Shown: in pieces, positions 1-64,000 of the stretch | Numbering within the stretch: position 1 is the stretch's first letter | Layout: each line of letters starts with the position of its first letter | Assembly (NCBI RefSeq): GCF_902506555.1 | Contig: NZ_LR732707.1 | Span: 1,364,804-1,428,803 of the forward strand | Length of the DNA: 64,000 bases | From: Sphingorhabdus sp. 109 | GTDB taxonomy: Bacteria; Pseudomonadota; Alphaproteobacteria; Sphingomonadales; Sphingomonadaceae | Direction of reading: 5' to 3' | Program-made: the position numbers and the translations under genes | Notes under the pieces: model-generated | Seen by the model: only the letters and a program-made list of their open reading frames with translations | What the model was told of the DNA's origin: nothing | Database searches by the model: none

Positions 1-92
1 CACTTGGTGATCGTTGATGTGTCGACCTGGCATTGAACAACTTCCCTTTTGGACGAGAGAAGTCGTTCCTTACACGATCGGCCATGATCACC

Positions 93-200
93 GACGGCGC
101 GGTCCCTAAAGATCGCGCCGTCACCTTTGAGGATGTTGCCTGCGGGCTACGCCCGCAGGCAACATCCTCAAAGGTGAGTTCTTATCCTGATTGACGGCGC
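93..200. repeat. Nested inverted repeats (27-bp perfect hairpin)
   Basis: A perfect 27-bp inverted repeat (121-147 with 151-177) has a 3-base loop, TAC. It overlaps by two bases a 9-bp repeat (93-101 with 114-122). The sequence GACGGCGC recurs at 193-200, so 115-122 could pair either with 93-100 or with 193-200, enclosing the long hairpin. No clear U-run follows, so a standard terminator is not obvious. It lies inside the integrative element, just upstream of the small gene at 234. Confidence 0.75.
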
Positions 201-233
201 TTTTTCACCTAGATTGTCGCGCGACACTTGATC

Positions 234-443
234 ATGAACCATTCAAACTCAAACCGCCTTCGGCTGACTGGCAAACTCATCAAAGGGGACCGCCGACATG
301 TCCTGCAATGTGATGATAAAAGCGTTTGGAAACTGGATTTTCAAGACAATGAAGTTCCCGAAGATAATCACATGGTATTGGTTGAGGGTGTGAAAACTGG
401 AGTTGACTCCATTGCGGTTGATTGGGTTGGTGAAACAAAATAA
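234..443 (+). CDS. DUF5818-like small protein
   Basis: A 69-residue protein of unknown function. It has an N-terminal RLRLTGKL segment, a central WKLDF strand and a C-terminal VEGVKTG...DVAW-like strand, a compact beta pattern resembling the DUF5818 family common in sphingomonads. I chose the ATG at 234 over the TTG at 228. It ends just before the 3' end of the convergent integrase gene, so it is probably cargo of the integrative element. The family assignment is from memory of the pattern only. Confidence 0.6.
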   Translation: MNHSNSNRLRLTGKLIKGDRRHVLQCDDKSVWKLDFQDNEVPEDNHMVLVEGVKTGVDSIAVDWVGETK

Positions 444-444
444 C

Positions 445-1644
445 CTATTGTCGGCTGCAGTCACAGATACGAACAAGATCATCAGACCAAAGTTGCAACG
501 CCTCGCGTTTTTCATTCATCCAGTTATATCGTTGGTAAACTTTGACGATACCAGCCTGAGAACCGCTAACGTGATTGAGAATTGCCTCAGTCACTTCCAA
601 CCTTACTCCCAGCCGCTGCAGGTTTGTAGCAACAGTCCGCCGGATGTCATGTAATGTCCAATGCAGAACGGGACGTTGCAAGTCAGATTGAACGTCGGCC
701 CTCAACCGTCGCAACAATTTGGATATACCTGATGCACTAGTTTTTGGATTTGTCGCAGAAGGAAACAGCTTGCTGCTACCATCAGTAACCAGGCAACCTG
801 AAACGACACGGCAAGCTTCTTCGGAAAGTGGAATGATAACAGCGTTGTTATTTTTTGCGCTCGACGCAGGTAAGTTCCAGACTTTTTCTTCTAAATCAAA
901 CTCCGCACGTTCAGCTCCAAATACTTCGCTTCGCCGTGCAGCGGTGAACAGCATGAGTTTCAAACTATGCTGCCAAGGAAACGGCTGATTTTCAACAGCC
1001 TTCCAAAGGCTTTTCAATTCTTCATTCGACAAAACCCTATCACGAGGTTTCGGTGCTGGTGGTCTGCTTGCTGCTGTTACTGGGTTGTACGCTAGAGTTT
1101 CTACTCGTGGTAAAACCCAATTGAAAAACACTGACATTTGCGCAGCAACAAGCCGGGCCATTACCGGCGCAGAACGCTCGCCATAAGCGATGCCATCAAT
1201 TAACCGAGTAACATCCGTGCGCGTTATGGCGTCCACCGGACGACCGCCAAGCTCCGGTAAAACGTACTTTTTGAATATGCGCCGTATTTCTTTTGCAGAT
1301 CGCTTGTTCTCAACGCGCTGCTGATCGTAAGTACTCCACAGTGCGGAAACCGTTTTGTTCGATCGTTTATCAGGCTTCGCCAGCTTCCGGCCGCTCTCAA
1401 TGTCAGCACAAGCCTGGAGCGCTTTCTGCCTAGCCTTAGCCAGACCAATCCCGGGATAGTCTCCCAGAGTGATCTTTCTGAACTTTCCAGCAACCCGTTT
1501 TCGAACAATCCAACGACATTTACCTGTCGATCCTTTTACAAATCTCAACCCAACACAATCACTATCTGCGAGCTCCACTCGTCCTCGCAATGGTGTTTTC
1601 ACCGCTTTTAATTTAGCATCAGTAAGCTTTATTTGATTTGGCAT
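445..1644 (-). CDS. Tyrosine recombinase / integrase (P4 type, DUF4102)
   Basis: A 399-residue site-specific recombinase that would integrate and excise a mobile element at a tRNA gene. The N-terminal about 90 residues match the DUF4102 arm-binding domain of P4-type integrases (LTDAKLKAVKTP, ITLGDYPGIGLAKAR). A central SAM-like core-binding domain follows. The C-terminal catalytic domain shows TAARRSEV (first Arg), LHDIRRTVATNL (HxxR) and a terminal Tyr in VKVYQRYN. Length is normal for the family. The start lies about 150 bp from the tRNA-Lys fragment at 1796, the usual integrase-next-to-att arrangement. The gene is less GC-rich than the chromosome to its right, consistent with transfer. Confidence 0.93.
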   Translation of the reverse strand: MPNQIKLTDAKLKAVKTPLRGRVELADSDCVGLRFVKGSTGKCRWIVRKRVAGKFRKITLGDYPGIGLAKARQKALQACADIESGRKLAKPDKRSNKTVSALWSTYDQQRVENKRSAKEIRRIFKKYVLPELGGRPVDAITRTDVTRLIDGIAYGERSAPVMARLVAAQMSVFFNWVLPRVETLAYNPVTAASRPPAPKPRDRVLSNEELKSLWKAVENQPFPWQHSLKLMLFTAARRSEVFGAERAEFDLEEKVWNLPASSAKNNNAVIIPLSEEACRVVSGCLVTDGSSKLFPSATNPKTSASGISKLLRRLRADVQSDLQRPVLHWTLHDIRRTVATNLQRLGVRLEVTEAILNHVSGSQAGIVKVYQRYNWMNEKREALQLWSDDLVRICDCSRQ

Positions 1645-1795
1645 TTTGGCCTCTTAAAAACGTGCTACCCGGGTAGCGTTTCGAGAGGATACTATGGGAT
1701 TGGCTGGAACATATCAAGAACATTATTTTTCTATTATCTAATTATTTCAGACGTTTAGGGAATATGTGGGATATCAAAATATCGGCTTAAAAAAA

Positions 1796-1840
1796 CTTTT
1801 AATCAGTAGGTCGCTGGTTCGAACCCAGCAGGGCTCACCA
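1796..1840 (+). other. tRNA-Lys(TTT) 3' fragment: attachment site (att)
   Basis: These 45 bases read as the 3' part of tRNA-Lys from the anticodon loop (CTTTTAA) to the CCA: variable loop, T-arm GCTGG-TTCGAAC-CCAGC, acceptor strand AGGGCTC, discriminator A and CCA. The 5' half (expected GAGCCCT...) is absent; an A-run precedes instead. This is the duplicated att core left by a P4-type integrase. The intact tRNA-Lys should lie at the other end of the element, left of the window. Confidence 0.85.
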
Positions 1841-2663
1841 CTTTTATCTATATAGATTAGTGTGTTGGACAGGCTTTAAACTGCTTGCGACATTCAATGG
1901 CGCGGTCCAGAACCGAATAAGCGTCCCGATCTGCGCCCAGCGCACAACATCCCCGATATCTTCTGTAAGAGCGCGGTGGATTTCGCGCGCCTCGCTTGCT
2001 TATCCGGGAGGGAAGGGTCAGGGATTGGCAGAGCGCTTCGATTGCCAGAGTGTTGTGGGCAGCCCTTGTTAGATCTTGGCGATGCAAAGCGAATCCAGTT
2101 CTCGAACCATTGAGTTGGTTGATCGGCGATGAAGAAGGCCGAGGTTACCCAAACGGAAACTCTAGAGGACAAGGATGTTACGGGGGCACGCACTCACACA
2201 GGATCCTGGGGCACCTCGCGGTCCTTGGGAAACAGCTTCGACGTCGGCATCAAAACGAGCAGCCCTGCCCATTCAGGGCCGACTCCACATATCCGAGTTG
2301 ACCAAAGCCGACACTCCCGCGTGACCCCACGGCGTGCGATGGTTAGAACAAGGTTCTGGTCAACGAGAGATCAAGAGCCTCCGAGGGGACGCCAATCCGG
2401 GTCGCGATGCGAAAAACATGCTCAGGAAACGTTCCCGGGAAAATCGGCAAGCGACATAGTCCATGCGACATCTTTATCTTTCCTTTGCCGAACAGGCTTG
2501 CGCATAATGTCCCGGTTTCGCCAATCTTCGTTTTGTCGAAATACGGCCGCTTTCAGGCATGTGTCACACAAGCCTGAGCGCGACGCTGAATAAGGGGCAG
2601 GTCGAAGTTGCATTTGCCGGGGGAATTCGGCAAGAGGCTGGGCATTTACGGAACGGTTTCCCA
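1841..2663. other. Intergenic region without a convincing gene
   Basis: The 820 bases between the attachment site and the acyltransferase contain several open frames on both strands. None has a clear ribosome-binding site, a family motif or coding-like composition. The minus strand around 1857-2190 reads like frameshifted, decayed coding sequence, since short plausible stretches occur in two frames. I could not identify a parent family. It may be scar material beside the integration site. Confidence 0.5.
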
Positions 2664-4604
2664 ATGCATAGCTCAGGACATAAACTTACCTATCGCCCGG
2701 AAATCGACGGTATGCGCTGCATCGCGGTTGCGGCTGTTCTGATTTATCACCTGAAGATAACGGTTGCAGGAACTTCTATTCTGCCAGGGGGCTTTCTTGG
2801 CGTTGATTTGTTCTTTGTTCTTTCTGGCTTTCTGATTACCAAAATCCTTCTGGAAGAATTGCAAACGCGGGGCAGGATCGGCTTTGGCCGGTTCTATGCG
2901 CGGCGCGCGCGACGTATTCTCCCTCCCCTGCTATTGGTCATGCTGGTCAGCGTTCCGGTGGCCTTGGCCGTTTTGCTTCCGAGCGAGCTAAGCCGTTTCG
3001 GCATGTCGCTGCTCACCAATCTATTCTTCGTCAGCAACCTTTTCTGGGCAGATCAGCTTGGCAGCTATGGAGCGCAGTCGAGTCTGCTGCAACCGTTCCT
3101 GCATACCTGGAGCCTTGCGATCGAAGAGCAGTTCTACCTTCTTTTCCCTTTGGCTCTGTTTGGTTTGTTCAAAATCGGTAGACGAAATGCGATCTGGATC
3201 GGTATCGTTGCCATGGCCCTTATCAGTCTTGTCATCGCTCATCTGACCACACTCCATCGGGCAGACCTGTCCTTTTTCTCGCCGGCTAGTCGGGCGTGGG
3301 AATTGCTTGCCGGCTCCGGGCTGGCATATCTGTCCCAAAAACGACCGGATGCTCTGCGCACAAGGCGGTTCGCGGGCTTTGTTCCCCTCTTTTCTCTTAT
3401 CGTTATCATCGGCTATTTCGTCGCCTTTCACTTTGGCCAACACGCACATCCTGGCCTACCCACTTTGCCTTTCATCTTGGCATGCTGTGGGCTTTTGTGG
3501 TTTGCTCAGCCGGGTGAGCCGGTGACGAAAGTGCTATCCACCACTCCCTTCGTGTTCATCGGGAAGCTCTCTTATTCAATTTACCTTTGGCATTTTCCTG
3601 TGTTTGCCTTCGGTCGGCTGACCAACCTGGACGGCGTGACCGCAGCGGACCACGCGCTCTGGATTGTTGTCACCCTCGCCCTCTCGGCTGCGGGCTACTA
3701 TGCGGTCGAAAAGCCGTTTCGCTTTCGCATACCGGGTCGGGCCTTCGTGGCGACGACATGCATGGCCACTCTCGCAATCGCGATTTTTGCCGGGCTAAGC
3801 AGTTTCACCGATATGCTGTCGCAGCATCGGCTTGCCAAGCTCGACGCGCTCTATCAGGATAACACTTACGACAACGAAGTGCTGCAAAAGCAATCTTGGT
3901 CCATCCTGAAGGGTTTGTATCAAAATTCTAGTGAAGGCGAACCACTGGCCCATGTGGCGTCACGCCACGAGAAAGAGGATCTTTGGTTCAAAGATACAGG
4001 CGGTCCGAAGATATTGGTTGTCGGAAATTCCCACAGCAAGGATTTCTTCAATGGCCTGTACCTGAACGCAAATGGGTATGAAGTCGCGCGCTATGGCCTT
4101 CGCAGCAATTTTGCCAAGTCCGACGTGGAGGCACTGTTCGCTTCGCCGAACTTTGCCGCAGCCGATCTTGTCATGGTCGCGACAAAATATGATTCCACCA
4201 AGATCGCGAAACTGACCGCCGCCCTTCAGGGCATGCGCGCGCGGGAAAAAAGGGTTCTGCTGATTGGAAACACGGCAGAGTTTGAATCACCCGGGGTGCT
4301 GCCAATATTCGACTGGTACTTGCGGCGTTCCGGGGATCACGCAAGCCTTGAGAAACTGAATGCGCTTGCTCCGCGCTATGAGGTTGCCAGCGTCGCGCCG
4401 CTCAATGTGACTTTGCGTAATCTTGCCCAGCAACTGGATATCCGGTTTGTCTCGCGCAGGGATTTGGTGTGTGACGATGCGGTCGGGTCTTGTCATCTGA
4501 TCACGCCTGATGGGAAAAAGGCGATGTTTGACGGGCATCACTGGACGTTGGACGGCGCGCGCTACTTTGTCCGGCGCGCCCTTGAACAAGGCCTTTTGGA
4601 GTAG
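2664..4604 (+). CDS. Acyltransferase 3 / SGNH fusion (OafA-like O-acetyltransferase)
   Basis: A membrane O-acyltransferase of about 646 residues that would acetylate surface polysaccharide. The N-terminal half is the acyltransferase-3 domain: YRPEIDGMRCIAVAAVLIYH near the start, then FLGVDLFFVLSGFLIT and about ten hydrophobic helices. The C-terminal 250 residues form a periplasmic SGNH esterase-like domain, with VVGNSHSKDF as the nucleophile block and DGHHWTLDGA as the Asp-His block. I chose the ATG at 2664 because the conserved domain begins a few residues later; the upstream open frame to 2559 has no homologous character. No strong ribosome-binding site is seen. Its acceptor is unknown; O-antigen or the exopolysaccharide at 19-30 kb are candidates. 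Confidence 0.9.
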   Translation: MHSSGHKLTYRPEIDGMRCIAVAAVLIYHLKITVAGTSILPGGFLGVDLFFVLSGFLITKILLEELQTRGRIGFGRFYARRARRILPPLLLVMLVSVPVALAVLLPSELSRFGMSLLTNLFFVSNLFWADQLGSYGAQSSLLQPFLHTWSLAIEEQFYLLFPLALFGLFKIGRRNAIWIGIVAMALISLVIAHLTTLHRADLSFFSPASRAWELLAGSGLAYLSQKRPDALRTRRFAGFVPLFSLIVIIGYFVAFHFGQHAHPGLPTLPFILACCGLLWFAQPGEPVTKVLSTTPFVFIGKLSYSIYLWHFPVFAFGRLTNLDGVTAADHALWIVVTLALSAAGYYAVEKPFRFRIPGRAFVATTCMATLAIAIFAGLSSFTDMLSQHRLAKLDALYQDNTYDNEVLQKQSWSILKGLYQNSSEGEPLAHVASRHEKEDLWFKDTGGPKILVVGNSHSKDFFNGLYLNANGYEVARYGLRSNFAKSDVEALFASPNFAAADLVMVATKYDSTKIAKLTAALQGMRAREKRVLLIGNTAEFESPGVLPIFDWYLRRSGDHASLEKLNALAPRYEVASVAPLNVTLRNLAQQLDIRFVSRRDLVCDDAVGSCHLITPDGKKAMFDGHHWTLDGARYFVRRALEQGLLE

Positions 4605-4891
4605 CCCGCCTCCGTCGCGGGTTGACGACCGGGGCGGGGTATTGTTCTAGCCTGCGGCTAATGATCCGGTGACGGGCGCTGTGGCGCGCCGTAATTTGTG
4701 CCTTTGCTGTTCTCTTGCGAGCGAACTCCATATCAAGCTCGTCCCGCTTCGGAGAGCGAAGATGCCCAGAACGAACCCGATCAAAGCCTTGGCTCGACGA
4801 CAAAATGGCCATCCTGCAGATTGAATCTGCTACGAATAGAATGACCGCAACCGGGCCGGCCAGCCCGATGCACGGCGGCTAATTCTGTTAT
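4605..4891. other. Convergent intergenic region
   Basis: It lies between the convergent acyltransferase and M24 peptidase genes. There are short GC-rich inverted repeats just after 4604 but no U-tract, and no gene I can support. Confidence 0.4.
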
Positions 4892-6202
4892 TCAGGCAAT
4901 GATGATCTGGTTGCCGGTATCGTGGATCGCCTCGCTTCCCGATTCCGTGATCAGCACCAGGTCCTCGAGGTGAGCGGTGCCGGCAGAACCGCTTTCCAAC
5001 AACGGGCAATCGACGCTGATGATCATACCGGGCTGGAGCACCAGGTCCAGCGCCGAGCCATCGCTATCAAATTCGGGATGTTCCGTGTGCGCCAGTCCCA
5101 CGCAATGGGGATTGAACGGAACCTGGATGCTGCTTCCCAGCTTGCGTAACACCGCCTGCCCCTGCACGCGAATGTCGGAAAAACGCATACCCGGCTTCAG
5201 CCCGTTACGCACTTCATCCCATGCGGTGCCGATAGTTTTAACCTTGCGGATCATATGGGACGCAGGTTCGCCGATGAAAACAGTGCGGCCATAATCGCCA
5301 TGATAGCCGGCCCGCGAACTGACCCCGTCGATCAAGATCGCCGTGCCCTCGACAATATCTTCATCATAGGCTTCGTCGATTGCGCCGTTAAGCACCAGAA
5401 ATCCCGGCACATTGCCCAACAGACCGACTTGCGAATTGAAGTGATTGCGGATGTTGCGCAATGTGCCGAGATTGCGGAACTGGCCGGTCGTCTCCAGCGC
5501 GGCTGCAATATTGGCCCGCGATGCCGCCTTCATCAGGCCGATTTCCCGCTCTGTTTTGATCAGGCGGATATGCTTTGCCAGATCCAGGCCGTTGCCTTTC
5601 CGCGCTCCGGGTAGGGATTTCGCGACAAGATTATGCGCGTGAATGGTGTCATATCCAACGATACCGCCTGATAGGTCCACGCCCTCTAGAGCAGCCTTGA
5701 AAGCATCCTCTGTCGATTGATAATAGGGCGCGGCACCCAGTATTTCACGACGCCGGTTCTGTTCTCTGGCGGTCTTGCTCTCCCCTTCGGGCGTGGCCAG
5801 CATGACGGCATCGGCGGCCTCGTCTCCATCCGGCCCGGTCACCAGCATCGGTTCGACACCGGGGGCAAGTCCCTCATCGGCCGACATGAAATAATAAGGG
5901 AACTGGGCTGTGATGAAGCGGATTGGAGCGGACTTGTCTTTGGCGACAACTGCGAAACTCTGGTTCTCAAACCCGAGGCGGTGCATGCCGGATCTGATGC
6001 CGGTAAAATAATAGACATTGACCGGTTGCTCTAGCACCAGCAAAGAAAATCCGAATTTTTCCATCAGCGAGCTTGCCCGGTCCCGGTCAATGCCATCCGG
6101 CGCCGTCATCGGGGGAAGTTTTGCGGGTGCCGCTGCATCAAGACTGGTCGCACCGATCGACGCCGATACGGCGCTCACTGCCAAAAATGTTCTGCGATCC
6201 AT
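4892..6202 (-). CDS. Tat-exported M24 family metallopeptidase (Xaa-Pro peptidase-like)
   Basis: A protein of about 436 residues with the pita-bread fold of M24 aminopeptidases/prolidases. The N-terminus MDRRTFLAVSAVSA is a twin-arginine-type signal, so it probably acts in the periplasm. The five metal ligands can be picked out: Asp in ILIDGVSS, Asp in HGDYGRT, His in GLAHTEHPEF, Glu in VDCPLLESG and Glu in AHLEDLVLI. The start at 6202 is set by a GGAGGA ribosome-binding site about 10 bases upstream; the longer frame to 6235 lacks one and would bury the signal. It follows a TonB-dependent receptor gene on the same strand, so peptide uptake and trimming is plausible but inferred. Confidence 0.88.
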   Translation of the reverse strand: MDRRTFLAVSAVSASIGATSLDAAAPAKLPPMTAPDGIDRDRASSLMEKFGFSLLVLEQPVNVYYFTGIRSGMHRLGFENQSFAVVAKDKSAPIRFITAQFPYYFMSADEGLAPGVEPMLVTGPDGDEAADAVMLATPEGESKTAREQNRRREILGAAPYYQSTEDAFKAALEGVDLSGGIVGYDTIHAHNLVAKSLPGARKGNGLDLAKHIRLIKTEREIGLMKAASRANIAAALETTGQFRNLGTLRNIRNHFNSQVGLLGNVPGFLVLNGAIDEAYDEDIVEGTAILIDGVSSRAGYHGDYGRTVFIGEPASHMIRKVKTIGTAWDEVRNGLKPGMRFSDIRVQGQAVLRKLGSSIQVPFNPHCVGLAHTEHPEFDSDGSALDLVLQPGMIISVDCPLLESGSAGTAHLEDLVLITESGSEAIHDTGNQIIIA

Positions 6203-6393
6203 AAAAGCCGATTCCTCCAATATGATCCGATCCATTGGCCGGTGTGATGGTCCGGTCAGACCGTGTTCAAAGTGACCCTATCGCGGACAGGAACCACCGC
6301 TGACCAGATCTCGCCAACCCGCGATACCGGTTGTCAACTTGGCTCCGCCACCATCCGGACGACCATCGAGCCTTCGAATGGTCATCGGTCGCA

Positions 6394-6431
6394 GACCTCC
6401 GCAAATGGCATATTTGCCCATTGCGGAGGTC
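6394..6431. repeat. Inverted repeat between receptor and peptidase genes
   Basis: The arms GACCTCCGCAA (6394-6404) and TTGCGGAGGTC (6421-6431) are perfect 11-bp complements, extended by ATGG/CCA. It lies 82 bases downstream of the receptor stop and about 190 upstream of the peptidase start, with no U-run. It could be an operator, an RNA processing hairpin or a factor-assisted terminator. The rest of 6203-6512 holds no gene I can support. Confidence 0.6.
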
Positions 6432-6512
6432 AATTCGGGCTGCACGATGTTCGTCATATGATGTTGATCATGCACTTTATCGGCACCCCGGTCTAACGCA
6501 AATCGAACGATT

Positions 6513-8711
6513 CTACATCGCGAAGGACAGGCTCGCGAGGAATGTCCGTGGTTTCAGGATGGTAAAACCGGGACTGGTCGTTCCCGTAAAACCGGCAACA
6601 TAAGTAGCTTCATCGGTCAGGTTATCGACCTGGAACTTCAGCTCCCAGCGCCGGTCATCCGTAGCAATGGCCGCAAAAGCGTTGGATCGGAAATAGGCCT
6701 TCGTCTCGATCGCATTGGTAACTTCAGAAAAGGAATCGCCCGTATAGGACCCGTCGATCCCGATGCGCATCACCAGATCGTCATTCAGATTCTCCTCGAA
6801 ATTCATACCGGTCTGAAATGTCCAGTCGGGCACGAGAGGAAGATCGGTACCGCCGGCAGCGGCGGCCTGTGATGTCGGATCAAGAAAGCTGTAGTCTCCG
6901 TCTTGATAACCGACATTTGCAAACAGGTTGAAACCCTCGATCGGAGACAGCGACAATTCGAATTCTACGCCGAATACCGTGGCATCGCCGACATTCTGAA
7001 TGGCAAAAGAACCGGGGCTGATAAGGCTAGATTGCTGCAAGCCCGAAATATCATTGTAGAAAACAGTGATATTGGCGCGTCCGAAGCCGTTCATGAACGT
7101 GCTTTTGAGACCCCCTTCATAGGCCCAAACGCTCTGTGGTTCATAGGCCGTTGCCAATACGGACGGATCAAGGATCGACAGGCCGTTGAAGCCGCCCCCC
7201 TTAAATCCCTTCGAAATGGAGGCGTAGGCAAAAAGATCATCGCTCACTTCGTAATCCAGCCCGATTTTCGGGGTGAAGGAACTGAACTTTTCTCGCAAAG
7301 ACACGGCCGTTCGCGGATTGGGCGTGCCAAAGCCGGATTGGATGCTCGCATCAAAATCCTTATGATCCACACTATATCGCCCGCCCACGGTAATCGTCGC
7401 CCTGTCGGTCACGGCATAATCCACCTGCGCGAACGCGGCGTAGCTTTCGGTCTTGATCGACAGATATGTCGGATCGAGATTATTCAAACCGAAGAGTGGT
7501 ATATCGTCCGTGATCGATTGATCCCCGGTTTCGCGGAAATAAAAGCCGCCGACAATCCAGTTGAGCTTGCCGTCAAGCGCCTCGCCCTGAAGCTGAAGTT
7601 CCTGAGAAAACTGGTCCGCAGTCGACTCCGCACTTCGATCAAACGCAGCCGAATAGACACCCGGGCTGGGTTCAAAACCGCCTGCCAAATCCCATCTCCA
7701 GTCATCTTCGAGGTCGACATATCCTGTGATCGAACGCAAAGTGACATCGCCGAAATCATAAGCTGCGTTGAGCGATACAGCGATGGTTTCCGTCCGTCCG
7801 CTAGATTCCTGGGGATATTCGACAATATAGGGATCGGTGCCGAACCGGGGTGTGATATCATCGGTCGTGACAAAATCGGTACGGCCGGTTGGCACACGCG
7901 GCAGATTGCCGGCGACCGCAATATATCCATCATTTTTATCCCGCGAATAAGTCGCTGAGAGGGTTGCTTCAAACGGACCGTCTTGAAACGCCAGTTTGCC
8001 GCGAACAGCGATATTTTCTTCTTTGCCGATATCCTCGCCGGTGGCGCGATTGTAGATATAACCTTCGCCCACATCGCGGTAGAGGACTGACACCGAAGCG
8101 CCCATTGTATCAGTCAGCCCCGTGCCGACTGATGCGGTTGCCTTCACTTCGTCATAGCTGCCGTATCCGATGGAACCATTGACCCACTCATCCGAGGCGG
8201 ACGGTGTGCGCGTAATGATCTTCAGCGCGCCGGAAAAATTATTACGCCCGTACAAAGTTCCCTGCGGTCCGCGCAGCACCTCGATCCGCTCGACATCGCC
8301 CAATTGTGAATTGGAACCTTGTAGCCGAGCACGATACACATCGTCGATATATATGCCGACCACCGGTTCGGAAACGATCAGGCCGCCAACTTGTTCAGCC
8401 CCTCCACGCAAACCGATTTGCAGTGTAGAGGGGTTTGCAGTTGCCGGCAGCAGTTGAAGATTGGGGACCGCCCGGGCAAGACCTTGAACATCGACAATGC
8501 CCTGTTGATCGAGCGCGTCGGAATCCAGCGCCGTGATCGTTACCGGTGTTTCCTGCAGATTTTGTTCTCGCCGTTGCGCCGTCACCACGATCACATTTGA
8601 TGATGATGTCTCGGCTTCTTCGGTCTGAATCTGTGCCTGCGCTGCTAAAGGAGCGAATGCGGACAGGATTGTTGTGGCTGTCAATGGTGCGACTATTTTT
8701 TTATGGTTCAT
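6513..8711 (-). CDS. TonB-dependent outer-membrane receptor
   Basis: A 732-residue outer-membrane active transporter. It has an N-terminal signal peptide (cleavage near AAQAQ), a TonB-box-like segment NVIVVTAQRREQ, then a plug domain containing VPNLQLLP, VYIDDVYRAR-type and VERIEVLRGPQGTLYGRN motifs. The C-terminal about 520 residues form the 22-strand barrel, ending in FLASLSFAM with a terminal aromatic signature. Length and sequence style match the iron-complex/oligomer receptor group abundant in sphingomonads. The substrate cannot be told; the downstream M24 peptidase hints at a peptide or modified peptide. Confidence 0.95.
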   Translation of the reverse strand: MNHKKIVAPLTATTILSAFAPLAAQAQIQTEEAETSSSNVIVVTAQRREQNLQETPVTITALDSDALDQQGIVDVQGLARAVPNLQLLPATANPSTLQIGLRGGAEQVGGLIVSEPVVGIYIDDVYRARLQGSNSQLGDVERIEVLRGPQGTLYGRNNFSGALKIITRTPSASDEWVNGSIGYGSYDEVKATASVGTGLTDTMGASVSVLYRDVGEGYIYNRATGEDIGKEENIAVRGKLAFQDGPFEATLSATYSRDKNDGYIAVAGNLPRVPTGRTDFVTTDDITPRFGTDPYIVEYPQESSGRTETIAVSLNAAYDFGDVTLRSITGYVDLEDDWRWDLAGGFEPSPGVYSAAFDRSAESTADQFSQELQLQGEALDGKLNWIVGGFYFRETGDQSITDDIPLFGLNNLDPTYLSIKTESYAAFAQVDYAVTDRATITVGGRYSVDHKDFDASIQSGFGTPNPRTAVSLREKFSSFTPKIGLDYEVSDDLFAYASISKGFKGGGFNGLSILDPSVLATAYEPQSVWAYEGGLKSTFMNGFGRANITVFYNDISGLQQSSLISPGSFAIQNVGDATVFGVEFELSLSPIEGFNLFANVGYQDGDYSFLDPTSQAAAAGGTDLPLVPDWTFQTGMNFEENLNDDLVMRIGIDGSYTGDSFSEVTNAIETKAYFRSNAFAAIATDDRRWELKFQVDNLTDEATYVAGFTGTTSPGFTILKPRTFLASLSFAM

Positions 8712-9099
8712 ATCGATGTCCTTTTATCCCTGATATCCTTGCCCATCAAAATATGAAGGCCGATTCCGATTGATATCACCGCGTTGAAGTCTATCCGACA
8801 GGCGGGTAGAGAGCCCTCATTAGGCCTGGATTCCCGTGGAATTCTGCATTGTAAACGGGAATCAGCGCCCCGTTCCCGATTGTAAAAACGCGTATCGAGG
8901 GGAGACCGATCCTGCCGATATTCGAAGAAAGCGGCTGCGCCGACGCATATCAGAAGCGGGCGTGGTCCCTGCGCTATCCGACCCGGTAGAATTGCCGTCT
9001 GCAGCGCCAAAGAGGATATCTCGATGCGGACAACCCGGCAGTACCTGGCCGGAATTGAACAAACGCAATAATGTTAGCGCAGGCGCCATAGTCCGGGAT
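8712..9099. other. Intergenic region upstream of the TonB receptor
   Basis: 388 bases between the receptor start and the YihY gene end. It presumably carries the receptor promoter. Open frames here on both strands run into the yihY coding region and look like shadows. I see no RNA gene or repeat. Confidence 0.4.
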
Positions 9100-10221
9100 C
9101 TACTGACGACCGTCATCCTCGGTATTTTCGTCCGCCATTTTCCGTGCCAACCTGTCGGCTCGTCTCCGCTGCTTCTTCTCCAATATCTTGCGGCTGGCCT
9201 CGCCAAGCAGAACGGTATCTGCCATGACCGCGCCGCGCTCGCCAATCGGCCGGTCTTTTCCGATGGTCGAATCCTGGAAGGTCTGCCTTTCGGTTTCCGC
9301 GTTTATTTCCGCGCCGATCAACACCGAATAGGCGGACAAAAACAGCCACATGAGGAAAATGACAACAGCAGCGAGCGATCCATAGGTCGCGTTATAGTCG
9401 CTGATATTCGCGGCATAATAGCCAAAGCCGACGGTTATCGCGAGCCATAGCAGCGTTGCCGCCACCGATCCCAGCGAGAGCCATCGCCATTTGGCCGGCC
9501 GACGGTCCGGCGCATAGCGAAAGAACAGTCCGAACGTAAAGCTGACCAGAAATCCGGCCGTTACCCAGATCGCCAGCTTCAGGAATATCAGAGCGGCGTC
9601 GCCGACATAGCCCTGCAGAAAGTTGCTGATATAGGTGAATATCGATATCGCTGCCAGACCGACGACCGCGACGCCCGCCATGCCGATGGTAATCTGCGCG
9701 CCAACCAGTGTCGTCACGAAAATATTCCGCGTTTCATGTTCTTCATAGATGATATTCAGCGCTTTCATCATCGCATTGGCCGCTCGCATCGCACCATAGG
9801 TCGATACCAGCAGAGCAAGGGCCAGGCCGACCCCCTGCGCGGTCTTGCTGGTGTTGACGATCGACAGCAGCTGTTCGCGCAAGATCGACAACACGGCAGA
9901 CGGGAGAATCGGAGACAATTGATCGATGCTTCTGGTAACCGTATCGGGATCACCGACAAGACCGTAGAGCAGCACGATAACGGCAATCAGCGGGACAAAT
10001 GCGAGAAAGGCGAAGAAAGCAACGCCCGCCGCCAGCAGCGGCAGATTGTGAAAATCGTTCATCACATATAGACGCTTCAAAATTACCCACCATGCTTTCA
10101 GCGGGAAATGGAGCGGGGTTCTGGCCTTAGCGCCCGGAGTCCGCGCAGCGATATCTTCCAGTTTCGAAGTGCCTGTATCGTGGTTATCGGAAATATTTTC
10201 GTCGCGACGGGCAGCACTCAT
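9100..10221 (-). CDS. YihY/virulence factor BrkB family membrane protein
   Basis: A 373-residue inner-membrane protein of the YihY (BrkB/UPF0761) family with about six hydrophobic segments. The first segment follows the FHNLPLLAAGVAFFAFLAFVP motif typical of the family, and SAYSVLIGAEINAETERQ lies at the end of the membrane part. A charged cytoplasmic tail, rich in Lys/Arg, closes the protein. Its function is not firmly established. Its ATG overlaps the stop of the preceding lipoprotein gene (ATGA), so it is the last gene of the tamA-tamB operon. Recent literature links YihY-like proteins to outer-membrane lipid homeostasis, as it does AsmA-like proteins such as TamB; a shared role here is inference. 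Confidence 0.9.
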   Translation of the reverse strand: MSAARRDENISDNHDTGTSKLEDIAARTPGAKARTPLHFPLKAWWVILKRLYVMNDFHNLPLLAAGVAFFAFLAFVPLIAVIVLLYGLVGDPDTVTRSIDQLSPILPSAVLSILREQLLSIVNTSKTAQGVGLALALLVSTYGAMRAANAMMKALNIIYEEHETRNIFVTTLVGAQITIGMAGVAVVGLAAISIFTYISNFLQGYVGDAALIFLKLAIWVTAGFLVSFTFGLFFRYAPDRRPAKWRWLSLGSVAATLLWLAITVGFGYYAANISDYNATYGSLAAVVIFLMWLFLSAYSVLIGAEINAETERQTFQDSTIGKDRPIGERGAVMADTVLLGEASRKILEKKQRRRADRLARKMADENTEDDGRQ

Positions 10222-10436
10222 TGCGTCGCTCCGCTTGCCTCTTCCGTCTGTTTTGCCGACTCCATGATCTCGTCCGCCTTGCGCCCTTCGGAAAGGTGCC
10301 TATTCACGCCAGATTCAATCGCCTCGGCCTCTGCATTGAGCTGATCGAGATTATCCTGATATTTCTCGTCAAAATCCTTTTCGCATGCGCTCAAGCACAG
10401 CAACGGGAAGGCCAGCGAGATAATGGTCCTGTGCAT
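10218..10436 (-). CDS. Small lipoprotein in the tam operon
   Basis: A 72-residue protein with a short N-region, a hydrophobic stretch and a lipobox LSAC, giving a mature lipoprotein of about 55 residues. The mature part is acidic, likely helical and rich in Glu/Ala (NLDQLNAEAEAIES). It is translationally coupled on both sides: its ATG shares a base with the tamB stop, and its stop overlaps the yihY start. I do not recognise a family. A periplasmic accessory of TamA/TamB is possible from position only. Confidence 0.75.
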   Translation of the reverse strand: MHRTIISLAFPLLCLSACEKDFDEKYQDNLDQLNAEAEAIESGVNRHLSEGRKADEIMESAKQTEEASGATQ

Positions 10437-13400
10437 CAGTAATCCTTCCGGTATCGCAGATTAACATTCGAACCGCCGAAGCTGCCGACCGAACTCAGCA
10501 CAGACAGCGCCGGTGTCAGGCTGATTTCCAGCTGGGTCGCGGTATAGCCGCGCGCGTCCGTGACAATCTCCACATATATGTCATTGGATATATATTGACC
10601 GGCGGCGATTGACGTACTGCGCCCCGTGTCTTCGTCTGCGCCCAATATGCGGAGGCGATCGATGCCCACCGAGGACTGCAGCACGCCGAGCGGATTGAGG
10701 CCGCCGCCACCGCCCCTAAGCCCGTTGAGGGATGATGCCAGTTGCACAGCCTGGATCGGAGTCAACTCGCCGATGGAGTTGCCGAACAAAATCCGCGCCA
10801 TGATTTCGTCCTGCGGCAGGCCGGGCGTGGAACTGAATGCGATTTCCGGATTCTCGGCGCTGCCGGTGATGTTGATGCTGATATCAACATCGTCCGCCTC
10901 GCCACTCGCGACCAGCGTCAGCGCCGGATTGGTCATAGACCCGCCATTGAACCGCAGCCGCCCCGTTTCAAGGTCGAACGACCGGCCGGCAAAGCCCAGC
11001 GTTCCGCGGATCAGGTCGATGCCACCGGTCAGTTCCGGCTTGCCAGTGGTGCCACGAACCTTGATATCGGCCGACCATTCGGAATCGAGCCCCATGCCAC
11101 TGACATAAATCTGGTTGTCGGCGACCAGATCGATATCGAGTTTCCAGTTGCCGGGTACGCCGCTGACCGGCTCTGCATCACCGGTGATTTTCTTGCGGCC
11201 CAGAGCGGGCTTGCGTCGCACGCCGCTGAGCGTAGCGACCTTCGTCGATCCTTCATAGACGATCTTGTACCGCGTCTCGGGCAGGCGGATACGGCCCCGG
11301 ATTGTCGCCGGATTATTCGAATTGTTCACGACTTGTATTTCACCGGTAGCCCGAGCAGCCAGATCGCTACCCTGTGCCAATGTTGCATTGTCCAGATCGA
11401 GCGCCAGTTGCAACGGATAGCCCTTGGCAGAACTCAGAGAGACAAAGCCCTTGCCGCTGATGGTTCCGTCTCCGGCCTTGGCGGTTAACGCGGTGACCTC
11501 GAGACGGTCGTTGGTGAAATTGCCTTGTATCTTCATATCGGTCAGGCGGGTGCCATAAGCGTTATTCTCGTAGACCAGCTTGTTGGCTCGGACGATCCCG
11601 GTCAGGGTCGGGTCCTGCACCCGGCCGGAGAAATCGGCCGCGACGCCGATCGCCCCCTGCAGATCCTGATCGGGCAGCGCTGCAAGAGAGAATAAAGTGC
11701 TGGCCGGTCCGTTATAACGCAGACCTCCCGACAAGGGCGCGGCCAGCAATCGCGTCGTCCACGGTCCGGCGGTGGGCGGCAGCGGCGTCAGATTGACATG
11801 CATCCGGCCGATCGCGGCGCCCCTCCGCCGGATTATCGCACGGGCATTGCCACCATCTGCGAGCAGACGCCCGACAAGGTGGAGATCAACCGGTTGCGAA
11901 ACCGAGGCCAGGCTGGTGCGGGTAAAATTGTCGATCCGCAGACGCGCATCCGCTTCCGGGAAGACATCCGGCGAATCCTGTGAAAAGTCGAGGCTGCCGG
12001 TGGCCGTTCCCCCGAGCCCCAGACCGGGCATCATCGGGTTGACCAGCGCCAGATTGACGTTGTTCAAGCGGCTTTGAATATTCAAGCCCCTCCCGTAGTC
12101 GCCGGCCAACTGTATGCTGCCTGCCGACAATTCGATAGTTGTGGGGAGCAGGCTATATTTGTCGGTTCCGGGAAGGATGCGCGCGGCTTTTCGGGTTTTG
12201 AAGTCAATGCCATTGGCCCTGCCATCAAGTGCCACGCGCCAAAGCTTCGGCGCGAGCACAGCATTGGCTGCAAATCGGAACGGCACCTGATTGCGGCCTT
12301 CCGCCATGATTTTCGCTGTACCCTGCCCGCCCCGATAGTCGATTTTCGCCCGCGCGGCGGCAATTTGCAGATCTTGCATGTCAAGACCCTGAAGCTGGAT
12401 ATCGGCGACAATCTGCGGCTGGTTGTAGAGAATGATATCCGCATCAATAATCGCCCGCTCGATGGCCAGTTGAGCTGGGCCGGACAATAAGCTCTGCGCG
12501 GCGGTCGCGTCGACAACCGCTCGCTGCTTGCCGCTGAAAGCGCTCAGGACCACTTTCCCCTCTATCCCGGAACCGTTCGCGACCAGCTGTCCGGAAAACG
12601 GGCCGGACGCAGCCTGCCGGATGCGGCCCGACAAGCCGACACCAGCGAATTGCGTTCCCTGGTTCACGTCGACGGTTAGTGGCCCGCTACCCGCGAGAAT
12701 ATCGACATCGGCATCGAACGCACCATAATCACTGTTGCCATTGGCAACGATGGCATAGCCGCTCGCACTGCCCCTGACGGTGGCGAAAAGATCCGTCATG
12801 CCGACGCCAAGACCGGGCCGCGCGGCGGCGATCGTGGCAACCGGACGAGCCGCGCTGCCATTCACTTTCACACCGATCGGTCCATATTGGTCGGACATGC
12901 CCCTGGCTGTAAAATCGATCCCGCCTGACGGCGAATAGCGACCGCTGCCTTCCGTCAGCCGGAAAGACGGCGCGGCAACATTCAGACTTCTGATCCGCGC
13001 GAGTCCGCTGGTATCATAAGACAATCTCGCGACGATCAGGCTGTTTCCGCCGAGAAACTCCCGTGCCCCGTCGTTGAATATCTGGCTCGACCGCGCGCGG
13101 ACCGTACCGGTCAAAGCAAAGCCTCCATCGTTCCCGGACATCAGATCGATATCGCTGTCGATATTGAAGACACCGACGCTTTCGACGCGATAGCCGTGGA
13201 TGCGCCCCTTGAGCCCGCCCGTGTAGAGCCCCTCGTCGAGGTCGGCGACGATGATCGCAGTCGCGTCAATCCTGTCTGAGGCAATCTGGAGATTGTCGGA
13301 AAGCAACTTGCCGTTCGCATATCCGAAATCACCCTCCAGCCGGACATTGGTCAGCAACGCGCCGACGCTTTCGTCCAGCCCGGCGATCCGTTCCGCCCGG

Positions 13401-14650
13401 GCCTGCAAGGGAATGCGCCATTGATCCTCTTCCAGCTTAACATTACCGCTGGCACGCAAGCCGATCACAAGTGTCTCGTCAAAGCCCAGCTGCGCTGCAT
13501 CGACCATATAATTGACAGACGGAGCGGCGAAATCGCCGTTCAAGGTCATTTTGGCGGCGACACCGGCGCCGCTGATATTGGTTGCAATGGCCGATGGCTG
13601 AAGTAGCCGGAAATCGACATCGAGATCCTGCATCCTGTTGGTACCCAGATCGACAAATCCATCGGTCGCCAGAACGAAATTGTCGCTGCCGAGACGTCCC
13701 TTGATTTCGAATTTCCGTTCCGCGCCGGCGGCGGTAAAGTCGATTGTCGTGACTGGCTCGAGCATGTTCCGGCCGGGACCGGTTACCAGCAATCCGGGTC
13801 GCGCATCGCCGCGCAGCGCAAATGTTCCTTCGCGCGCCGATATCGCAAGATCGGCGAGCCTGTCCGCGCCACTCATTCCCTTTAAGATGCCGTCCCATTT
13901 CGTCCAGTCGCCCTCGCCGTTAAGGACAAGGCTTATCGGCTTGGTCGTGCCGGACAATCCGGCCAGCAATCCGTCGGCCGGAGCATCCAGTTTGAGCGCA
14001 AGGTCCAGTATATTCTGCTCCGGTACGGCATTGATGGCGAATGCGATCTTGTCGCCACCCGCGATGTCCGGACCGGACAGCGCCCGGGCATGACCGTTCA
14101 ATATGGCACGCGCATCCGCTATCTTAACATCCGCCGCGAGACTGAGCAGATGCCGTTCGCCGGTGACTGCGCTGGCGATATCCAGTTCACCGATTTCCAA
14201 TCTGCCGACATCAATATCTAGATCGGGCAGAAGCGGTCCCTCTGACGCTGTCGGCAGAAACTCCGGCAGACGGAGCAGATTCGCCCTGGGAATGGCCAGC
14301 GAGCGAATGTCGACATGACCGCCGATAAAGGCGAACGGGCGCCAGTCCAGCGCGACCGTCTCGGCAGTAGCAAAAACCCCCTCCGGATCGTGAATTTTCA
14401 CACCGGAAATTTCCATGCCGCCATAGATGGAACCGTCAATCCGGTCCACTTCCAGCTGCATGCCATTTTCGAACTCCAGCGCCTCGATCTGTTCTTTGAC
14501 AAAGCGATGTCCGCTGCTGCTGTCCAGCCAGAGATAGGCGGCAATCAGGAACGCCAGAACAAACGTGACCAGAACGCCCGAGCCGATTGCGACATTGCGA
14601 GCCATACCGGACTGGCTTTCCGGCTCAGCCATGGTTTCGCTGTCCGCCAT
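10436..14650 (-). CDS. tamB: Translocation and assembly module subunit TamB
   Basis: A 1404-residue AsmA-like bridge protein, anchored in the inner membrane and spanning the periplasm, that works with TamA in outer-membrane protein insertion and phospholipid transport. One N-terminal membrane helix (residues about 20-42, GVLVTFVLAFLIAAYLWL) is followed by over 1000 residues of repetitive beta-rich sequence. The C-terminal DUF490/TamB domain has DIKVRGTTGKPELTGGIDLIRGTLGF and QDEIMARILFG, and ends in a beta signal-like ...NVNLRYRKDY. The length is typical. Its start overlaps the tamA stop. Confidence 0.95.
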   Translation of the reverse strand: MADSETMAEPESQSGMARNVAIGSGVLVTFVLAFLIAAYLWLDSSSGHRFVKEQIEALEFENGMQLEVDRIDGSIYGGMEISGVKIHDPEGVFATAETVALDWRPFAFIGGHVDIRSLAIPRANLLRLPEFLPTASEGPLLPDLDIDVGRLEIGELDIASAVTGERHLLSLAADVKIADARAILNGHARALSGPDIAGGDKIAFAINAVPEQNILDLALKLDAPADGLLAGLSGTTKPISLVLNGEGDWTKWDGILKGMSGADRLADLAISAREGTFALRGDARPGLLVTGPGRNMLEPVTTIDFTAAGAERKFEIKGRLGSDNFVLATDGFVDLGTNRMQDLDVDFRLLQPSAIATNISGAGVAAKMTLNGDFAAPSVNYMVDAAQLGFDETLVIGLRASGNVKLEEDQWRIPLQARAERIAGLDESVGALLTNVRLEGDFGYANGKLLSDNLQIASDRIDATAIIVADLDEGLYTGGLKGRIHGYRVESVGVFNIDSDIDLMSGNDGGFALTGTVRARSSQIFNDGAREFLGGNSLIVARLSYDTSGLARIRSLNVAAPSFRLTEGSGRYSPSGGIDFTARGMSDQYGPIGVKVNGSAARPVATIAAARPGLGVGMTDLFATVRGSASGYAIVANGNSDYGAFDADVDILAGSGPLTVDVNQGTQFAGVGLSGRIRQAASGPFSGQLVANGSGIEGKVVLSAFSGKQRAVVDATAAQSLLSGPAQLAIERAIIDADIILYNQPQIVADIQLQGLDMQDLQIAAARAKIDYRGGQGTAKIMAEGRNQVPFRFAANAVLAPKLWRVALDGRANGIDFKTRKAARILPGTDKYSLLPTTIELSAGSIQLAGDYGRGLNIQSRLNNVNLALVNPMMPGLGLGGTATGSLDFSQDSPDVFPEADARLRIDNFTRTSLASVSQPVDLHLVGRLLADGGNARAIIRRRGAAIGRMHVNLTPLPPTAGPWTTRLLAAPLSGGLRYNGPASTLFSLAALPDQDLQGAIGVAADFSGRVQDPTLTGIVRANKLVYENNAYGTRLTDMKIQGNFTNDRLEVTALTAKAGDGTISGKGFVSLSSAKGYPLQLALDLDNATLAQGSDLAARATGEIQVVNNSNNPATIRGRIRLPETRYKIVYEGSTKVATLSGVRRKPALGRKKITGDAEPVSGVPGNWKLDIDLVADNQIYVSGMGLDSEWSADIKVRGTTGKPELTGGIDLIRGTLGFAGRSFDLETGRLRFNGGSMTNPALTLVASGEADDVDISINITGSAENPEIAFSSTPGLPQDEIMARILFGNSIGELTPIQAVQLASSLNGLRGGGGGLNPLGVLQSSVGIDRLRILGADEDTGRSTSIAAGQYISNDIYVEIVTDARGYTATQLEISLTPALSVLSSVGSFGGSNVNLRYRKDY

Positions 14651-16851
14651 CAGAAGGCCTGACCAATAGAAATATAGACCGACACGCGCGATTCTCCCGG
14701 CTGCCGGTTTATCGGGGTCGCGACATCAACCCTGAGCGGCCCGAAATTGGTATAGAATCGCCCGCCGATGCCAACGCCGTAGCGCAGATTGTCGAAGCCC
14801 GGCGTGGAACTGGTATAGACTTGTCCGGCATCGACGAAGCCGACAATCCCGTAATCGCCGAAGCGATAACGGACTTCCGCGGCCGCTTCGACCAGGCTTC
14901 GCCCGCCAATCGGCCGATTTTCGATGTCTTTCGGGCCCAGCTCCTGATAGCCAAAACCGCGAACAGAGCCGCCGCCACCGGCATAATAGCGTCGGGACGG
15001 CGCGATCAGCTCGCGGTCCGCACCGGCTATGGATCCGACGCGCGCACGGCCCGCGATGACAATGCCGTCATCGACCGGATAATATGCGGTACCTTCCAGC
15101 AAGCCACGGCCATAGATCTGCGTACCGCTGCCGAGCGATGCCTCCGGCGACAGTTTCGCGGACAGGCGAAAGCCCCGGGTCGGATCCAGCAAACTGTCGG
15201 TTGTATCAAATGTCACCTGCCCGGGTAGCGCGGCAACGTAAAAGGTACGCCGGTCCCGTTCACCGGTGTTAAAATTGAAATCCTGTTCATTGGTGCCGAG
15301 AATCTCGAAACCATAGCTGTAGCTCAACCGTTTTTGCCAGATCGGGGTACTGTCGTAGGAGATGCGCCCGGCCAGTCTGCCGGTAAAGGCCTCATAGGCG
15401 TCGAAGTCGCTGTGTAACGCCGAGATACCCAGTTCAGCCGTCCGGTCACGGCGACCGGCATTGCTGCGGCGGAATGTCAGGGAGGCCCCCTGCTCCTGGG
15501 TCCCGGCGACTGCACTGGCGATCAGGGCGCCTTCCGGCGGAAACAGATTGCGGTGGGTCCAGCTGCCTTCCAGACGAAATCCCTGGCCCGTGCCATAGCC
15601 AGCGCTGCCCGCCAGAGTGCGCGGCGGTCCGGCCATCTGTTCGACATTGATTGTTGCATATTCGGTCCCGTCCGGTCCCGTCTCTCCGCTTGCGGTCGGC
15701 TTCACCGATACGATGGAAAACAGGCCGGTAGCGACCAGAGCCTGACGCAGGTCATCGACCATGCGGCTGTCGTATAGCTCGCCCTTGTCGAACCGGCTCA
15801 GCACCGCAATATGATCGGCATCGAAAGCGGTGGTGCCGGTGGTTATGATTTCACCATAGCTGCTGCGCGGGCCGATATCGACGGGCAGCGTGTAATCGCC
15901 AGTGCCGGCTTCGGGATCGAGCAGAATATCCCGCTGGCCCGTTTCGGCAAAAGGATAGCCCTGCTGCGGCAGAACCACCGCAATATTCGCTTCGGCGGCC
16001 AGAATCCGTTCGGCGACGATCGGCTCTCCGGTCGCGGGAGCAAAATTTCTGGCAATCAGATCTGCGGGAACGGGGTTGTCGGCATCAAATTTGAGCGTGC
16101 CGAGATTGTAGCGCCGGCCCGGCTCGACCTGCAGCACCACGGCCAGCCTCTCGCCGTCCGTCTCGGGAAGCTCTACCGTGCCGTTCACCACGGCGTCGAA
16201 AAATCCCTGCCCGGTCATAATGTCGACCAGCAATTGCTGGTCCTCCTGCATCCGTGCCGAGACCATGGCGCCGTTCACTGCCTTGCCGTCAGCATCCTCC
16301 AGCGCAGAAAGCTCCTTGAACAGGCTGCGGATATCATCGGCACGAACGGGGCGGACCGGAGCCTCCCCGCTTTCGCCAAGGCTGTCGAGACCCTCTATAC
16401 GATAATCATATCGCAATTCGGCTGTCTGCCCGCTTTCGTCCGCTTCGGTATATTGGCTCTCGTCGAACGGCTCGACATCAAAGCTGTCGATCGGCGTCAG
16501 CGGATCATCTATTTCAGGATCATCGACCGGTGCATCGGCAATCAACTCGTTCGTATCTTCGTCCTGCAACGCGGGCAAGACAGACAGACCGGCCTCCGCA
16601 TCGTCCCGGAGGGTCTCGCGTTCTAGCCTTTGCTGCTCGGCCTCCCAGTCGTCGACACTTCCCATCGCGGCATCGATATTCTCTTCGATCGCCGGGATCG
16701 TCCGGTCAAATTCGGCATCATCGATAATCGGCGCGCGCCGTTCTGCCGTCGTCCCGGCGCTATCCTGAGACTGGGCCAGGACGGTCGTTGCGTTCATTCC
16801 GGCCAACGAAAATATTGCGGTGAAGGCCGGTATCTTGTTCATGTAACGCAT
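14650..16851 (-). CDS. tamA: Translocation and assembly module subunit TamA (BamA/Omp85 family)
   Basis: A 733-residue Omp85-type outer-membrane protein. A signal peptide (cleavage near VLAQS) is followed by an acidic low-complexity stretch, residues about 35-125, longer than in enterobacterial TamA. POTRA-like domains follow (residues about 140-390), then a 16-strand barrel with the family motifs RRYYAGGGGSVRGFGYQELGP (the VRGF lid-lock) and a C-terminal GIGGRFYTNFGPLRVDVATPI ending in IGQAF. The alternative ATG at 16842 cannot be excluded. First gene of the tamA-tamB-lipoprotein-yihY operon. Confidence 0.94.
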   Translation of the reverse strand: MRYMNKIPAFTAIFSLAGMNATTVLAQSQDSAGTTAERRAPIIDDAEFDRTIPAIEENIDAAMGSVDDWEAEQQRLERETLRDDAEAGLSVLPALQDEDTNELIADAPVDDPEIDDPLTPIDSFDVEPFDESQYTEADESGQTAELRYDYRIEGLDSLGESGEAPVRPVRADDIRSLFKELSALEDADGKAVNGAMVSARMQEDQQLLVDIMTGQGFFDAVVNGTVELPETDGERLAVVLQVEPGRRYNLGTLKFDADNPVPADLIARNFAPATGEPIVAERILAAEANIAVVLPQQGYPFAETGQRDILLDPEAGTGDYTLPVDIGPRSSYGEIITTGTTAFDADHIAVLSRFDKGELYDSRMVDDLRQALVATGLFSIVSVKPTASGETGPDGTEYATINVEQMAGPPRTLAGSAGYGTGQGFRLEGSWTHRNLFPPEGALIASAVAGTQEQGASLTFRRSNAGRRDRTAELGISALHSDFDAYEAFTGRLAGRISYDSTPIWQKRLSYSYGFEILGTNEQDFNFNTGERDRRTFYVAALPGQVTFDTTDSLLDPTRGFRLSAKLSPEASLGSGTQIYGRGLLEGTAYYPVDDGIVIAGRARVGSIAGADRELIAPSRRYYAGGGGSVRGFGYQELGPKDIENRPIGGRSLVEAAAEVRYRFGDYGIVGFVDAGQVYTSSTPGFDNLRYGVGIGGRFYTNFGPLRVDVATPINRQPGESRVSVYISIGQAF

Positions 16852-17445
16852 TCGGGTGCCGCACCTGTTTCAACGCATTCGGAGAGCAAATGCCGTGATT
16901 TCGTCTGTTAAAATGAGCTAGTCGCAGATTTCCACAATTAATAGCCTCAGCGTGTCTACGTTCAGATCCGCATCGGGTTCCCGGTCGAGAATATATTTTC
17001 CCCTATCAATATTTGTGCAGGTTGCTGTTGCTGGCCATATGCAGGAGCGCAGGCACGGGATGTTAGGGGAAACGGCTCGTTCGATTCACGGCGATGGGTA
17101 GCGAGCACCGGTAACCGGCTCGCTTGATTACAGCCAGCCGGTTGTTACAGAAGCTTATATCTTCGGAGCGAGAAAAGCGAACCAGGGATATGAATTTCAA
17201 GGACCCCCGAACCACCAGGGACGGCGATTTAGATCCGGCCGCCTATCAGCGCCGCGTCTGATCGGGATCACGTTCCTGCTATTGTCCTACGATGGTTTTG
17301 ATCCGGCGGCGCCTGGAGCCAACACAATCCGCTTGACAGGTTGCCCGAGGCAGGCAGCGCCACGCTTCAACCGGTAAAATGGAGCAACGGGCTTTTGCTT
17401 CTGCTGCCAAGACGATAGGCTGGTTCACCAAGGATAAACGAATAT
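16852..17445. other. Divergent intergenic region (tamA / hybrid kinase)
   Basis: 594 bases with promoters presumably for tamA and for the kinase. A 23-codon open frame at 17190-17261 with an AGGGA-like ribosome-binding site (MNFKDPRTT...) is visible but too short to call. A TTGACA-like hexamer near 17332 has no good -10 partner. I see no RNA gene. Confidence 0.4.
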
Positions 17446-19739
17446 GTGGTAACGAACCCCATGGCGAAGCTCTCGGAAAATGCTCCGGCGCATGATGCAG
17501 AACAGCAAATGCGGCTGATTGAACGGCGACTGGCCCGCAGCGAGGCGGCGCGCGCAGAGGCCGAGCAGTTACTGGAATCGAAAAGCCGTTCCCTCACGCA
17601 GGCGCAGGAACAGTTGCGCCAGAAGGAAGTCGAGTTACTCGAACATGTCAACCGGCAGACTCTGTCGCATGTCAGCGCCCAGAATTTGGCCAATGTGGCG
17701 ACTTTTTACGGAGACGAGAACCAGAAATTCATTGGATCGGACAATTTCGCCAGCGTGATCGGTTCGAAAAAGCCGGTCACCAGTTTCATGCAATTTGCCG
17801 CCATGGTGCATCCACACGACAAGGCCAATGCGACGGAAATCCTGATCGCCGCATCCGAGGGGCGGCTGGTGGACGAAAATGTCAGGGCGATTTTCGCTTT
17901 TGCGATGACTATGGCAAGATCCGCTGGCTGCGATGGTCGGTTACACAGCGAAGGTCACCGGACGGTGTCCGCTTCTTCGGCTTTGGCGCCGTTCGCGATA
18001 TCACCAAGGATCGTCAGGCCGAGCGGCAGGAACAGATCTTGCGGAAACTGAGTGAACGCCGGGCGCGGCAGCTGCAGAATATGACCAATGACCTGAAAAT
18101 CGCGCGCGAGGAAGAAGAGCACAAGAGCAAGCAGCTCGCACAACGCCTTGTCGAGATGGAACTGATGGGCTCGGCGCTGGAAGAAGCCAGGGCTGCTGCT
18201 GTGGAAGCAAACAAGTCGAAATCGCGGTTTCTGGCGATGATGAGCCATGATATCCGCACGCCCATGAATGCGGTGCTGGCCACGCTGGAGCTGCTCAGCA
18301 TCACCGACCTGACCCGCGAACAGCTTAGACATGTCGAGCTGGCGCGGGACAGCGGTGACCAGTTGTTGTCCCTGCTGGCCGATATCATAGAATATGCCCG
18401 CGCCGACGGCTGGAAACTCGATTTGCAGATGCGCGAGGTCGCCCTGCCCGATCTGGTGGAAAAGACGGCCGCCACCTGGCAGCCGCTCGCCCGAAAAAAG
18501 AATCTGGAAATCTTCACCAGCCTGCCGGCGGATTGTCCGGAACATATCACGACGGACCCGACAAGGGTGCGGAACATGATCGACAATTTCGTCAGCAATG
18601 CGATCAAATATACCAGCGATGGCCGGATCGAACTGATTGCGGACATCGTGAGCGAAGCCGAAGGAACATTTCTGAAATTTTCCGTGTCGGACGACGGATG
18701 CGGCATCCCGGAGGATGTCCAGGCCGGCCTGTTTGAAGATCTGGACCGCGGCATTGCCAAGGAAAGCGCGATTGAGGGAACCGGCCTTGGGCTGTCGATC
18801 TGCAAACGTATTGTCCAGAAGATGGACGGCACGATCGGCGTGGAGAGCGAGATCGGCTTCGGCAGTGTCTTCTGGTTCATGATCCCTGTCACCATGAGTG
18901 ACGGTTCGGAACTGGCTGCGGAAAAAAGCGAGGCACTTGTCACCCCCAAGTTCCGGATCGATGGCCGGGCACCCAAATTGCTGGTTGCCGAGGACGTAGA
19001 GGCAAACCAGATCGTGATTACCGCGATGCTGGAGAATATGGGTTGTGAGACCACAGTCGTGGATGACGGATCGAAAGTGATGGACGCGCTGGCCCGCGAG
19101 GATTTCGACGGGATATTGATGGATGTCTGGATGCCGATGAATGGCATGGATGCGGCGCGTCTCGTCAGAGCAAACCGCAAATATGCAAAAATCCCGATTT
19201 TCGGTGTGACCGCGTTTGCCGCGGACAGCGAACGCACCGCAATCCTCGCTTCCGGCATGGACGGTGTTATTGCCAAACCGATCAACCTGTCCGGCCTGCA
19301 CTATGTCGTCGGCCAGATTTGCGGGCTGGATATCGAGGAAGGTACGGGCGAGTCGGACCATCAAAAGCGCATTCCCGATTTCGGCGAGGTCGCGTTTCTC
19401 GACCAGACCAAATTTTCCGAACAGATTGATGCCGTGCCGGCAGGACGCCGCGCGGCACTGGTTGATGCGGTAGGCAATGATATCGGGAAATGGTGCGAGA
19501 GGTTCAGCCAGTCCTGGACTTCCCGGGACCAGCAGGGTGTCAACGCAGCCCATCATGCATTGCGTGGCATCTGTACCGGCTTTGGTGCCTATGCCTTGCT
19601 GGAGAAGGTTGATTCCATCCGGCAAAGTGGCAAACTTGGCGCATCCGATGAGCTATTGCCGATCCAGGACATGCTGGATTACACTATCGCGGCCCTTCAC
19701 CGGGCGCAGCTACAGACGGCCGGTGAAGGGACCGATTGA
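17446..19739 (+). pseudogene. Soluble PAS-HK-REC-Hpt hybrid histidine kinase with a one-base frameshift
   Basis: Two frames join into one hybrid kinase of about 764 residues. The first runs from GTG 17446 (AAGGA site 11 bases upstream): a coiled coil, then a PAS-like domain (FYGDENQKFIGSDNFASV). At the T-run 17891-17894 the sense moves to the -1 frame; one extra T restores IFRFCDDYGKIRWLRWS. The second frame continues a coiled coil, the HisKA domain (FLAMMSHDIRTPMN, His at 18246), ATPase boxes (NFVSNAIKYT, DDGCGIPED, GTGLGLSICKR), a REC domain (Asp at 19122) and a C-terminal Hpt domain (AAHHALRGICTGFGAY, His at 19554). No membrane helix is seen. It may be a real mutation, a sequencing error or programmed slippage. 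The downstream part could be translated alone from TTG 18039. It sits at the edge of the exopolysaccharide locus and ends 10 bases from the convergent transferase gene. Confidence 0.85.
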
Positions 19740-19749
19740 CCGGGAAACC

Positions 19750-21210
19750 TCAATAGGCCCCCCTGCCCGTAATTACCGCCGGCACCGTCCGGGTAATCAG
19801 GATCAGGTCGCGCACCAAAGACTGTCTGGAAAGATAGTCAAGATCCATGTCGACTTGCTTTTCAAACGGAATATCCGCACGGCCGGAAACTTGCCAGGTA
19901 CAGGTCAGGCCCGGCTTTCCGGTGAGCCGGCCCCGTTCCTTGTCCTTATAGGCCAACACCTCCTCGGGCAGCGCCGGCCGAGGGCCGACGACCGACATCT
20001 GTCCGGCCAGAATGTTCAGGATTTGCGGCAACTCGTCCAGTGAAGTGCGACGGATCAACTTGCCAATCCGTGTGATCCGCGGATCGCTTTTCATCTTGAA
20101 GCAGACGGAATCGCGTTCATTCTGTTCTGCCAGTTGCGCCTTTCGAGATTCTGCATCCTTGTACATCGAGCGGAATTTCCAAATCTGGAACGGCTTGCCG
20201 TCTGCACCGATCCGGGTCTGCCGGAAAAATGGCGATCCCCGGTCTTCCAGGGTGATCAACAGACATATAGCGGCGGCCAATGGTCCGAGCAGCAATAGCG
20301 CGACCAGTGCGATCGACAGATCCAGCGTGCGTTTTGAAGCGGCCGCATAGCGCTCGGCATGGCCGCGGGCTACAAAGGCGTTGGCGATGGCGTGGCCGAT
20401 AAAACGCAAATTGCCACCCAGATAGCGACCCGCCAGCCGACGCGGTTCCATGGCCAGGCGCCAGCACCATTCCAGACCCAGGTCCCGTACCGGCGCCGGA
20501 GCACGCGGAATGCTGTGCGAATAATAGTCGAACAGACCACCGACACCCATCACTACCGGTACCGTGATCCGGTCGCGATATCTGGCTATCCATTTTTCCT
20601 GCACGGGGACGCCCATGCCAATCATCAGGATCGACGCGCCGGATCTGTTGATCTGGTCGATGATCTGTTCGTCCGTTCCGTGGTCAAAATAACCTTGCTG
20701 GGTGCCCGCAAAGCGAAGGCCCGGATATCGGTTGCGCATATTTTTCGCGGCTGCGGCGGCAATGCCGGGTTTGCCGCCGAGCAGGAAAATGCTCTGCCCG
20801 GCCTCCGCTGCCTTTTCACAAATATGCGGAAAAAGATCCGTACCATTAAGATTGTCGACGGGCTTTGTCCCCGCCAGCCTGCCTGCCAGCCGGAGACCGG
20901 AGCCATCGGGAAGCAGCAGATCGGCCGATTGCAGGTCGGCCGCATATTGTCTGTCCCGTTTTGCAATGTTGATGCAGTGGGCGTTTATGAAATAAATTGC
21001 GTTGCGTTCGCCTTGCGACGCCGCCCGGACGATTTTTTCGGCAATCTCCGGCAAACAGCCATTGGCCAGGTCCAGCCCGAACAAAGAAATGGCATATTCA
21101 TCATAAGTCGAAACAGCCAATTCGCTGATATGATCACGGCCTATAATAAGCGGCGAAATGCGGCGGCTGTCATTGGCGGAAAAACTGGCAGCAGATTGAT
21201 ACATACTCAT
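19750..21210 (-). CDS. Fused GT26 (WecG/TagA/CpsF) glycosyltransferase and phosphoglycosyl transferase
   Basis: A bifunctional enzyme of about 486 residues for starting polysaccharide repeat units. The first half (residues about 35-265) is a WecG/TagA/CpsF glycosyltransferase: LLLPDGSGLRLAGRLAG, LNGTDLFP, FLLGGKPG and GVGGLFDYYS. The second half is a bacterial sugar transferase that loads a sugar phosphate on undecaprenyl phosphate: KRTLDLSIALVAL membrane helix, QIWKFRSMYKDAE, the catalytic Asp-Glu in SLDELPQ, VVGPRPALPEE and GKPGLTCTWQVSGR. I chose the ATG at 21210 (GGAG site 8 bases upstream) because a sigma-54 promoter at 21242-21257 lies between it and the upstream alternative at 21282. 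Likely the first two sugar steps in one protein. Confidence 0.92.
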   Translation of the reverse strand: MSMYQSAASFSANDSRRISPLIIGRDHISELAVSTYDEYAISLFGLDLANGCLPEIAEKIVRAASQGERNAIYFINAHCINIAKRDRQYAADLQSADLLLPDGSGLRLAGRLAGTKPVDNLNGTDLFPHICEKAAEAGQSIFLLGGKPGIAAAAAKNMRNRYPGLRFAGTQQGYFDHGTDEQIIDQINRSGASILMIGMGVPVQEKWIARYRDRITVPVVMGVGGLFDYYSHSIPRAPAPVRDLGLEWCWRLAMEPRRLAGRYLGGNLRFIGHAIANAFVARGHAERYAAASKRTLDLSIALVALLLLGPLAAAICLLITLEDRGSPFFRQTRIGADGKPFQIWKFRSMYKDAESRKAQLAEQNERDSVCFKMKSDPRITRIGKLIRRTSLDELPQILNILAGQMSVVGPRPALPEEVLAYKDKERGRLTGKPGLTCTWQVSGRADIPFEKQVDMDLDYLSRQSLVRDLILITRTVPAVITGRGAY

Positions 21211-21241
21211 TGTGGGACTCCATTTCATTTGCCCCCATCTT

Positions 21242-21257
21242 CGCACTTCGCGTGCCA
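21242..21257 (-). promoter_or_regulatory. Sigma-54 (-24/-12) promoter for the fused transferase gene
   Basis: Minus strand TGGCACG-N4-GTGCG fits the sigma-54 consensus TGGCACG-N4-TTGCW with GG and GC at the correct spacing. The transcript would start near 21231, about 20 bases before the ATG at 21210. Confidence 0.75.
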
Positions 21258-21332
21258 GAATATGATTATTGTTATATTTCAAACAGCTATTTGGTTAATC
21301 GGCCGTTCGCTACTAATCAATCTTGTTCAAAA

Positions 21333-21357
21333 TGCGAAAATTTTCGCAAAATGCGAA
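21333..21357. promoter_or_regulatory. Candidate enhancer (UAS) A: TGCGAA/TTCGCA repeats
   Basis: The 16-bp perfect palindrome TGCGAAAATTTTCGCA (21333-21348) overlaps a second inverted repeat, TTCGCA-AAA-TGCGAA (21343-21357). The latter's centre is about 93 bp from the -24 element of the leftward sigma-54 promoter and about 94 bp from the rightward one, a typical enhancer distance. A near-identical element lies at 30005-30019. I infer it binds the Fis-type domain of the activator at 30674. Confidence 0.65.
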
Positions 21358-21443
21358 CAATACCACCCACTCTGCAACAACCCGCAGACCGTTAAATTTG
21401 CGATAAGCATTATCACGCCGGAAAAACCGGCGTTTCCCAAAAC

Positions 21444-21459
21444 TGGCACGGCAATTGAA
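21444..21459 (+). promoter_or_regulatory. Sigma-54 (-24/-12) promoter for the wzx-glycosyltransferase operon
   Basis: TGGCACG-N4-TTGAA matches the sigma-54 consensus except for the C of the -12 GC. The transcript would start near 21470, 23 bases upstream of the flippase ATG at 21493. Confidence 0.75.
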
Positions 21460-21492
21460 GTGATTGTTCCGAACCAGTTTGGGAATTGCAAC

Positions 21493-22758
21493 ATGATCGC
21501 CGCACCATCAGATAAGCAGCATAGCAGCAAGCGCTCCATCATAGAGGGTCTCTTGGCCTATGGATCGGCAGAACTGGTCAATCGCATTGTCCGGATACTG
21601 GTTGTCGTCATCATCGCACGCCAGCTGGTTCCCGAACTGGTCGGTGTCGCGGCACTGACCCTCAGCCTTTTCGAACTGACCCGGGTGATTGCCAATATCG
21701 GTGTGGGCCAGAAAATCATCGCGGCTCCGGACCAGACCCTCGAAGCGGTCTGCAATTCGGCCAGACGCATATTCTGGTTCTGGTGCTCGATGGTGGCCTG
21801 CATTCAGCTGGTTGTTGCCGTGGTGCTTTTCACTTTCTTTCAACAGGGCCTGGCCGCACAGATGCTGGCCGTCCTGTGCGGCGTCTATTTTTTCATGCCC
21901 GGCGGTCTGGTCCAGTGCTTTCGTCTGATGCGTGCCAGAAAAATGGCGACTGTCGCGAAAATCGGCGCGGTCCAGACAATTTCCGACCATTTGCTCACCG
22001 GCGCCCTGATACTCGCCTGGGCCAACCCTTGGGCAATCATATTGCCAAAGCTGCTCACAGCCCCGCTATGGCTGGTCATGATGCGACGGGCAGAGGACTG
22101 GTCCGTCAACCCGGTCCATGGTTACGCCAACCGGTCTGAGATGATCAATTTCGGCGCGGCCGTGCTGGCGACCGATATAATGCTCGCCCTGCGCAACAAT
22201 CTCGACAAGCTGATCATCAGCGCGCTGCTCGGCGTTTCCGCTCTTGGCAGCTATTATTTTGCCTTCAACGCCGGCATCGGCATTATCGGCACGCTGGCCA
22301 CCGCATTTGGCACAGTGATCTACCCTTATTTGTGCAACCAGAAATCGCTGGCTGATGCCGGCAGCACCTTGCGTTTCATTCTCGGCGCCGGACTGATCAT
22401 CTTCAGCGGCCTGTCACTCGCACAATATATTCTGGCACCCATTTATATACCGCTGATTTTTGGAGAAAAATGGCTCCAGGCCATACCACTGATCCAGATC
22501 CTGTCACTCGCCGGCATCCCGCTGCTGCTCGGAGCCATCGCATCCGCCTATCTGCGGGCATCGGGCCGAGCGGCTCTCGATGCATGGCTCGGCCTTGCGG
22601 TCTGTGTCGCGGCGCTCTCGGCGATGTTTGTCGGCGCTCATTTCGGGCTGCAGCAAGCCGCAGCAGGCTGGGTGATCGGCACAGCCTCCGTCATCTCGGC
22701 ATATTCCCTCGTCATCATGACCAAATTTTTTAAAACCGAACAGGAAATTTCCCTATGA
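21493..22758 (+). CDS. Wzx-type polysaccharide flippase (oligosaccharide flippase family)
   Basis: A 421-residue integral membrane protein of the MOP superfamily that would flip undecaprenyl-linked repeat units to the periplasm. It has about 12 hydrophobic segments, with the family's N-terminal pattern GLLAYGSAELVNRIVRILVV and RNNLDKLIISALLGVSALGSYYFAFN in the middle. The open frame extends 378 codons upstream, but that part is antisense to the fused transferase gene. The start at 21493 sits 23 bases after the predicted sigma-54 start point and gives a normal N-terminus. It is the first gene of a four-gene operon; its stop overlaps the next ATG (ATGA). Confidence 0.9.
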   Translation: MIAAPSDKQHSSKRSIIEGLLAYGSAELVNRIVRILVVVIIARQLVPELVGVAALTLSLFELTRVIANIGVGQKIIAAPDQTLEAVCNSARRIFWFWCSMVACIQLVVAVVLFTFFQQGLAAQMLAVLCGVYFFMPGGLVQCFRLMRARKMATVAKIGAVQTISDHLLTGALILAWANPWAIILPKLLTAPLWLVMMRRAEDWSVNPVHGYANRSEMINFGAAVLATDIMLALRNNLDKLIISALLGVSALGSYYFAFNAGIGIIGTLATAFGTVIYPYLCNQKSLADAGSTLRFILGAGLIIFSGLSLAQYILAPIYIPLIFGEKWLQAIPLIQILSLAGIPLLLGAIASAYLRASGRAALDAWLGLAVCVAALSAMFVGAHFGLQQAAAGWVIGTASVISAYSLVIMTKFFKTEQEISL

Positions 22759-23684
22759 ACCATCCTCATTTTTCCGTGATCATGCCGGTCTATAACGCCG
22801 CATCGCATCTTTATGCGACGATAGAATCTGTTCTGACGCAGACGGACGGTGACCTTGAACTTATCCTGGTCGACGACGGCTCAACCGACGAAAGCCTGTC
22901 GATCATGTTGTCGCTGGCCGGCGAGGACGACCGGATAAAGCTGCTTGCACAATCCAACAAGGGTGTGTCAGCCGCTCGCAATCTCGGCCTTGCTCAGGCT
23001 CGGGGCAAGCTTGTTGCCTTCATTGACTCGGATGATCTGTGGAAAGCCGAGAAGCTCGAGATGCATGGATATTTTCATGCCAAGCACCCCCAGGTCGCTG
23101 CAAGCTACGCCCAGATCGCCTTCATCGATCATGACGCAAAACCGGATGATAAAGCGAAGACCTATTCCACGGTCACAACCGCTCCATTGTCTGTGGAGCA
23201 GGTGATTGCGGAAAACCCGACCTGCACCATGTCGAACCTGGTGGTGGCAAAAGCGATCATTGACGCCGTCGGCGGCTTTCGATCGGAAATGTCCTATGCC
23301 GAAGACCAGGAATGGATCGCCCGCATCGTCTCGCATGGTCATGAAGTCTGCGGACTGGATCATCATCTCGTTGATTATCGTATGAGCCCCAATGGCCTGT
23401 CGGTCGATCTGCCGGCCATGTACGCCGGCTGGCGTTCGCTGGCGAGCCAATATGCAGATAGCGGCACCGTGCTTGCCGCCGAAGCGATTTATTGCCGCTA
23501 CCTGTCCCGTCGGGCGCTGCGGGCGGGTGCCCCGGCGAGGGTCGCCCTGTCCTACGCAATGCAGGGGATAAGGTCGGACCATCTGGCGTTTCTGAAAGAT
23601 GCCCGGCGCGGCTGGCTAACCCTGATCAGTGCGGTTGCTGCCCTGCTGATCCCGCGCTCCGCCAGAATTCACTTCTTTGCCTGA
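22755..23684 (+). CDS. Glycosyltransferase family 2
   Basis: A 309-residue GT-A fold glycosyltransferase. N-terminal FSVIMPVYNAASHLYATIESVL, nucleotide-sugar residues in LVDDGSTDES, the DxD-like FIDSDDLW and the late EDQEW catalytic region are all present. It is translationally coupled to the flippase gene. It would add one sugar to the lipid-linked repeat unit on the cytoplasmic face; donor and linkage are unknown. Confidence 0.92.
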   Translation: MNHPHFSVIMPVYNAASHLYATIESVLTQTDGDLELILVDDGSTDESLSIMLSLAGEDDRIKLLAQSNKGVSAARNLGLAQARGKLVAFIDSDDLWKAEKLEMHGYFHAKHPQVAASYAQIAFIDHDAKPDDKAKTYSTVTTAPLSVEQVIAENPTCTMSNLVVAKAIIDAVGGFRSEMSYAEDQEWIARIVSHGHEVCGLDHHLVDYRMSPNGLSVDLPAMYAGWRSLASQYADSGTVLAAEAIYCRYLSRRALRAGAPARVALSYAMQGIRSDHLAFLKDARRGWLTLISAVAALLIPRSARIHFFA

Positions 23685-23711
23685 ACCCTATTCTTGAAAA
23701 AGGACAATCCT

Positions 23712-24704
23712 ATGACCAAACCATCCATCTCGATCATCATGCCCGTTTACAATGTCCAGCGCTACGTCGCCGCGGCGATTGAATCCGTGCTTGCCCAGAC
23801 ATTTGGCGATTTCGAACTTGTCATTGTCGATGACGGCGGTTCAGACAGGAGCGTGGAGATTTGCGCATCTTATGCGGATCCGCGGATCCGGATCATATCC
23901 CAGAGAAACCGCGGTCTTGCCGGCGCACGCAACAGCGGCATATCGGCCGCGCGCGGCGAATATATCGCGCTGCTCGATGCCGATGACAGCTGGATTCCGG
24001 AAAAGCTCGCGCTGCACAAAATCCATCTGGACAACAACCCTTATGTAGGCGTCAGTTACTGCGGTTCGCGGTTCATGGATGCAGAAGGAACGCTGCTCCG
24101 TCAAGCACAGCGTCCGAAGCTGGAAAATATTACCGCCCGGGATATCCTGACCCGCAATCCCATCGGCAACGGATCGGCTCCGGTAATCCGAAAGTCGGCT
24201 CTGGCCACTATCGCGTTCGAACATCCTGACGAGCGCGGACGCGAATGTTTCTTCGACGAAGGGTTTCGCCAGTCCGAAGATATCGAACTGTGGATCCGCA
24301 TGGCGCTGACCGGCGGGTTCCGTTTTGAAGGGATTGACGGGTTGCTCACCCATTATCGGATCGTCTCCGGTGGCCTGTCGGCCAACATCGCTGCACAATA
24401 TGACAGCTGGAACCGGGTGATGGTGAAGACCATGGCCCATGCCCCGGAATTTGTCGCCCGGTACGGAGACGAGGCGCGGGCATTTCAGCTCCGCTATCTG
24501 GCCCGTCGTGCGGTCCAGATGGGTGATGGAGCCTTCGCTCTCATATTGTTGAAAGAAGCTTTCGCCGTCTCGTTCAAGCCGCTTGTCAGAGAGCCCGTGA
24601 AGTCGGCATTCACTTTTGTCGCCGCCGCTGCCGCGCGCTATCTGCCGAATGATTTCGTGAACAGGCTCGCGGACGGCTGGACCGGCGGGAGGGTTCTGAG
24701 ATGA
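23712..24704 (+). CDS. Glycosyltransferase family 2
   Basis: A second GT2 enzyme, 330 residues, clearly paralogous to its upstream neighbour: ISIIMPVYNVQRYVAAAIESVL, LVIVDDGGSDRS, LLDADDSWIPEK and SEDIELWIRM. The ATG at 23712 follows an AAGGA site; the TTG at 23694 is less likely. Its end overlaps the next gene by ATGA. Two tandem GT2 copies suggest successive sugar additions or a duplication. Confidence 0.92.
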   Translation: MTKPSISIIMPVYNVQRYVAAAIESVLAQTFGDFELVIVDDGGSDRSVEICASYADPRIRIISQRNRGLAGARNSGISAARGEYIALLDADDSWIPEKLALHKIHLDNNPYVGVSYCGSRFMDAEGTLLRQAQRPKLENITARDILTRNPIGNGSAPVIRKSALATIAFEHPDERGRECFFDEGFRQSEDIELWIRMALTGGFRFEGIDGLLTHYRIVSGGLSANIAAQYDSWNRVMVKTMAHAPEFVARYGDEARAFQLRYLARRAVQMGDGAFALILLKEAFAVSFKPLVREPVKSAFTFVAAAAARYLPNDFVNRLADGWTGGRVLR

Positions 24705-25726
24705 CCAGTTTGCCGAAAATCGTTCATCTGCTCGACGACCTGTCTATCGGAGGCGTGACGCGCAATCTCGCGCTGTTTCAGCACCCTGCCCTGCAACGCC
24801 ATTATGAATGCTCGAGCGAAGAGGTTCATCCCGACTGGAGCATTGCGCCAAAAATGAATGCTGCGGTGATTGTCGTTCATTTCTCGATGAGTTGGAAGAC
24901 CCTGCCCTTTCTCTACTCGCTCGCGGCGCGCAATGCACAGGCCAGGCTGGTGCTGGTCGAGCACAGCTATTCGCGGGAATGGGAAAATCTTTATGTCGCG
25001 GATCAGACCCGTTTCCGATCGATGCTGAAGCTGGCCCACAGGATGTTCGATCGGGTGATTTGCGTTTCTGACGCGCAAGCCGGCTGGCTTGAGGAATCGA
25101 CCGGGCTCCGGGCCCCCAAGCGTCAGACCATATATCCCTGGAGCGACATGCAGGGCCTGGCGCAGCTGCCACGGCCGCATTTTTCGTTGAAAGCACCGCT
25201 AATCATCGGTGCCTATGGCCGGTTTGTCGAGGACAAGGGCTTTGAACGGCTGATCGGCGCGATCAATGCGCTGGGCGACCAGCAAGCGGTCGGCCTGTTG
25301 CTCGGTGGTTTTGGACCCGACGAGGACAAGCTGAGACGTCTGGCCGGATCAAATTCCAACATATCGTTTTATGGGCAGATAGACCGGGTCGACGACTTTC
25401 TCGCCAAATGCGACCTGGTTGCGGTCCCGTCGAAATTCGAAACCTATGGCCTGGTAGCCACCGAAGCACGCATGGCGGCCCGCCCGATCCTTGTATCCGG
25501 CGTTGGCGGGCTGTCGGAACAGGTCGGCGAGGCCGGCATGGTCACCGACTTCGGCGACGAGAAAGCTACGGTCAAACTGCTGGAAAACATCCGTCATCTA
25601 CCGCTGGTCAAAATGTCGGTCTCGGGCCGCGACGCCTGCCTCGATATCACCGAACATCGCATCGAATCGTGGTTACAGCTGCTCGGGGATATCGCGTCCA
25701 GCCGGACCATGCCCCGCGCAGCCTAA
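24701..25726 (+). CDS. Glycosyltransferase family 4
   Basis: A 341-residue GT-B fold enzyme. The C-terminal half shows the family features: IIGAYGRFVEDKGFERLI (donor-binding start), GGFGPDEDKLRRLA, VAVPSKFETYGLVATEA (the E-x7-E motif region) and GVGGLSEQV. The N-terminal acceptor domain opens with KIVHLLDDLSIGGVTRNLA. Last gene of the rightward polysaccharide operon, followed by a terminator at 25766. Confidence 0.9.
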   Translation: MTSLPKIVHLLDDLSIGGVTRNLALFQHPALQRHYECSSEEVHPDWSIAPKMNAAVIVVHFSMSWKTLPFLYSLAARNAQARLVLVEHSYSREWENLYVADQTRFRSMLKLAHRMFDRVICVSDAQAGWLEESTGLRAPKRQTIYPWSDMQGLAQLPRPHFSLKAPLIIGAYGRFVEDKGFERLIGAINALGDQQAVGLLLGGFGPDEDKLRRLAGSNSNISFYGQIDRVDDFLAKCDLVAVPSKFETYGLVATEARMAARPILVSGVGGLSEQVGEAGMVTDFGDEKATVKLLENIRHLPLVKMSVSGRDACLDITEHRIESWLQLLGDIASSRTMPRAA

Positions 25727-25765
25727 GACGCCGGTCTGGTACAGACTCCCCGGCGGACAGCAACA

Positions 25766-25796
25766 GGGCCCCTGCGAAAGCGGGGGCTCTTTTTTT
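25766..25796 (+). terminator. Rho-independent terminator of the wzx-GT operon
   Basis: The 10-bp GC-rich stem 25766-25775 / 25780-25789, with two G-U pairs, has a GAAA tetraloop and is followed by seven T. It lies 40 bases after the GT4 stop, between convergent operons. The rest of the 309-base gap (25727-26035) shows no gene. Confidence 0.9.
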
Positions 25797-26035
25797 GCCT
25801 GCGGATACGCCACGCGCCCGACCGATAACGGCTGCCAATGCCAACCTTCTCATCCCCCCAGATCGGCTACTGCACATTCCGACAGCCAGATCAGGATATC
25901 GGAGGGATGGTAGGCCTGGCACACCGGTAGCGACTATTGTCTCAGCCGTTGGCAATGATGTCCGGCATCCCCATGAGAGCAAGATTGGATCGGTGGCAGG
26001 TCCCAGCCGCAGGATAACCGCGGACTGGCGAGATA

Positions 26036-27316
26036 TCAGCTCGCGGTTCTGCGTTGTGTTGCAGCCTGAAGGGCCATGCCGATCAGCAGCAGCGCCGGCC
26101 AGTAAAGATAGGCCAGCGACTCCAGATTTTCGCCAAAACTGTACATGAACAGCAGCAAGGTCATGGCAAATCCCGTTTGGCCCAGACGGGAAAGCAGGGC
26201 CGAGCGCAATAGCAGAGCAAGAGTGATGGTCAGCGGCACCGCGAGCGCGAGCAGGCCGAGCAGACCCTTTACGAACAACAGCCCATACCAGCTGTGGTGG
26301 CTGCCGATCGGCATATATTCGACCAGATGGGGGCCCCGTTCGACAACGCCGTGGCCAAACCAAAAAGCTTCCGCCTGCCAGCGTTCCACGGCAATCCGGC
26401 CCAGCGTTTCCCGGACTCTGGTGGAGTCCGCGCGCGCGCCGGAAAATTCGGATTTGGCCATATCCAGCGCGTCAAGAATATCCAGTGCGAACCAGCCCGA
26501 CAGCAGAACGATCGGCAATATGAGAAACCACAGGAGAGGACGGGTCGCCTGGCTGAAAAGCAGCGGTACGGGGGCGATGATGACCAGTCCGACAAGCGCC
26601 AGCCGCGACTGGGATAACAGAATCATGGCCAGAGCCGCGGCAATGCCCCAGTTTCTCCAGCGACGATCCTGCTCCTGACAGGCACAGATCAGATAGACCA
26701 GTCCTACCATCCCCGCCGCTGGCGACCAGGGTGCAAAAAATTGCCAGCGGGGCGCGCCCGATCCGGGCTCCAGCGTATAGAGAATGGTGGCAAAATATTC
26801 CGGTCCGGATCCGCCGATAATCTGAAGCGGCGAAACCCACAAGGTCGCCGGCAATCCGGCAAAGGGCGCGACAAGAACGAACGGCAGCAGCATGATCGTA
26901 TATTTGCCGGTCCGGCAAATGGCACGATAGACAATTTCCCGCCTGATCGGCAGCACCGCACCGGCAAAGATGAACAATGCAATGAGCAGCCATCCCTTGG
27001 CCCAGCCTATGGAAGATTTGATGGTTGCACCGGTCCCGAGGCTGAAATTGAGATGCCCGGCGATCAATATCACCAGCATGACCGTCATTGCGACAAGCCA
27101 GACAGATATTGGCCAGCGCGGCATCTGCAGACGCTTGGACTCGGGCAAGACTGGACCGATATAGTAGAAATATAGCGCCTGCAGGCAAAGCACACAGCCG
27201 AGCACCGGCCCCGCAATATAGAGCCCGCCTACCAGCCATAGAAGCCATGTCGCCAATATGGTGTAATAGACTAGATATTCGGAGCTATTCTGCGGATGAT
27301 CGGCTGTCTGAACCAT
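26036..27316 (-). CDS. O-antigen/exopolysaccharide polymerase-like membrane protein (Wzy)
   Basis: A 426-residue protein with about 11-12 hydrophobic helices. The best family mark is the periplasmic loop and following helix around residues 320-355: GHGVVERGPHLVEYMPIGSHHSWYGLLFVKGLLG, read in pieces, which is the Wzy_C/O-antigen ligase signature region with conserved His and Gly. It would polymerise repeat units in the periplasm. Its first 46 bases overlap the Wzz-like gene. Ligase activity cannot be excluded, but the setting between Wzx and Wzz favours a polymerase. Confidence 0.83.
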   Translation of the reverse strand: MVQTADHPQNSSEYLVYYTILATWLLWLVGGLYIAGPVLGCVLCLQALYFYYIGPVLPESKRLQMPRWPISVWLVAMTVMLVILIAGHLNFSLGTGATIKSSIGWAKGWLLIALFIFAGAVLPIRREIVYRAICRTGKYTIMLLPFVLVAPFAGLPATLWVSPLQIIGGSGPEYFATILYTLEPGSGAPRWQFFAPWSPAAGMVGLVYLICACQEQDRRWRNWGIAAALAMILLSQSRLALVGLVIIAPVPLLFSQATRPLLWFLILPIVLLSGWFALDILDALDMAKSEFSGARADSTRVRETLGRIAVERWQAEAFWFGHGVVERGPHLVEYMPIGSHHSWYGLLFVKGLLGLLALAVPLTITLALLLRSALLSRLGQTGFAMTLLLFMYSFGENLESLAYLYWPALLLIGMALQAATQRRTAS

Positions 27317-28683
27317 AGCAATGCCAGTCCTACAAGAATGATGATAGTCGCGCCTGTCGCGCCAGCCAGAGCCAGCAGGACCGAGGGGCTCGACGGCGAT
27401 AGCGGCAAGGAAGGTTGCTCGAGTGTCTGGACCAGCGGGTAAGATGCAAAGGGATCCTGCTTGTTGGTGTCAACCCGCGCCAGCGCCGAGGAAAAAACGG
27501 CCTCTGCCACGCGGTGGTCCCGCACAAGATCCGCCAGTTGCGAAGCCTGTTTCACCAGTTCACCGCTTTTCAGCGACTCATTGGAAATATCCTTGCGGAT
27601 TTCAGCAAGGCCAGCCTGTGCGCCTGCGCTCTGCGAATTCGCGACGATCATGCCCTGCATCATGTTGGCTCTGCCGTCCGCGACCGCGATATCGACATTT
27701 TTCAGAATTGCATTGGCGCCCAGTCCGGTCAGTTCGCGACCGCGACGCACCAGCGCATTTTTCAGCAGGTCCCGTTCGGATCTGGCCTGCACCATATCAC
27801 CATGATTGTCGCCAAGCGTCGCTTCCTTTTCCCGGGTATCGACTTCCACTTTGGCATATTGATCGGCCAGCTGCTGAAACACCGGGTCCGAACGCAGCCG
27901 CAGCGCGCTATTGGCCCCGTTCACGCTCTTGCCGAGTATCGAAGCAAAACGGCCTGATTCCGCGGATTTCTGGCGCAATATTATGCGGGCTTCCCGCTCC
28001 TGCTGGCGCAGCGCATCCATATTGGCAATCCGGGTATTGAACTGGTCCAGGGAAACCAGCCCGGTTTTCGCCTGAAAATCAAGTAGCGCCTGTTGCGTCG
28101 TCCGGACTTTCTTTTCCAGCACGACGAGGTTTTTATTGTCGGAATTTTCCCGCATTTCCGCTTCGTTTTTGCGCAGTTCATCGAGCTGGTTGAGAAATGT
28201 GTCTTTCAGGGCAAGCGCGCGTTTGTTCGCCTGTTCGCCGCTCGCGCCCACCACTTCCACCTGGATCAAGTTGGTCTGGTCGATCAGCTTCACATTGGGC
28301 GCGGGAAACCGGTCCATCTCGTCACCGGATTTCTCGGCGCTCTGCCGCAAGGTTTTATCTGTCATCAACAGACGCTTGTAATTCTCGGTCGGGCTTAGGG
28401 TCGCGCTGGAAAAGGCCGATGAAACGGATGATTGCGCCTGTCCGATACTTTCCACGTTCAGAGACCCGCCAGCACCCGAACCCGGCAGGATCAGGGTGAA
28501 CTTGCTGCGATACTGATCGGGAGCCAGCGCCAGAAACAGACCTGTCAGAACCCAGATTACCACGATCCAGACAGCCGCGGTCTTCAGATAGCGTTTGTGG
28601 CGCAGGCGCATCGGCCGGCGGTTCTTCAAAGCGTGCCAGAGCCGTGTGTGCAGGCCCGGCTGCTCGATGAATTCCTGTTTCAT
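27271..28683 (-). CDS. Polysaccharide co-polymerase (Wzz/GumC-like) without kinase domain
   Basis: A 470-residue inner-membrane protein with two helices, residues about 33-53 (AAVWIVVIWVLTGLFLALAP) and about 435-458, flanking a long periplasmic coiled-coil region. The Wzz N-domain begins with YRSKFTLILPGSG. The C-terminus PSSPSVLLALAGA...LWF is typical. There is no C-terminal Walker-type tyrosine kinase as in Wzc/GumC fusions, and no separate BY-kinase is seen in the window. It would set chain length with Wzy and contact Wza. Two bases separate it from the Wza gene. Confidence 0.88.
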   Translation of the reverse strand: MKQEFIEQPGLHTRLWHALKNRRPMRLRHKRYLKTAAVWIVVIWVLTGLFLALAPDQYRSKFTLILPGSGAGGSLNVESIGQAQSSVSSAFSSATLSPTENYKRLLMTDKTLRQSAEKSGDEMDRFPAPNVKLIDQTNLIQVEVVGASGEQANKRALALKDTFLNQLDELRKNEAEMRENSDNKNLVVLEKKVRTTQQALLDFQAKTGLVSLDQFNTRIANMDALRQQEREARIILRQKSAESGRFASILGKSVNGANSALRLRSDPVFQQLADQYAKVEVDTREKEATLGDNHGDMVQARSERDLLKNALVRRGRELTGLGANAILKNVDIAVADGRANMMQGMIVANSQSAGAQAGLAEIRKDISNESLKSGELVKQASQLADLVRDHRVAEAVFSSALARVDTNKQDPFASYPLVQTLEQPSLPLSPSSPSVLLALAGATGATIIILVGLALLWFRQPIIRRIAPNI

Positions 28684-28685
28684 GA

Positions 28686-29870
28686 TCAGTCCAGATTCTT
28701 CAGCAGAAAATAGGGGGATGCGGTTTCGCCGACCAGGCTGATCACATCGCGCATATTCATCGCGAAACTGTCATAGCAGGCAAGGCTGTCCCCCGGCATG
28801 AGATAAGGATCCCTGCCGTCACGATCGTCCTGACGGACCAGTTTTTCAACCGAGCGCTGGATCACCACCGATTGGCCGCTGATCGGGTTGCGGGACATCA
28901 GCACTACTTTTCGCGCCGCGTTCATCGCCGATCCGCCAACACAATTGGCGGCCACCATCGCCTGGGACAACCGTGTACCATATGGCAGGTTGGTCGCGTC
29001 GCGGTTTATCGCGGACGAGGCGTTGTTGCTGGCTGGCCGAGACAGGTTGGACATATAGACCCTGATCCCCGGAGCCGTGATTTGCGATGGTTTGACCAGA
29101 TCATCCTGAAAACAGGCCCGCGATCCGACAATCACCCGGTCGTTAGCCGTCAGCGCGATATCCTCAATTGCGCTGCCATAGATCGCGCCATTCAAATCTA
29201 TCTTCGTCCATTGCTTTCCCCGAACAAGATATACAGCGGAGAGATCGGCATCGGGCCGGACACCCCCGGCGGCGCGCAATGTGGTCGTCAATGACCGGTT
29301 CGCATTGCTGTCGCCGGAATCGCTATTGCTCAGATTGACACCGCGGGTTTCCGGATTGCGTTCGCCCACCCGGATCATTCCCGGCTCGAACACCGCGCCG
29401 CTGACGGCAACGCTAATTCCGCCCAGTTCGAGCAGTTGCAGCCGGACGCTGTTCCGCAAGCCCCGGATGAGCCCCGCCTCGACCAGTTCGCTTGCAATGG
29501 CCCTTTCCGCCTCGACGATGGACCGTCCGGCCAATAGGATTGTTACACGACCGTCCAGCGTGATCGTGCCGTTCGCGGCCAGCACATAGGTTCGTGACAG
29601 GCTGTCCTCATCGCCGGCCACTTTCAAACGGACCCGATCGCCGGATGCCAGAAGATCCGGAGTGCTGGCAAACATATGCGATGCGACCTGGCCGCCCGCA
29701 AGCAGATCAGCCGGAGTCATCGTCGCGTGGCATGAGCGAAAGCCCTCGCCGGTCGCTTCGACCTGCTGCGGCGCATATTGGCTGCCAATGGCATTCGCCG
29801 GCCGTTCCATGGTCGCGCAGCCACCGAGAAGCGATGCCGTGATCAGGATTGCGATAGTCTTGTGGGTCAT
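28686..29870 (-). CDS. Outer-membrane polysaccharide export lipoprotein (Wza-like)
   Basis: A 394-residue export lipoprotein with lipobox LLGGC at residue about 18. The Poly_export domain follows (LASGDRVRLKVAGDEDSLSRTYVLAANGTITLD), then SLBB-like segments (ISVAVSGAVFEPGMIRVGE; YMSNLSRPASNN) and a C-terminal region with LMPGDSLACYDS. It would form the outer-membrane channel for the polysaccharide. First gene of the leftward Wza-Wzz-Wzy operon, with a perfect sigma-54 promoter 35-50 bases upstream. Confidence 0.9.
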   Translation of the reverse strand: MTHKTIAILITASLLGGCATMERPANAIGSQYAPQQVEATGEGFRSCHATMTPADLLAGGQVASHMFASTPDLLASGDRVRLKVAGDEDSLSRTYVLAANGTITLDGRVTILLAGRSIVEAERAIASELVEAGLIRGLRNSVRLQLLELGGISVAVSGAVFEPGMIRVGERNPETRGVNLSNSDSGDSNANRSLTTTLRAAGGVRPDADLSAVYLVRGKQWTKIDLNGAIYGSAIEDIALTANDRVIVGSRACFQDDLVKPSQITAPGIRVYMSNLSRPASNNASSAINRDATNLPYGTRLSQAMVAANCVGGSAMNAARKVVLMSRNPISGQSVVIQRSVEKLVRQDDRDGRDPYLMPGDSLACYDSFAMNMRDVISLVGETASPYFLLKNLD

Positions 29871-29904
29871 GATGTCACCTGCAAATTGAGTTCAGGTCAT
29901 CCTT

Positions 29905-29920
29905 TGCAATCGCCGTGCCA
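29905..29920 (-). promoter_or_regulatory. Sigma-54 (-24/-12) promoter for wza-wzz-wzy
   Basis: Minus strand TGGCACG-N4-TTGCA is a perfect consensus match. The start point would be near 29893, 23 bases upstream of the Wza ATG at 29870. Confidence 0.88.
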
Positions 29921-30004
29921 GTAGCTGTTTTGCAGGACTTACGATGGTTAACATTCCGATAATGCGAATTATTCTGGTCGGTATTTGCAATTTGCAAAGG
30001 TTTT

Positions 30005-30019
30005 ATCGCATATTGCGAA
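30005..30019. promoter_or_regulatory. Candidate enhancer (UAS) B
   Basis: ATCGCA-TAT-TGCGAA matches UAS A (TTCGCA-N3-TGCGAA) with one mismatch and the same 3-base spacer. It lies about 92 bp from the leftward and about 70 bp from the rightward sigma-54 promoter. Further half-sites are TGCGAA at 29963 and TTCGCA at 30073. Confidence 0.6.
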
Positions 30020-30081
30020 TAGATCTTGTTGCAAAATGCAGGTCTTGAGCAAGACTTCGCGGAATTCAGCCATTCGCATTT

Positions 30082-30097
30082 TGGCATGGAAGATGCT
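30082..30097 (+). promoter_or_regulatory. Sigma-54 (-24/-12) promoter for the H-NOX-activator operon
   Basis: TGGCATG-N4-ATGCT keeps the GG and GC dinucleotides at correct spacing. The start point would be near 30109, 30 bases before the H-NOX ATG at 30139. The activator would thus control its own operon. Confidence 0.7.
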
Positions 30098-30138
30098 TTG
30101 AACCGGTTAACAACCGGAATAAAAAGGAATGGAACAAG

Positions 30139-30669
30139 ATGAAGGGTATAATTTTTACGGAATTGGTTCGGTTCATGGAACAGGTCCAGTCACCGGAATT
30201 CGCCGATCAGGTAATCTCCGGAGCCGCGCTTCCCAATGATGGTGCGTTTACCTCGATCGGCAATTATCCGGCAGATTATGCCCTCGCCATGGTTGGCCAG
30301 GCGTCCGAACAATCCGGTATCGAAGCCACCGAGCTCTGCCGTCTGTTCGGCAAATATCTCTATGATCGATTCAACATCTTATACCCGCATATCATGGAAT
30401 CCTACAAGTCGGCCGAAGCACTGTTGACCCATGTCGGCAGCCATATTCATACCGAAGTCTGTGTGCTCTACCCCGATGCGCGGCCTCCCCAGGTCACGGC
30501 GGACGTACAGGAAGGCCAGACGGTCATTCGCTACCAGTCGCATCGCCCCATGGCCGCGATCGCCCATGGACTGGTCCAGGGATGCATGGAACATTATGAT
30601 GACCGGCGTTCACTCGACTGGGAATGTGCCGTTGATGGGAAGTCGGCCATTTTCACGATAAAGGGATAA
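30139..30669 (+). CDS. H-NOX heme nitric-oxide-binding sensor protein
   Basis: A 176-residue stand-alone H-NOX (HNOB) protein, a soluble heme sensor for NO in bacteria. The N-terminus MKGIIFTELVRFMEQ is the family hallmark. The proximal heme ligand should be His104 in SHIHTEVCVLYPDARPP. The heme-propionate motif YxSxR is intact as Tyr132-Gln-Ser134-His-Arg136. No distal-pocket Tyr for O2 binding is obvious, so NO selectivity is likely. Four bases separate it from the sigma-54 activator gene. H-NOX proteins usually act on a partner histidine kinase or cyclic-di-GMP enzyme; none lies beside it, but the soluble hybrid kinase at 17446 is a candidate. The sigma-54 promoter at 30082 drives it. Confidence 0.93.
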   Translation: MKGIIFTELVRFMEQVQSPEFADQVISGAALPNDGAFTSIGNYPADYALAMVGQASEQSGIEATELCRLFGKYLYDRFNILYPHIMESYKSAEALLTHVGSHIHTEVCVLYPDARPPQVTADVQEGQTVIRYQSHRPMAAIAHGLVQGCMEHYDDRRSLDWECAVDGKSAIFTIKG

Positions 30670-30673
30670 ATTT

Positions 30674-32113
30674 GTGTCCAGTCACAAGATATTGATCATC
30701 GAAGACATCGCGTCGCTGTCGATCGCCTATGCGGGCCATCTGGAAACGGCGGGATTCCATTGCGTCATTGTCGACAATCTTGCCGATGCCAATATCGAAC
30801 TGGGTCGCGAAGATTCCGGCTTTTCAGCAGTCTTGCTGGATTTGCAATTGCCCGACGGCAACGGTCTGGACTGGCTCGAGAATAACGGGGCTATCCTGTC
30901 GGAAGTCTCGGTGATCGTCGCCACGGCGGACGGTTCGATCAACCGGGCCATCGATGCGATGCGTCTCGGCGCCTATGATTTCATGGTCAAGCCGCTCTCC
31001 CCCACCCGTCTGGTAACGGTCATGAAAGGCGCTGTCGAAGTCACAAAATCGGTTCGTACCGATGAGGATAAGGCGCCGGAGAACGGTTCGGGAGCCACCG
31101 ACTTTGCAGGTTTTATTGGCGCCAGCCCGCCCATGCAGGAAGTCTATCGCCAGATTAAGAATGTCGCCAATTCAAAGGCTACGGTGTTCATTACCGGCGA
31201 AAGTGGCACCGGCAAGGAAGTGTGCGCCGACGCGATCCACAAGGCGGGACCAAGAGCAAAAAAACCCTTTGTCGCGATAAATTGCGGTGCGATCCCCGAG
31301 GATCTTCTGGAATCAGAACTTTTCGGTCATTTGAAAGGCTCTTTTACCGGCGCGATCACGGATCGGGTTGGCGCGGTGCAGGCCGCACACGGTGGCACAT
31401 TGTTTCTCGACGAGATTTGCGAAATGCAGTTGAAGCTGCAGGTCAAGCTGCTGCGCTTCCTTCAGACGGGTACGGTTCAGAGAGTGGGCGCAACCCAGGC
31501 CGAGGATGTAGATGTGCGCATCATCTGCGCGACTAACCGCAATCCGGCGCGGGAAGTCGAACAGGGGCGCTTCCGGGAAGATCTCTACTATCGGCTCGCC
31601 GTAGTTCCGATCGGCCTTCCCCCGCTGCGGGAAAGAGGCAGCGATATCACATTGATCGCCAATTCCTTCCTGATGCGATTTGCAGAAGAGGAAGGGAAGA
31701 AATTCCTGCCGCTGAGCGCGAGCCTGGCAGAAAGCTTCGAGCGCCACAACTGGCCCGGCAATGTCCGCGAGTTACAGAATCTGATGCGCCGGGCGGCAGT
31801 CATGTTTCCCGGCCCGCATCTGGACTCGAGCCTGCTGCCGGAATTTGTCGACCAGACCGCGCCGGTGCCCGAACGCCCCTCTTTAGCGCCGGAGCCGGCA
31901 ATCGCGCGGGCAGCGTCTATCGATCCGGAACCGTTCGACGGGTTGAGCAAACTGGATGGCATGACATTGGACCAGATCGAGCGACTGGTCGTCGAACGAG
32001 CGGTTTGCAGATGCGATGGCAGCCTGACCAAAGCGGCGAGACAACTGGGCGTAAGCCCGTCGACGCTCTACCGGAAACGCGAAAAGTGGGATATGGCTGC
32101 GTCGGAAGCCTAA
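30674..32113 (+). CDS. Sigma-54-dependent response regulator (REC-AAA-Fis; NtrC/LuxO class)
   Basis: A 479-residue enhancer-binding protein. REC domain: IIED acidic pocket, phospho-Asp56 in LLDLQLPDGNG, VKPLSP. AAA+ domain: Walker A GESGTGKEV, the sigma-54 contact loop as GSFTGA instead of GAFTGA, Walker B GGTLFLDEI, R-finger region REDLYYRLAVV. The C-terminal Fis helix-turn-helix is DGSLTKAARQLGVSPSTLYRK. The start is GTG 30674 with AAGGGA seven bases upstream. It is co-transcribed with H-NOX. I infer it activates the four sigma-54 promoters around the exopolysaccharide genes, including its own. Its cognate kinase is not in the operon. Confidence 0.95.
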   Translation: MSSHKILIIEDIASLSIAYAGHLETAGFHCVIVDNLADANIELGREDSGFSAVLLDLQLPDGNGLDWLENNGAILSEVSVIVATADGSINRAIDAMRLGAYDFMVKPLSPTRLVTVMKGAVEVTKSVRTDEDKAPENGSGATDFAGFIGASPPMQEVYRQIKNVANSKATVFITGESGTGKEVCADAIHKAGPRAKKPFVAINCGAIPEDLLESELFGHLKGSFTGAITDRVGAVQAAHGGTLFLDEICEMQLKLQVKLLRFLQTGTVQRVGATQAEDVDVRIICATNRNPAREVEQGRFREDLYYRLAVVPIGLPPLRERGSDITLIANSFLMRFAEEEGKKFLPLSASLAESFERHNWPGNVRELQNLMRRAAVMFPGPHLDSSLLPEFVDQTAPVPERPSLAPEPAIARAASIDPEPFDGLSKLDGMTLDQIERLVVERAVCRCDGSLTKAARQLGVSPSTLYRKREKWDMAASEA

Positions 32114-32119
32114 CGCAAG

Positions 32120-32746
32120 CTAGTTCGACACGAGATAATAAGACACGGGGCGGCTCTCACTGGTCCGGATATCGATCTGATATCGCTCGGTGAACAGCGG
32201 CAGCCATTCGCAGTTCGCCGGCTTCAACGACGTAAGCCGGCTGCAGATTTTCCTTCCCTCGCCGTCACTAATCTCGATCGACACCGGTTTCGATGAAGCC
32301 GGCACCAGCGCCACAGATGCCTTTTTCCCCGCGAGAAATATCTGGTTGATACTGACCCGCGACGTTGCCGAGACCACCCCCTTTTTATAGGATGGACCTA
32401 GCGCCCTGCCGCGATAGACTGCTGGCGGAGTCGATGGATCGATCACGCTGGCCTGCCGGCTCCAGCTTTCCGACAGATCGTCATGCTGATCATCGTCCGG
32501 CCTGGCACCCAGATTGTCCAGCTTCCCGGCAGCCGCGCGCAACCCGGCCGCGTCGGCATTCCTCTGGGCCACCTGCCCGGCAATGATCGCGTCGGCCGTG
32601 CGAGTCACCGCGCTGGTAGCGTCCGGTGCCACGACAGGTTCGGACTGGGGCGGCGATGGTTTCTCAGCCACATTCGTTGCCCTGCCATTGCAGGCTGAGA
32701 GAAACCATAGCACCCCCGCCAGGGCCACAATCGACCGGTTCTTCAC
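32120..32746 (-). CDS. Lipoprotein of unknown function in a two-component operon
   Basis: About 208 residues. I chose GTG 32746 (GGAG site 8 bases upstream), giving MKNRSIVALAG... with lipobox LSAC. The mature protein has a Pro/Thr/Ala-rich linker, then a C-terminal beta-rich domain of about 90 residues with two Cys (KICSRL, ANCEW) that might form a disulphide, and a YQIDIRTSE strand. It starts one base after the kinase stop, so it is the third gene of the regulator-kinase operon. A sensory or envelope role is plausible. No family is recognised. Confidence 0.72.
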   Translation of the reverse strand: MKNRSIVALAGVLWFLSACNGRATNVAEKPSPPQSEPVVAPDATSAVTRTADAIIAGQVAQRNADAAGLRAAAGKLDNLGARPDDDQHDDLSESWSRQASVIDPSTPPAVYRGRALGPSYKKGVVSATSRVSINQIFLAGKKASVALVPASSKPVSIEISDGEGRKICSRLTSLKPANCEWLPLFTERYQIDIRTSESRPVSYYLVSN

Positions 32747-32747
32747 A

Positions 32748-34085
32748 TCAGGCACTCCCTTCCGGTTTGATCTCGAACAACGCTCCCGGTCCGGCATCCC
32801 GGCAGACTATGATCAGCCCGTTCCGTTCGGCCAGCGCCTGTGAAAGTGCGAGACCGAGGCCGTGCCCCTGCGCCCCGTTGGTATCGATACGAACGAAACG
32901 CTCGAAAATCTTCTCGCGCATATTCTCCGGAACACCGGGACCATTGTCCCGCACAGTGATAACCGGCCCCGGTTGCAGGACAAGTTCGACCTCCCCGCCT
33001 TTGGGCGTATATTTCAGGGCATTGTCGAGCAGATTAGACAGAATTCGCTGGATATGGGCGGGATTGGCCATCATCTTGACCCCGGGCGCAATATCGGTGC
33101 CAAATTTTATTTCCAGATCCTCGGCGCTTTCGGCGAACAGTTCGGTGATTTCGGCTGCGATTTTCGAGATGTCGCACTCCGATAATCCGCTACGGTCCCC
33201 AATTTGAGCGCGACTCGAAGCTATGTCGAGCAGCGAATCCAGCATGGCGATAATATCGCGAATATCCTGCCGCGCCCGTCCGAGCGCTTCGCTGTGCAGC
33301 GGGTCCGTGCTCTGGCCGATGGCCGTGACCAGACGGTTGTCCAGATGCATCAGCGGCGTCCGCAATTCGTGGGCAGTGTGATCCGAAATATCCCGGTGCG
33401 CGGAAATCAGCGACGCAACACGTTCGATCATGGCATTGCCATGCTCCGATAACTGGTCCAGTTCGTCTCCCCGCCAGTCGACCGGGATGGTTGCGGCCAG
33501 ATTGCCGCTGCCGATTTCGCGAAATGCATCATTCATGCTGTCAAGCCGGGTCCTGAGCCGGCGGGTTGCATAATGGCCGATCATGCTGAAGATCAGCACC
33601 AGCAGAACCCCGGCGACGAGAAAGGCGGTTCTGATCCGCGCCAGCAAGGCTGAACGAGCCAACGTGTCGCGCCCGACCAGCAGTTTCAGGTCAGGATTCA
33701 GCTGCGTGGCACGCCCGTAGACCTGCGTTCCGTCCGCCAGCCGGAAAAACCCTGCTTCGGAATTTTCCGACGACAGTTCCGGCCAGGAGTGTAGATTGCC
33801 AATGATTGCTCGCCCGCTTGGCGACGCGAGCAGATAATAGCGCTTGTCGTCAGGCGATTGCAATGCCAGCCGGTCCGAAATCCGCTGGCTCAGTTCGCTG
33901 CCGCCCCCGGTGATGTAAATATCGGCAAGACCGGCAATATCCGTATCGACGCTGCGCGCCATCTGCTCGCGGAATTCGCTTCGTACGATCCATTCCGTCA
34001 TCGCGAACAGGGCTGCGGAAGACAATATCGACACGATGATGACGACCAGACTCAATCGACCGAACAAGGATGACAGTAATTTCAT
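32748..34085 (-). CDS. Membrane sensor histidine kinase
   Basis: A kinase of about 445 residues. Two membrane helices (residues about 10-30 and about 165-187) flank a periplasmic domain of about 130 residues. A HAMP domain follows (MNDAFREIGSGNLAATIPVDWRGDELDQL). HisKA has DHTAHELRTPL. The ATPase shows N-box LSNLLDNALKYT, G1 VRDNGPGVPE and G2 GAQGHGLGLALSQAL. The ATG at 34085 lies two bases after the upstream regulator's stop; the longer frame overlaps that gene. It is the partner of the OmpR-type regulator at 34088. Confidence 0.93.
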   Translation of the reverse strand: MKLLSSLFGRLSLVVIIVSILSSAALFAMTEWIVRSEFREQMARSVDTDIAGLADIYITGGGSELSQRISDRLALQSPDDKRYYLLASPSGRAIIGNLHSWPELSSENSEAGFFRLADGTQVYGRATQLNPDLKLLVGRDTLARSALLARIRTAFLVAGVLLVLIFSMIGHYATRRLRTRLDSMNDAFREIGSGNLAATIPVDWRGDELDQLSEHGNAMIERVASLISAHRDISDHTAHELRTPLMHLDNRLVTAIGQSTDPLHSEALGRARQDIRDIIAMLDSLLDIASSRAQIGDRSGLSECDISKIAAEITELFAESAEDLEIKFGTDIAPGVKMMANPAHIQRILSNLLDNALKYTPKGGEVELVLQPGPVITVRDNGPGVPENMREKIFERFVRIDTNGAQGHGLGLALSQALAERNGLIIVCRDAGPGALFEIKPEGSA

Positions 34086-34087
34086 GA

Positions 34088-34771
34088 TCAGACGGCGTGG
34101 AGCCGGTAACCTGCGCCCCAGATCGTCTCGAGCACCGGCTGGTCGAAACCTTCTTCGAGTTTGCGCCGGAGCCGCCCGACATTGACGTCTATGACGTTGG
34201 TCTGCGGATCGAATTTCAGGTTCCAGACGTTCAGCAACAGCATTTCGCGAGTGACGATCTCCCCGGCATTCTGCATGAAATACCGGAACAGATCGAATTC
34301 TTTGGGGCTGAGTGCGAGATGCCTGCCCTGGCGGTGCGCGGTTCGTGCCTTGATATGGCATTCCATATCACCGAAAATGATCACCGCGCTATGGGATTGC
34401 CCGCTGGCCCGCCGGTGCAAAGCCCGAACCCGTGCGATCAGTTCCTCTTGCTCAAACGGCTTGGCGAGATAGTCATCGACTCCGGCATCCAGGCCCTCGA
34501 TCCGGTTTTCCGTGCGGCCCAAGGCCGACAGCATCAGCACCGGAATATCGACACCGGCCTCGCGTAATTTGCCGACAATCTCGATACCGCTCATGTCCGG
34601 TAGCATCCGGTCGAGAATCACGAGGTCGAATTGCGAACCGGAAGCTAGCCGCAGACCGTCACTCCCGTCAGCCGCCCAGACTGTTGTGGCGCCGGTCTTG
34701 GCCAGTGCGGCGGAAACCATCTCCGCCGTCTGCGCGTCATCCTCGATATGCAGAATGTTAAGACCCGGCAT
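34088..34771 (-). CDS. OmpR/PhoB-family response regulator
   Basis: A 227-residue regulator. REC domain: HIEDD acidic pocket, phospho-Asp in LVILDRMLPDMSG, Lys in YLAKPFEQEEL. The C-terminal winged helix is LALSPKEFDLFRYFMQN, TREMLLLNVW and DVNVGRLRRKLE, ending in TIWGAGYRLHAV. First gene of a regulator-kinase-lipoprotein operon. An operator-like element lies 72 bp upstream (34843), and similar elements lie upstream of 38859 and 44101, suggesting a local regulon and autoregulation. Confidence 0.95.
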   Translation of the reverse strand: MPGLNILHIEDDAQTAEMVSAALAKTGATTVWAADGSDGLRLASGSQFDLVILDRMLPDMSGIEIVGKLREAGVDIPVLMLSALGRTENRIEGLDAGVDDYLAKPFEQEELIARVRALHRRASGQSHSAVIIFGDMECHIKARTAHRQGRHLALSPKEFDLFRYFMQNAGEIVTREMLLLNVWNLKFDPQTNVIDVNVGRLRRKLEEGFDQPVLETIWGAGYRLHAV

Positions 34772-34842
34772 GAAATTGGCTCATCTTCAGATATGATTGA
34801 TTCATGGCTAGACCCATAGCATCTTCAGCTCAAGATGGAGCA

Positions 34843-34860
34843 GTGACAAATGCTGTTAGA
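34843..34860 (-). promoter_or_regulatory. Operator-like element 1 (regulator operon / CHAT gene)
   Basis: Minus strand TCTAACAGCATTTGTCAC differs at only two of 18 bases from the element at 38943. The second half-site 21 bases on is weak. It is 72 bp upstream of the regulator start and 127 bp upstream of the CHAT start. Confidence 0.55.
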
Positions 34861-34986
34861 AAATGCCAACCAACAGTTTGCAAACATGCGTTTTCTTTCA
34901 TAGAATTGGCGCGGACGCTTACCGGTTTCGACTTTTGCCAGCAATGGCCAGGCGATAATCAGCATTGTTGGAAGAGGTTGCAGAAA

Positions 34987-37884
34987 ATGGCACTCAGATA
35001 TTGGAAACTGGCTTTGTTGCTCTCCGCCGGAGTGCTGCCCGGCATCGCGCAAGCGGAAAATGGCGCGACGCTCAACGACAGAATGACGGCCTTGGTCGAC
35101 CGCGATGTTTCGCGGCAACCAAGAGTTGCTATTGATGAAATCCGGGCGATGCTGGAAGAATCTCAATCCGACGAAGAGATCAGCACGCTCGCCCGGGCCG
35201 CAGCGCTGGGCGCTCTGGGCGGTGCCTATTTCTACATTCAGGATTTCGATGAAAGCCTCAGCAATTTCCGGGCCGCGGAAGCTCTGCTGGAAGCGGACAA
35301 TTTGCACACCCACAAGCAGATGATCTCGATACTGAACAATATCAGCGTTGTTCTGAGCATGACCGGAAAAGCGGAAGAGGCGCTCGCGATACAACAGAAA
35401 GTCCTGGATATCCGGCGGGAAACCGAAGGGACAGAAAGCTCCGCCTATGCAGCGGCGCTGTTCAATATCGGTAGTACCAAATACCGGCTGGGCGACTATG
35501 AATCAGCCGTGGAAGAAATCCGGCAGGCCGTGAACATTGCGCGGGCCATCGAGAATCCCACCGACGCAGACAATACGCTGGCCGTGACCTATTGGATGTC
35601 TCTCGCTGCGGTCGTCAATGCAACGGGTAACACCGAACTGTCACTAAGGGAAAATCGCCTGGCTACCCAATATGCCGAGAACCGGCTGGGAAACCGCCAC
35701 CCCGTCTATGCCGGAGCATTGAACAATCTGGGTTCGGCCCTGAGCAGCGCGGGACGCTGCGGAGAGGCGATCCCCCTGCTCCGCCGGGCGCTGGATCTGC
35801 GCAGTGAGATTCTGGGCCGCGACAAGCGTGATACGGCCATCACGCTGACCAATCTTGCCGACTGCCTGTCCAAAACCGAGCCAGGCCCGGATCAGGTGGC
35901 CATGTTCGATGAAGCCGCGCGAATTTTCGGGAGCAGTCCCGGCAACAGCCAGAACCGATTCACCGGCAACAGCCTTGCAAAAGCAGGATTGCTCAGCACC
36001 CGTCTCGGAAAGTTGCAACAAGGCCAGACCTATCTTGAGAAAGCGGTGACGCTAACATCGTCCGCGCTGCCGGACAACCATCCTGCCGTCGCCGAGCTGC
36101 GTCTGGAACTTGCAAACAGCTATCTGTTGAACAGGAATTACGATTCCGCTCGATCCGTCATGAACGAGATCGCAGCACAAGAGGATGTCGTCGCCAAATT
36201 TGCGGTAACCGAAAAATTCAAATTCGCATTGATGCAAACCGAGATTGCCAATGCATTGGGGCATATCGACAACAAGTCATCGGAGGCAGTTTCCGCCTAT
36301 CGTGAAGTCCGCCAGAGCATATTGGATCGTGCCATATCGAGCGAGGAATATTTCGCGGATGATACCGGACTGACAGACCAGTTTGCGCGTTTTGCCGGTA
36401 TCTTGGCCAGCGAAGGAAATATAGCGGGAAGTTTCGACACCATGCAACTGGCCCAATTCGCCGATTTGAGCAGCATATCGGGCAGTTTGACAGCCAGATC
36501 GATGGCCGAGAAAGCCGGTCTGGGGGACGAGGTCAGAAAGCTTCAGGACCTGGTGCAAAACGGCAAGAAAATTGATGCCAGCTTCACCAAGGCAACAACC
36601 GATGGCGACGCGCCCGGGCAAACCGCTCTTCTTCGGGAGCGGGAAGACAATAGCCGAGCGATTGCCGAATTGTCGGCAAGGATCGAAACCGCCCTTCCCC
36701 AATATTGGTCCCTGGTGAAACCCGAGCCGGTCGCCCTGGAAATGGTGCAAGCTTCGCTGGGGTCTGCGCCGCTCTTGATGGTCACCCCGGCGCTGGATGG
36801 TGTCTATGTCGCGGCGGTCACGCAGGATGACTATGTCTGGCACAAAACTACGGCCACACCCGGACAACTCAGGCAATGGGTTATGGACATCCGCAACAGC
36901 GTTGCCCAGACAAATGGCTCGACCACACACTTCGCGATGCAAAGCGCGCATGCTCTCTATCGCTATTATTTCCCGCCCAAGGTCGAGCAGCTGTTGCAGG
37001 ACAAAAGCGAGATACATCTGATTAGCGCAGGTATTCTGGCGGCCATCCCCGCCTCGTTGCTGATCACCAAACCGGTGTCCGACCGGACCGCCGATGCGGA
37101 GATAGCGTGGCTGATCAAGCGTTTCGCCGTCAGCAATCCGATGAGCGTGAATGATCTCGTCCGGCCGCCAGCTGCCGGTGAACGGGAAATCCGTTTTGCC
37201 GGATTTGGCGCGCCTTCCCTTTCCGGTGCCAAAGACGGTCCGGTAACCTTTGCCAGTCTGTTACGGAGCGGAAATGTCGATATCAGCGAAGTGCGCGATC
37301 TTCCCAGCCTGCCGTCCGCCACGCTCGAGCTGAAAAATATCGGGGAAGCGCTGGGGCAAGACAGATCGCGGGTCGTCACCGGCAATGCCGCTACCGAAGC
37401 GCTGATCAAATCAATGGATCTGCGGCCTTATTCGGTTCTCGCCTTCGCGACGCACGGACTCGTTAGCGGAGAATTGCGGGGTTTGGGGGAGCCCGCGCTG
37501 GTATTCACCCCGCCGGAAAGCGACGACGGCAGGGACGACGGTCTGTTGACGGCTTCGGAAATCGGTCAATTGCGGCTCGACGCCGACTGGGTAATTCTGT
37601 CCGCCTGCAATTCGGCGTCCGGTTCCGGCATCGGCACGCCGACCTATTCTGGCCTTGCCAAGTCATTCGCCTATGCCGGCGCCAGATCTCTGCTTCTCTC
37701 TCACTGGCGCGTTCGTGACGATGCCGCGGCGAGATTGACGGTGGACACCGTCAAGAACGCCGCCGGCGGAATGGACCGGGCCAAAGCCTTGCGCCAGGCG
37801 CAACTGGATCTGATGGCCGACCCGACTGTCCCCGGAGCATCACATCCTGCCGTCTGGGCTCCATTCATCTTGATCGGCGACTAG
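34987..37884 (+). CDS. Exported TPR-CHAT protease-like protein
   Basis: About 965 residues. It begins with a signal peptide (MALRYWKLALLLSAGVLPGIAQA), so it acts outside the cytoplasm. I chose ATG 34987 with a GGAAGAGG site; the frame to 34804 would bury the signal. Residues about 50-430 are TPR-type helical repeats (ALAIQQKVLDIRRETEG; NNLGSALSSAGRCGEAIPLLRRALDL). The C-terminal about 250 residues are a CHAT (caspase-HetF) domain with the catalytic dyad His823 in FATHG and Cys874 in SACNSA, plus LLLSHWRV and PAVWAPFILIG. It may be a protease. Neighbours are a two-component system and secreted proteins. Its substrate is unknown; the giant protein at 39042 is a candidate by proximity. Confidence 0.9.
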   Translation: MALRYWKLALLLSAGVLPGIAQAENGATLNDRMTALVDRDVSRQPRVAIDEIRAMLEESQSDEEISTLARAAALGALGGAYFYIQDFDESLSNFRAAEALLEADNLHTHKQMISILNNISVVLSMTGKAEEALAIQQKVLDIRRETEGTESSAYAAALFNIGSTKYRLGDYESAVEEIRQAVNIARAIENPTDADNTLAVTYWMSLAAVVNATGNTELSLRENRLATQYAENRLGNRHPVYAGALNNLGSALSSAGRCGEAIPLLRRALDLRSEILGRDKRDTAITLTNLADCLSKTEPGPDQVAMFDEAARIFGSSPGNSQNRFTGNSLAKAGLLSTRLGKLQQGQTYLEKAVTLTSSALPDNHPAVAELRLELANSYLLNRNYDSARSVMNEIAAQEDVVAKFAVTEKFKFALMQTEIANALGHIDNKSSEAVSAYREVRQSILDRAISSEEYFADDTGLTDQFARFAGILASEGNIAGSFDTMQLAQFADLSSISGSLTARSMAEKAGLGDEVRKLQDLVQNGKKIDASFTKATTDGDAPGQTALLREREDNSRAIAELSARIETALPQYWSLVKPEPVALEMVQASLGSAPLLMVTPALDGVYVAAVTQDDYVWHKTTATPGQLRQWVMDIRNSVAQTNGSTTHFAMQSAHALYRYYFPPKVEQLLQDKSEIHLISAGILAAIPASLLITKPVSDRTADAEIAWLIKRFAVSNPMSVNDLVRPPAAGEREIRFAGFGAPSLSGAKDGPVTFASLLRSGNVDISEVRDLPSLPSATLELKNIGEALGQDRSRVVTGNAATEALIKSMDLRPYSVLAFATHGLVSGELRGLGEPALVFTPPESDDGRDDGLLTASEIGQLRLDADWVILSACNSASGSGIGTPTYSGLAKSFAYAGARSLLLSHWRVRDDAAARLTVDTVKNAAGGMDRAKALRQAQLDLMADPTVPGASHPAVWAPFILIGD

Positions 37885-37894
37885 AGCCGAGACA

Positions 37895-37927
37895 GAAGGG
37901 CGTCCTCCGGGATGGAGGACGCCCTTC
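37895..37927. terminator. Bidirectional hairpin between convergent genes
   Basis: A perfect 14-bp inverted repeat (37895-37908 with 37914-37927) with a five-base loop lies 10 bases after the CHAT stop and 32 before the end of the convergent gene. The U-tract is poor, but position and stability fit a shared terminator. Confidence 0.75.
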
Positions 37928-37959
37928 CTAATCAGCGGTGTCCCTGCGCACGGGTCGCA

Positions 37960-38859
37960 CTAGCGCAAGTCTTCGACTGAAACCCATCCTTTGGTGCCGT
38001 AATTGTCGGTAACTTCGACAAACAGACCGGCCTTGTTGCCGGTCGGAAGCAGTTCGGTATCCGCGCGCAGGGCCCGAACCTCCGCCGCCGTGGCCGAAGC
38101 ACTGGCCAGCATTTTGGTTTCCACGGCTACCGTATAGCCGCTGCTGACGGCTGCGGGAGAAGCGACGGCCGCGGTCTGACGCACCGTTGCGAGAGCTCCG
38201 GCCTGCGAAGCCAGGCCATTGAACGCCTCGATAAATGCGCTGGTGACCATCTTTCCGTCTTTCGAACGGCCATATTGTCCAAACTGCCCCTGGCTGGCTG
38301 CAACCCAGTCGCTCCGGCCCAGGATCTTTATAGTCGATTTCTTGCTTTGCCCGCTGCCAGCGATCAATGTCTGGCCATTGGCCGGGTTCATCAGCCGCAA
38401 ACCCGCCGTGATCGTCTTCTTCTTGCCGCCGAGACCGCCAAACATGCCCATCAGCGCGCCGCCCATCGGAACCTTGCTCAGAACGGTGCCGGCTGCGCCC
38501 GACCGTACCAGCCCCTCGGTCAGCGCTGTCTTGGCGACGTTCATTGTCTGGTCCACTTCCTCCTGGGAACCGGCAATGGCGGACATCAGATAGTCCGCAG
38601 GCTGGCCACCGGCACCGCTGTGCAGCGTGAAGCAACCCGATTCCTGAACGATCGCGCCAAGCATGCCGCGCGGACTGGACAGGCCGAATTTGCTCCAGCC
38701 CTGGGTGTCGCCATCGGTAATCGCGATCGTCCCATAGGAGGCCTCGCATTTTACCACTTCGACGTTTTTCTCTTTCGCGGCAGCTGGTGCCGCCGAAACA
38801 ACAAGCGATGCAATCGCGGTGACCGCCAACATCGATGTAACTGGTTTGAATTTTGTCAT
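37960..38859 (-). CDS. Secreted CsgG-like / SH3 domain protein
   Basis: A 299-residue exported protein with signal peptide (cleavage near APAAAKE). Residues about 30-215 resemble the CsgG/HfaB-like fold: VVKCEASYGTIAI, GLRLMNPANGQTLIAGSG (the typical strand reporting a modified state) and DGKMVTSAFIEAFNGL. The C-terminal about 70 residues look like a bacterial SH3 domain (VETKMLASASATAAEVRALRAD; NYGTKGWVSVEDL). An operator-like direct repeat lies 63 bp upstream, shared with the Slam operon. A role in surface structure assembly is a guess from the fold resemblance. Confidence 0.7.
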   Translation of the reverse strand: MTKFKPVTSMLAVTAIASLVVSAAPAAAKEKNVEVVKCEASYGTIAITDGDTQGWSKFGLSSPRGMLGAIVQESGCFTLHSGAGGQPADYLMSAIAGSQEEVDQTMNVAKTALTEGLVRSGAAGTVLSKVPMGGALMGMFGGLGGKKKTITAGLRLMNPANGQTLIAGSGQSKKSTIKILGRSDWVAASQGQFGQYGRSKDGKMVTSAFIEAFNGLASQAGALATVRQTAAVASPAAVSSGYTVAVETKMLASASATAAEVRALRADTELLPTGNKAGLFVEVTDNYGTKGWVSVEDLR

Positions 38860-38921
38860 GATTTCCGTTCCCCTTGCTCTCTGTGCAAAGAGAAATTGGC
38901 CGGAAGCCTGCCCTTTTGCCA

Positions 38922-38960
38922 GTTACAGATATTGTTAGAGACGTGACAGACGCTGTTAGA
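38922..38960 (-). promoter_or_regulatory. Operator-like element 2 (direct repeat, 21-bp period)
   Basis: Minus strand TCTAACAGCGTCTGTCAC followed 21 bases later by TCTAACAATATCTGTAAC. This tandem, same-face repeat is typical of OmpR-family binding sites. Its proximal half-site is 63 bp upstream of the gene at 38859. Confidence 0.65.
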
Positions 38961-39041
38961 TTCAGCGAACTCCAGCAGAAACCGGGTCTGGCCTACCCCG
39001 CCAAGGTGCGAACAGCCGGCCGGACCCGATCGTCCCGACAT

Positions 39042-42000
39042 CTAGTGGAAGGAAAAGTTCGGGCCGAGCCGTTCCCTGATAGCGGCGATACCGTCCCCAG
39101 GGTTGAGACCAGCTTCCAGCCACCTTCCGGGGCGCGGCGTTGAGCCGATCCCCTTGGCATTAGCGATCCCCGGGAGGATTCTGCCATTCACACCAGTCCA
39201 CGCGGACCAGTCGCTGCCAACAGGCTGGCTTGTAGTTGCCGCCGCCCCGGCCTTGCCAAATGCTGCGGCCCCTTCCGCTATCTGCCCGGAACTGCCGAAC
39301 GTATAATTGACTCCGACATGGCTCGCTCCATCGCCGGCCAGGAATCCGTCGATGGTTGCGCGACAGCCGCTGGTACAGACGGGGCCATCGCCGGAAACGG
39401 CAACATTGAAGCTCGCAAATGTATGATTGGCAAAGCCCGTGCTGGTGTCGGTAAAGATGACCAGGCCATTGGTAGCGGTACCCGCTATGCCCCCCTCTGT
39501 GGCGATCCCATAAGTCGAACCGCCGATGCCGACTGCAAACTCCAGTCCGACTTTTGGTGTGCTGCCAAAAGCGATGGCCAACTGCCCGGCAAAGGTTCCG
39601 GGTGTTTGTGATCCATCCCGCAATGTCGGCGCCGTGGAACCCACCAGATCATAGGCGATGGTCCCGCTGGCCGGGAGATTTGTCGCGGCGCTGCCATAAA
39701 CGAAATGCACCCCGCCATTTTCGGGATAATCGAAGTTTCTGGCGCCATTTGCGTCTGACAGCGTTGCTGTGCCATCCGCCCAGCGAGTCCAGTTGATAAC
39801 ACCGTTCCCGGCGCTGCCAAAATCAACATTCCCGGCTGTATCACGAACGCCGGACACACCGCCCAGGCCTCGATATTCGCCCAAGCGGCCATCGGTGAAC
39901 CCTGTCGTCTGGATCCGGTTACCCAGGCCATTGATGACTTGCTCATTGCGGGTAATTTCCTCCGGCCCATCCTCCAGATCGGCGCGTTCGAAGCCGGCGA
40001 CACCGTGAATGGCACCAAAATCAGCGGTCCCGATTTCATAACTGAAGCCAATATAGCGACCATCCTTGCCGCTCAGGAAGCCGCTGGCAGTCCCCGTACA
40101 TCCTTCGCAGCGACCGATTTCGGAGAGGACCATGCCCTCACCAGTAAAATCATAGACACCATTGCCGGCATTGACGACATCAATCGACAGATCGTCGAGG
40201 CCACCGGCCGAAAGAAAATTAAACCGGTCATTGCCCATGCCAATCACCGTATCCCATCCCATTTTAAGGGTCGCAAAATCGATCGCGATCTCGCCTTCAA
40301 ATGAGCCCGGATCACCCAGTCCGTCGACCCGGGTCGGACGCGTCCCGCCGCCTACGGCATATTCCGCACGACCGGTGGGCAAGATGCCGGTGGTGCGTTC
40401 GCCGTAAATATAATGGATGGATTCGCTGCCGGACAGCACCCGCTTGCCGCCATCGATATTGTCATATTCACCATCTGCCCAGCGGGTCCAGCCCAACACA
40501 TTGCCAAGCCCGCCATTGTCGACATTCTTGGCCGTTCCGATATTGCGGAATGTACCGCCGATTCCGGTCTCGACCCTGACCTCGGACAGAGCCGACTTGT
40601 TGGTCGATACACCATCGACATAGCCGGAGATTCGGGTAGCCTGACCATCGCCCTGTATTTCTCCACGGGTCATGAAATTCGCAGAAACCCCGATTGCCGA
40701 AGCAAAGTCGCCGGCCACAGGCTGGCTGAAGCTCTCGTCAATCCGGACACCGCGGAAAGTCTTCGTGATCGGATTGGGCGTCCTGCCGCTATTGTCTCCT
40801 TTGGCAAAGGCGGCGCTGCCGTCAATCCACTTGAAGACGTCGAGCGCATCATCGCGGATCGTATAAGCAAAACCCGCATGGCTGGCGCCGTCACCGGCGA
40901 GGAATCCGTTATAGACAAAACGGCAATCACCGACGTTGCAAGCTATACCCAGGCCGTCCTCCAGATCGATTGTACCATTGAACCGGCCGTCGCTCAGCAC
41001 AGAAATGCTCGGCGCCAGCACACCGCCCGCCGAAGATACCTGATAAACAGAGTCGGATATCGATATCGTCGCTTCGAGCCCTGCCCGAATTTGCGCGGTA
41101 CCGAAGTTGACCGAGAATTTTCCGTCAAACGTGCCGGGTGCGATGCTGTCGTCGCGCAGCGTCGGACTGGTATAGCCGATCAGGTCATAAGTCAGAAGAC
41201 CGCCCGATGGCGGATTGATCATCGGCACGCCATAGACAAAATGGTCGCCGCTATCGGGACCCCGCTGCGCGCCAAATAGCTTTGTCCCGCCTGCGAGGCG
41301 CGACCAGCCGATGATACCCTGATCCCCGCCTTTTTCGATTTCATCTCGATCGGCAAACTTGATTTCAAATCCACTGCGGAGCCGGTAGCCGACAAATTCA
41401 TCGCCTTCAAAGATCAGGGTGACCTGACTATCCTGGCCGGTCTCCGTGATTTTGGCAAAAGCGAGATTGATATCGCCGCGGCTGTTATCCGGCCGGATCC
41501 CGTCCGAATCCACCAACACCGGAGGCGGTGTAGGCGTCGGCGACGGTGTCGGCGTGCCACCCCCCGTGTTACCGCCAAACTGTGGGGGAACCGTATATCC
41601 GGCCAGCCGGAACAGGCGTGCCAGCTCGTCCGGATCGAGACCCGCCGGGAAGGCGTTGGCAAACAGAATATCGATCAGCGCCTGCACGGTCGGATCGCCG
41701 GGCGGGATCGTACCGCCGGCAGCAACCAGCGCCAGCAGGTCTGCCAGCGAGCCGAAGCTCGGACCACTGCCGGTAATACCGGTGATCGTATAGCCGGCAG
41801 CCCCCAGCGCCCGCAGAAATTCTTCCAGCTGGAACTGGGAAATGGCCGATGGCACGCCATAGGTTTGCAGATTGAGCAAGAAGGCCTGAATCTGGGCGGG
41901 AGTCAGCCCGCTATACGAGTTAAGACTGCCGCTTCCGCTCGCTGTCAAAATATCGAGAATGATTTGCACGGCGAGCGCTGGGTCGATCGCTCCGGTCTGG

Positions 42001-42746
42001 GCCTGGACAAGCGCCTGAATCTGGCTTGGCGTTGTCGCGGACTGCAACGTTCCGGGTGTGAAATTCTGGGTTTGTGACACGCCGGCAAATCCGAGCGATG
42101 TCGGGGTGGTCTGGCTGGCGTTTGCAAGATATTGGGCTGCTGCTGTCTGGGCCCGCCGGACCTGCTGCAAAGCGGTTCGTCCGCCGCTGCGATTGGGTTG
42201 GACGCCAGCGGTTACCACAGCGGCAGGTCCCGATCCCGCGCTGGCACGAAATGCATTGCCCGCACTGAAATTGCGGCTGCGACCGTTGCTGCTGATTTGC
42301 ATCGATCCGGATAGCGGAAAGCCGGAAAAGCTCCCGTCCGCGGCGATTTTTCCACTGCCACCGCTGCCGGAGCGCAACGAAAGCTGGCTTCCATTCCCCA
42401 CCAGGATCGGCATGGAAGTCCCGCCTTTGGGCGCAGATGCGGTAAAACTGCCGCTTGCTATTTTCAGCTGCCCCTTGGCATCGATCGAATAGCTGGCAGG
42501 ACCGACGATGCTTATCATGCTCCCGTCATCAAGCTTCAGTTGCACCGTGCCAGACGAAATCTGTTGCTCGCCCCCTCCATTTTGTACCGATGGATTACCG
42601 GCATCGGCGGAAGCAAAAACCATTTCCGCGCTCCATACCGGGGAACAGGGGATGAGCAAGGCCGCGAGGGTCGTGACCAGCGCGCTGGCACCAGCCAGTT
42701 TAGCGTCGGTCAGCAAGCTGGTATTTCTCTGATTGTCATGGGTCAT
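39042..42746 (-). CDS. Giant exported FecR-domain protein with three TbpB-like barrel repeats (candidate T11SS cargo)
   Basis: 1234 residues. A signal-like N-terminus (LAGASALVTTLAALLIPCSPVWSA) has Cys preceded by Pro, so lipidation is doubtful. Residues about 60-130 are a FecR-like beta domain (VQLKLDDGSMISIVGPASYSID). A long Ala/Gln-rich helical region follows, then a TPTPSPTPTPPP linker near residue 405. The rest is three homologous modules of about 240-280 residues, each with HFVYG or HYIYG (residues about 500, 779, 1015), then PTLRDDS.. or PTLRDGS..PGTF.G, and near the end FLAGDGASHxGxxY (about 617, 892, 1135) followed by an Ala-Phe-Gly/Ala-Lys end. That end pattern resembles TbpB-type lipoprotein barrels, the cargo handle of Slam proteins. 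It starts 29 bases after a Slam-like gene. Confidence 0.75.
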   Translation of the reverse strand: MTHDNQRNTSLLTDAKLAGASALVTTLAALLIPCSPVWSAEMVFASADAGNPSVQNGGGEQQISSGTVQLKLDDGSMISIVGPASYSIDAKGQLKIASGSFTASAPKGGTSMPILVGNGSQLSLRSGSGGSGKIAADGSFSGFPLSGSMQISSNGRSRNFSAGNAFRASAGSGPAAVVTAGVQPNRSGGRTALQQVRRAQTAAAQYLANASQTTPTSLGFAGVSQTQNFTPGTLQSATTPSQIQALVQAQTGAIDPALAVQIILDILTASGSGSLNSYSGLTPAQIQAFLLNLQTYGVPSAISQFQLEEFLRALGAAGYTITGITGSGPSFGSLADLLALVAAGGTIPPGDPTVQALIDILFANAFPAGLDPDELARLFRLAGYTVPPQFGGNTGGGTPTPSPTPTPPPVLVDSDGIRPDNSRGDINLAFAKITETGQDSQVTLIFEGDEFVGYRLRSGFEIKFADRDEIEKGGDQGIIGWSRLAGGTKLFGAQRGPDSGDHFVYGVPMINPPSGGLLTYDLIGYTSPTLRDDSIAPGTFDGKFSVNFGTAQIRAGLEATISISDSVYQVSSAGGVLAPSISVLSDGRFNGTIDLEDGLGIACNVGDCRFVYNGFLAGDGASHAGFAYTIRDDALDVFKWIDGSAAFAKGDNSGRTPNPITKTFRGVRIDESFSQPVAGDFASAIGVSANFMTRGEIQGDGQATRISGYVDGVSTNKSALSEVRVETGIGGTFRNIGTAKNVDNGGLGNVLGWTRWADGEYDNIDGGKRVLSGSESIHYIYGERTTGILPTGRAEYAVGGGTRPTRVDGLGDPGSFEGEIAIDFATLKMGWDTVIGMGNDRFNFLSAGGLDDLSIDVVNAGNGVYDFTGEGMVLSEIGRCEGCTGTASGFLSGKDGRYIGFSYEIGTADFGAIHGVAGFERADLEDGPEEITRNEQVINGLGNRIQTTGFTDGRLGEYRGLGGVSGVRDTAGNVDFGSAGNGVINWTRWADGTATLSDANGARNFDYPENGGVHFVYGSAATNLPASGTIAYDLVGSTAPTLRDGSQTPGTFAGQLAIAFGSTPKVGLEFAVGIGGSTYGIATEGGIAGTATNGLVIFTDTSTGFANHTFASFNVAVSGDGPVCTSGCRATIDGFLAGDGASHVGVNYTFGSSGQIAEGAAAFGKAGAAATTSQPVGSDWSAWTGVNGRILPGIANAKGIGSTPRPGRWLEAGLNPGDGIAAIRERLGPNFSFH

Positions 42747-42775
42747 GATATGTCTCCCGAAAAATTCTGTTGAAA

Positions 42776-44101
42776 TTAGAAGCTCAGGCGCAAGCCTACC
42801 GAGGCGGTCCAGCGGTCATAGTCGTACAGGCCGATATTGCTGTCGTTGCGGGTATAGGTCGCGCGGGGTCGGACGCTCAGCGTTTCGGTGAATCTGTACC
42901 GGACCCCCAGCGACGCATCATATTGCATATCCTTGCGACCTTTGAGAAACAGCGGGTCACTGGCATCATAGTTACGATGTTCCACGCTGGCGCCGGCGAT
43001 AATCGCCGCTTTTGCGCCCAGACCGAATTCGCCGCCCATCTGGGCACTGAAAAAGCCATAGCTGAGCTGGTCCGCTCCGGGACGGCGAGTATCTTCCTTG
43101 CCGCCACCGATGCCACCATAAATCCTGTCATCGGCATAAGTGATATTGCCGGAGAAACGCTCTGCATCCTGCAGTGGGTTGCCATCATAGTTCAGCCGGA
43201 AATATTGCCCGCTGACCGACAAGGCGCGATTGCCCGAGAGCCGCTTGGTATAGCGAACATCTCCACCGATGCTGGTGCGATAACCGCTATGCCCGAGCCA
43301 GAATCGCTGCCCTTGTCCGGAAAGGGAAATCACGTCGCCCTTGGCCAGGCTATGAGAGACGCCTACCGTACCGACCGCCGATGCTTGGTCGACGAAACGC
43401 GTGTCGACATTGTCACGCCAGTTTCCCAGAACGGAGCCGAACAGACGCGTCTGACGGCTCAGCGGGGTAGAGCCGGATAGTCCGCCTTGAATCTGGTAAA
43501 ATCCGGCATCCTGTTCTCGCGCGGCACCGTTTAATGTTGCCGGCCCGAGAAAGGCAAAAAGCGGCAATGTGATCGAAATCGCATCGGTTGCGGTGTTGAT
43601 ATTGCTGTCGTAACCGCCTTCCACATCGAGATAGCCGGTAATCTCCGAAGGGCCGCCGGCGATCTGCTGATCCAGTGTCCGGACTAGGCCATCGATCCGG
43701 TTGCGCACCGGGTCGGGAATGGAAAGATCGCCGCGGACGGTTGCGAATTCCGCACGCGCCGTGTCTATGTCACCGGCCGCAGCATAAGCGCGTGCGAGTT
43801 CCGCTTGAGCGCGCGCATTCTCCGGTTGCGTTGCCAATATCCGCTGGAATGCGATGATCGCATCGCCATAGCGACCGCTTTCGAGGGCGGCCAGCCCCAG
43901 GGCGAGATCATAGTCCGGTTCTCCCGCTCGATCATCTTCGCGAGCCTTGAGTTCGGCATAGGCGGTTTCAGCCTTCCCCGCGTCCAATTGTTCCATAGCA
44001 GTTTTGACAAGTTGATCGCTTTGCGCAGCGGCAGGCGCGGAAGCCAGCAAGCAAGTGTTCAACGCAATTGTCGAGATCGCGACCGTTTTGGAAAAGCGCA
44101 T
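42776..44101 (-). CDS. Surface lipoprotein assembly modifier (Slam / type XI secretion) outer-membrane protein
   Basis: 441 residues. Signal peptide (cleavage near APAAAQS), then TPR-type repeats at residues about 30-110 (YDLALGLAALESGRYGDAIIAFQRILATQPENARAQAELARAY, in pieces), then a beta-barrel from about residue 155 (ITGYLDVEGGYDSNIN) to a terminal VGLRLSF. The late TYTRNDSNIGLYDYDRW is the DUF560/Slam end signature. Slam proteins translocate TbpB-like cargo across the outer membrane. The next gene encodes a protein with three TbpB-like barrels, making a cargo-transporter pair likely. An operator-like element lies 64 bp upstream. Confidence 0.85.
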   Translation of the reverse strand: MRFSKTVAISTIALNTCLLASAPAAAQSDQLVKTAMEQLDAGKAETAYAELKAREDDRAGEPDYDLALGLAALESGRYGDAIIAFQRILATQPENARAQAELARAYAAAGDIDTARAEFATVRGDLSIPDPVRNRIDGLVRTLDQQIAGGPSEITGYLDVEGGYDSNINTATDAISITLPLFAFLGPATLNGAAREQDAGFYQIQGGLSGSTPLSRQTRLFGSVLGNWRDNVDTRFVDQASAVGTVGVSHSLAKGDVISLSGQGQRFWLGHSGYRTSIGGDVRYTKRLSGNRALSVSGQYFRLNYDGNPLQDAERFSGNITYADDRIYGGIGGGKEDTRRPGADQLSYGFFSAQMGGEFGLGAKAAIIAGASVEHRNYDASDPLFLKGRKDMQYDASLGVRYRFTETLSVRPRATYTRNDSNIGLYDYDRWTASVGLRLSF

Positions 44102-44164
44102 TCAGGCCCCCTGTAAATCCATTGAATATGAAAATCGGATAGGCCAGCCCGACGCCGCAGGCTT

Positions 44165-44203
44165 GTTACAAGAACAGATAGAAAGATGACAAAGACGGTT
44201 ATT
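44165..44203 (-). promoter_or_regulatory. Operator-like element 3 (Slam/cargo operon)
   Basis: Minus strand TTTGTCAT then TTGTAACA with TGTCAT and TGTAAC 21 bases apart, the same spacing and half-site order as element 2. It lies 64 bp upstream of the Slam start. Confidence 0.55.
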
Positions 44204-44315
44204 ATAAGGAACCACGGACTATGGCCGCTGGGCCCGCGCCTGAACCCGGACGGACAGATTTATGGGTCGGTTGTGGCCTTACCGGATCCTATCGGCGCCT
44301 GACCGCCAGGACTCG

Positions 44316-45485
44316 TTATGCAGCACAATCCAGACGTGGTTCGTTCTGCGCCAGTTTCAGACTGTCGCGCTTATAGACGTCGGGAAAATAGCGTATCGAA
44401 CCACCTTCTCCTGCCTCGGCAGTGAAATAGGCGATATAGACCGGGATCGGTTTGAGAAGCGACAATTTGGTCGTCTTCCGGCTCGCCAATATTGCGTCAA
44501 CCTGCGCCGGCGTCGCGCTGCCCTCGAGCAAGGTCTTGTCCAGATCAATCGCATTGCCCACCCGGATGCACCCGTGACTGAACGTACGTACGGCTTCGCT
44601 AAACCGCTCCTTGTTCGGCGTGTCGTGCAAATAGATGCTATAGGGATTGGGCATGACCAGCTTCATCTGTCCCAGCGCGTTGCCCGGCCCCGGCCGTTGA
44701 CGGTAGCGCCCGTTCTGGACGACATAGCCTTTCCGCCGTGCCGCAGCCGGGTTGTTGCGGACCAGAGAGCCGATGCCCTCTGCAACAATGGATGTCGGAA
44801 TTTCCCACCAGGGATTGAGAATGACGCCACTGACCGTGGCTTCAAAAACCGGCGTCGGCGATGTGGTCTTGCCGACGATCACCGGCCAGCTTTTTATCGC
44901 TCGGTCATTCTCCCACAAAGTGACCTCGAAACTGGCGGCATTCACCAGCAGATATTTCTCGCCCATCACCAGCCGCATCCAGCGCCAGCGTTCCAAATTC
45001 ACCGCCAGGGTCGCCCGCTTTTCCTCATCGCTTTCGGTCGAATAAGCCGCGCGAAGCGCCTTGTAATGCGGATTGCGCGGACGGAGCGCGTCAAAATAAC
45101 CGGCCAGATCATCATGCAGCAGAGCCTTCATCAGCAATTGCTGTGTGTCGATATAGCGGTCATCGCTGCCGCTATGCCATTTCGCCCGGGCGGAGGCCGG
45201 AGAACATCCCTCGAGATAGGCCTGCATCAGTTCATTCGCAGCGACCGATGCGAGCCGTGACCGCCGATAAGGATCGCTTGCGGAATTCGGCTGACTGAAA
45301 TCGCTGATGCTACAATGTGCCAGCGCCTCGGATGCACGCGTATCGACCAGTTGTTGCAACTGGATGATTTGCGATTCGGTCCAGATCAGATGATTTTGCG
45401 GATCATCTGCCCGCTGATCGGCGGACTGGGCCAATGCGGCGGAAGCAAACAGAAATCCGCTCAGTAATGCTATGCATATTTTCAT
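44316..45485 (-). CDS. L,D-transpeptidase (YkuD, YcbB-like)
   Basis: A 389-residue exported enzyme with signal peptide (FASAALAQS). The YkuD domain is in the C-terminal half: NPYSIYLHDTPNKERFSEAVRTFSHGCIRVGN read in pieces, with the catalytic Cys in SHGCIRV and the upstream His in YLHDTP. The preceding helical region fits the YcbB-like class, which makes 3-3 peptidoglycan cross-links, rather than the short ErfK class. It is divergent from a second, unlike L,D-transpeptidase at 45573. Confidence 0.9.
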   Translation of the reverse strand: MKICIALLSGFLFASAALAQSADQRADDPQNHLIWTESQIIQLQQLVDTRASEALAHCSISDFSQPNSASDPYRRSRLASVAANELMQAYLEGCSPASARAKWHSGSDDRYIDTQQLLMKALLHDDLAGYFDALRPRNPHYKALRAAYSTESDEEKRATLAVNLERWRWMRLVMGEKYLLVNAASFEVTLWENDRAIKSWPVIVGKTTSPTPVFEATVSGVILNPWWEIPTSIVAEGIGSLVRNNPAAARRKGYVVQNGRYRQRPGPGNALGQMKLVMPNPYSIYLHDTPNKERFSEAVRTFSHGCIRVGNAIDLDKTLLEGSATPAQVDAILASRKTTKLSLLKPIPVYIAYFTAEAGEGGSIRYFPDVYKRDSLKLAQNEPRLDCAA

Positions 45486-45520
45486 CCAGTCTCTCTTCCG
45501 GCTGTCGGCGGGCGAAACAA

Positions 45521-45536
45521 TAAGTATTGATACTTA
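45521..45536. promoter_or_regulatory. Inverted repeat TAAGTAT-TG-ATACTTA
   Basis: Perfect 7-bp arms with a two-base spacer in the 87-bp region between the divergent L,D-transpeptidase genes, 36 bases from each start. The position suits a shared operator or overlapping promoters. Confidence 0.5.
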
Positions 45537-45572
45537 ATCCCGGGTACAGGAATAATATGCTATGCATGAAGG

Positions 45573-46214
45573 ATGAACAGAAGAAATTTTATCGCTGGCG
45601 GACTGGTTGGCCTGACCGGCGCGGCTTATGGGCTTGGCAGCCGATCCCAGGCCGCCAGCAGGACTTTAACATCCATACCGGCGCGCCCGAAAAACATTGC
45701 GCGTAACGGTTCGATCGCGCTGATTGATCGCGCAAAACAGGCCATGGCGGTCCACGAGTCATCCCTTTTGCACACCGACCGGATCGGGATTGCCGATTAT
45801 TCGCTGCATTCTGCGAAAGAAAGATTCCATATCGTCGACATGGCGAGCGGGGCTATCCAGTCTTTTCTCGTTGCCCATGGCAAGGGGTCCGACCCCAAGC
45901 ATACCGGATGGCTTCAGGAATTTTCCAATGTTCCGGGATCGGAAGCGTCTTCCGGCGGCAGTTATATGACCAGCGAAAGCTATGTCGGGAAACATGGCAC
46001 GTCCCGTCGGCTGAAGGGTCTCGACCCGAGCAACAATATGGCCGAACCGCGCGCTATCGTGATCCACGGCGCCTGGTATGCAGAACCGGAAATGGTCGAA
46101 TCCCACGGAAAGTTGGGCCGCAGCCAAGGCTGCTTTGCCTTTTCCGAAAGCGATCTGCCGGTCATATTGGAGCGTCTGGGACCCGGCCGCCTGCTTTATG
46201 CCGACAAGGTGTAA
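45573..46214 (+). CDS. Tat-exported murein L,D-transpeptidase catalytic domain protein (YkuD_2)
   Basis: A 213-residue protein with a twin-arginine signal (MNRRNFIAGGLVGLTG). The catalytic region has AIVIHGAWYAEPEMVESHGKLGRSQGCFAF, read in pieces: His in VIHG and Cys in RSQGCFAF. This is the YkuD_2 variant, shorter and distinct from the enzyme at 44316. It may cleave or remodel murein rather than cross-link. The two genes share an 87-bp divergent promoter region. Confidence 0.88.
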   Translation: MNRRNFIAGGLVGLTGAAYGLGSRSQAASRTLTSIPARPKNIARNGSIALIDRAKQAMAVHESSLLHTDRIGIADYSLHSAKERFHIVDMASGAIQSFLVAHGKGSDPKHTGWLQEFSNVPGSEASSGGSYMTSESYVGKHGTSRRLKGLDPSNNMAEPRAIVIHGAWYAEPEMVESHGKLGRSQGCFAFSESDLPVILERLGPGRLLYADKV

Positions 46215-46359
46215 CGCGCGCCTGGCAATCCCCACCGTCTACGCTCGGCAGCAGCAAATTCTCTGACGCTGGCAGCACAGGCCCGGCAGAATTGCATCCA
46301 GCCCATTCGCGTATATAGCTTGCAGATCATTCTCGCGCGATCAGCGGCGGGCGGCTTTG

Positions 46360-46956
46360 CTATTTCTCGTCAGGCCATTTGATCGAAGGTCCGAGGTCCG
46401 CGAGAACCTTGCTTGCATCAAAAGCGCGTGCAGCATTGGCAGGCATCGACCCCCGGGCCATCACGATTTCCGCCTCAGCTTCGAACCGCTCGACCGTCCG
46501 CACATCGGTGTCAAAGGACCAGAACGGATCGCGACCGTAGGGATGCCACGTCGACCAGACACCGCCTCGATAATAGCGCCAGTGCGGACGCCAGTTCAGA
46601 TAGCGAGATCCGTAATAAGGCTGGTAGCGGGGGAAGCGCTCGACATACGTGTGACGATCGGTCTCCGTTGTATGATCAGTAATCCGGAACCAGTCATAGC
46701 CGTTCTGGATCGTGAGTTCCGCTGCCCGGTACAGAAGATAGCCTTCGACCGTATCGCGTGCAGTCAGGGTATTGCCGGCAAATCGCACGCGAAAATGGGT
46801 TTCATCAATGCGCTCTTCCGAATAGCCGCCGGAAACACGCTGCCCCGGGATTTGCGGCTGGTAGGGCGTTGCGGTAGCACAGGCGAGGAGCAACAATGTC
46901 ATAAGCATCGCCGTCATACGGGCGACGGGTTTCGCGATGTTTTTGTGAACCGTCAT
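46360..46956 (-). CDS. CC0125/CC1285-family lipoprotein
   Basis: About 198 residues. ATG 46956 follows a GGAG site; the longer frame to 46995 lacks one. The lipobox is LLAC. The conserved block QVSGGYSEE-like, FRVRFAGNTLTARDTVEGYLLYRAAELT and NGYDWFRI matches the alphaproteobacterial CC0125/CC1285 lipoprotein family, whose function is unknown. A Trp/Tyr-rich middle (RPHWRYYRGG) follows. Confidence 0.82.
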   Translation of the reverse strand: MTVHKNIAKPVARMTAMLMTLLLLACATATPYQPQIPGQRVSGGYSEERIDETHFRVRFAGNTLTARDTVEGYLLYRAAELTIQNGYDWFRITDHTTETDRHTYVERFPRYQPYYGSRYLNWRPHWRYYRGGVWSTWHPYGRDPFWSFDTDVRTVERFEAEAEIVMARGSMPANAARAFDASKVLADLGPSIKWPDEK

Positions 46957-47137
46957 GATCGATACTCCTGATATTACCGCGATAGCGGCGGACAATGCGT
47001 GATTGTCGGCAAATTTCTGCCATTTGTCGTTACGTAATTATTCGTAAGACCCGTCGCCGGTCCGTAACAATACCTATCGTCCGCGGGGTTTCTGCTTCCT
47101 AGAAAGTTTGCAGCCGACAAGTTGATGGGAGAATGAA

Positions 47138-47581
47138 ATGCTGGTGCGCAAGGATTGCAGGGTGATCGCCGTGGATGGCTCTCGCATGGCGATGTTCAAG
47201 AATCGTGGCGAAGCTTTCGCCCCGGTACTGGAGCTGATCGAGGAACATAAAAACCCTTCCCTGCGCACTTCGGAACTCGGCACCGACAAGCCGGGCCGCA
47301 GTTTCCAGAGCAAGTCTCCCAGCCGCGGTGCCCATGAGCAAACCGATCTGCAACAGCAGGAAGAGGACCGGTTTGTGTCGGAAATGGCCCAGCGGGTCGA
47401 GCAACTCATGTCGGGAACAAAAGAAGGCATAATTCTGGTTGCCGCGCCGCGCGCGCTGGGCGTAATCCGCAAGCATCTCGGGCCCGAGACGAGCGCGCGA
47501 TTGCTTGCCGAAATCGCCAAGGATTTTGGACCGGATGCAGCGGAACCACTGGCAAAGATGCTGGCCGCGCATGAAGTTTGA
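47138..47581 (+). CDS. Host attachment protein family (Host_attach, baeRF-like)
   Basis: A 147-residue cytosolic protein. It opens with the VIAVDGSRMAMFKNRGE strand pair and closes with EGIILVAAPRALGVIRKHLG, both typical of the Host_attach family, first linked to plant attachment in Agrobacterium and related to archaeal/bacterial release-factor-like folds. The GGGAG ribosome-binding site is good. It is monocistronic, 90 bases before a CoA-transferase gene. Confidence 0.85.
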   Translation: MLVRKDCRVIAVDGSRMAMFKNRGEAFAPVLELIEEHKNPSLRTSELGTDKPGRSFQSKSPSRGAHEQTDLQQQEEDRFVSEMAQRVEQLMSGTKEGIILVAAPRALGVIRKHLGPETSARLLAEIAKDFGPDAAEPLAKMLAAHEV

Positions 47582-47671
47582 GAGCTGCGCGGTCGATAGT
47601 CTCGCCCGGACTTGCGCTACGCAAAGCCCCCATTGCCAATCCATGTTATTCCTTCAGCCGGGGTGTAGGAT

Positions 47672-48970
47672 ATGACGCATATTGAGGCCTACCAATCCCG
47701 CCTGACGAATGCCGACGGGGCCGTGCAGGGATTACACTCCGGAGCGCATATTGCCATGGGAATGGCCACCGCAGAACCGCCTGCGCTGCTGGGCGCACTG
47801 GCGGACATGGCAATCAGGGGTGATATCGACGATATCAAACTCTGGTATTTCCATTCGATGGACCATGCCGGCGCAACGGTATTGCGACCCGACCTGCTCG
47901 GCCGGATACGCCCGCGCTGCATGTTTCTGAGCTCGATCGAGCGCCAATTGCTAAGCACCCAGGAGCCCGGCAAGAAAAGCCCGATCGAATTTGTGCCGGT
48001 CGCCTTCAGCGATTCCCCGCGACTGTTCGAAAAAGAGGTTCCGCTCGATCTGTTTGTGACGACCGTGTCGCCGATGGACAAACATGGCTGGTTCACTTTT
48101 GGCACCAGCAACGACTATTCCACTGCCGCGGCGCGCAGCGCGAAAAAGCTCGTGGTCGAGGTTAATCCGAATATGCCGCGGGTATTCGGCGCCTCGCTTC
48201 TGCACATTTCCGAAATCGATGCCATTGTGGAGAATCGCGCGCCTCTGGCCGAGGTCCATGCACCCGATATGTCACCGCAAGAGGCAAGGGTAGCAGCCAC
48301 CATCGCCGACATGATTGACGACGGAGCCTGTCTCCAGATGGGCATCGGCGCACTTCCCGGCGCTGTTTGCGCCTTGTTGCAGGACCGCCGGGATCTGGGA
48401 ATCCATACCGAATTGATGACCCCTGCCCTCGCCAGCCTCATCCAGTGTGGCGCCGTCACCAATCAGGCCAAGACCACCTATCGTGGCCGCAGCGTCTTCA
48501 CCTTCGCTATGGGGGACAAGCCTTTCTACGATTTTCTCGATGACAATCCGGCGATGCACAGCGCCCCGGTGAATATTGTCAACGATCCGCGCCATATCGC
48601 GAAAAACCGAAATGTGGTGTCGGTAAATGCGACCCTGCAGATCGACCTTGGCGGCGCGTGCAATTCGGAACATTTGATGGGGCGGCAATATAGCGGTTCG
48701 GGCGGTCAGCTGGACTTTGTTCGTGGTGCGACAGCGTCCAAAGGCGGCAAGTCGATCATCGCCTGCCAGTCCATCGCCTGCAACGGCACCATCTCCCGCA
48801 TCGTTCCCAGACTGGACGGACCAGTGACTACGCCGCGCAACGACACGCATATCGTGGTAACCGAATATGGATCGGCAGACCTGAAGGGAAAATCGCTGAA
48901 CCAGCGCGCCGACGCTCTGATCGGCCTCGCCCATCCGAAATTCAGGGACGAACTTGCCAACGGACTATGA
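47672..48970 (+). CDS. Acetyl-CoA hydrolase/transferase family (class I CoA-transferase)
   Basis: A 432-residue enzyme of the acetyl-CoA hydrolase/4-hydroxybutyrate CoA-transferase family. N-terminal GLHSGAHIAMGMATAEP, middle DLFVTTVSPMDKHGWFTFG and LQMGIGALPGAV, and the C-terminal catalytic block GGACNSEHLMGRQYSGSGGQ with the likely catalytic Glu. VTEYGSADLKGKSLNQRA closes the protein as usual. It would exchange CoA between short-chain acids. Neighbours do not reveal the substrate. Confidence 0.92.
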   Translation: MTHIEAYQSRLTNADGAVQGLHSGAHIAMGMATAEPPALLGALADMAIRGDIDDIKLWYFHSMDHAGATVLRPDLLGRIRPRCMFLSSIERQLLSTQEPGKKSPIEFVPVAFSDSPRLFEKEVPLDLFVTTVSPMDKHGWFTFGTSNDYSTAAARSAKKLVVEVNPNMPRVFGASLLHISEIDAIVENRAPLAEVHAPDMSPQEARVAATIADMIDDGACLQMGIGALPGAVCALLQDRRDLGIHTELMTPALASLIQCGAVTNQAKTTYRGRSVFTFAMGDKPFYDFLDDNPAMHSAPVNIVNDPRHIAKNRNVVSVNATLQIDLGGACNSEHLMGRQYSGSGGQLDFVRGATASKGGKSIIACQSIACNGTISRIVPRLDGPVTTPRNDTHIVVTEYGSADLKGKSLNQRADALIGLAHPKFRDELANGL

Positions 48971-49121
48971 CGGCCGAATGAACTGGCCGGCCGTCGCGTC
49001 TGGTTGCCGCTTCTCCCGAGCCATGCACCGGAGGGCCACGGCAGGATACGTACACTCCCTGATGTAGCCGCATCCCGTCGCCGCTTATCTAAAGGCTTTC
49101 CAATCGGGATCACGCAGGACT

Positions 49122-49910
49122 TTGAAACATATTCTTCCATCCATCCTGTCTCAACCAGACCGAGCAAGGTCGTGTGAACAGCATGGCCTTTCGGTTGTCT
49201 CGATCAACAAGAAATTTGGCAAAAAAACGGTCCTGAGCGACATATCGTTTGAAGTCGGGCCTTCCGAGGTTGTGGGTCTGCTTGGACGGGACGGGGCCGG
49301 CAAGACCGTGACATTCTATTCGATCCTCGGATTGCTTCGGATCAATTCCGGCCATATTTTCCTTGATGGCGAGGACATAACCGGACTGTCACTCGACCGG
49401 CGTGCGCTTCGTGGCCTGGGATATTTGCCGCAGGAATCCTCGATTTTCAGAGGCCTCACGGTCGAACAGAATATCATGACCGTACTCGAAGCGGTCGTCC
49501 CGGATCCCGTCGCCCGGGCGCAGAAGCTGGATGACCTGCTGCAGGAGTTTCATATAGACTATGTCCGTCAGGTACCGGCACGCGCGTTGTCGGGCGGTGA
49601 AAGACGCCGCTGTGAAATTGCCCGGGCGATGGCAGCCAGCCCGGCCATCATGCTGTTCGATGAACCCTTTGCCGGCATTGATCCGATGTCGGTCAAGGAT
49701 ATCAAGGCGATGATTGCCAATCTGGAAAGCCATGATGTCGGCATATTGATCACCGACCAGAATGTGCGGGAAATGGTCGATATTCTGGACCGGGTCTATG
49801 TTCTGCACGAGGGGCGTATTGTTTTTGAAGGTACGCCGCAGGCAATGCTGGAGAACAAGTTGGTGCGGCATGTATATCTGGGCGAGGAATTTCATGCTGC
49901 CGCTAGGTAA
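49122..49910 (+). CDS. Orphan LptB-like ABC transporter ATPase
   Basis: A 262-residue ABC ATPase resembling LptB. Walker A is GRDGAGKT (LptB usually has GPNGAGKT), Q-loop YLPQESSIFRGLTVEQNI as in LptB, signature LSGGERRRCEIARA, Walker B IMLFDEPFAGIDP and an H-loop position as LITDQNV, where the usual His is not seen; LptB has ITDHNV. The only plausible start is TTG 49122, adding about 25 residues before the domain. No permease, LptC or LptA lies beside it. It may be an additional paralog with altered catalysis. Confidence 0.88.
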   Translation: MKHILPSILSQPDRARSCEQHGLSVVSINKKFGKKTVLSDISFEVGPSEVVGLLGRDGAGKTVTFYSILGLLRINSGHIFLDGEDITGLSLDRRALRGLGYLPQESSIFRGLTVEQNIMTVLEAVVPDPVARAQKLDDLLQEFHIDYVRQVPARALSGGERRRCEIARAMAASPAIMLFDEPFAGIDPMSVKDIKAMIANLESHDVGILITDQNVREMVDILDRVYVLHEGRIVFEGTPQAMLENKLVRHVYLGEEFHAAAR

Positions 49911-49978
49911 CACTACGGATGGCTTGCCTTCGCTGTTTCTTGCAATTGCAGCGGGAAGGTCAACAAGGGAGAGACAAG

Positions 49979-50791
49979 ATGAAATCCGTGCTTCTTTATA
50001 TCAACGATGATTCCGGGCTAGAAGCCCGCTATCAGGCGGCACTGGATCTCACCCGCGCGCTGGAGGGACATCTCCATTGCCTGCGCCCGGATCCTTACAG
50101 ACCACAAATGGCATTTGACGGCGTTACCGGAATGTCTGTCATGTATGATATCAGCAAATATGCGAGCGAGTCCGATTTGTTGCTGAAAACCGAAATGGAA
50201 AAACGGCTCACCGGTGAAGATGTGCCCTGGGACTATCAGGAAGCCAATGCGGAACCGGCCCGTGGCCTTGCCCGCAATTCGGCACTGACCGACATCATGG
50301 TGCTCAGTTCGTGCAGCGGAATAAAGGACAACACCCTGCCGTTCGGCCTTCTGGGTGATGTGATCTTCAACTGCAATGTCCCCGTCGTCGTGCAGCCCGA
50401 CAGCGTGCAGAAATTCGATGCAGCCGGTTCCGCCATCATCGCCTGGAACGGCAGCTTCGAAGCCGGCAATGCATTGCGTGCCGCCGTGCCGCTGCTCAGG
50501 CTGGCGAACGATGTGCACATCGTCGTCGTCGAGGAAGAGAAGCAGCACGACCTGCCCCCTCTGGAGGCATCGGAATATCTGTCGAGACATGGCATCAAGT
50601 CTCGGATTCACGAACTTGCCGCCGAGAAATCCTCGGTCCACGCGATATTGCTGTCGACAATTGATACGTTGAACGCCAGCTATATGGTGATGGGTGCCTA
50701 TGGCCATAGCCGGGCAAGGGAATTCCTGTTCGGCGGGGTAACGCGCAACCTATTCTGGGATTGCCCGGTTCCGCTGGTCGTCGCGCATTAG
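49979..50791 (+). CDS. Universal stress protein (tandem UspA-type)
   Basis: A 270-residue cytosolic protein with two Usp-like halves. The second half carries an ATP-binding pattern, MGAYGHSRAREFLFGGVTRNLFW, then PVPLVVAH. The first half has LLYINDDSG and NVPVVVQPDS but a degenerate nucleotide motif. ATG 49979 follows a GGGAGAG site; the frame to 49919 is not needed. It lies 68 bases after the LptB-like gene and may be co-transcribed. Confidence 0.88.
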   Translation: MKSVLLYINDDSGLEARYQAALDLTRALEGHLHCLRPDPYRPQMAFDGVTGMSVMYDISKYASESDLLLKTEMEKRLTGEDVPWDYQEANAEPARGLARNSALTDIMVLSSCSGIKDNTLPFGLLGDVIFNCNVPVVVQPDSVQKFDAAGSAIIAWNGSFEAGNALRAAVPLLRLANDVHIVVVEEEKQHDLPPLEASEYLSRHGIKSRIHELAAEKSSVHAILLSTIDTLNASYMVMGAYGHSRAREFLFGGVTRNLFWDCPVPLVVAH

Positions 50792-50854
50792 TCTTTCTCT
50801 AGCCACGGCCTATCGTCTGCGAATGACCTTGCGGCGACCGCGATCGCGATCCGT

Positions 50855-52570
50855 CTAGTAGAGCGCCGCAGCCTCGAAGTCGGCCACGAGCTTGCGCAAT
50901 ATGTCCGGGTCCGAAATCAATTTTTGCAGTACATCAGCCGGTGCAGCGGTTGCGGGATAGCCGGAACGTTCTGCCAACTGCCGCCACACCCTCCGCGCTT
51001 CATCCTTTTCACCGAGCATCGCCGATGACAATATGAAACTGATCTCCAGTCCCACGGCGGCGCCCGGCATCGAATCGAGATATTTCAAGGACAATTTCTG
51101 TGCAGCCTGTGCATCGCCGCGCCGCAACTGACGCATCGCTACGGTCGCCGCAATGGCCAGCTCTGCATTAGGATCCATCCGCAAGGCCTGATCCGCATAG
51201 GCTTCCCCTTCCGGCATGTCGCAGGCGAGCATATACATGCCCAGATAACCCATGATCCGGGAATTCAGCGGATTCAGACCAACCGCGCGCTCTCCCCACA
51301 AGACACCCCTGCGGCAATCGCCCTTGTAGAATGCGCTCTGCGCCACGGCGAAAGTGGCTGATGCGCTGTTGCTGTCAATTTTTGCGGCCTTGGCTGCAAA
51401 TTCATCACGCCTGCCTTCTATCGTATCGGCTAAGCCCTGTTTCTCCGCGATATTCTTGGCCGATGCCAGCACGCTCATCAAATAGGAGTCATTCGGAAAT
51501 TGTTTCGCCGATTCATTCATGCACTGCAATACTCGTGGTAGCACCGCCTCGTCGCGGTAGCGCATATATTGATGAAATTGCAGCAGGCACGGATAGCCGG
51601 GCGTAAAATCGACACGATATTTGGACCGTTCGTGCTGGGCAATTTTACCGTAAGGACCGGCCATAGCAATTACGGCCTGGTTGAGCTCTGCGGCGCGTTC
51701 CTGATCGCTCGAATTTCCTATCCTGCTCGACCAGATCACCTCTCTGGTAACGCTGTCGACGAGACGAAGCTGCACCGGGCGGGCAGAATCATTGAGGTTC
51801 GAGGACTCGAGCAGATATCGCGATCCGACGGATGGCTCGGCCGTCTCGTTGAATACACGAATCTGGTCGAATTTTCCCAGTGCTCCGACCAGATGACTGT
51901 GAATGGCTTCCAATCTGGCGCGGGAGGCAGGATTGGTGGGCCCGTCGGTCGCTTTCACGATAATCGCGGGATAGCCAATAGCGACGCCAGCTTTGCTGTC
52001 GCTCTTCTGGAAATAGAATATTCCCGCAGTGGCCAACAGGAGAAACACAGCGAAAATCGTCCAGATATATCGCCGACTGACCGGTCCCTGCCGCTCGGCA
52101 GGGCTTTCCGGTACAAATGCGTGTCGCTCCACCCGTCTGCCAAACATATCTTGGGTCCGCCGGCTTTTTGGTACAGGCTTTTTCGCCGGTTGCCCTTCGG
52201 GCTCTGCGCCTTCGGACTCGCTGCCCGATGCCTCGTTGGCCCCCAGAATGATCTCGTAATTATGATAGGGAATATACAGCCGGTTTGCGCAATTCTCGCG
52301 CAGATAAAAATGGTCAAGCATACGCCGCAGCCGGCCGATCTGGACGCGCGGATAGCTGTCAATCTGGGTATCGAAACTGTCATCGCGGCCAAGCGCATCG
52401 ACGGCTACGGCATATGCCGTCAAGGGCTTGCCGTCTTCCCGCAACTTGTGATCGACTAGAAAACGAAGCAGTTTGCTCATGGTCGGAGAGCGGGCGAATT
52501 CGGAACTGCACAACAGCCGATCGCGCTCCAAACAGAGCTGGAGCTTTTCCGCTTCGGTTAAGTTTCGCAA
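50855..52570 (-). CDS. Winged-helix-like / membrane / TPR protein (paralog A)
   Basis: 571 residues. The start is an unusual TTG at 52570, supported by a strong GAGGAGGAGA site and by the matching N-terminus of paralog B. Residues about 10-115 form a wHTH-like domain (LCLERDRLL, MSKLLRFLVDHKL, FDTQIDSYPRVQIGRLRRML), known ahead of TPR or cyclase modules. A charged linker, one membrane helix (residues about 170-190, YIWTIFAVFLLLATAGIFYF) and a periplasmic part with TPR-like repeats follow (FAVAQSAFYKGDCRRGVLWGERAVGLNPLNSRI, in pieces). This is the CadC/ToxR topology: DNA binding inside, sensing outside. Targets are unknown. Confidence 0.8.
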   Translation of the reverse strand: MRNLTEAEKLQLCLERDRLLCSSEFARSPTMSKLLRFLVDHKLREDGKPLTAYAVAVDALGRDDSFDTQIDSYPRVQIGRLRRMLDHFYLRENCANRLYIPYHNYEIILGANEASGSESEGAEPEGQPAKKPVPKSRRTQDMFGRRVERHAFVPESPAERQGPVSRRYIWTIFAVFLLLATAGIFYFQKSDSKAGVAIGYPAIIVKATDGPTNPASRARLEAIHSHLVGALGKFDQIRVFNETAEPSVGSRYLLESSNLNDSARPVQLRLVDSVTREVIWSSRIGNSSDQERAAELNQAVIAMAGPYGKIAQHERSKYRVDFTPGYPCLLQFHQYMRYRDEAVLPRVLQCMNESAKQFPNDSYLMSVLASAKNIAEKQGLADTIEGRRDEFAAKAAKIDSNSASATFAVAQSAFYKGDCRRGVLWGERAVGLNPLNSRIMGYLGMYMLACDMPEGEAYADQALRMDPNAELAIAATVAMRQLRRGDAQAAQKLSLKYLDSMPGAAVGLEISFILSSAMLGEKDEARRVWRQLAERSGYPATAAPADVLQKLISDPDILRKLVADFEAAALY

Positions 52571-52694
52571 ATCTCCTCCTCAAGATACGGTAACATAACC
52601 GGAAAAATTATCTGGCCGCAAGCGATATGCTGTGCCCCTATATACGCATATTTCATAGGATGGTTGCGACAAGGTCGCGATCAAATGCCGGATA

Positions 52695-53204
52695 TCATGC
52701 GTATTGCCGCTCTTCGGGTGTGCTCAGATCCACAAAACAACCGAAAATCCCGAGAACTGCTCCGTTTCCGCCAATCTGGCATGTGCCTCTGGCCAGCACC
52801 GGAAGCTCGTTACCATTTTCGGTCAGGATGCGCGCGCGAAATTCAAAATCCGCGCCTTCATCCAAAGAACGTGCAACGGCTTCCTCTACCATGGAACGAT
52901 CATCCGGGTGATAGTAGTCAATGGCATTTTCAAGCATCGGATTGCCGAGCGAGTGACGGCGCTCATGCATGTCGAAAACATAATCCGACCATTTCACGAT
53001 ATTTGTTGCCGCATCGAGGTGCCAGGAACCGAAGCGTCCAACGTCTTCCGAAATTTCCAGTGTTAGCTGACACCGGTTGAGGTCGAGCCTTGCCGTCGTT
53101 AAATCAGCGCGGACATTTCGCAATCGTAGCCACAGATAGGCAATCACCAGAAGCAGAACAAACGCCAGAAAATAAGGAAAATACGCCAATAGTATTTCTT
53201 GCAT
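52695..53204 (-). CDS. Membrane-anchored PAS-domain protein without output domain
   Basis: 169 residues. ATG 53204 follows AAGGAC. An N-terminal membrane helix (residues about 8-27) is followed by a short coiled coil and a single PAS domain (GRFGSWHLDAATNIVKWSDYV; YYHPDDRSMVEEAVARSLDEG; ADFEFRARILTENG). It ends right after the PAS fold with no kinase, GGDEF or other effector. It sits between paralogs A and B on the same strand. It may be a regulatory partner or a truncated sensor. Confidence 0.8.
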   Translation of the reverse strand: MQEILLAYFPYFLAFVLLLVIAYLWLRLRNVRADLTTARLDLNRCQLTLEISEDVGRFGSWHLDAATNIVKWSDYVFDMHERRHSLGNPMLENAIDYYHPDDRSMVEEAVARSLDEGADFEFRARILTENGNELPVLARGTCQIGGNGAVLGIFGCFVDLSTPEERQYA

Positions 53205-53406
53205 TACATGTCCTTCTGTCGTTCGGAGCCGCTTTCCTAAACGCAAGCCAAATAGCATTGATTTGACGTGACGGGGTTAGTAACAAATCGAACCAATAAA
53301 TTCGATATCTTTTTGCAATTGAAAACAGCAATGGCTTTTGATGCCAATCCGGGGTGGATTCACATGTCCCGAAAGTTTGCGGGCGACAGAAGAAACAGGC
53401 TTCGGC

Positions 53407-55107
53407 TTAGCTACCGTTATTTTTGAACATGCCCGAACGGTTGATAATCACCAGTATCTCATTGATCAGCGTGGGACTGTCGATCCATTTTTGAAGCATT
53501 TCCCGCGGCGGGCTGTTTTCTGTCAGCCCGTAGTCCGCGGCCATGGTTTTCCAGACCCGTCGCGCCTCTGTTTTTTCGCCCAGCATAGCCGAAGACAACA
53601 TATAGGCCAGTTCGAGCGCCGGTTCCTTGCGGGGCGAGGACGCCATATATTCGCTGGTCAGTTTGCGGGCTGCCGATGCTTCCCCCCGTTTCAGCATTTG
53701 CAGGGCGACAGCCGCTGCGATCGACAGATCCGCATTGGGATCCAGCTTCAGCGCTCGTGCAGCATAGTCCTCACCTTCCGGGTTATCACAGCCGATCATA
53801 TAAAGACCGAGATATCCGATGATCCGGGAATTCAGTGGATTCAATGCAACGGCCTTCTTGCCCCAGGCCACGCCGGTTGCACAATCACCGGCAAAAAAGG
53901 CAGACTGCGCTACAGCAAAATTCGCCGCAGGACTGTTGTGGTCCAATGCTTCCGCCCTCCGGGCCAGCAACATTCCAGCGCTTCGGGCTGCGGGGTTAGT
54001 GTTGAAGCGTTCCGCCATATTCAGGGCAAAGGCAGCCACGCTCAGAACATGGGCATCGGTGGGGAACAGCACTACCGATTTCTGCAGGCATTTCTGCAGG
54101 GGCGCACGCTTTTCCGGATCACGGTAGCGGATAAAAAGATCAAACTGCAGCAGGCAGGGATATCCCGCCGAATAATCATTTCCCAGCCTGGATATTTCGG
54201 TCTGGGCAATTTTCCCATTCGGTCCTGCCAATGCGATAATGGCCTGATCCAATTCTAGCCTGAACGCGTCGTCATCAACGGTATCCAGCTCCCTCGACCA
54301 TAATATCTCGCCGCTCTGCTGATCCAGCAAACGCAAACCGATTTTGTCTTCTGCCGCTTCAAGGAAGTGCAGCCGGAGCAGATAATCGGACATTCCGGAT
54401 TCGCCAGCCTGCTCTTCGAAAATCCGTATTCCACCAAATCCGTTCAGGCCGCGAACCAGCTGATTGCCGACGGATTCGGAAAATTGTGATCGCCCCGCAC
54501 CGGCAGGGCCATCCGCCATATCCAGTGCCAAACGCGGATAGGCAATCTCGCTGCCAGTCCGACCGGTGGACAGATAATATGTCAGAATACTGCTTCCGAC
54601 CAACAGCACGACCACAGCCAGAATGGCTAACAGTCCCCTGTTCCAGACCCATGGCCCGTCCGCACCTTTTCCATTTGATGGACCGGCGTCGGTATCCGCG
54701 CGCATTGACGGCCTGCCATCGACTGTGGACGAATTTGTGCCCTCGCCGATCAGGTTATCCTGATCGCCGGAAGGGGTAATATTGGGCTCCAGCATGATTT
54801 CATATTTTTGCGGGGGTATGGACAGCCGGTTTTCTCCGCCTTTCCGCAAATAGAAACTATCGAGCATACGCCGCAGGCGCCCCATTTGCACACGCGGATA
54901 GCTATCCGTCTGGGTATCAAAATCGGCATCACGGCCAAGCGCTTCGGTCGCAATCGTATAGCTTTTGAGCGGGACGCTGTTTCCGGACAGTTTATAGTCG
55001 ACCAGATATCGCAACAATTTGGACATGCTCGGTGCGCGAACAAATTCAGGATCACTCAACAACCGATCGCGTTCCAGACATAATTGTAATGCAGAGGAAT
55101 CGTCCAT
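53407..55107 (-). CDS. Winged-helix-like / membrane / TPR protein (paralog B)
   Basis: 566 residues, clearly paralogous to 50855-52570 along its length: LCLERDRLLSDPEF, MSKLLRYLVDYKL, FDTQTDSYPRVQMGRLRRML, one membrane helix (residues about 155-175, GLLAILAVVVLLVGSSILTYY) and TPR-like C-terminal repeats (FAVAQSAFFAGDCATGVAWG, LNPLNSRIIGYLGLYMIGCD). The divergent neighbour at 55288 has a standard OmpR-type winged helix with TPRs. Same-strand order B, PAS protein, A suggests duplication around a PAS gene. Confidence 0.8.
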   Translation of the reverse strand: MDDSSALQLCLERDRLLSDPEFVRAPSMSKLLRYLVDYKLSGNSVPLKSYTIATEALGRDADFDTQTDSYPRVQMGRLRRMLDSFYLRKGGENRLSIPPQKYEIMLEPNITPSGDQDNLIGEGTNSSTVDGRPSMRADTDAGPSNGKGADGPWVWNRGLLAILAVVVLLVGSSILTYYLSTGRTGSEIAYPRLALDMADGPAGAGRSQFSESVGNQLVRGLNGFGGIRIFEEQAGESGMSDYLLRLHFLEAAEDKIGLRLLDQQSGEILWSRELDTVDDDAFRLELDQAIIALAGPNGKIAQTEISRLGNDYSAGYPCLLQFDLFIRYRDPEKRAPLQKCLQKSVVLFPTDAHVLSVAAFALNMAERFNTNPAARSAGMLLARRAEALDHNSPAANFAVAQSAFFAGDCATGVAWGKKAVALNPLNSRIIGYLGLYMIGCDNPEGEDYAARALKLDPNADLSIAAAVALQMLKRGEASAARKLTSEYMASSPRKEPALELAYMLSSAMLGEKTEARRVWKTMAADYGLTENSPPREMLQKWIDSPTLINEILVIINRSGMFKNNGS

Positions 55108-55287
55108 AATGGTATTTATGTCCTCCCCTGATTCAATCTACGGGCAATGGCAATCTGGGGATGCAAGACGGCCCCACATGATAGGTGTAACTAATTGTAA
55201 CATAGCTTGGGCGGGAGGAAATTTCAAACCATCAAATCTGGATAGAGTCTGGATTCGGGCATGGAGGATGAAAATTGAAGCAATGAC

Positions 55288-56850
55288 ATGAAATATCGTT
55301 TCCTGCATTTTGAGCTTGATACCGAACGGTTCGAGCTGCTCCGTAGGGGGGAGAAACTCCTGATACAACCCCAAGCTCTCGCCATTTTGGGGATACTTGT
55401 ACGCAACCACGGGAAACTGGTCCGGAAAGAGGAACTGGTCCGGCAACTCTGGAACAACCGCTCCATCTCGGACAGCGCCTTGTCCAGCCAGATCAAGGCA
55501 CTACGCCGCATTCTCGGCGATAGCGGTCATGAGCAACATGTGATTCAGACTGTCTATGGACGGGGTTTCCGCTTTGTTACCCGTGTCGAAACGCACGCAT
55601 TAAAGGTGGGACAGGATATAGCGCAATCACGACCGCTGGTGTCGGACGCGTTGACCGAAAAAGCAGGCAAGCCCCCCGTCGTGGCTGTGCTGCCGCTTTG
55701 CAAGATCGGTAAAATGAATGAACATGCCGGACTGTCCGAAGCCTTGCCGGCCGATATTACGACCGCCCTGTCGCAGTTGCGCTGGCTATTCGTTATAGCC
55801 CGCGCCTCCAGTTTCCGGTTTGAGGCCAATCTCCCTGACCTTGAAACAATGCGCAGAGAGCTTGATGTGGACTATGTGCTGACCGGCTGGATTGAACTGA
55901 TCGGACGTCAAATGCTGGTCGGGGTCGAGTTGACCGAGACAAGACAACATCGCGTCGTCTGGGCCGAACGCTATGAGGCACCGCTTGCCGACATCCACGT
56001 AATGCGGGCGCAGATGGTGCGGGATATTATCACGGCAATCGACCTGTCGATCAGCGATACCGAAGCATCCTATGCGAAGTTGAGGGCTCCCGATCAACTT
56101 ACCGGATGGGAGGCCTATCACCTCGGCATGTCGAGCGTAAACGGAGCGAAGATGGACTTGAAACAGGCCCTCGATCATTTCGAATTCGCCCGTGCGCAAG
56201 CACCGACATTCGCGCGCGCGCATGCCGCCACCGCCTATATTCATGGTCTGGGGCTTTTCCACCTTGCGCGCGGTGGAGACCAGGATGCCGCAATCCGGAA
56301 TATGCTGACGTCGGGAGAGCAGGCATTGCGCTGTGACCCGCTCGATCCTTTTGCCCATCTCGTCAACGGCCGCGCGGAACGGGTTTCGGGCAACATCGAC
56401 AGCGCGCTGGACCATTATGAGAAAGCAATCTCATTTTGTCCAAACTATGCCGAAGCCTATAATTCACAGGCGGTTTCCCTGATGTTGAAGGGTGACTTTT
56501 CCGCTGCCTATAAATCGGCCAAGCTGGCTATAAAACTGAGTCCAAACTGTCCCATGCGGTTTGAGGCAGAAACCACGCAGACTTACGCCGCATTCAATCT
56601 GGGGCTGGAAGAGGAAGCGCTGTCGCTGTCGCGCAGACTTGCTCAGTTTTCACAGCATAGCCCATTGGCCCTGATCGCGGCCATGACCGTTTTCCATCAT
56701 CTGGGCAGTGAAAGCGAAGCCAGGCGCATCCAGGCCCGGATATTATCGACAGGGATTGAGCCGAGAATAAATGTTCTCCGAACTTTCCCGGACAGCGCTG
56801 CGGAAATTTCAGACCAAATCACCCGGGCCTTCACTCATTATTTTGGCTAA
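55288..56850 (+). CDS. Winged-helix transcriptional regulator with TPR domain (CadC-like)
   Basis: 520 residues. The N-terminal about 105 residues are a Trans_reg_C winged helix (LIQPQALAILGILVRNHGKLVRKEELVRQLW; DSALSSQIKALRRILGD; IQTVYGRGFRFV, in pieces). The next part, VVAVLPLCKIG...ITTALSQLRWLFVIARASSF, is the adenylate-cyclase-like segment often found between such a wHTH and TPRs. The C-terminal half has TPR repeats (HFEFARAQAPTFARAHAATAYIHG; ALDHYEKAISFCPNYAEAYNSQAVSL). No membrane helix is evident, so it is cytosolic. It probably regulates the divergent paralog B or itself. Confidence 0.88.
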   Translation: MKYRFLHFELDTERFELLRRGEKLLIQPQALAILGILVRNHGKLVRKEELVRQLWNNRSISDSALSSQIKALRRILGDSGHEQHVIQTVYGRGFRFVTRVETHALKVGQDIAQSRPLVSDALTEKAGKPPVVAVLPLCKIGKMNEHAGLSEALPADITTALSQLRWLFVIARASSFRFEANLPDLETMRRELDVDYVLTGWIELIGRQMLVGVELTETRQHRVVWAERYEAPLADIHVMRAQMVRDIITAIDLSISDTEASYAKLRAPDQLTGWEAYHLGMSSVNGAKMDLKQALDHFEFARAQAPTFARAHAATAYIHGLGLFHLARGGDQDAAIRNMLTSGEQALRCDPLDPFAHLVNGRAERVSGNIDSALDHYEKAISFCPNYAEAYNSQAVSLMLKGDFSAAYKSAKLAIKLSPNCPMRFEAETTQTYAAFNLGLEEEALSLSRRLAQFSQHSPLALIAAMTVFHHLGSESEARRIQARILSTGIEPRINVLRTFPDSAAEISDQITRAFTHYFG

Positions 56851-56910
56851 GATCAGGACCATTCCAGCGTTCGAATAGAGCGATGACGCAGCCTGAACGA
56901 ACAGATCCGG

Positions 56911-57840
56911 CTATGCCTTCGCCGCTGCCCGTTCTTCGTCAAATGCCCGCAAAACGATTGTGCCGATCGACAATTCTTCATTATCCGCATTGCGGATACT
57001 GACCCGATAGAAAAATTTCGACGTCGCTTTGAACTGGGTCAGGGCTTCGGTTGCCGAATCCAGCGTGTCGATCAGGATTTCCTTGCCGAGATCATCATGT
57101 CCGATAACCTTGTAGGGCAGACGATCGGCCGCCGTTTCGCCCGAACCGTTTTTTTGAGTATCCTTGCTGAGATCTGCAAGATCATCGCTATCGACACGTG
57201 TCGCCCGGTAAAAGGTGGACAACCAGACCATCAGGTCATCCAGCGGCAGCCGCCGTGAGAATACGATTCCGACGCGCGCGCCCGATTGCCAGCGAACCGT
57301 ACCGTTAATATCCAGTAGTTCGGGGACCGACAGCCGAAGATTCTTGCCGGTTTCGAAAACATGATCTGTTCTGATGCAGATTCCGGCAGGAGAAATATCG
57401 CAAATATCGCCATGGATCAGGCGCGATCCCTGGTAAATATTGATCGGATGCTTCATTTCGATCCTTGGCAGCCGCGCAACCCGGCCCTGTTTGGACTCAT
57501 TGGGTTTTGTCAGCACAGTGGCAATGTCGATCGGTGAGGAAAATTCGACGCCGGCAAGGGCCTCCTTGCGCCAGCGCACGGTGCCGGTCAGTTCCTGTTC
57601 TTCGGTCAGCATGGCGGAAACCGTATCGCCCAGTTCGAAATTGGGATGGACCTCGACCATCATGCCTGTTGCGGACAGATTCTTGATGAACCCCCAGCCT
57701 TCACCGGCTGCTCCCTTGATCTTGGCAAGCCGCAGCATTGCAATATGCCGCTCCTGTTTTCTGCGATCCTCTTCCACAACGATATTATCCGATGGAAAAG
57801 ATGAAGATGGGGAAGCTCCAGATTCGATCATATTTGTCAT
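56911..57840 (-). CDS. Tandem PilZ-domain protein (cyclic-di-GMP receptor candidate)
   Basis: 309 residues with two PilZ domains. The first (about 25-110) has RxxxR in RRKQER and NxSxxG in NLSATG. The second (about 120-215) has RLPR..K and DxSxxG as DISPAG. Both sets fit c-di-GMP binding. The C-terminal about 80 residues (KFFYRVSIRNADNEELSIGTIVLRAF, in pieces) look like a separate small domain. It starts directly at the stop of a secreted protein gene, so a link between c-di-GMP and a surface product is likely. Confidence 0.88.
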   Translation of the reverse strand: MTNMIESGASPSSSFPSDNIVVEEDRRKQERHIAMLRLAKIKGAAGEGWGFIKNLSATGMMVEVHPNFELGDTVSAMLTEEQELTGTVRWRKEALAGVEFSSPIDIATVLTKPNESKQGRVARLPRIEMKHPINIYQGSRLIHGDICDISPAGICIRTDHVFETGKNLRLSVPELLDINGTVRWQSGARVGIVFSRRLPLDDLMVWLSTFYRATRVDSDDLADLSKDTQKNGSGETAADRLPYKVIGHDDLGKEILIDTLDSATEALTQFKATSKFFYRVSIRNADNEELSIGTIVLRAFDEERAAAKA

Positions 57841-58455
57841 TTACTTGACCTTCATTCGGTAACGTAGGGAGAACCGTTCATATTTTCCTGCCGCCGGCAG
57901 GAGGGCGCCGGTCGGCCGGAATTTGATATGCGTGACCGCCGCATCAAAGCCGTCACTGTCGGCGACCGGGACATAGTCGAATGTTTTGCCGCCATCGTTC
58001 GAGAACTCGATCGAATCCTCGGCGCTGGAGAGACCGGCAAAGCTGAATTTCAAACCGCTGTCATGGTCGTTGAACACCGCAGGACCGGCTCCGGCCTGAT
58101 CAAGATCACCGACGAACAGGGTAAGATGTTCGGGGACCTTGTCGGTAACCGCAAAGGATGCCGCTGGCGTTCCGTGCTGTCCCGGGCCGCTGACCGATAC
58201 GAAAAAATCCATTACCGATCCCGGAAGAGCAACGTTCGTCCCGCGGTTGTCGGCTGGACCGCCGACGATATTGCTGGACAGTGCAATGGCGACATTTTCG
58301 CTCGGTTCGGCTTCGGCAAAAGCCGGCAGGGGAACAGCGACCAGGGCCAGCGCGATCGCACATGGCAAGGCGCCAGGCCTGGCGGTAGCGCGAATGGTCC
58401 GACGGTCGCTCTGGACCGCTGAAGACCTGTATTTCGCACTCGGTATCTGCATCAT
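57841..58455 (-). CDS. Secreted DUF11-like beta protein
   Basis: 204 residues with a signal peptide after a long basic N-region (cleavage near AFAEA). The mature part resembles a DUF11/conserved repeat beta-sandwich: LPGSVMDFFVSVSGPG, FAVTDKVPEHLTLFVGDL, IEFSNDGGKTFDYVP and HIKFRPTGALLPAAG. It is one Ig-like module, probably surface exposed. It is sandwiched between another small secreted protein gene and the PilZ gene, with no gap to the latter. Confidence 0.78.
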   Translation of the reverse strand: MMQIPSAKYRSSAVQSDRRTIRATARPGALPCAIALALVAVPLPAFAEAEPSENVAIALSSNIVGGPADNRGTNVALPGSVMDFFVSVSGPGQHGTPAASFAVTDKVPEHLTLFVGDLDQAGAGPAVFNDHDSGLKFSFAGLSSAEDSIEFSNDGGKTFDYVPVADSDGFDAAVTHIKFRPTGALLPAAGKYERFSLRYRMKVK

Positions 58456-58553
58456 CTTATCCCGTTATATCCTGTTTACTGCTGTTTGAGCGGAAGATTA
58501 AGGTTACCGCCCCCATATTTTTACCGACATAACCATTCCCCTTGTTTGACCGC

Positions 58554-58904
58554 TCAGTGCAATTCGACCAGACGGAGCTCGCAGGATTCCCCGGGACTTC
58601 TGCCGGCATCAGCACCCAATAGAATTTCACAATTCCGAAAACTCGTGCTGTGCGAGACCATTATCGCCGCATTCGCTGAATCAGGGGTGTCCTGCATCAC
58701 AGAAGTCATGGTGAATGGTTTGACAACCCGGGCAGAAGCCACCGCCGTAGCGCGGCCGGTTTGCGGGCCGGATGCCGGGTCTGTGGCAAAAGCTTCAGAA
58801 GCGAGAGCGGGCAATATGATCAGTATCATGATTGCAAGAATAGAGAGTGAGAGCAATTCGGAAGAGCGGAACAACCGAGAAAAATCGGCTTTCACTTTCC
58901 ACAT
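58554..58904 (-). CDS. Small secreted protein (DUF4402-like?)
   Basis: About 116 residues from ATG 58904 (AGGTGG site); the alternative start is 58937. A signal-like helix (LLSLSILAIMILIILPALASEAFA) is followed by a short mature part with ATAVASARVVKPFTMTSVMQD, reminiscent of DUF4402/pilin-like surface subunits. Two Cys (NCEILL, SCELRL) could form a disulphide. First gene of a likely operon with the DUF11-like and PilZ genes. The family call is uncertain. Confidence 0.68.
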   Translation of the reverse strand: MWKVKADFSRLFRSSELLSLSILAIMILIILPALASEAFATDPASGPQTGRATAVASARVVKPFTMTSVMQDTPDSANAAIMVSHSTSFRNCEILLGADAGRSPGESCELRLVELH

Positions 58905-59563
58905 TATCGAACCACCTACCTGCATCACGCATCTCACCTATTGGTTTGCAAGAGGGAGCCCGACAGACGCTTGTCCGATGATGGAGCGGATAGAATGTCT
59001 ACCCGCTCCATCAGGAACAATCGGTGCGATATTGACCAGAATATCGCACCAGTGCCGGGGCAACTGTGGCGCTTGATTGGGTTACCACAGGCAAAAAGCC
59101 GTATTGCCCCACTTGCCTATCCTTTGTGACGGAGCACGGCCGGAAAAAGCAGTTAGACACGGCTAAAGTTACACAATGTTACGGTAGCAGATTTTTAAGT
59201 CACTGTAAAAATGGGTTTTTTGCAAGATGCTTAAGATAACAGGTCGGAAAGATTAACTCTTTTTACACAATAGTTAACAAAATCCTCGCAAATATTTGCC
59301 TTGTGATACGGTTACTCGGGATCGAAAAAGGCGTGTGTCACAGGATTATGGCCATATGACTCGCGATATGGCTGAATATACAACATCAACGGCCGCGGGA
59401 AAAGGCCAATAGCGTTCGCTACACCATCACTGGCTCTGCACCGGTGCAGGATAGCGGTAGTGGTTGCTACGCGCCGGTCTGCCGACAAGGGGAGATATCC
59501 GGTCGAGACAAAAACCGCTGGCTGAATTTGCCAAGCCCCGCGTTTCTCGGTCTGAAAGCCAGA
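58905..59563. other. AT-rich intergenic region
   Basis: 659 bases between the small secreted protein start and the end of the Mur ligase gene. 59150-59320 is AT-rich and holds a TTAACT/AGTTAA inverted repeat (59253-59258, 59272-59277) and a run of T. It is probably a promoter or regulatory region for the leftward operon, quite far from its start. No gene I can support. Confidence 0.45.
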
Positions 59564-60961
59564 TCATTTCCGGGCGCTTTTTGCCAGGATCGACTCGGCA
59601 AAGCCGTGCAACGTGTCATCGCGGGCCCCCATGATGACGATTCTATCTCCTGATTCGGCGAGTTCCGCCATTCGGTCACCGCAATCCTCGCGAACCGGAA
59701 TATATTCCGCTCTGCCGCCAGCCGCATTTATGGCGTTGACAATTGTTTCGCTACCCAGCGACCGGTCGACCGTACCGCCAAAATAAACCGGATCACACAG
59801 AATGACGCGGTCGTCACCATCAAGATATTCGGCAAAAACCGATGCCAGTTCTGCCCCCATTTTCCGTATCGGTCCAAAACCGTGCGGCTGGAAAAAGGCT
59901 ATGACCCGGCCGGGAAACGCCTTCAATGTCCTGAGCGTGGCAGCGATCTTGTCCGGATTGTGACCGAAATCATCGATCACGGTGACGCCCCCCGCGCTCC
60001 CCACAATATCGAAACGCCTGGCCAGTCCCTGAAACGTGCCGATCGCCGATATCGCCGTTGCCACCGGCACCCCGATCGCACAACCTGCCGCGATCGCTGC
60101 CAAGGCATTGGCGATATTATGCCGTCCGGGCACCTGTAGGGATACCGCATGGTCGGTACCGCCATTACGCAATATAAAAGTGCTGCCGAGCGGTTTTTCC
60201 TCGACGTGTTCCGCCCGATAATCCGCACCCTCGAGAAATCCGAAGCTGCTGCTGTCCGGCAGCACAAGCCCGTCCATCAGAGCCTGCGATTCCGCGTCAT
60301 CATGGTTCCAGATTGCATGGCGCGACTTAGCGACAAAATTACCAAACAATATTCTCAGTTCTTCCAGGCTCTTGTGATCAAGGCTGACATTGTTGAGCAC
60401 CGCGACTTCGGGATGGAACAATGCGATGGAACCGTCGCTTTCGTCGACTTCGCTGACCATAAGCGCGCTCCTCCCGACGCGGGAACTGGTGAAGGGCGCA
60501 TCATCATTGGCGAAATTTTTCATCACCGCCCCGTTCATGATGGTCGGATCGCGGCCGGCTTCGGTCAATATCCAGCCGATCATCCCGGTAACCGTGGATT
60601 TCCCGCTGGTGCCGCCCACGGCGATGCTGCTCGCCATGGCATTGAAATGCTCTGCCAGCAATTCCGCCCGGGTCATACGCTTGCACCCCAGAGCCGTCGC
60701 CCGCGCAACATCGGGCACGGTTTCTTCAATGGCTGCGGAAGCAATCAGTATCTGGCTGCCTTCGCCAAGACCGCTGCCGTCTTGTTGAAACAGTTTGATC
60801 CCCCTGTCCTGCAACCACCGGAATTTGTCCGCCAATCGGCCTTGGTCCAAAGCCCGGTCCGATCCGGCGACCTGCGCCCCCGCTGCTTTGACGATCATTG
60901 CCAGTGGCAACATGCCGGAACCACCGATTCCGCAAAAATAATAGGATTTGTCTTCGGTCAT
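59564..60961 (-). CDS. mpl: Mur ligase family protein, probably Mpl (murein tripeptide ligase)
   Basis: A 465-residue Mur ligase. N-terminal Rossmann GIGGSGMLPLA, P-loop GGTSGKST, central SEVDESDGS and LNNVSLDHKS, carbamylated Lys region, and C-terminal VIDDFGHNPDKI (Mpl/MurC have a DDYAHHPTE-like motif) and IIMGARDD-type end. It is more Mpl/MurC-like than MurD/E/F. The divergent neighbour encodes an L,D-carboxypeptidase that would make the tripeptide Mpl re-attaches to UDP-MurNAc, supporting the Mpl call. MurC itself cannot be strictly excluded. Confidence 0.83.
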   Translation of the reverse strand: MTEDKSYYFCGIGGSGMLPLAMIVKAAGAQVAGSDRALDQGRLADKFRWLQDRGIKLFQQDGSGLGEGSQILIASAAIEETVPDVARATALGCKRMTRAELLAEHFNAMASSIAVGGTSGKSTVTGMIGWILTEAGRDPTIMNGAVMKNFANDDAPFTSSRVGRSALMVSEVDESDGSIALFHPEVAVLNNVSLDHKSLEELRILFGNFVAKSRHAIWNHDDAESQALMDGLVLPDSSSFGFLEGADYRAEHVEEKPLGSTFILRNGGTDHAVSLQVPGRHNIANALAAIAAGCAIGVPVATAISAIGTFQGLARRFDIVGSAGGVTVIDDFGHNPDKIAATLRTLKAFPGRVIAFFQPHGFGPIRKMGAELASVFAEYLDGDDRVILCDPVYFGGTVDRSLGSETIVNAINAAGGRAEYIPVREDCGDRMAELAESGDRIVIMGARDDTLHGFAESILAKSARK

Positions 60962-60995
60962 TTTTTCGCGCTATTGCTTCTCCATCTGTTTGGCA

Positions 60996-61853
60996 ATGGC
61001 GCAAGGAACAAAATCGATCTCCCGACCAGTCCGCATCGGCATTTGTGCGCCATCAACCCCTTTCACCAGGGACGCCGCTGATCGCGTCCTCGCGCTTGCG
61101 GCGCAAAGCCACCCGCAGGCGGAACTATTGTTCCATGAGCAATGTTTTTTCACGCAAGGACATTTCGCCGGCAGCGACAGAGAACGGACCGACAGTTTCG
61201 TCGCTTTGGCCAATGATCCGGGTATAGATGCCATATGGTTCGTCCGGGGCGGCTATGGCGCGGCCCGAATCGCGGAGGCCGCAGTCAACCGGCTGAACGA
61301 TATTGCCAGTGACAAGATCTATCTCGGATATAGCGATGCCGGCAATATGCTTGGCGCACTCTATCGCGCCGGCATCGGCAACGTCGCGCATGGCCCGATG
61401 CCATCCGACATTGGCAGGTCCGGCGGCGAGGTCGCCGTTAGGAGAGCGCTTGACTGGATCGTGCACGGAAAGCCGGATGCGATCGAACCCGGCCTGATCA
61501 GCGGCCAGAATCACGTCGCGTTCAATCTGATCACGCTCGCCATGATGACCGGAACAAGGCTGATGCCGGATCTGCGGGATCATATCCTGATTATCGAGGA
61601 AATATCGGAATATCTCTACGCCTTTGATCGCGCCATGTTTCATTTGTGCAGCAATCTTGCGGATCAGGGCCTTGCCGGAATAAAATTGGGACGCGTTGAC
61701 GACATTCCCGAGAATGATCGTCCGTTTGGCGAGAATCCCGAAGAAATTGTAAATCGATGGGCCCAAGGCAACGCAGTCCCCTATCTCGGGCGGGCGGAAA
61801 TCGGCCATGATGTGCGGAACCGGGTCGTGCCGTTCGGGCGACTGGAAAACTGA
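60996..61853 (+). CDS. ldcA: L,D-carboxypeptidase (LdcA, peptidase family S66)
   Basis: About 285 residues. Catalytic Ser in the nucleophile elbow LGYSDAGNML, Glu in ILIIEEISEYLYAFDR, and His in the late GHDVRNRVVPFG motif form the S66 triad. N-terminal RIGICAPSTPFTRD is typical. ATG 60996 avoids the overlap with the divergent mpl gene that the earlier start (60948) would create. It removes the terminal D-Ala from murein tetrapeptides in recycling. Confidence 0.9.
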   Translation: MAQGTKSISRPVRIGICAPSTPFTRDAADRVLALAAQSHPQAELLFHEQCFFTQGHFAGSDRERTDSFVALANDPGIDAIWFVRGGYGAARIAEAAVNRLNDIASDKIYLGYSDAGNMLGALYRAGIGNVAHGPMPSDIGRSGGEVAVRRALDWIVHGKPDAIEPGLISGQNHVAFNLITLAMMTGTRLMPDLRDHILIIEEISEYLYAFDRAMFHLCSNLADQGLAGIKLGRVDDIPENDRPFGENPEEIVNRWAQGNAVPYLGRAEIGHDVRNRVVPFGRLEN

Positions 61854-61901
61854 TTGAGCGGTCACGAGATTATCAGCGTCGACTAATCACTCGTTCCGGG
61901 A

Positions 61902-63827
61902 TCAGGACGCCTTGTCCAGATTGCCCTCATTGTCCCGGCCGTGGTCAAATTCCGGCACCAGCGACTTTAGAGTGTCAATCGCACGGTCGGGATCACGACA
62001 ATCCAGCAGGTCATCGATCAGCGCGTCCAGCATGTCCTGAGAAAGAAATGTTTCATGCGCTTTCATAATCCGCGGATGCAGGGTTTTTTGCGGGTCGTTG
62101 CCGATGATCAGCTCTTCATAGAGCTTTTCGCCGGGGCGTAGCCCCACTTCGACAATTTCAATATCGCCGTCGGGATTGGTCTCGTTGCGAACCGTCAAAC
62201 CGGAGAGCCGCACCAATGTTTCGGCAAGGTCTTGGATTTTCACCAGCTTGCCCATGTCCAGCACAAAAACTTCTCCGCCCTTGGCCATGCCGGCCGCCTG
62301 GATCACCAGTTGCGCCGCCTCGGGGATGGTCATGAAATAGCGGGTGACTTTGCGATCGGTCAGGGTGATCGGGCCGCCCTGCTCGATCTGCTTGCGGAAA
62401 AGCGGTACGACGGAGCCGCTGGAGCCCAGGACATTGCCGAAACGCACCATGGAGAATCTGGTGTCGTCTGCACCGTCGGCAAAATTCTGGACTATCTGTT
62501 CGGCAGCCCGCTTGGTCGCCCCCATGACATTGGTCGGGCGCACAGCCTTGTCGGTGCTGATCAGGATGAAATCCTTGACCTTGGTAGCTTTTGCAGCGGC
62601 AGCCAGAGCTTTTGTTCCCAATATATTGTTGCGGATGCCTTCGATAGGATTGGCCTCGACCAGCGGTACATGCTTGTAAGCGGCGGCATGGAAAACGGTG
62701 TCAGGCTTCCACAGGCCGAGTATTTCATCCAGCCTTTTGGTATCGACGACCGAACCGAGAACGGGGATCAGTTCCAGATTCACCGCAGCCTGACTGGCAA
62801 CGAGTTTTTTCAGTTCCTTCTCGATTTCATAAAGCGCGAATTCGGAGATATCCAGCATCACCAGGCGACGGGCACCCGATCTCGCGATCTGCCGGCACAA
62901 CTCACCCCCGATTGATCCACCGGCCCCCGTAACCAATACCGTCTTTCCGACAATCGTCCGCCCGAACAGCAGTTCATTGGGCTTGACCGGTTCACGTCCG
63001 AGCAAATCTTCAATTTCCAGTTCGCGAATATCACTGAAGGCGATTTTTCCGGAGATTATTTCCTGCATGTTCGGCAATGTCTGGACATGCACCGTGAACT
63101 CGCGGACCTGGTCGACGATTGCCCGGCGCTTTCTCCGGCTGATCCGCGGCAGGGCGAGCAGAATGTCGGTGATTTCATATTTGCGGATCAGATCAGGAAG
63201 ATGACCGCTCCAGAAGACCTTGTCGCCATCCAGCCGCTGTCCATTCAGCCGGTGATCGTCATCAATATAGCCGCGAAGCCGCATGGCGGGTTCCGACCGC
63301 ATTGATGCCGCTAATTGCTGGCCGGCACTGCCTGCTCCGTAGATCAGTACGTTTCTTACCACACCGGCGAACCTGTTCCGGCCGAGGATATCGACCATGA
63401 GATAGCGTCCGGCGACCCTGGAAAAGCCGACAAGGATGAAAAATACCACTGGCTGGATGAGCCCGATGGTCCGTGGCACACCGTCCATTCCGGCAACCGC
63501 AAATGCAATGGCCGTCACCACTGAATAGAATGCGAATGCACGCACCAATGTTCGCATCATGCCGGTACCGGCATAGCGGAAAATGGCATTATATACGCCA
63601 CTCAGAATAAAAATCGGGATCATCAGCAACAGGCAGACCAGCACGGTTTTCTGAATGGCGATATCCCACAAGACCCAGACACCGATGCGCAGGGAATAAG
63701 CGATCCAGATCGACTGCACGCAAAGCAAGACGTCCAGCAAAAGTACGATTGCTCTTTTTTTCCATCGTGACAGCTGGGCTATTCTTTCCAGCAACGACGT
63801 TATGACGGCTGTGACATTCTCGATCAT
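61902..63827 (-). CDS. CapD/WbpM-type nucleotide-sugar dehydratase/epimerase
   Basis: About 641 residues. Four hydrophobic segments in the first 150 residues, a CoA-binding-like domain (VLIYGAGSAGQQLAASM), then an SDR domain with GAGGSIGGELCRQI, FHAAAYKHVPLVE and STDKAVRPTNVMGATKRAAE (the WbpM-class active-site region). It would make a UDP-4-keto-6-deoxy sugar for polysaccharide. ATG 63827 follows a GAGAG site; the frame to 63911 adds an unneeded N-terminus. It may supply a precursor for the exopolysaccharide locus or a separate glycan; it is 30 kb away. Confidence 0.93.
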   Translation of the reverse strand: MIENVTAVITSLLERIAQLSRWKKRAIVLLLDVLLCVQSIWIAYSLRIGVWVLWDIAIQKTVLVCLLLMIPIFILSGVYNAIFRYAGTGMMRTLVRAFAFYSVVTAIAFAVAGMDGVPRTIGLIQPVVFFILVGFSRVAGRYLMVDILGRNRFAGVVRNVLIYGAGSAGQQLAASMRSEPAMRLRGYIDDDHRLNGQRLDGDKVFWSGHLPDLIRKYEITDILLALPRISRRKRRAIVDQVREFTVHVQTLPNMQEIISGKIAFSDIRELEIEDLLGREPVKPNELLFGRTIVGKTVLVTGAGGSIGGELCRQIARSGARRLVMLDISEFALYEIEKELKKLVASQAAVNLELIPVLGSVVDTKRLDEILGLWKPDTVFHAAAYKHVPLVEANPIEGIRNNILGTKALAAAAKATKVKDFILISTDKAVRPTNVMGATKRAAEQIVQNFADGADDTRFSMVRFGNVLGSSGSVVPLFRKQIEQGGPITLTDRKVTRYFMTIPEAAQLVIQAAGMAKGGEVFVLDMGKLVKIQDLAETLVRLSGLTVRNETNPDGDIEIVEVGLRPGEKLYEELIIGNDPQKTLHPRIMKAHETFLSQDMLDALIDDLLDCRDPDRAIDTLKSLVPEFDHGRDNEGNLDKAS

Positions 63828-64000
63828 GTGGCTCTCAAAGCTGGCTTTTGGATTCTTGAAGCTGCAACGCCGAAACAGGCATTTACCCAACAGGCGCTGT
63901 TTAGCCAACAACTTAAAGCAACTAATATTCTGTTATCCAAAAGACGGCAGTGCCTCTCTGCCCAACCAGCCAGAAACCTGAAATTATGCAGATCAAACTG
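63828..64000. other. Upstream region at the window edge
   Basis: 173 bases upstream of the CapD-like gene. An AT-rich stretch near 63905-63945 could hold its promoter. No gene seen. Confidence 0.35.

Follow-up and report, generated by a model that had tools for sequence, protein, structure and literature searches.

The window analysed here is a stretch of 64,000 nucleotides from Sphingorhabdus sp. 109, whose genome comprises 3.62 Mb in five contigs. Positions 30139-30669 of the plus strand encode an H-NOX (heme NO-binding) protein of 176 amino acids, which scores 98.1 bits against the Pfam HNOB model (curated cut-off 25.5) and is the single HNOB match in the genome. It carries the proximal His104 and, at residues 132-136, the sequence YQSHR, an instance of the YxSxR motif. 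An earlier note on this DNA had described an intact H-NOX with these features, and both its coordinates and its motifs proved correct. His104, Pro117, Tyr132 and Ser134 show no variation among 16 aligned homologues, and Arg136 hardly any. Judged from its sequence, the protein probably binds heme and NO.

The H-NOX stop codon is followed at a spacing of four bases, as the note had claimed, by the GTG start of a gene encoding a sigma-54 activator of 479 amino acids (30674-32113, plus strand), and this spacing suggests that the two genes are co-transcribed. The REC-AAA-Fis architecture proposed for the activator is borne out by Pfam, where Response_reg, Sigma54_activat, the AAA lid and HTH_8 each exceed their cut-offs. 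The protein displays the motifs DLQLP (at 56), GESGTGKE and GSFTGA. In an alignment of 55 activator rows, some of which represent the same gene from two sources, the receiver Asp, the Walker A Lys, the Walker B DE and G[AS]FTGA are found in all 55, and most of the proteins terminate in a recognition stretch of the form S[PA]STxYRK. The best NCBIfam model is LuxO with 529.9 bits, which is below the cut-off of 800 for the LuxO equivalog NF041946, and the best solved structure is LuxO 5ep0 (409 bits over query residues 2-385). The activator is thus LuxO/SypG-like, while by the curated cut-off it falls outside LuxO membership. The PEP-CTERM response regulator (TIGR02915), likewise a sigma-54 regulator with ties to polysaccharide genes, was rejected as the identity of the activator, the score of 392 bits lying below the cut-off of 502.6. 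The genome encodes one RpoN and seven strong sigma-54 activator domains, that of the locus activator and six others, in addition to three weak matches.

The H-NOX-activator pair is separated by a 268-bp gap from a divergent gene for a Wza-like polysaccharide export protein (28686-29870, minus strand; Poly_export 28.6 bits, cut-off 28). On the same strand Wza is followed by genes for a Wzz-like chain-length protein (27271-28683) and a Wzy-like polymerase (26036-27316; Wzy_C 33.8 bits, cut-off 31.7). The adjacency to Wza, Wzz and Wzy genes reported earlier therefore has Pfam support for Wza and Wzy, while the Wzz protein has no Pfam match and is called from EpsF-type/ChnLen NCBIfam matches far below cut-off. 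Further away, a Wzx-like flippase (21493-22758; Polysacc_synt_3 87.0 bits; start chosen by eye), two family 2 glycosyltransferases (22755-23684 and 23694-24704; Glycos_transf_2 109.6 and 121.7 bits) and a group 1 glycosyltransferase (24701-25726; Glyco_trans_1_4 70.0 bits) are encoded on the plus strand. A WecG/TagA domain fused to a polyprenyl sugar transferase (Glyco_tran_WecG, Bac_transf) is encoded on the minus strand at 19750-21282, with its first ATG at 21228. On the other side of the activator, an OmpR-type pair at 32748-34771 was considered as a partner and set aside; its best NCBIfam models are a heavy-metal sensor and regulator, both below cut-off.

The hybrid kinase at the far end of the locus

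The WecG gene is adjoined by a hybrid kinase (17446-19739), which lies at the opposite end of the locus from H-NOX and about 10 kb away from it. The kinase is found as two overlapping open frames on the plus strand. The N-terminal half (17446-18051) holds a coil of the kind found in H-NOX partners and a PAS-like region, the latter called by eye and from weak matches in relatives, and the frame changes after about 17886. The C-terminal half (18039-19739) holds HisKA, HATPase and receiver domains, all recognized by Pfam, and an HPt-like end. No Pfam Hpt domain was found in the window-type kinases at E <= 0.01, and the HPt call rests on an aligned His motif. Judged by eye, the kinase is apparently soluble.

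Intact kinase genes of 757 residues are found in two genomes of the same genus (G243 and G153), while a third, G203, has an in-frame stop in its copy. If the two defects are genuine and do not stem from errors in the sequences, the relay may be interrupted in the window strain and in G203 alike. The circuit could accordingly be decaying in the window strain, the kinase being a pseudogene and the activator free of NO control. Other genomes show related damage, as both H-NOX and the activator are in two pieces in G211 and remnants are found in G130. However, apart from the frame change both halves of the window kinase are open and its phosphorelay residues are present, and a sequencing or assembly error is possible. 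Decay is on this evidence rather unlikely.

A profile built from eight sphingomonad coils was used to follow the N-terminal region. In the window genome it gives one match at E <= 1, which is the hybrid kinase. Among the best 80 of at least 544 confirmed candidates in a scan of named genomes, 53 loci are more distant; 48 of these have a coil match (E < 1e-3) within 300 bp of H-NOX, and 50 have one anywhere in the locus. The coil is found in 43 of the 48 open reading frames with a kinase core that adjoin H-NOX in these distant loci, against two of nine such frames elsewhere. When it comes to the relatives, a kinase-like match is present beside WecG in all 22 for which the WecG side was fetched, and a kinase gene adjoins H-NOX in L046, L065 and L072. 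Compared with partner kinases of the HqsK/HahK type, the window kinase has the N-terminal coil, a feature gauged against proteins adjoining H-NOX, but it neither adjoins H-NOX nor has an intact frame. Taken together, it is likely that the hybrid kinase is the partner of H-NOX and the missing link between H-NOX and the activator. The suggestion that NO sensing is wired directly to polysaccharide transcription must therefore be revised, since a hybrid kinase with a coil, a receiver and an HPt-like end likely intervenes.

Predicted sigma-54 promoters and LuxO-type boxes

A perfect match to the sigma-54 promoter (-24/-12) is found at 29905-29920 on the minus strand, in front of the Wza-Wzz-Wzy operon. 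A putative sigma-54 promoter of the H-NOX-activator operon, with two mismatches, is located at 30082-30097 on the plus strand. Between them are three candidate enhancer boxes, given without strand: one at 29985-29997 that matches the LuxO enhancer motif TTGCAWWWTGCAA (PMC10162802) exactly, a second at 30006-30018 that fits the relaxed motif TYGCAWWWTGCRA, and a third at 30029-30041 with one mismatch. The starts of these boxes are spaced 21 and 23 bp apart. Thus the arrangement expected for a LuxO/SypG-like activator, TTGCAWWWTGCAA boxes upstream of sigma-54 promoters, is present in the form of predicted sites.

The WecG/Wzx intergenic region carries predicted sites too. The Wzx-glycosyltransferase operon has a predicted sigma-54 promoter at 21444-21459 (plus strand, one mismatch); the likely Wzx start, 21493, follows about 34 bp further on. 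A putative promoter of the WecG/sugar-transferase gene at 21242-21257 (minus strand) has two mismatches and counterparts in several relatives. A box fitting the relaxed motif is found at 21344-21356, strand unassigned.

The Wza/H-NOX intergenic region was compared in 24 loci, those of 23 relatives and the window. Each of the 24 has a sigma-54 site toward Wza with at most one mismatch, and 16 have one toward H-NOX, while the means in 100 dinucleotide shuffles were 0.07 and 0.06, respectively. The H-NOX-side site has more than one mismatch in the other eight loci; if three mismatches are allowed, a criterion without a shuffle control, it is found in 24 of 24 at 48-75 nt before the start. Boxes within one mismatch of TTGCAWWWTGCAA number 36 and are distributed over 19 of the 24 regions (shuffle mean 0.39), and none was found in the remaining five. 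Relaxed boxes, with two mismatches, are mostly spaced 22-23 bp apart. Of the 23 loci that include the WecG/Wzx region, 19 have a sigma-54 site in it and 12 a box. The 470,634 bp of the 24 loci contain 73 sigma-54 sites, of which 67 fall in the two divergent intergenic regions (about 17.4 kb), as do 54 of the 57 boxes; this split is descriptive, as the bounds of the second region were set after the hits had been seen, and those of L055 by hand.

Within the 64-kb window, the loose patterns by themselves do not exceed chance, both for sigma-54 (16 against 12.3 expected) and for TTGCANNNTGCAA (4 against 2.8), and it is therefore position and conservation that carry the promoter argument. The relaxed box TYGCAWWWTGCRA is above chance in the window (3 against 0.1 expected), and it is found at four places in the genome, three of them at the polysaccharide locus. 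There are three perfect sigma-54 sites in the genome, the Wza site being one. The other two lie near 1,469,468 and 1,471,879 of contig 2, near another activator, and are presumably flagellar. A Qrr-like small RNA was looked for as well, and no Rfam family of any kind attained its gathering score within the window.

Conservation of the locus and ATPase-less coil proteins of relatives

The H-NOX loci of 46 relatives, one per genome, were compared. An activator match lies just downstream of H-NOX in 28 of these (G211 with its fragmented genes included). The earlier note had proposed synteny in sphingomonads as a check, and H-NOX, the downstream activator and a divergent upstream Wza are indeed found together in 23 of the 46 loci. 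Among the variants, G014 has a kinase between H-NOX and the activator (1/46), and G130 retains remnants only (1/46). In G236 and G020, H-NOX and a kinase are situated at the WecG end and the activator at the Wza end, while L074 has H-NOX and a kinase-like match without such a locus. Thirteen of the 46 loci have H-NOX without activator or Wza matches.

The scan of named genomes points in the same direction. Of its best 80 candidates out of at least 544, the 27 best-matching loci carry 24 sphingomonad names and three names given only as alphaproteobacteria; this set overlaps with the 46 relatives. The activator is found beside H-NOX in 26 of the 27, the contig ending at that point in the remaining one, and both activator and Wza are found there in 20. 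Altericroceibacterium indicum, Allopontixanthobacter confluentis, Aurantiacibacter marinus and Erythrobacter litoralis are examples of species with the locus. The first of these, strain DSM 18604 (L109), is culturable and carries the locus in full. Among the 53 other loci of the same best 80, an activator-like gene lies within 2 kb of H-NOX in three: L140, L167 and, on the opposite strand, L142. The earlier claim that H-NOX is tied to sigma-54 control of polysaccharide genes is hence strengthened, both by the conserved synteny and by the predicted sigma-54 and LuxO-type sites at the promoters.

Across 298 genomes of the family, HNOB is present in 47, the activator (E <= 1e-110) in 32, of which 31 also have HNOB, and the coil (E <= 1e-6) likewise in 32, all of them with HNOB. 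The three are found together in 30 genomes; these counts ignore shared ancestry. The exceptions are few. G204 has the activator and polysaccharide genes without HNOB, a coil match or a kinase-like match beside WecG. The one further genome with the activator but no coil match is G082, whose assembly is 66% complete. The coil of G125 is on a GGDEF-EAL protein, and this genome lacks an activator match at E <= 1e-110; G130, which also has a coil but no activator match at this threshold, contains remnants.

It could be argued that H-NOX and the polysaccharide genes have come together by chance and have no functional tie, given that 14 of the 46 relatives have H-NOX but neither the activator nor Wza in the fetched 20 kb. 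However, the synteny is kept in diverged genera, the promoters show sequence footprints and the co-occurrence is near-perfect, and such a coincidence is highly improbable.

The coil proteins were compared in 29 relatives and the window, the window protein and that of L096 being represented by their C-terminal halves. ATPase motifs are retained in 11 of these 30 proteins and are missing or lost in 19. The phosphorelay residues are mostly kept: all 30 aligned proteins have the DHp His, 29 have the receiver Asp and Lys, and 27 have the HPt His. The HPt His is absent in L075, a remnant that also accounts for the missing receiver residues, and in L046 and L072, where a matching HPt piece is found on a separate open reading frame that follows. 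Among the 19 ATPase-less loci there are 16 with a further open reading frame beside the coil protein that contains a kinase His box, 12 of these frames being longer than 900 amino acids. HisKA, HATPase and PAS domains were recognized in each of the four neighbours that were scanned, and in one of them MASE1 and CHASE as well.

Since the ATPase motifs are missing, H-NOX cannot act via an ATPase of the coil protein itself in these 19 cases. The coil protein might then be a His-Asp-His scaffold that is fed by a separate kinase, H-NOX tuning the transfer or the phosphatase flow. In many sphingomonads, H-NOX would according to this model gate an ATPase-less phosphorelay hub placed between a separate sensor kinase and the LuxO-like activator. 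Against this, the ATPase motifs are retained in 11 of the 30 proteins, those of the window type and the relatives nearest to it, and no second kinase-like match adjoins in nine of ten relatives of the window type. In addition, L089, L092 and L094 are ATPase-less, and no second kinase was seen in these three of the 19 loci. The hub model is put forward tentatively, as a possibility that falls short of being probable.

The proposed relay and its known counterparts

The reading we favour, and consider probable, is that the locus constitutes a largely self-contained gas-gated phosphorelay that governs its own exopolysaccharide genes. Its basis is the set of parts, their conservation and co-occurrence, the promoter sites and the boxes, all of them read directly from DNA, and it further assumes that H-NOX contacts the kinase and that phosphotransfer takes place, as we infer. 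Against it stand the broken kinase frame, the HPt call without a Pfam match, the weak H-NOX-side promoter of the window, the intergenic regions that lack a box, the ATPase-less coil proteins of relatives and the six other strong sigma-54 activator domains of the genome. H-NOX would contact the kinase via the N-terminal coil. The phosphate from the kinase would pass internally from His to Asp to His and finally reach the activator at its receiver Asp. In both divergent intergenic regions the phosphorylated activator may bind boxes of the TTGCAWWWTGCAA type, and it would thereby drive sigma-54 RNA polymerase into the Wza-Wzz-Wzy, WecG/sugar-transferase, Wzx-glycosyltransferase and H-NOX-activator operons. 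Because H-NOX and the activator would share an operon that is turned on by the activator, this would amount to positive feedback with a built-in NO brake.

NO-bound H-NOX would inhibit the kinase and thereby turn the polysaccharide genes off. This sign is taken from an analogy to HqsK and HnoX/HahK of Vibrio, by which NO probably switches off both the relay and the polysaccharide genes. HqsK is described as acting as a kinase in the absence of NO and as a phosphatase together with NO-bound H-NOX (PMC6759604), while HnoX of V. fischeri inhibits both HahK and biofilm (PMC12369376). An improbable alternative is that the activator and its polysaccharide regulon are real while H-NOX senses a cue other than NO, for instance oxygen or the heme redox state. 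The sequence gives no certain choice of ligand. However, the heme-contact residues are conserved, and every H-NOX characterised up to 2019 regulates its partner on NO binding, as stated in PMC6759604.

In V. fischeri, NO and HnoX control HahK, which acts through SypF and LuxU on SypG, the sigma-54 activator of the syp polysaccharide genes (PMC12369376; PMC10162802; PMC8941931). The proposed sphingomonad relay resembles this one in having an NO-controlled kinase, an HPt relay, a sigma-54 activator and polysaccharide genes. In addition, the SypG sites at qrr1 overlap the LuxO motif TTGCAWWWTGCAA (PMC12369376; PMC10162802). The two differ in that hnoX of V. fischeri forms an operon with hahK, whereas the sphingomonad H-NOX gene probably shares its operon with that of the activator. 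The V. fischeri relay is also common to other kinases, whereas the sphingomonad kinase has its own HPt-like end and everything is contained in one locus.

The H-NOX-HqsK-LuxU-LuxO pathway of V. harveyi and V. parahaemolyticus likewise has a hybrid kinase, an HPt step, a LuxO activator and the same DNA motif (PMC3759921; PMC6759604; PMC10162802); there, however, the HPt is a separate protein and the relay enters quorum sensing via small RNAs. The Hno network of Shewanella oneidensis is similar in that an H-NOX kinase acts on a response regulator that is a transcription factor, with feedback on the hno genes, but HnoC is a repressor that is relieved by phosphorylation (PMC8738867), unlike the sphingomonad activator. 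The scv locus of V. parahaemolyticus is, like the present one, a polysaccharide locus under a sigma-54 response regulator, in that case ScvE, but it differs in its Syp-like gene set (PMC8941931). That paper names two alphaproteobacterial genera, Elstera and Terasakiella, and its main text contains neither 'H-NOX' nor 'Sphingo'.

The earlier note knew of no described system that combines H-NOX in one operon with an NtrC-type activator of polysaccharide genes. This holds for the gene arrangement, as hnoX of V. fischeri is located with the kinase and not with the activator, but not for the relay logic, which is known from that organism. No description of the sphingomonad arrangement of H-NOX, sigma-54 activator and polysaccharide genes was found in the mostly open-access literature searched. 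What is new is that the entire relay is contained within one conserved sphingomonad locus, and that there are H-NOX partners which lack ATPase motifs while keeping their phosphorelay residues.

NO is a widespread signal for both the build-up and the dispersal of biofilms. In Vibrio, quorum sensing and several kinases are intertwined with the route that leads from NO to the polysaccharide genes. If the hub model should prove true, the making of polysaccharide would require a further signal together with the absence of NO, and H-NOX would act on a transfer scaffold, which is neither a kinase nor a cyclase. With the ATPase-less partners of relatives it can be tested directly whether H-NOX is able to gate phosphotransfer through a protein that has no kinase domain itself. 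In the favoured gas-gated relay, the sensor, relay, activator, boxes and target promoters are gathered in one conserved locus, with few other boxes in the genome, and for this reason the entire path from NO to polysaccharide would be testable in one environmental organism.

Reading frame of the kinase and possible decay of the module

The gene for the hybrid kinase, the presumed partner of H-NOX, has a broken reading frame in the window (17446-19739), and in G203, a relative from the same genus, an in-frame stop is found inside the kinase gene (locus L096, 4870-7227). The copies in the relatives G243 and G153 are intact. H-NOX and the LuxO/SypG-like activator are each found in two pieces in G211 (L076), and G130 (L075) has only remnants of Wza, the kinase and the activator. 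Judging from these two genomes, the module seems to decay as one unit.

A PAP2 phosphatase gene and other neighbours

In G243 (L058) a PAP2 phosphatase gene (11878-12588, 58.3 bits) is found downstream of the activator, with a perfect LuxO-type box upstream of it at around 12763. The G153 copy (L059, 7537-8238) is 92% identical, and this genome has a sigma-54 site at a comparable distance from H-NOX. No match to the phosphatase gene was found in the window or in the G203 locus. It is a possible extra member of the regulon, where it might participate in lipid-carrier recycling.

The window also encodes a TPR-CHAT protein (34804-37884; CHAT 166.5 bits) adjoining an OmpR-type sensor pair. A very long, secreted-looking protein of 1234 amino acids with repeated stretches (39042-42746) and the adjoining TPR outer-membrane-like protein (42776-44101) were recognized by eye.

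H-NOX partners in other settings

In the Bacteroidota MAG loci L140 and L167, H-NOX has an NtrC/LuxO-like regulator immediately upstream and a kinase on its downstream side.

The H-NOX partners in the relatives' loci L057, L061, L070, L075, L079, L080, L082-L085, L088-L092, L094, L095, L097, and L098 lack the ATPase motifs. Their phosphorelay residues are retained, except in the remnant L075, and most of them are adjoined by a second kinase.

The GGDEF-EAL protein adjoining H-NOX in L041 (990-2525) shares its N-terminal coil with the kinases, and because of this the coil seems to be a general mark of H-NOX partners.
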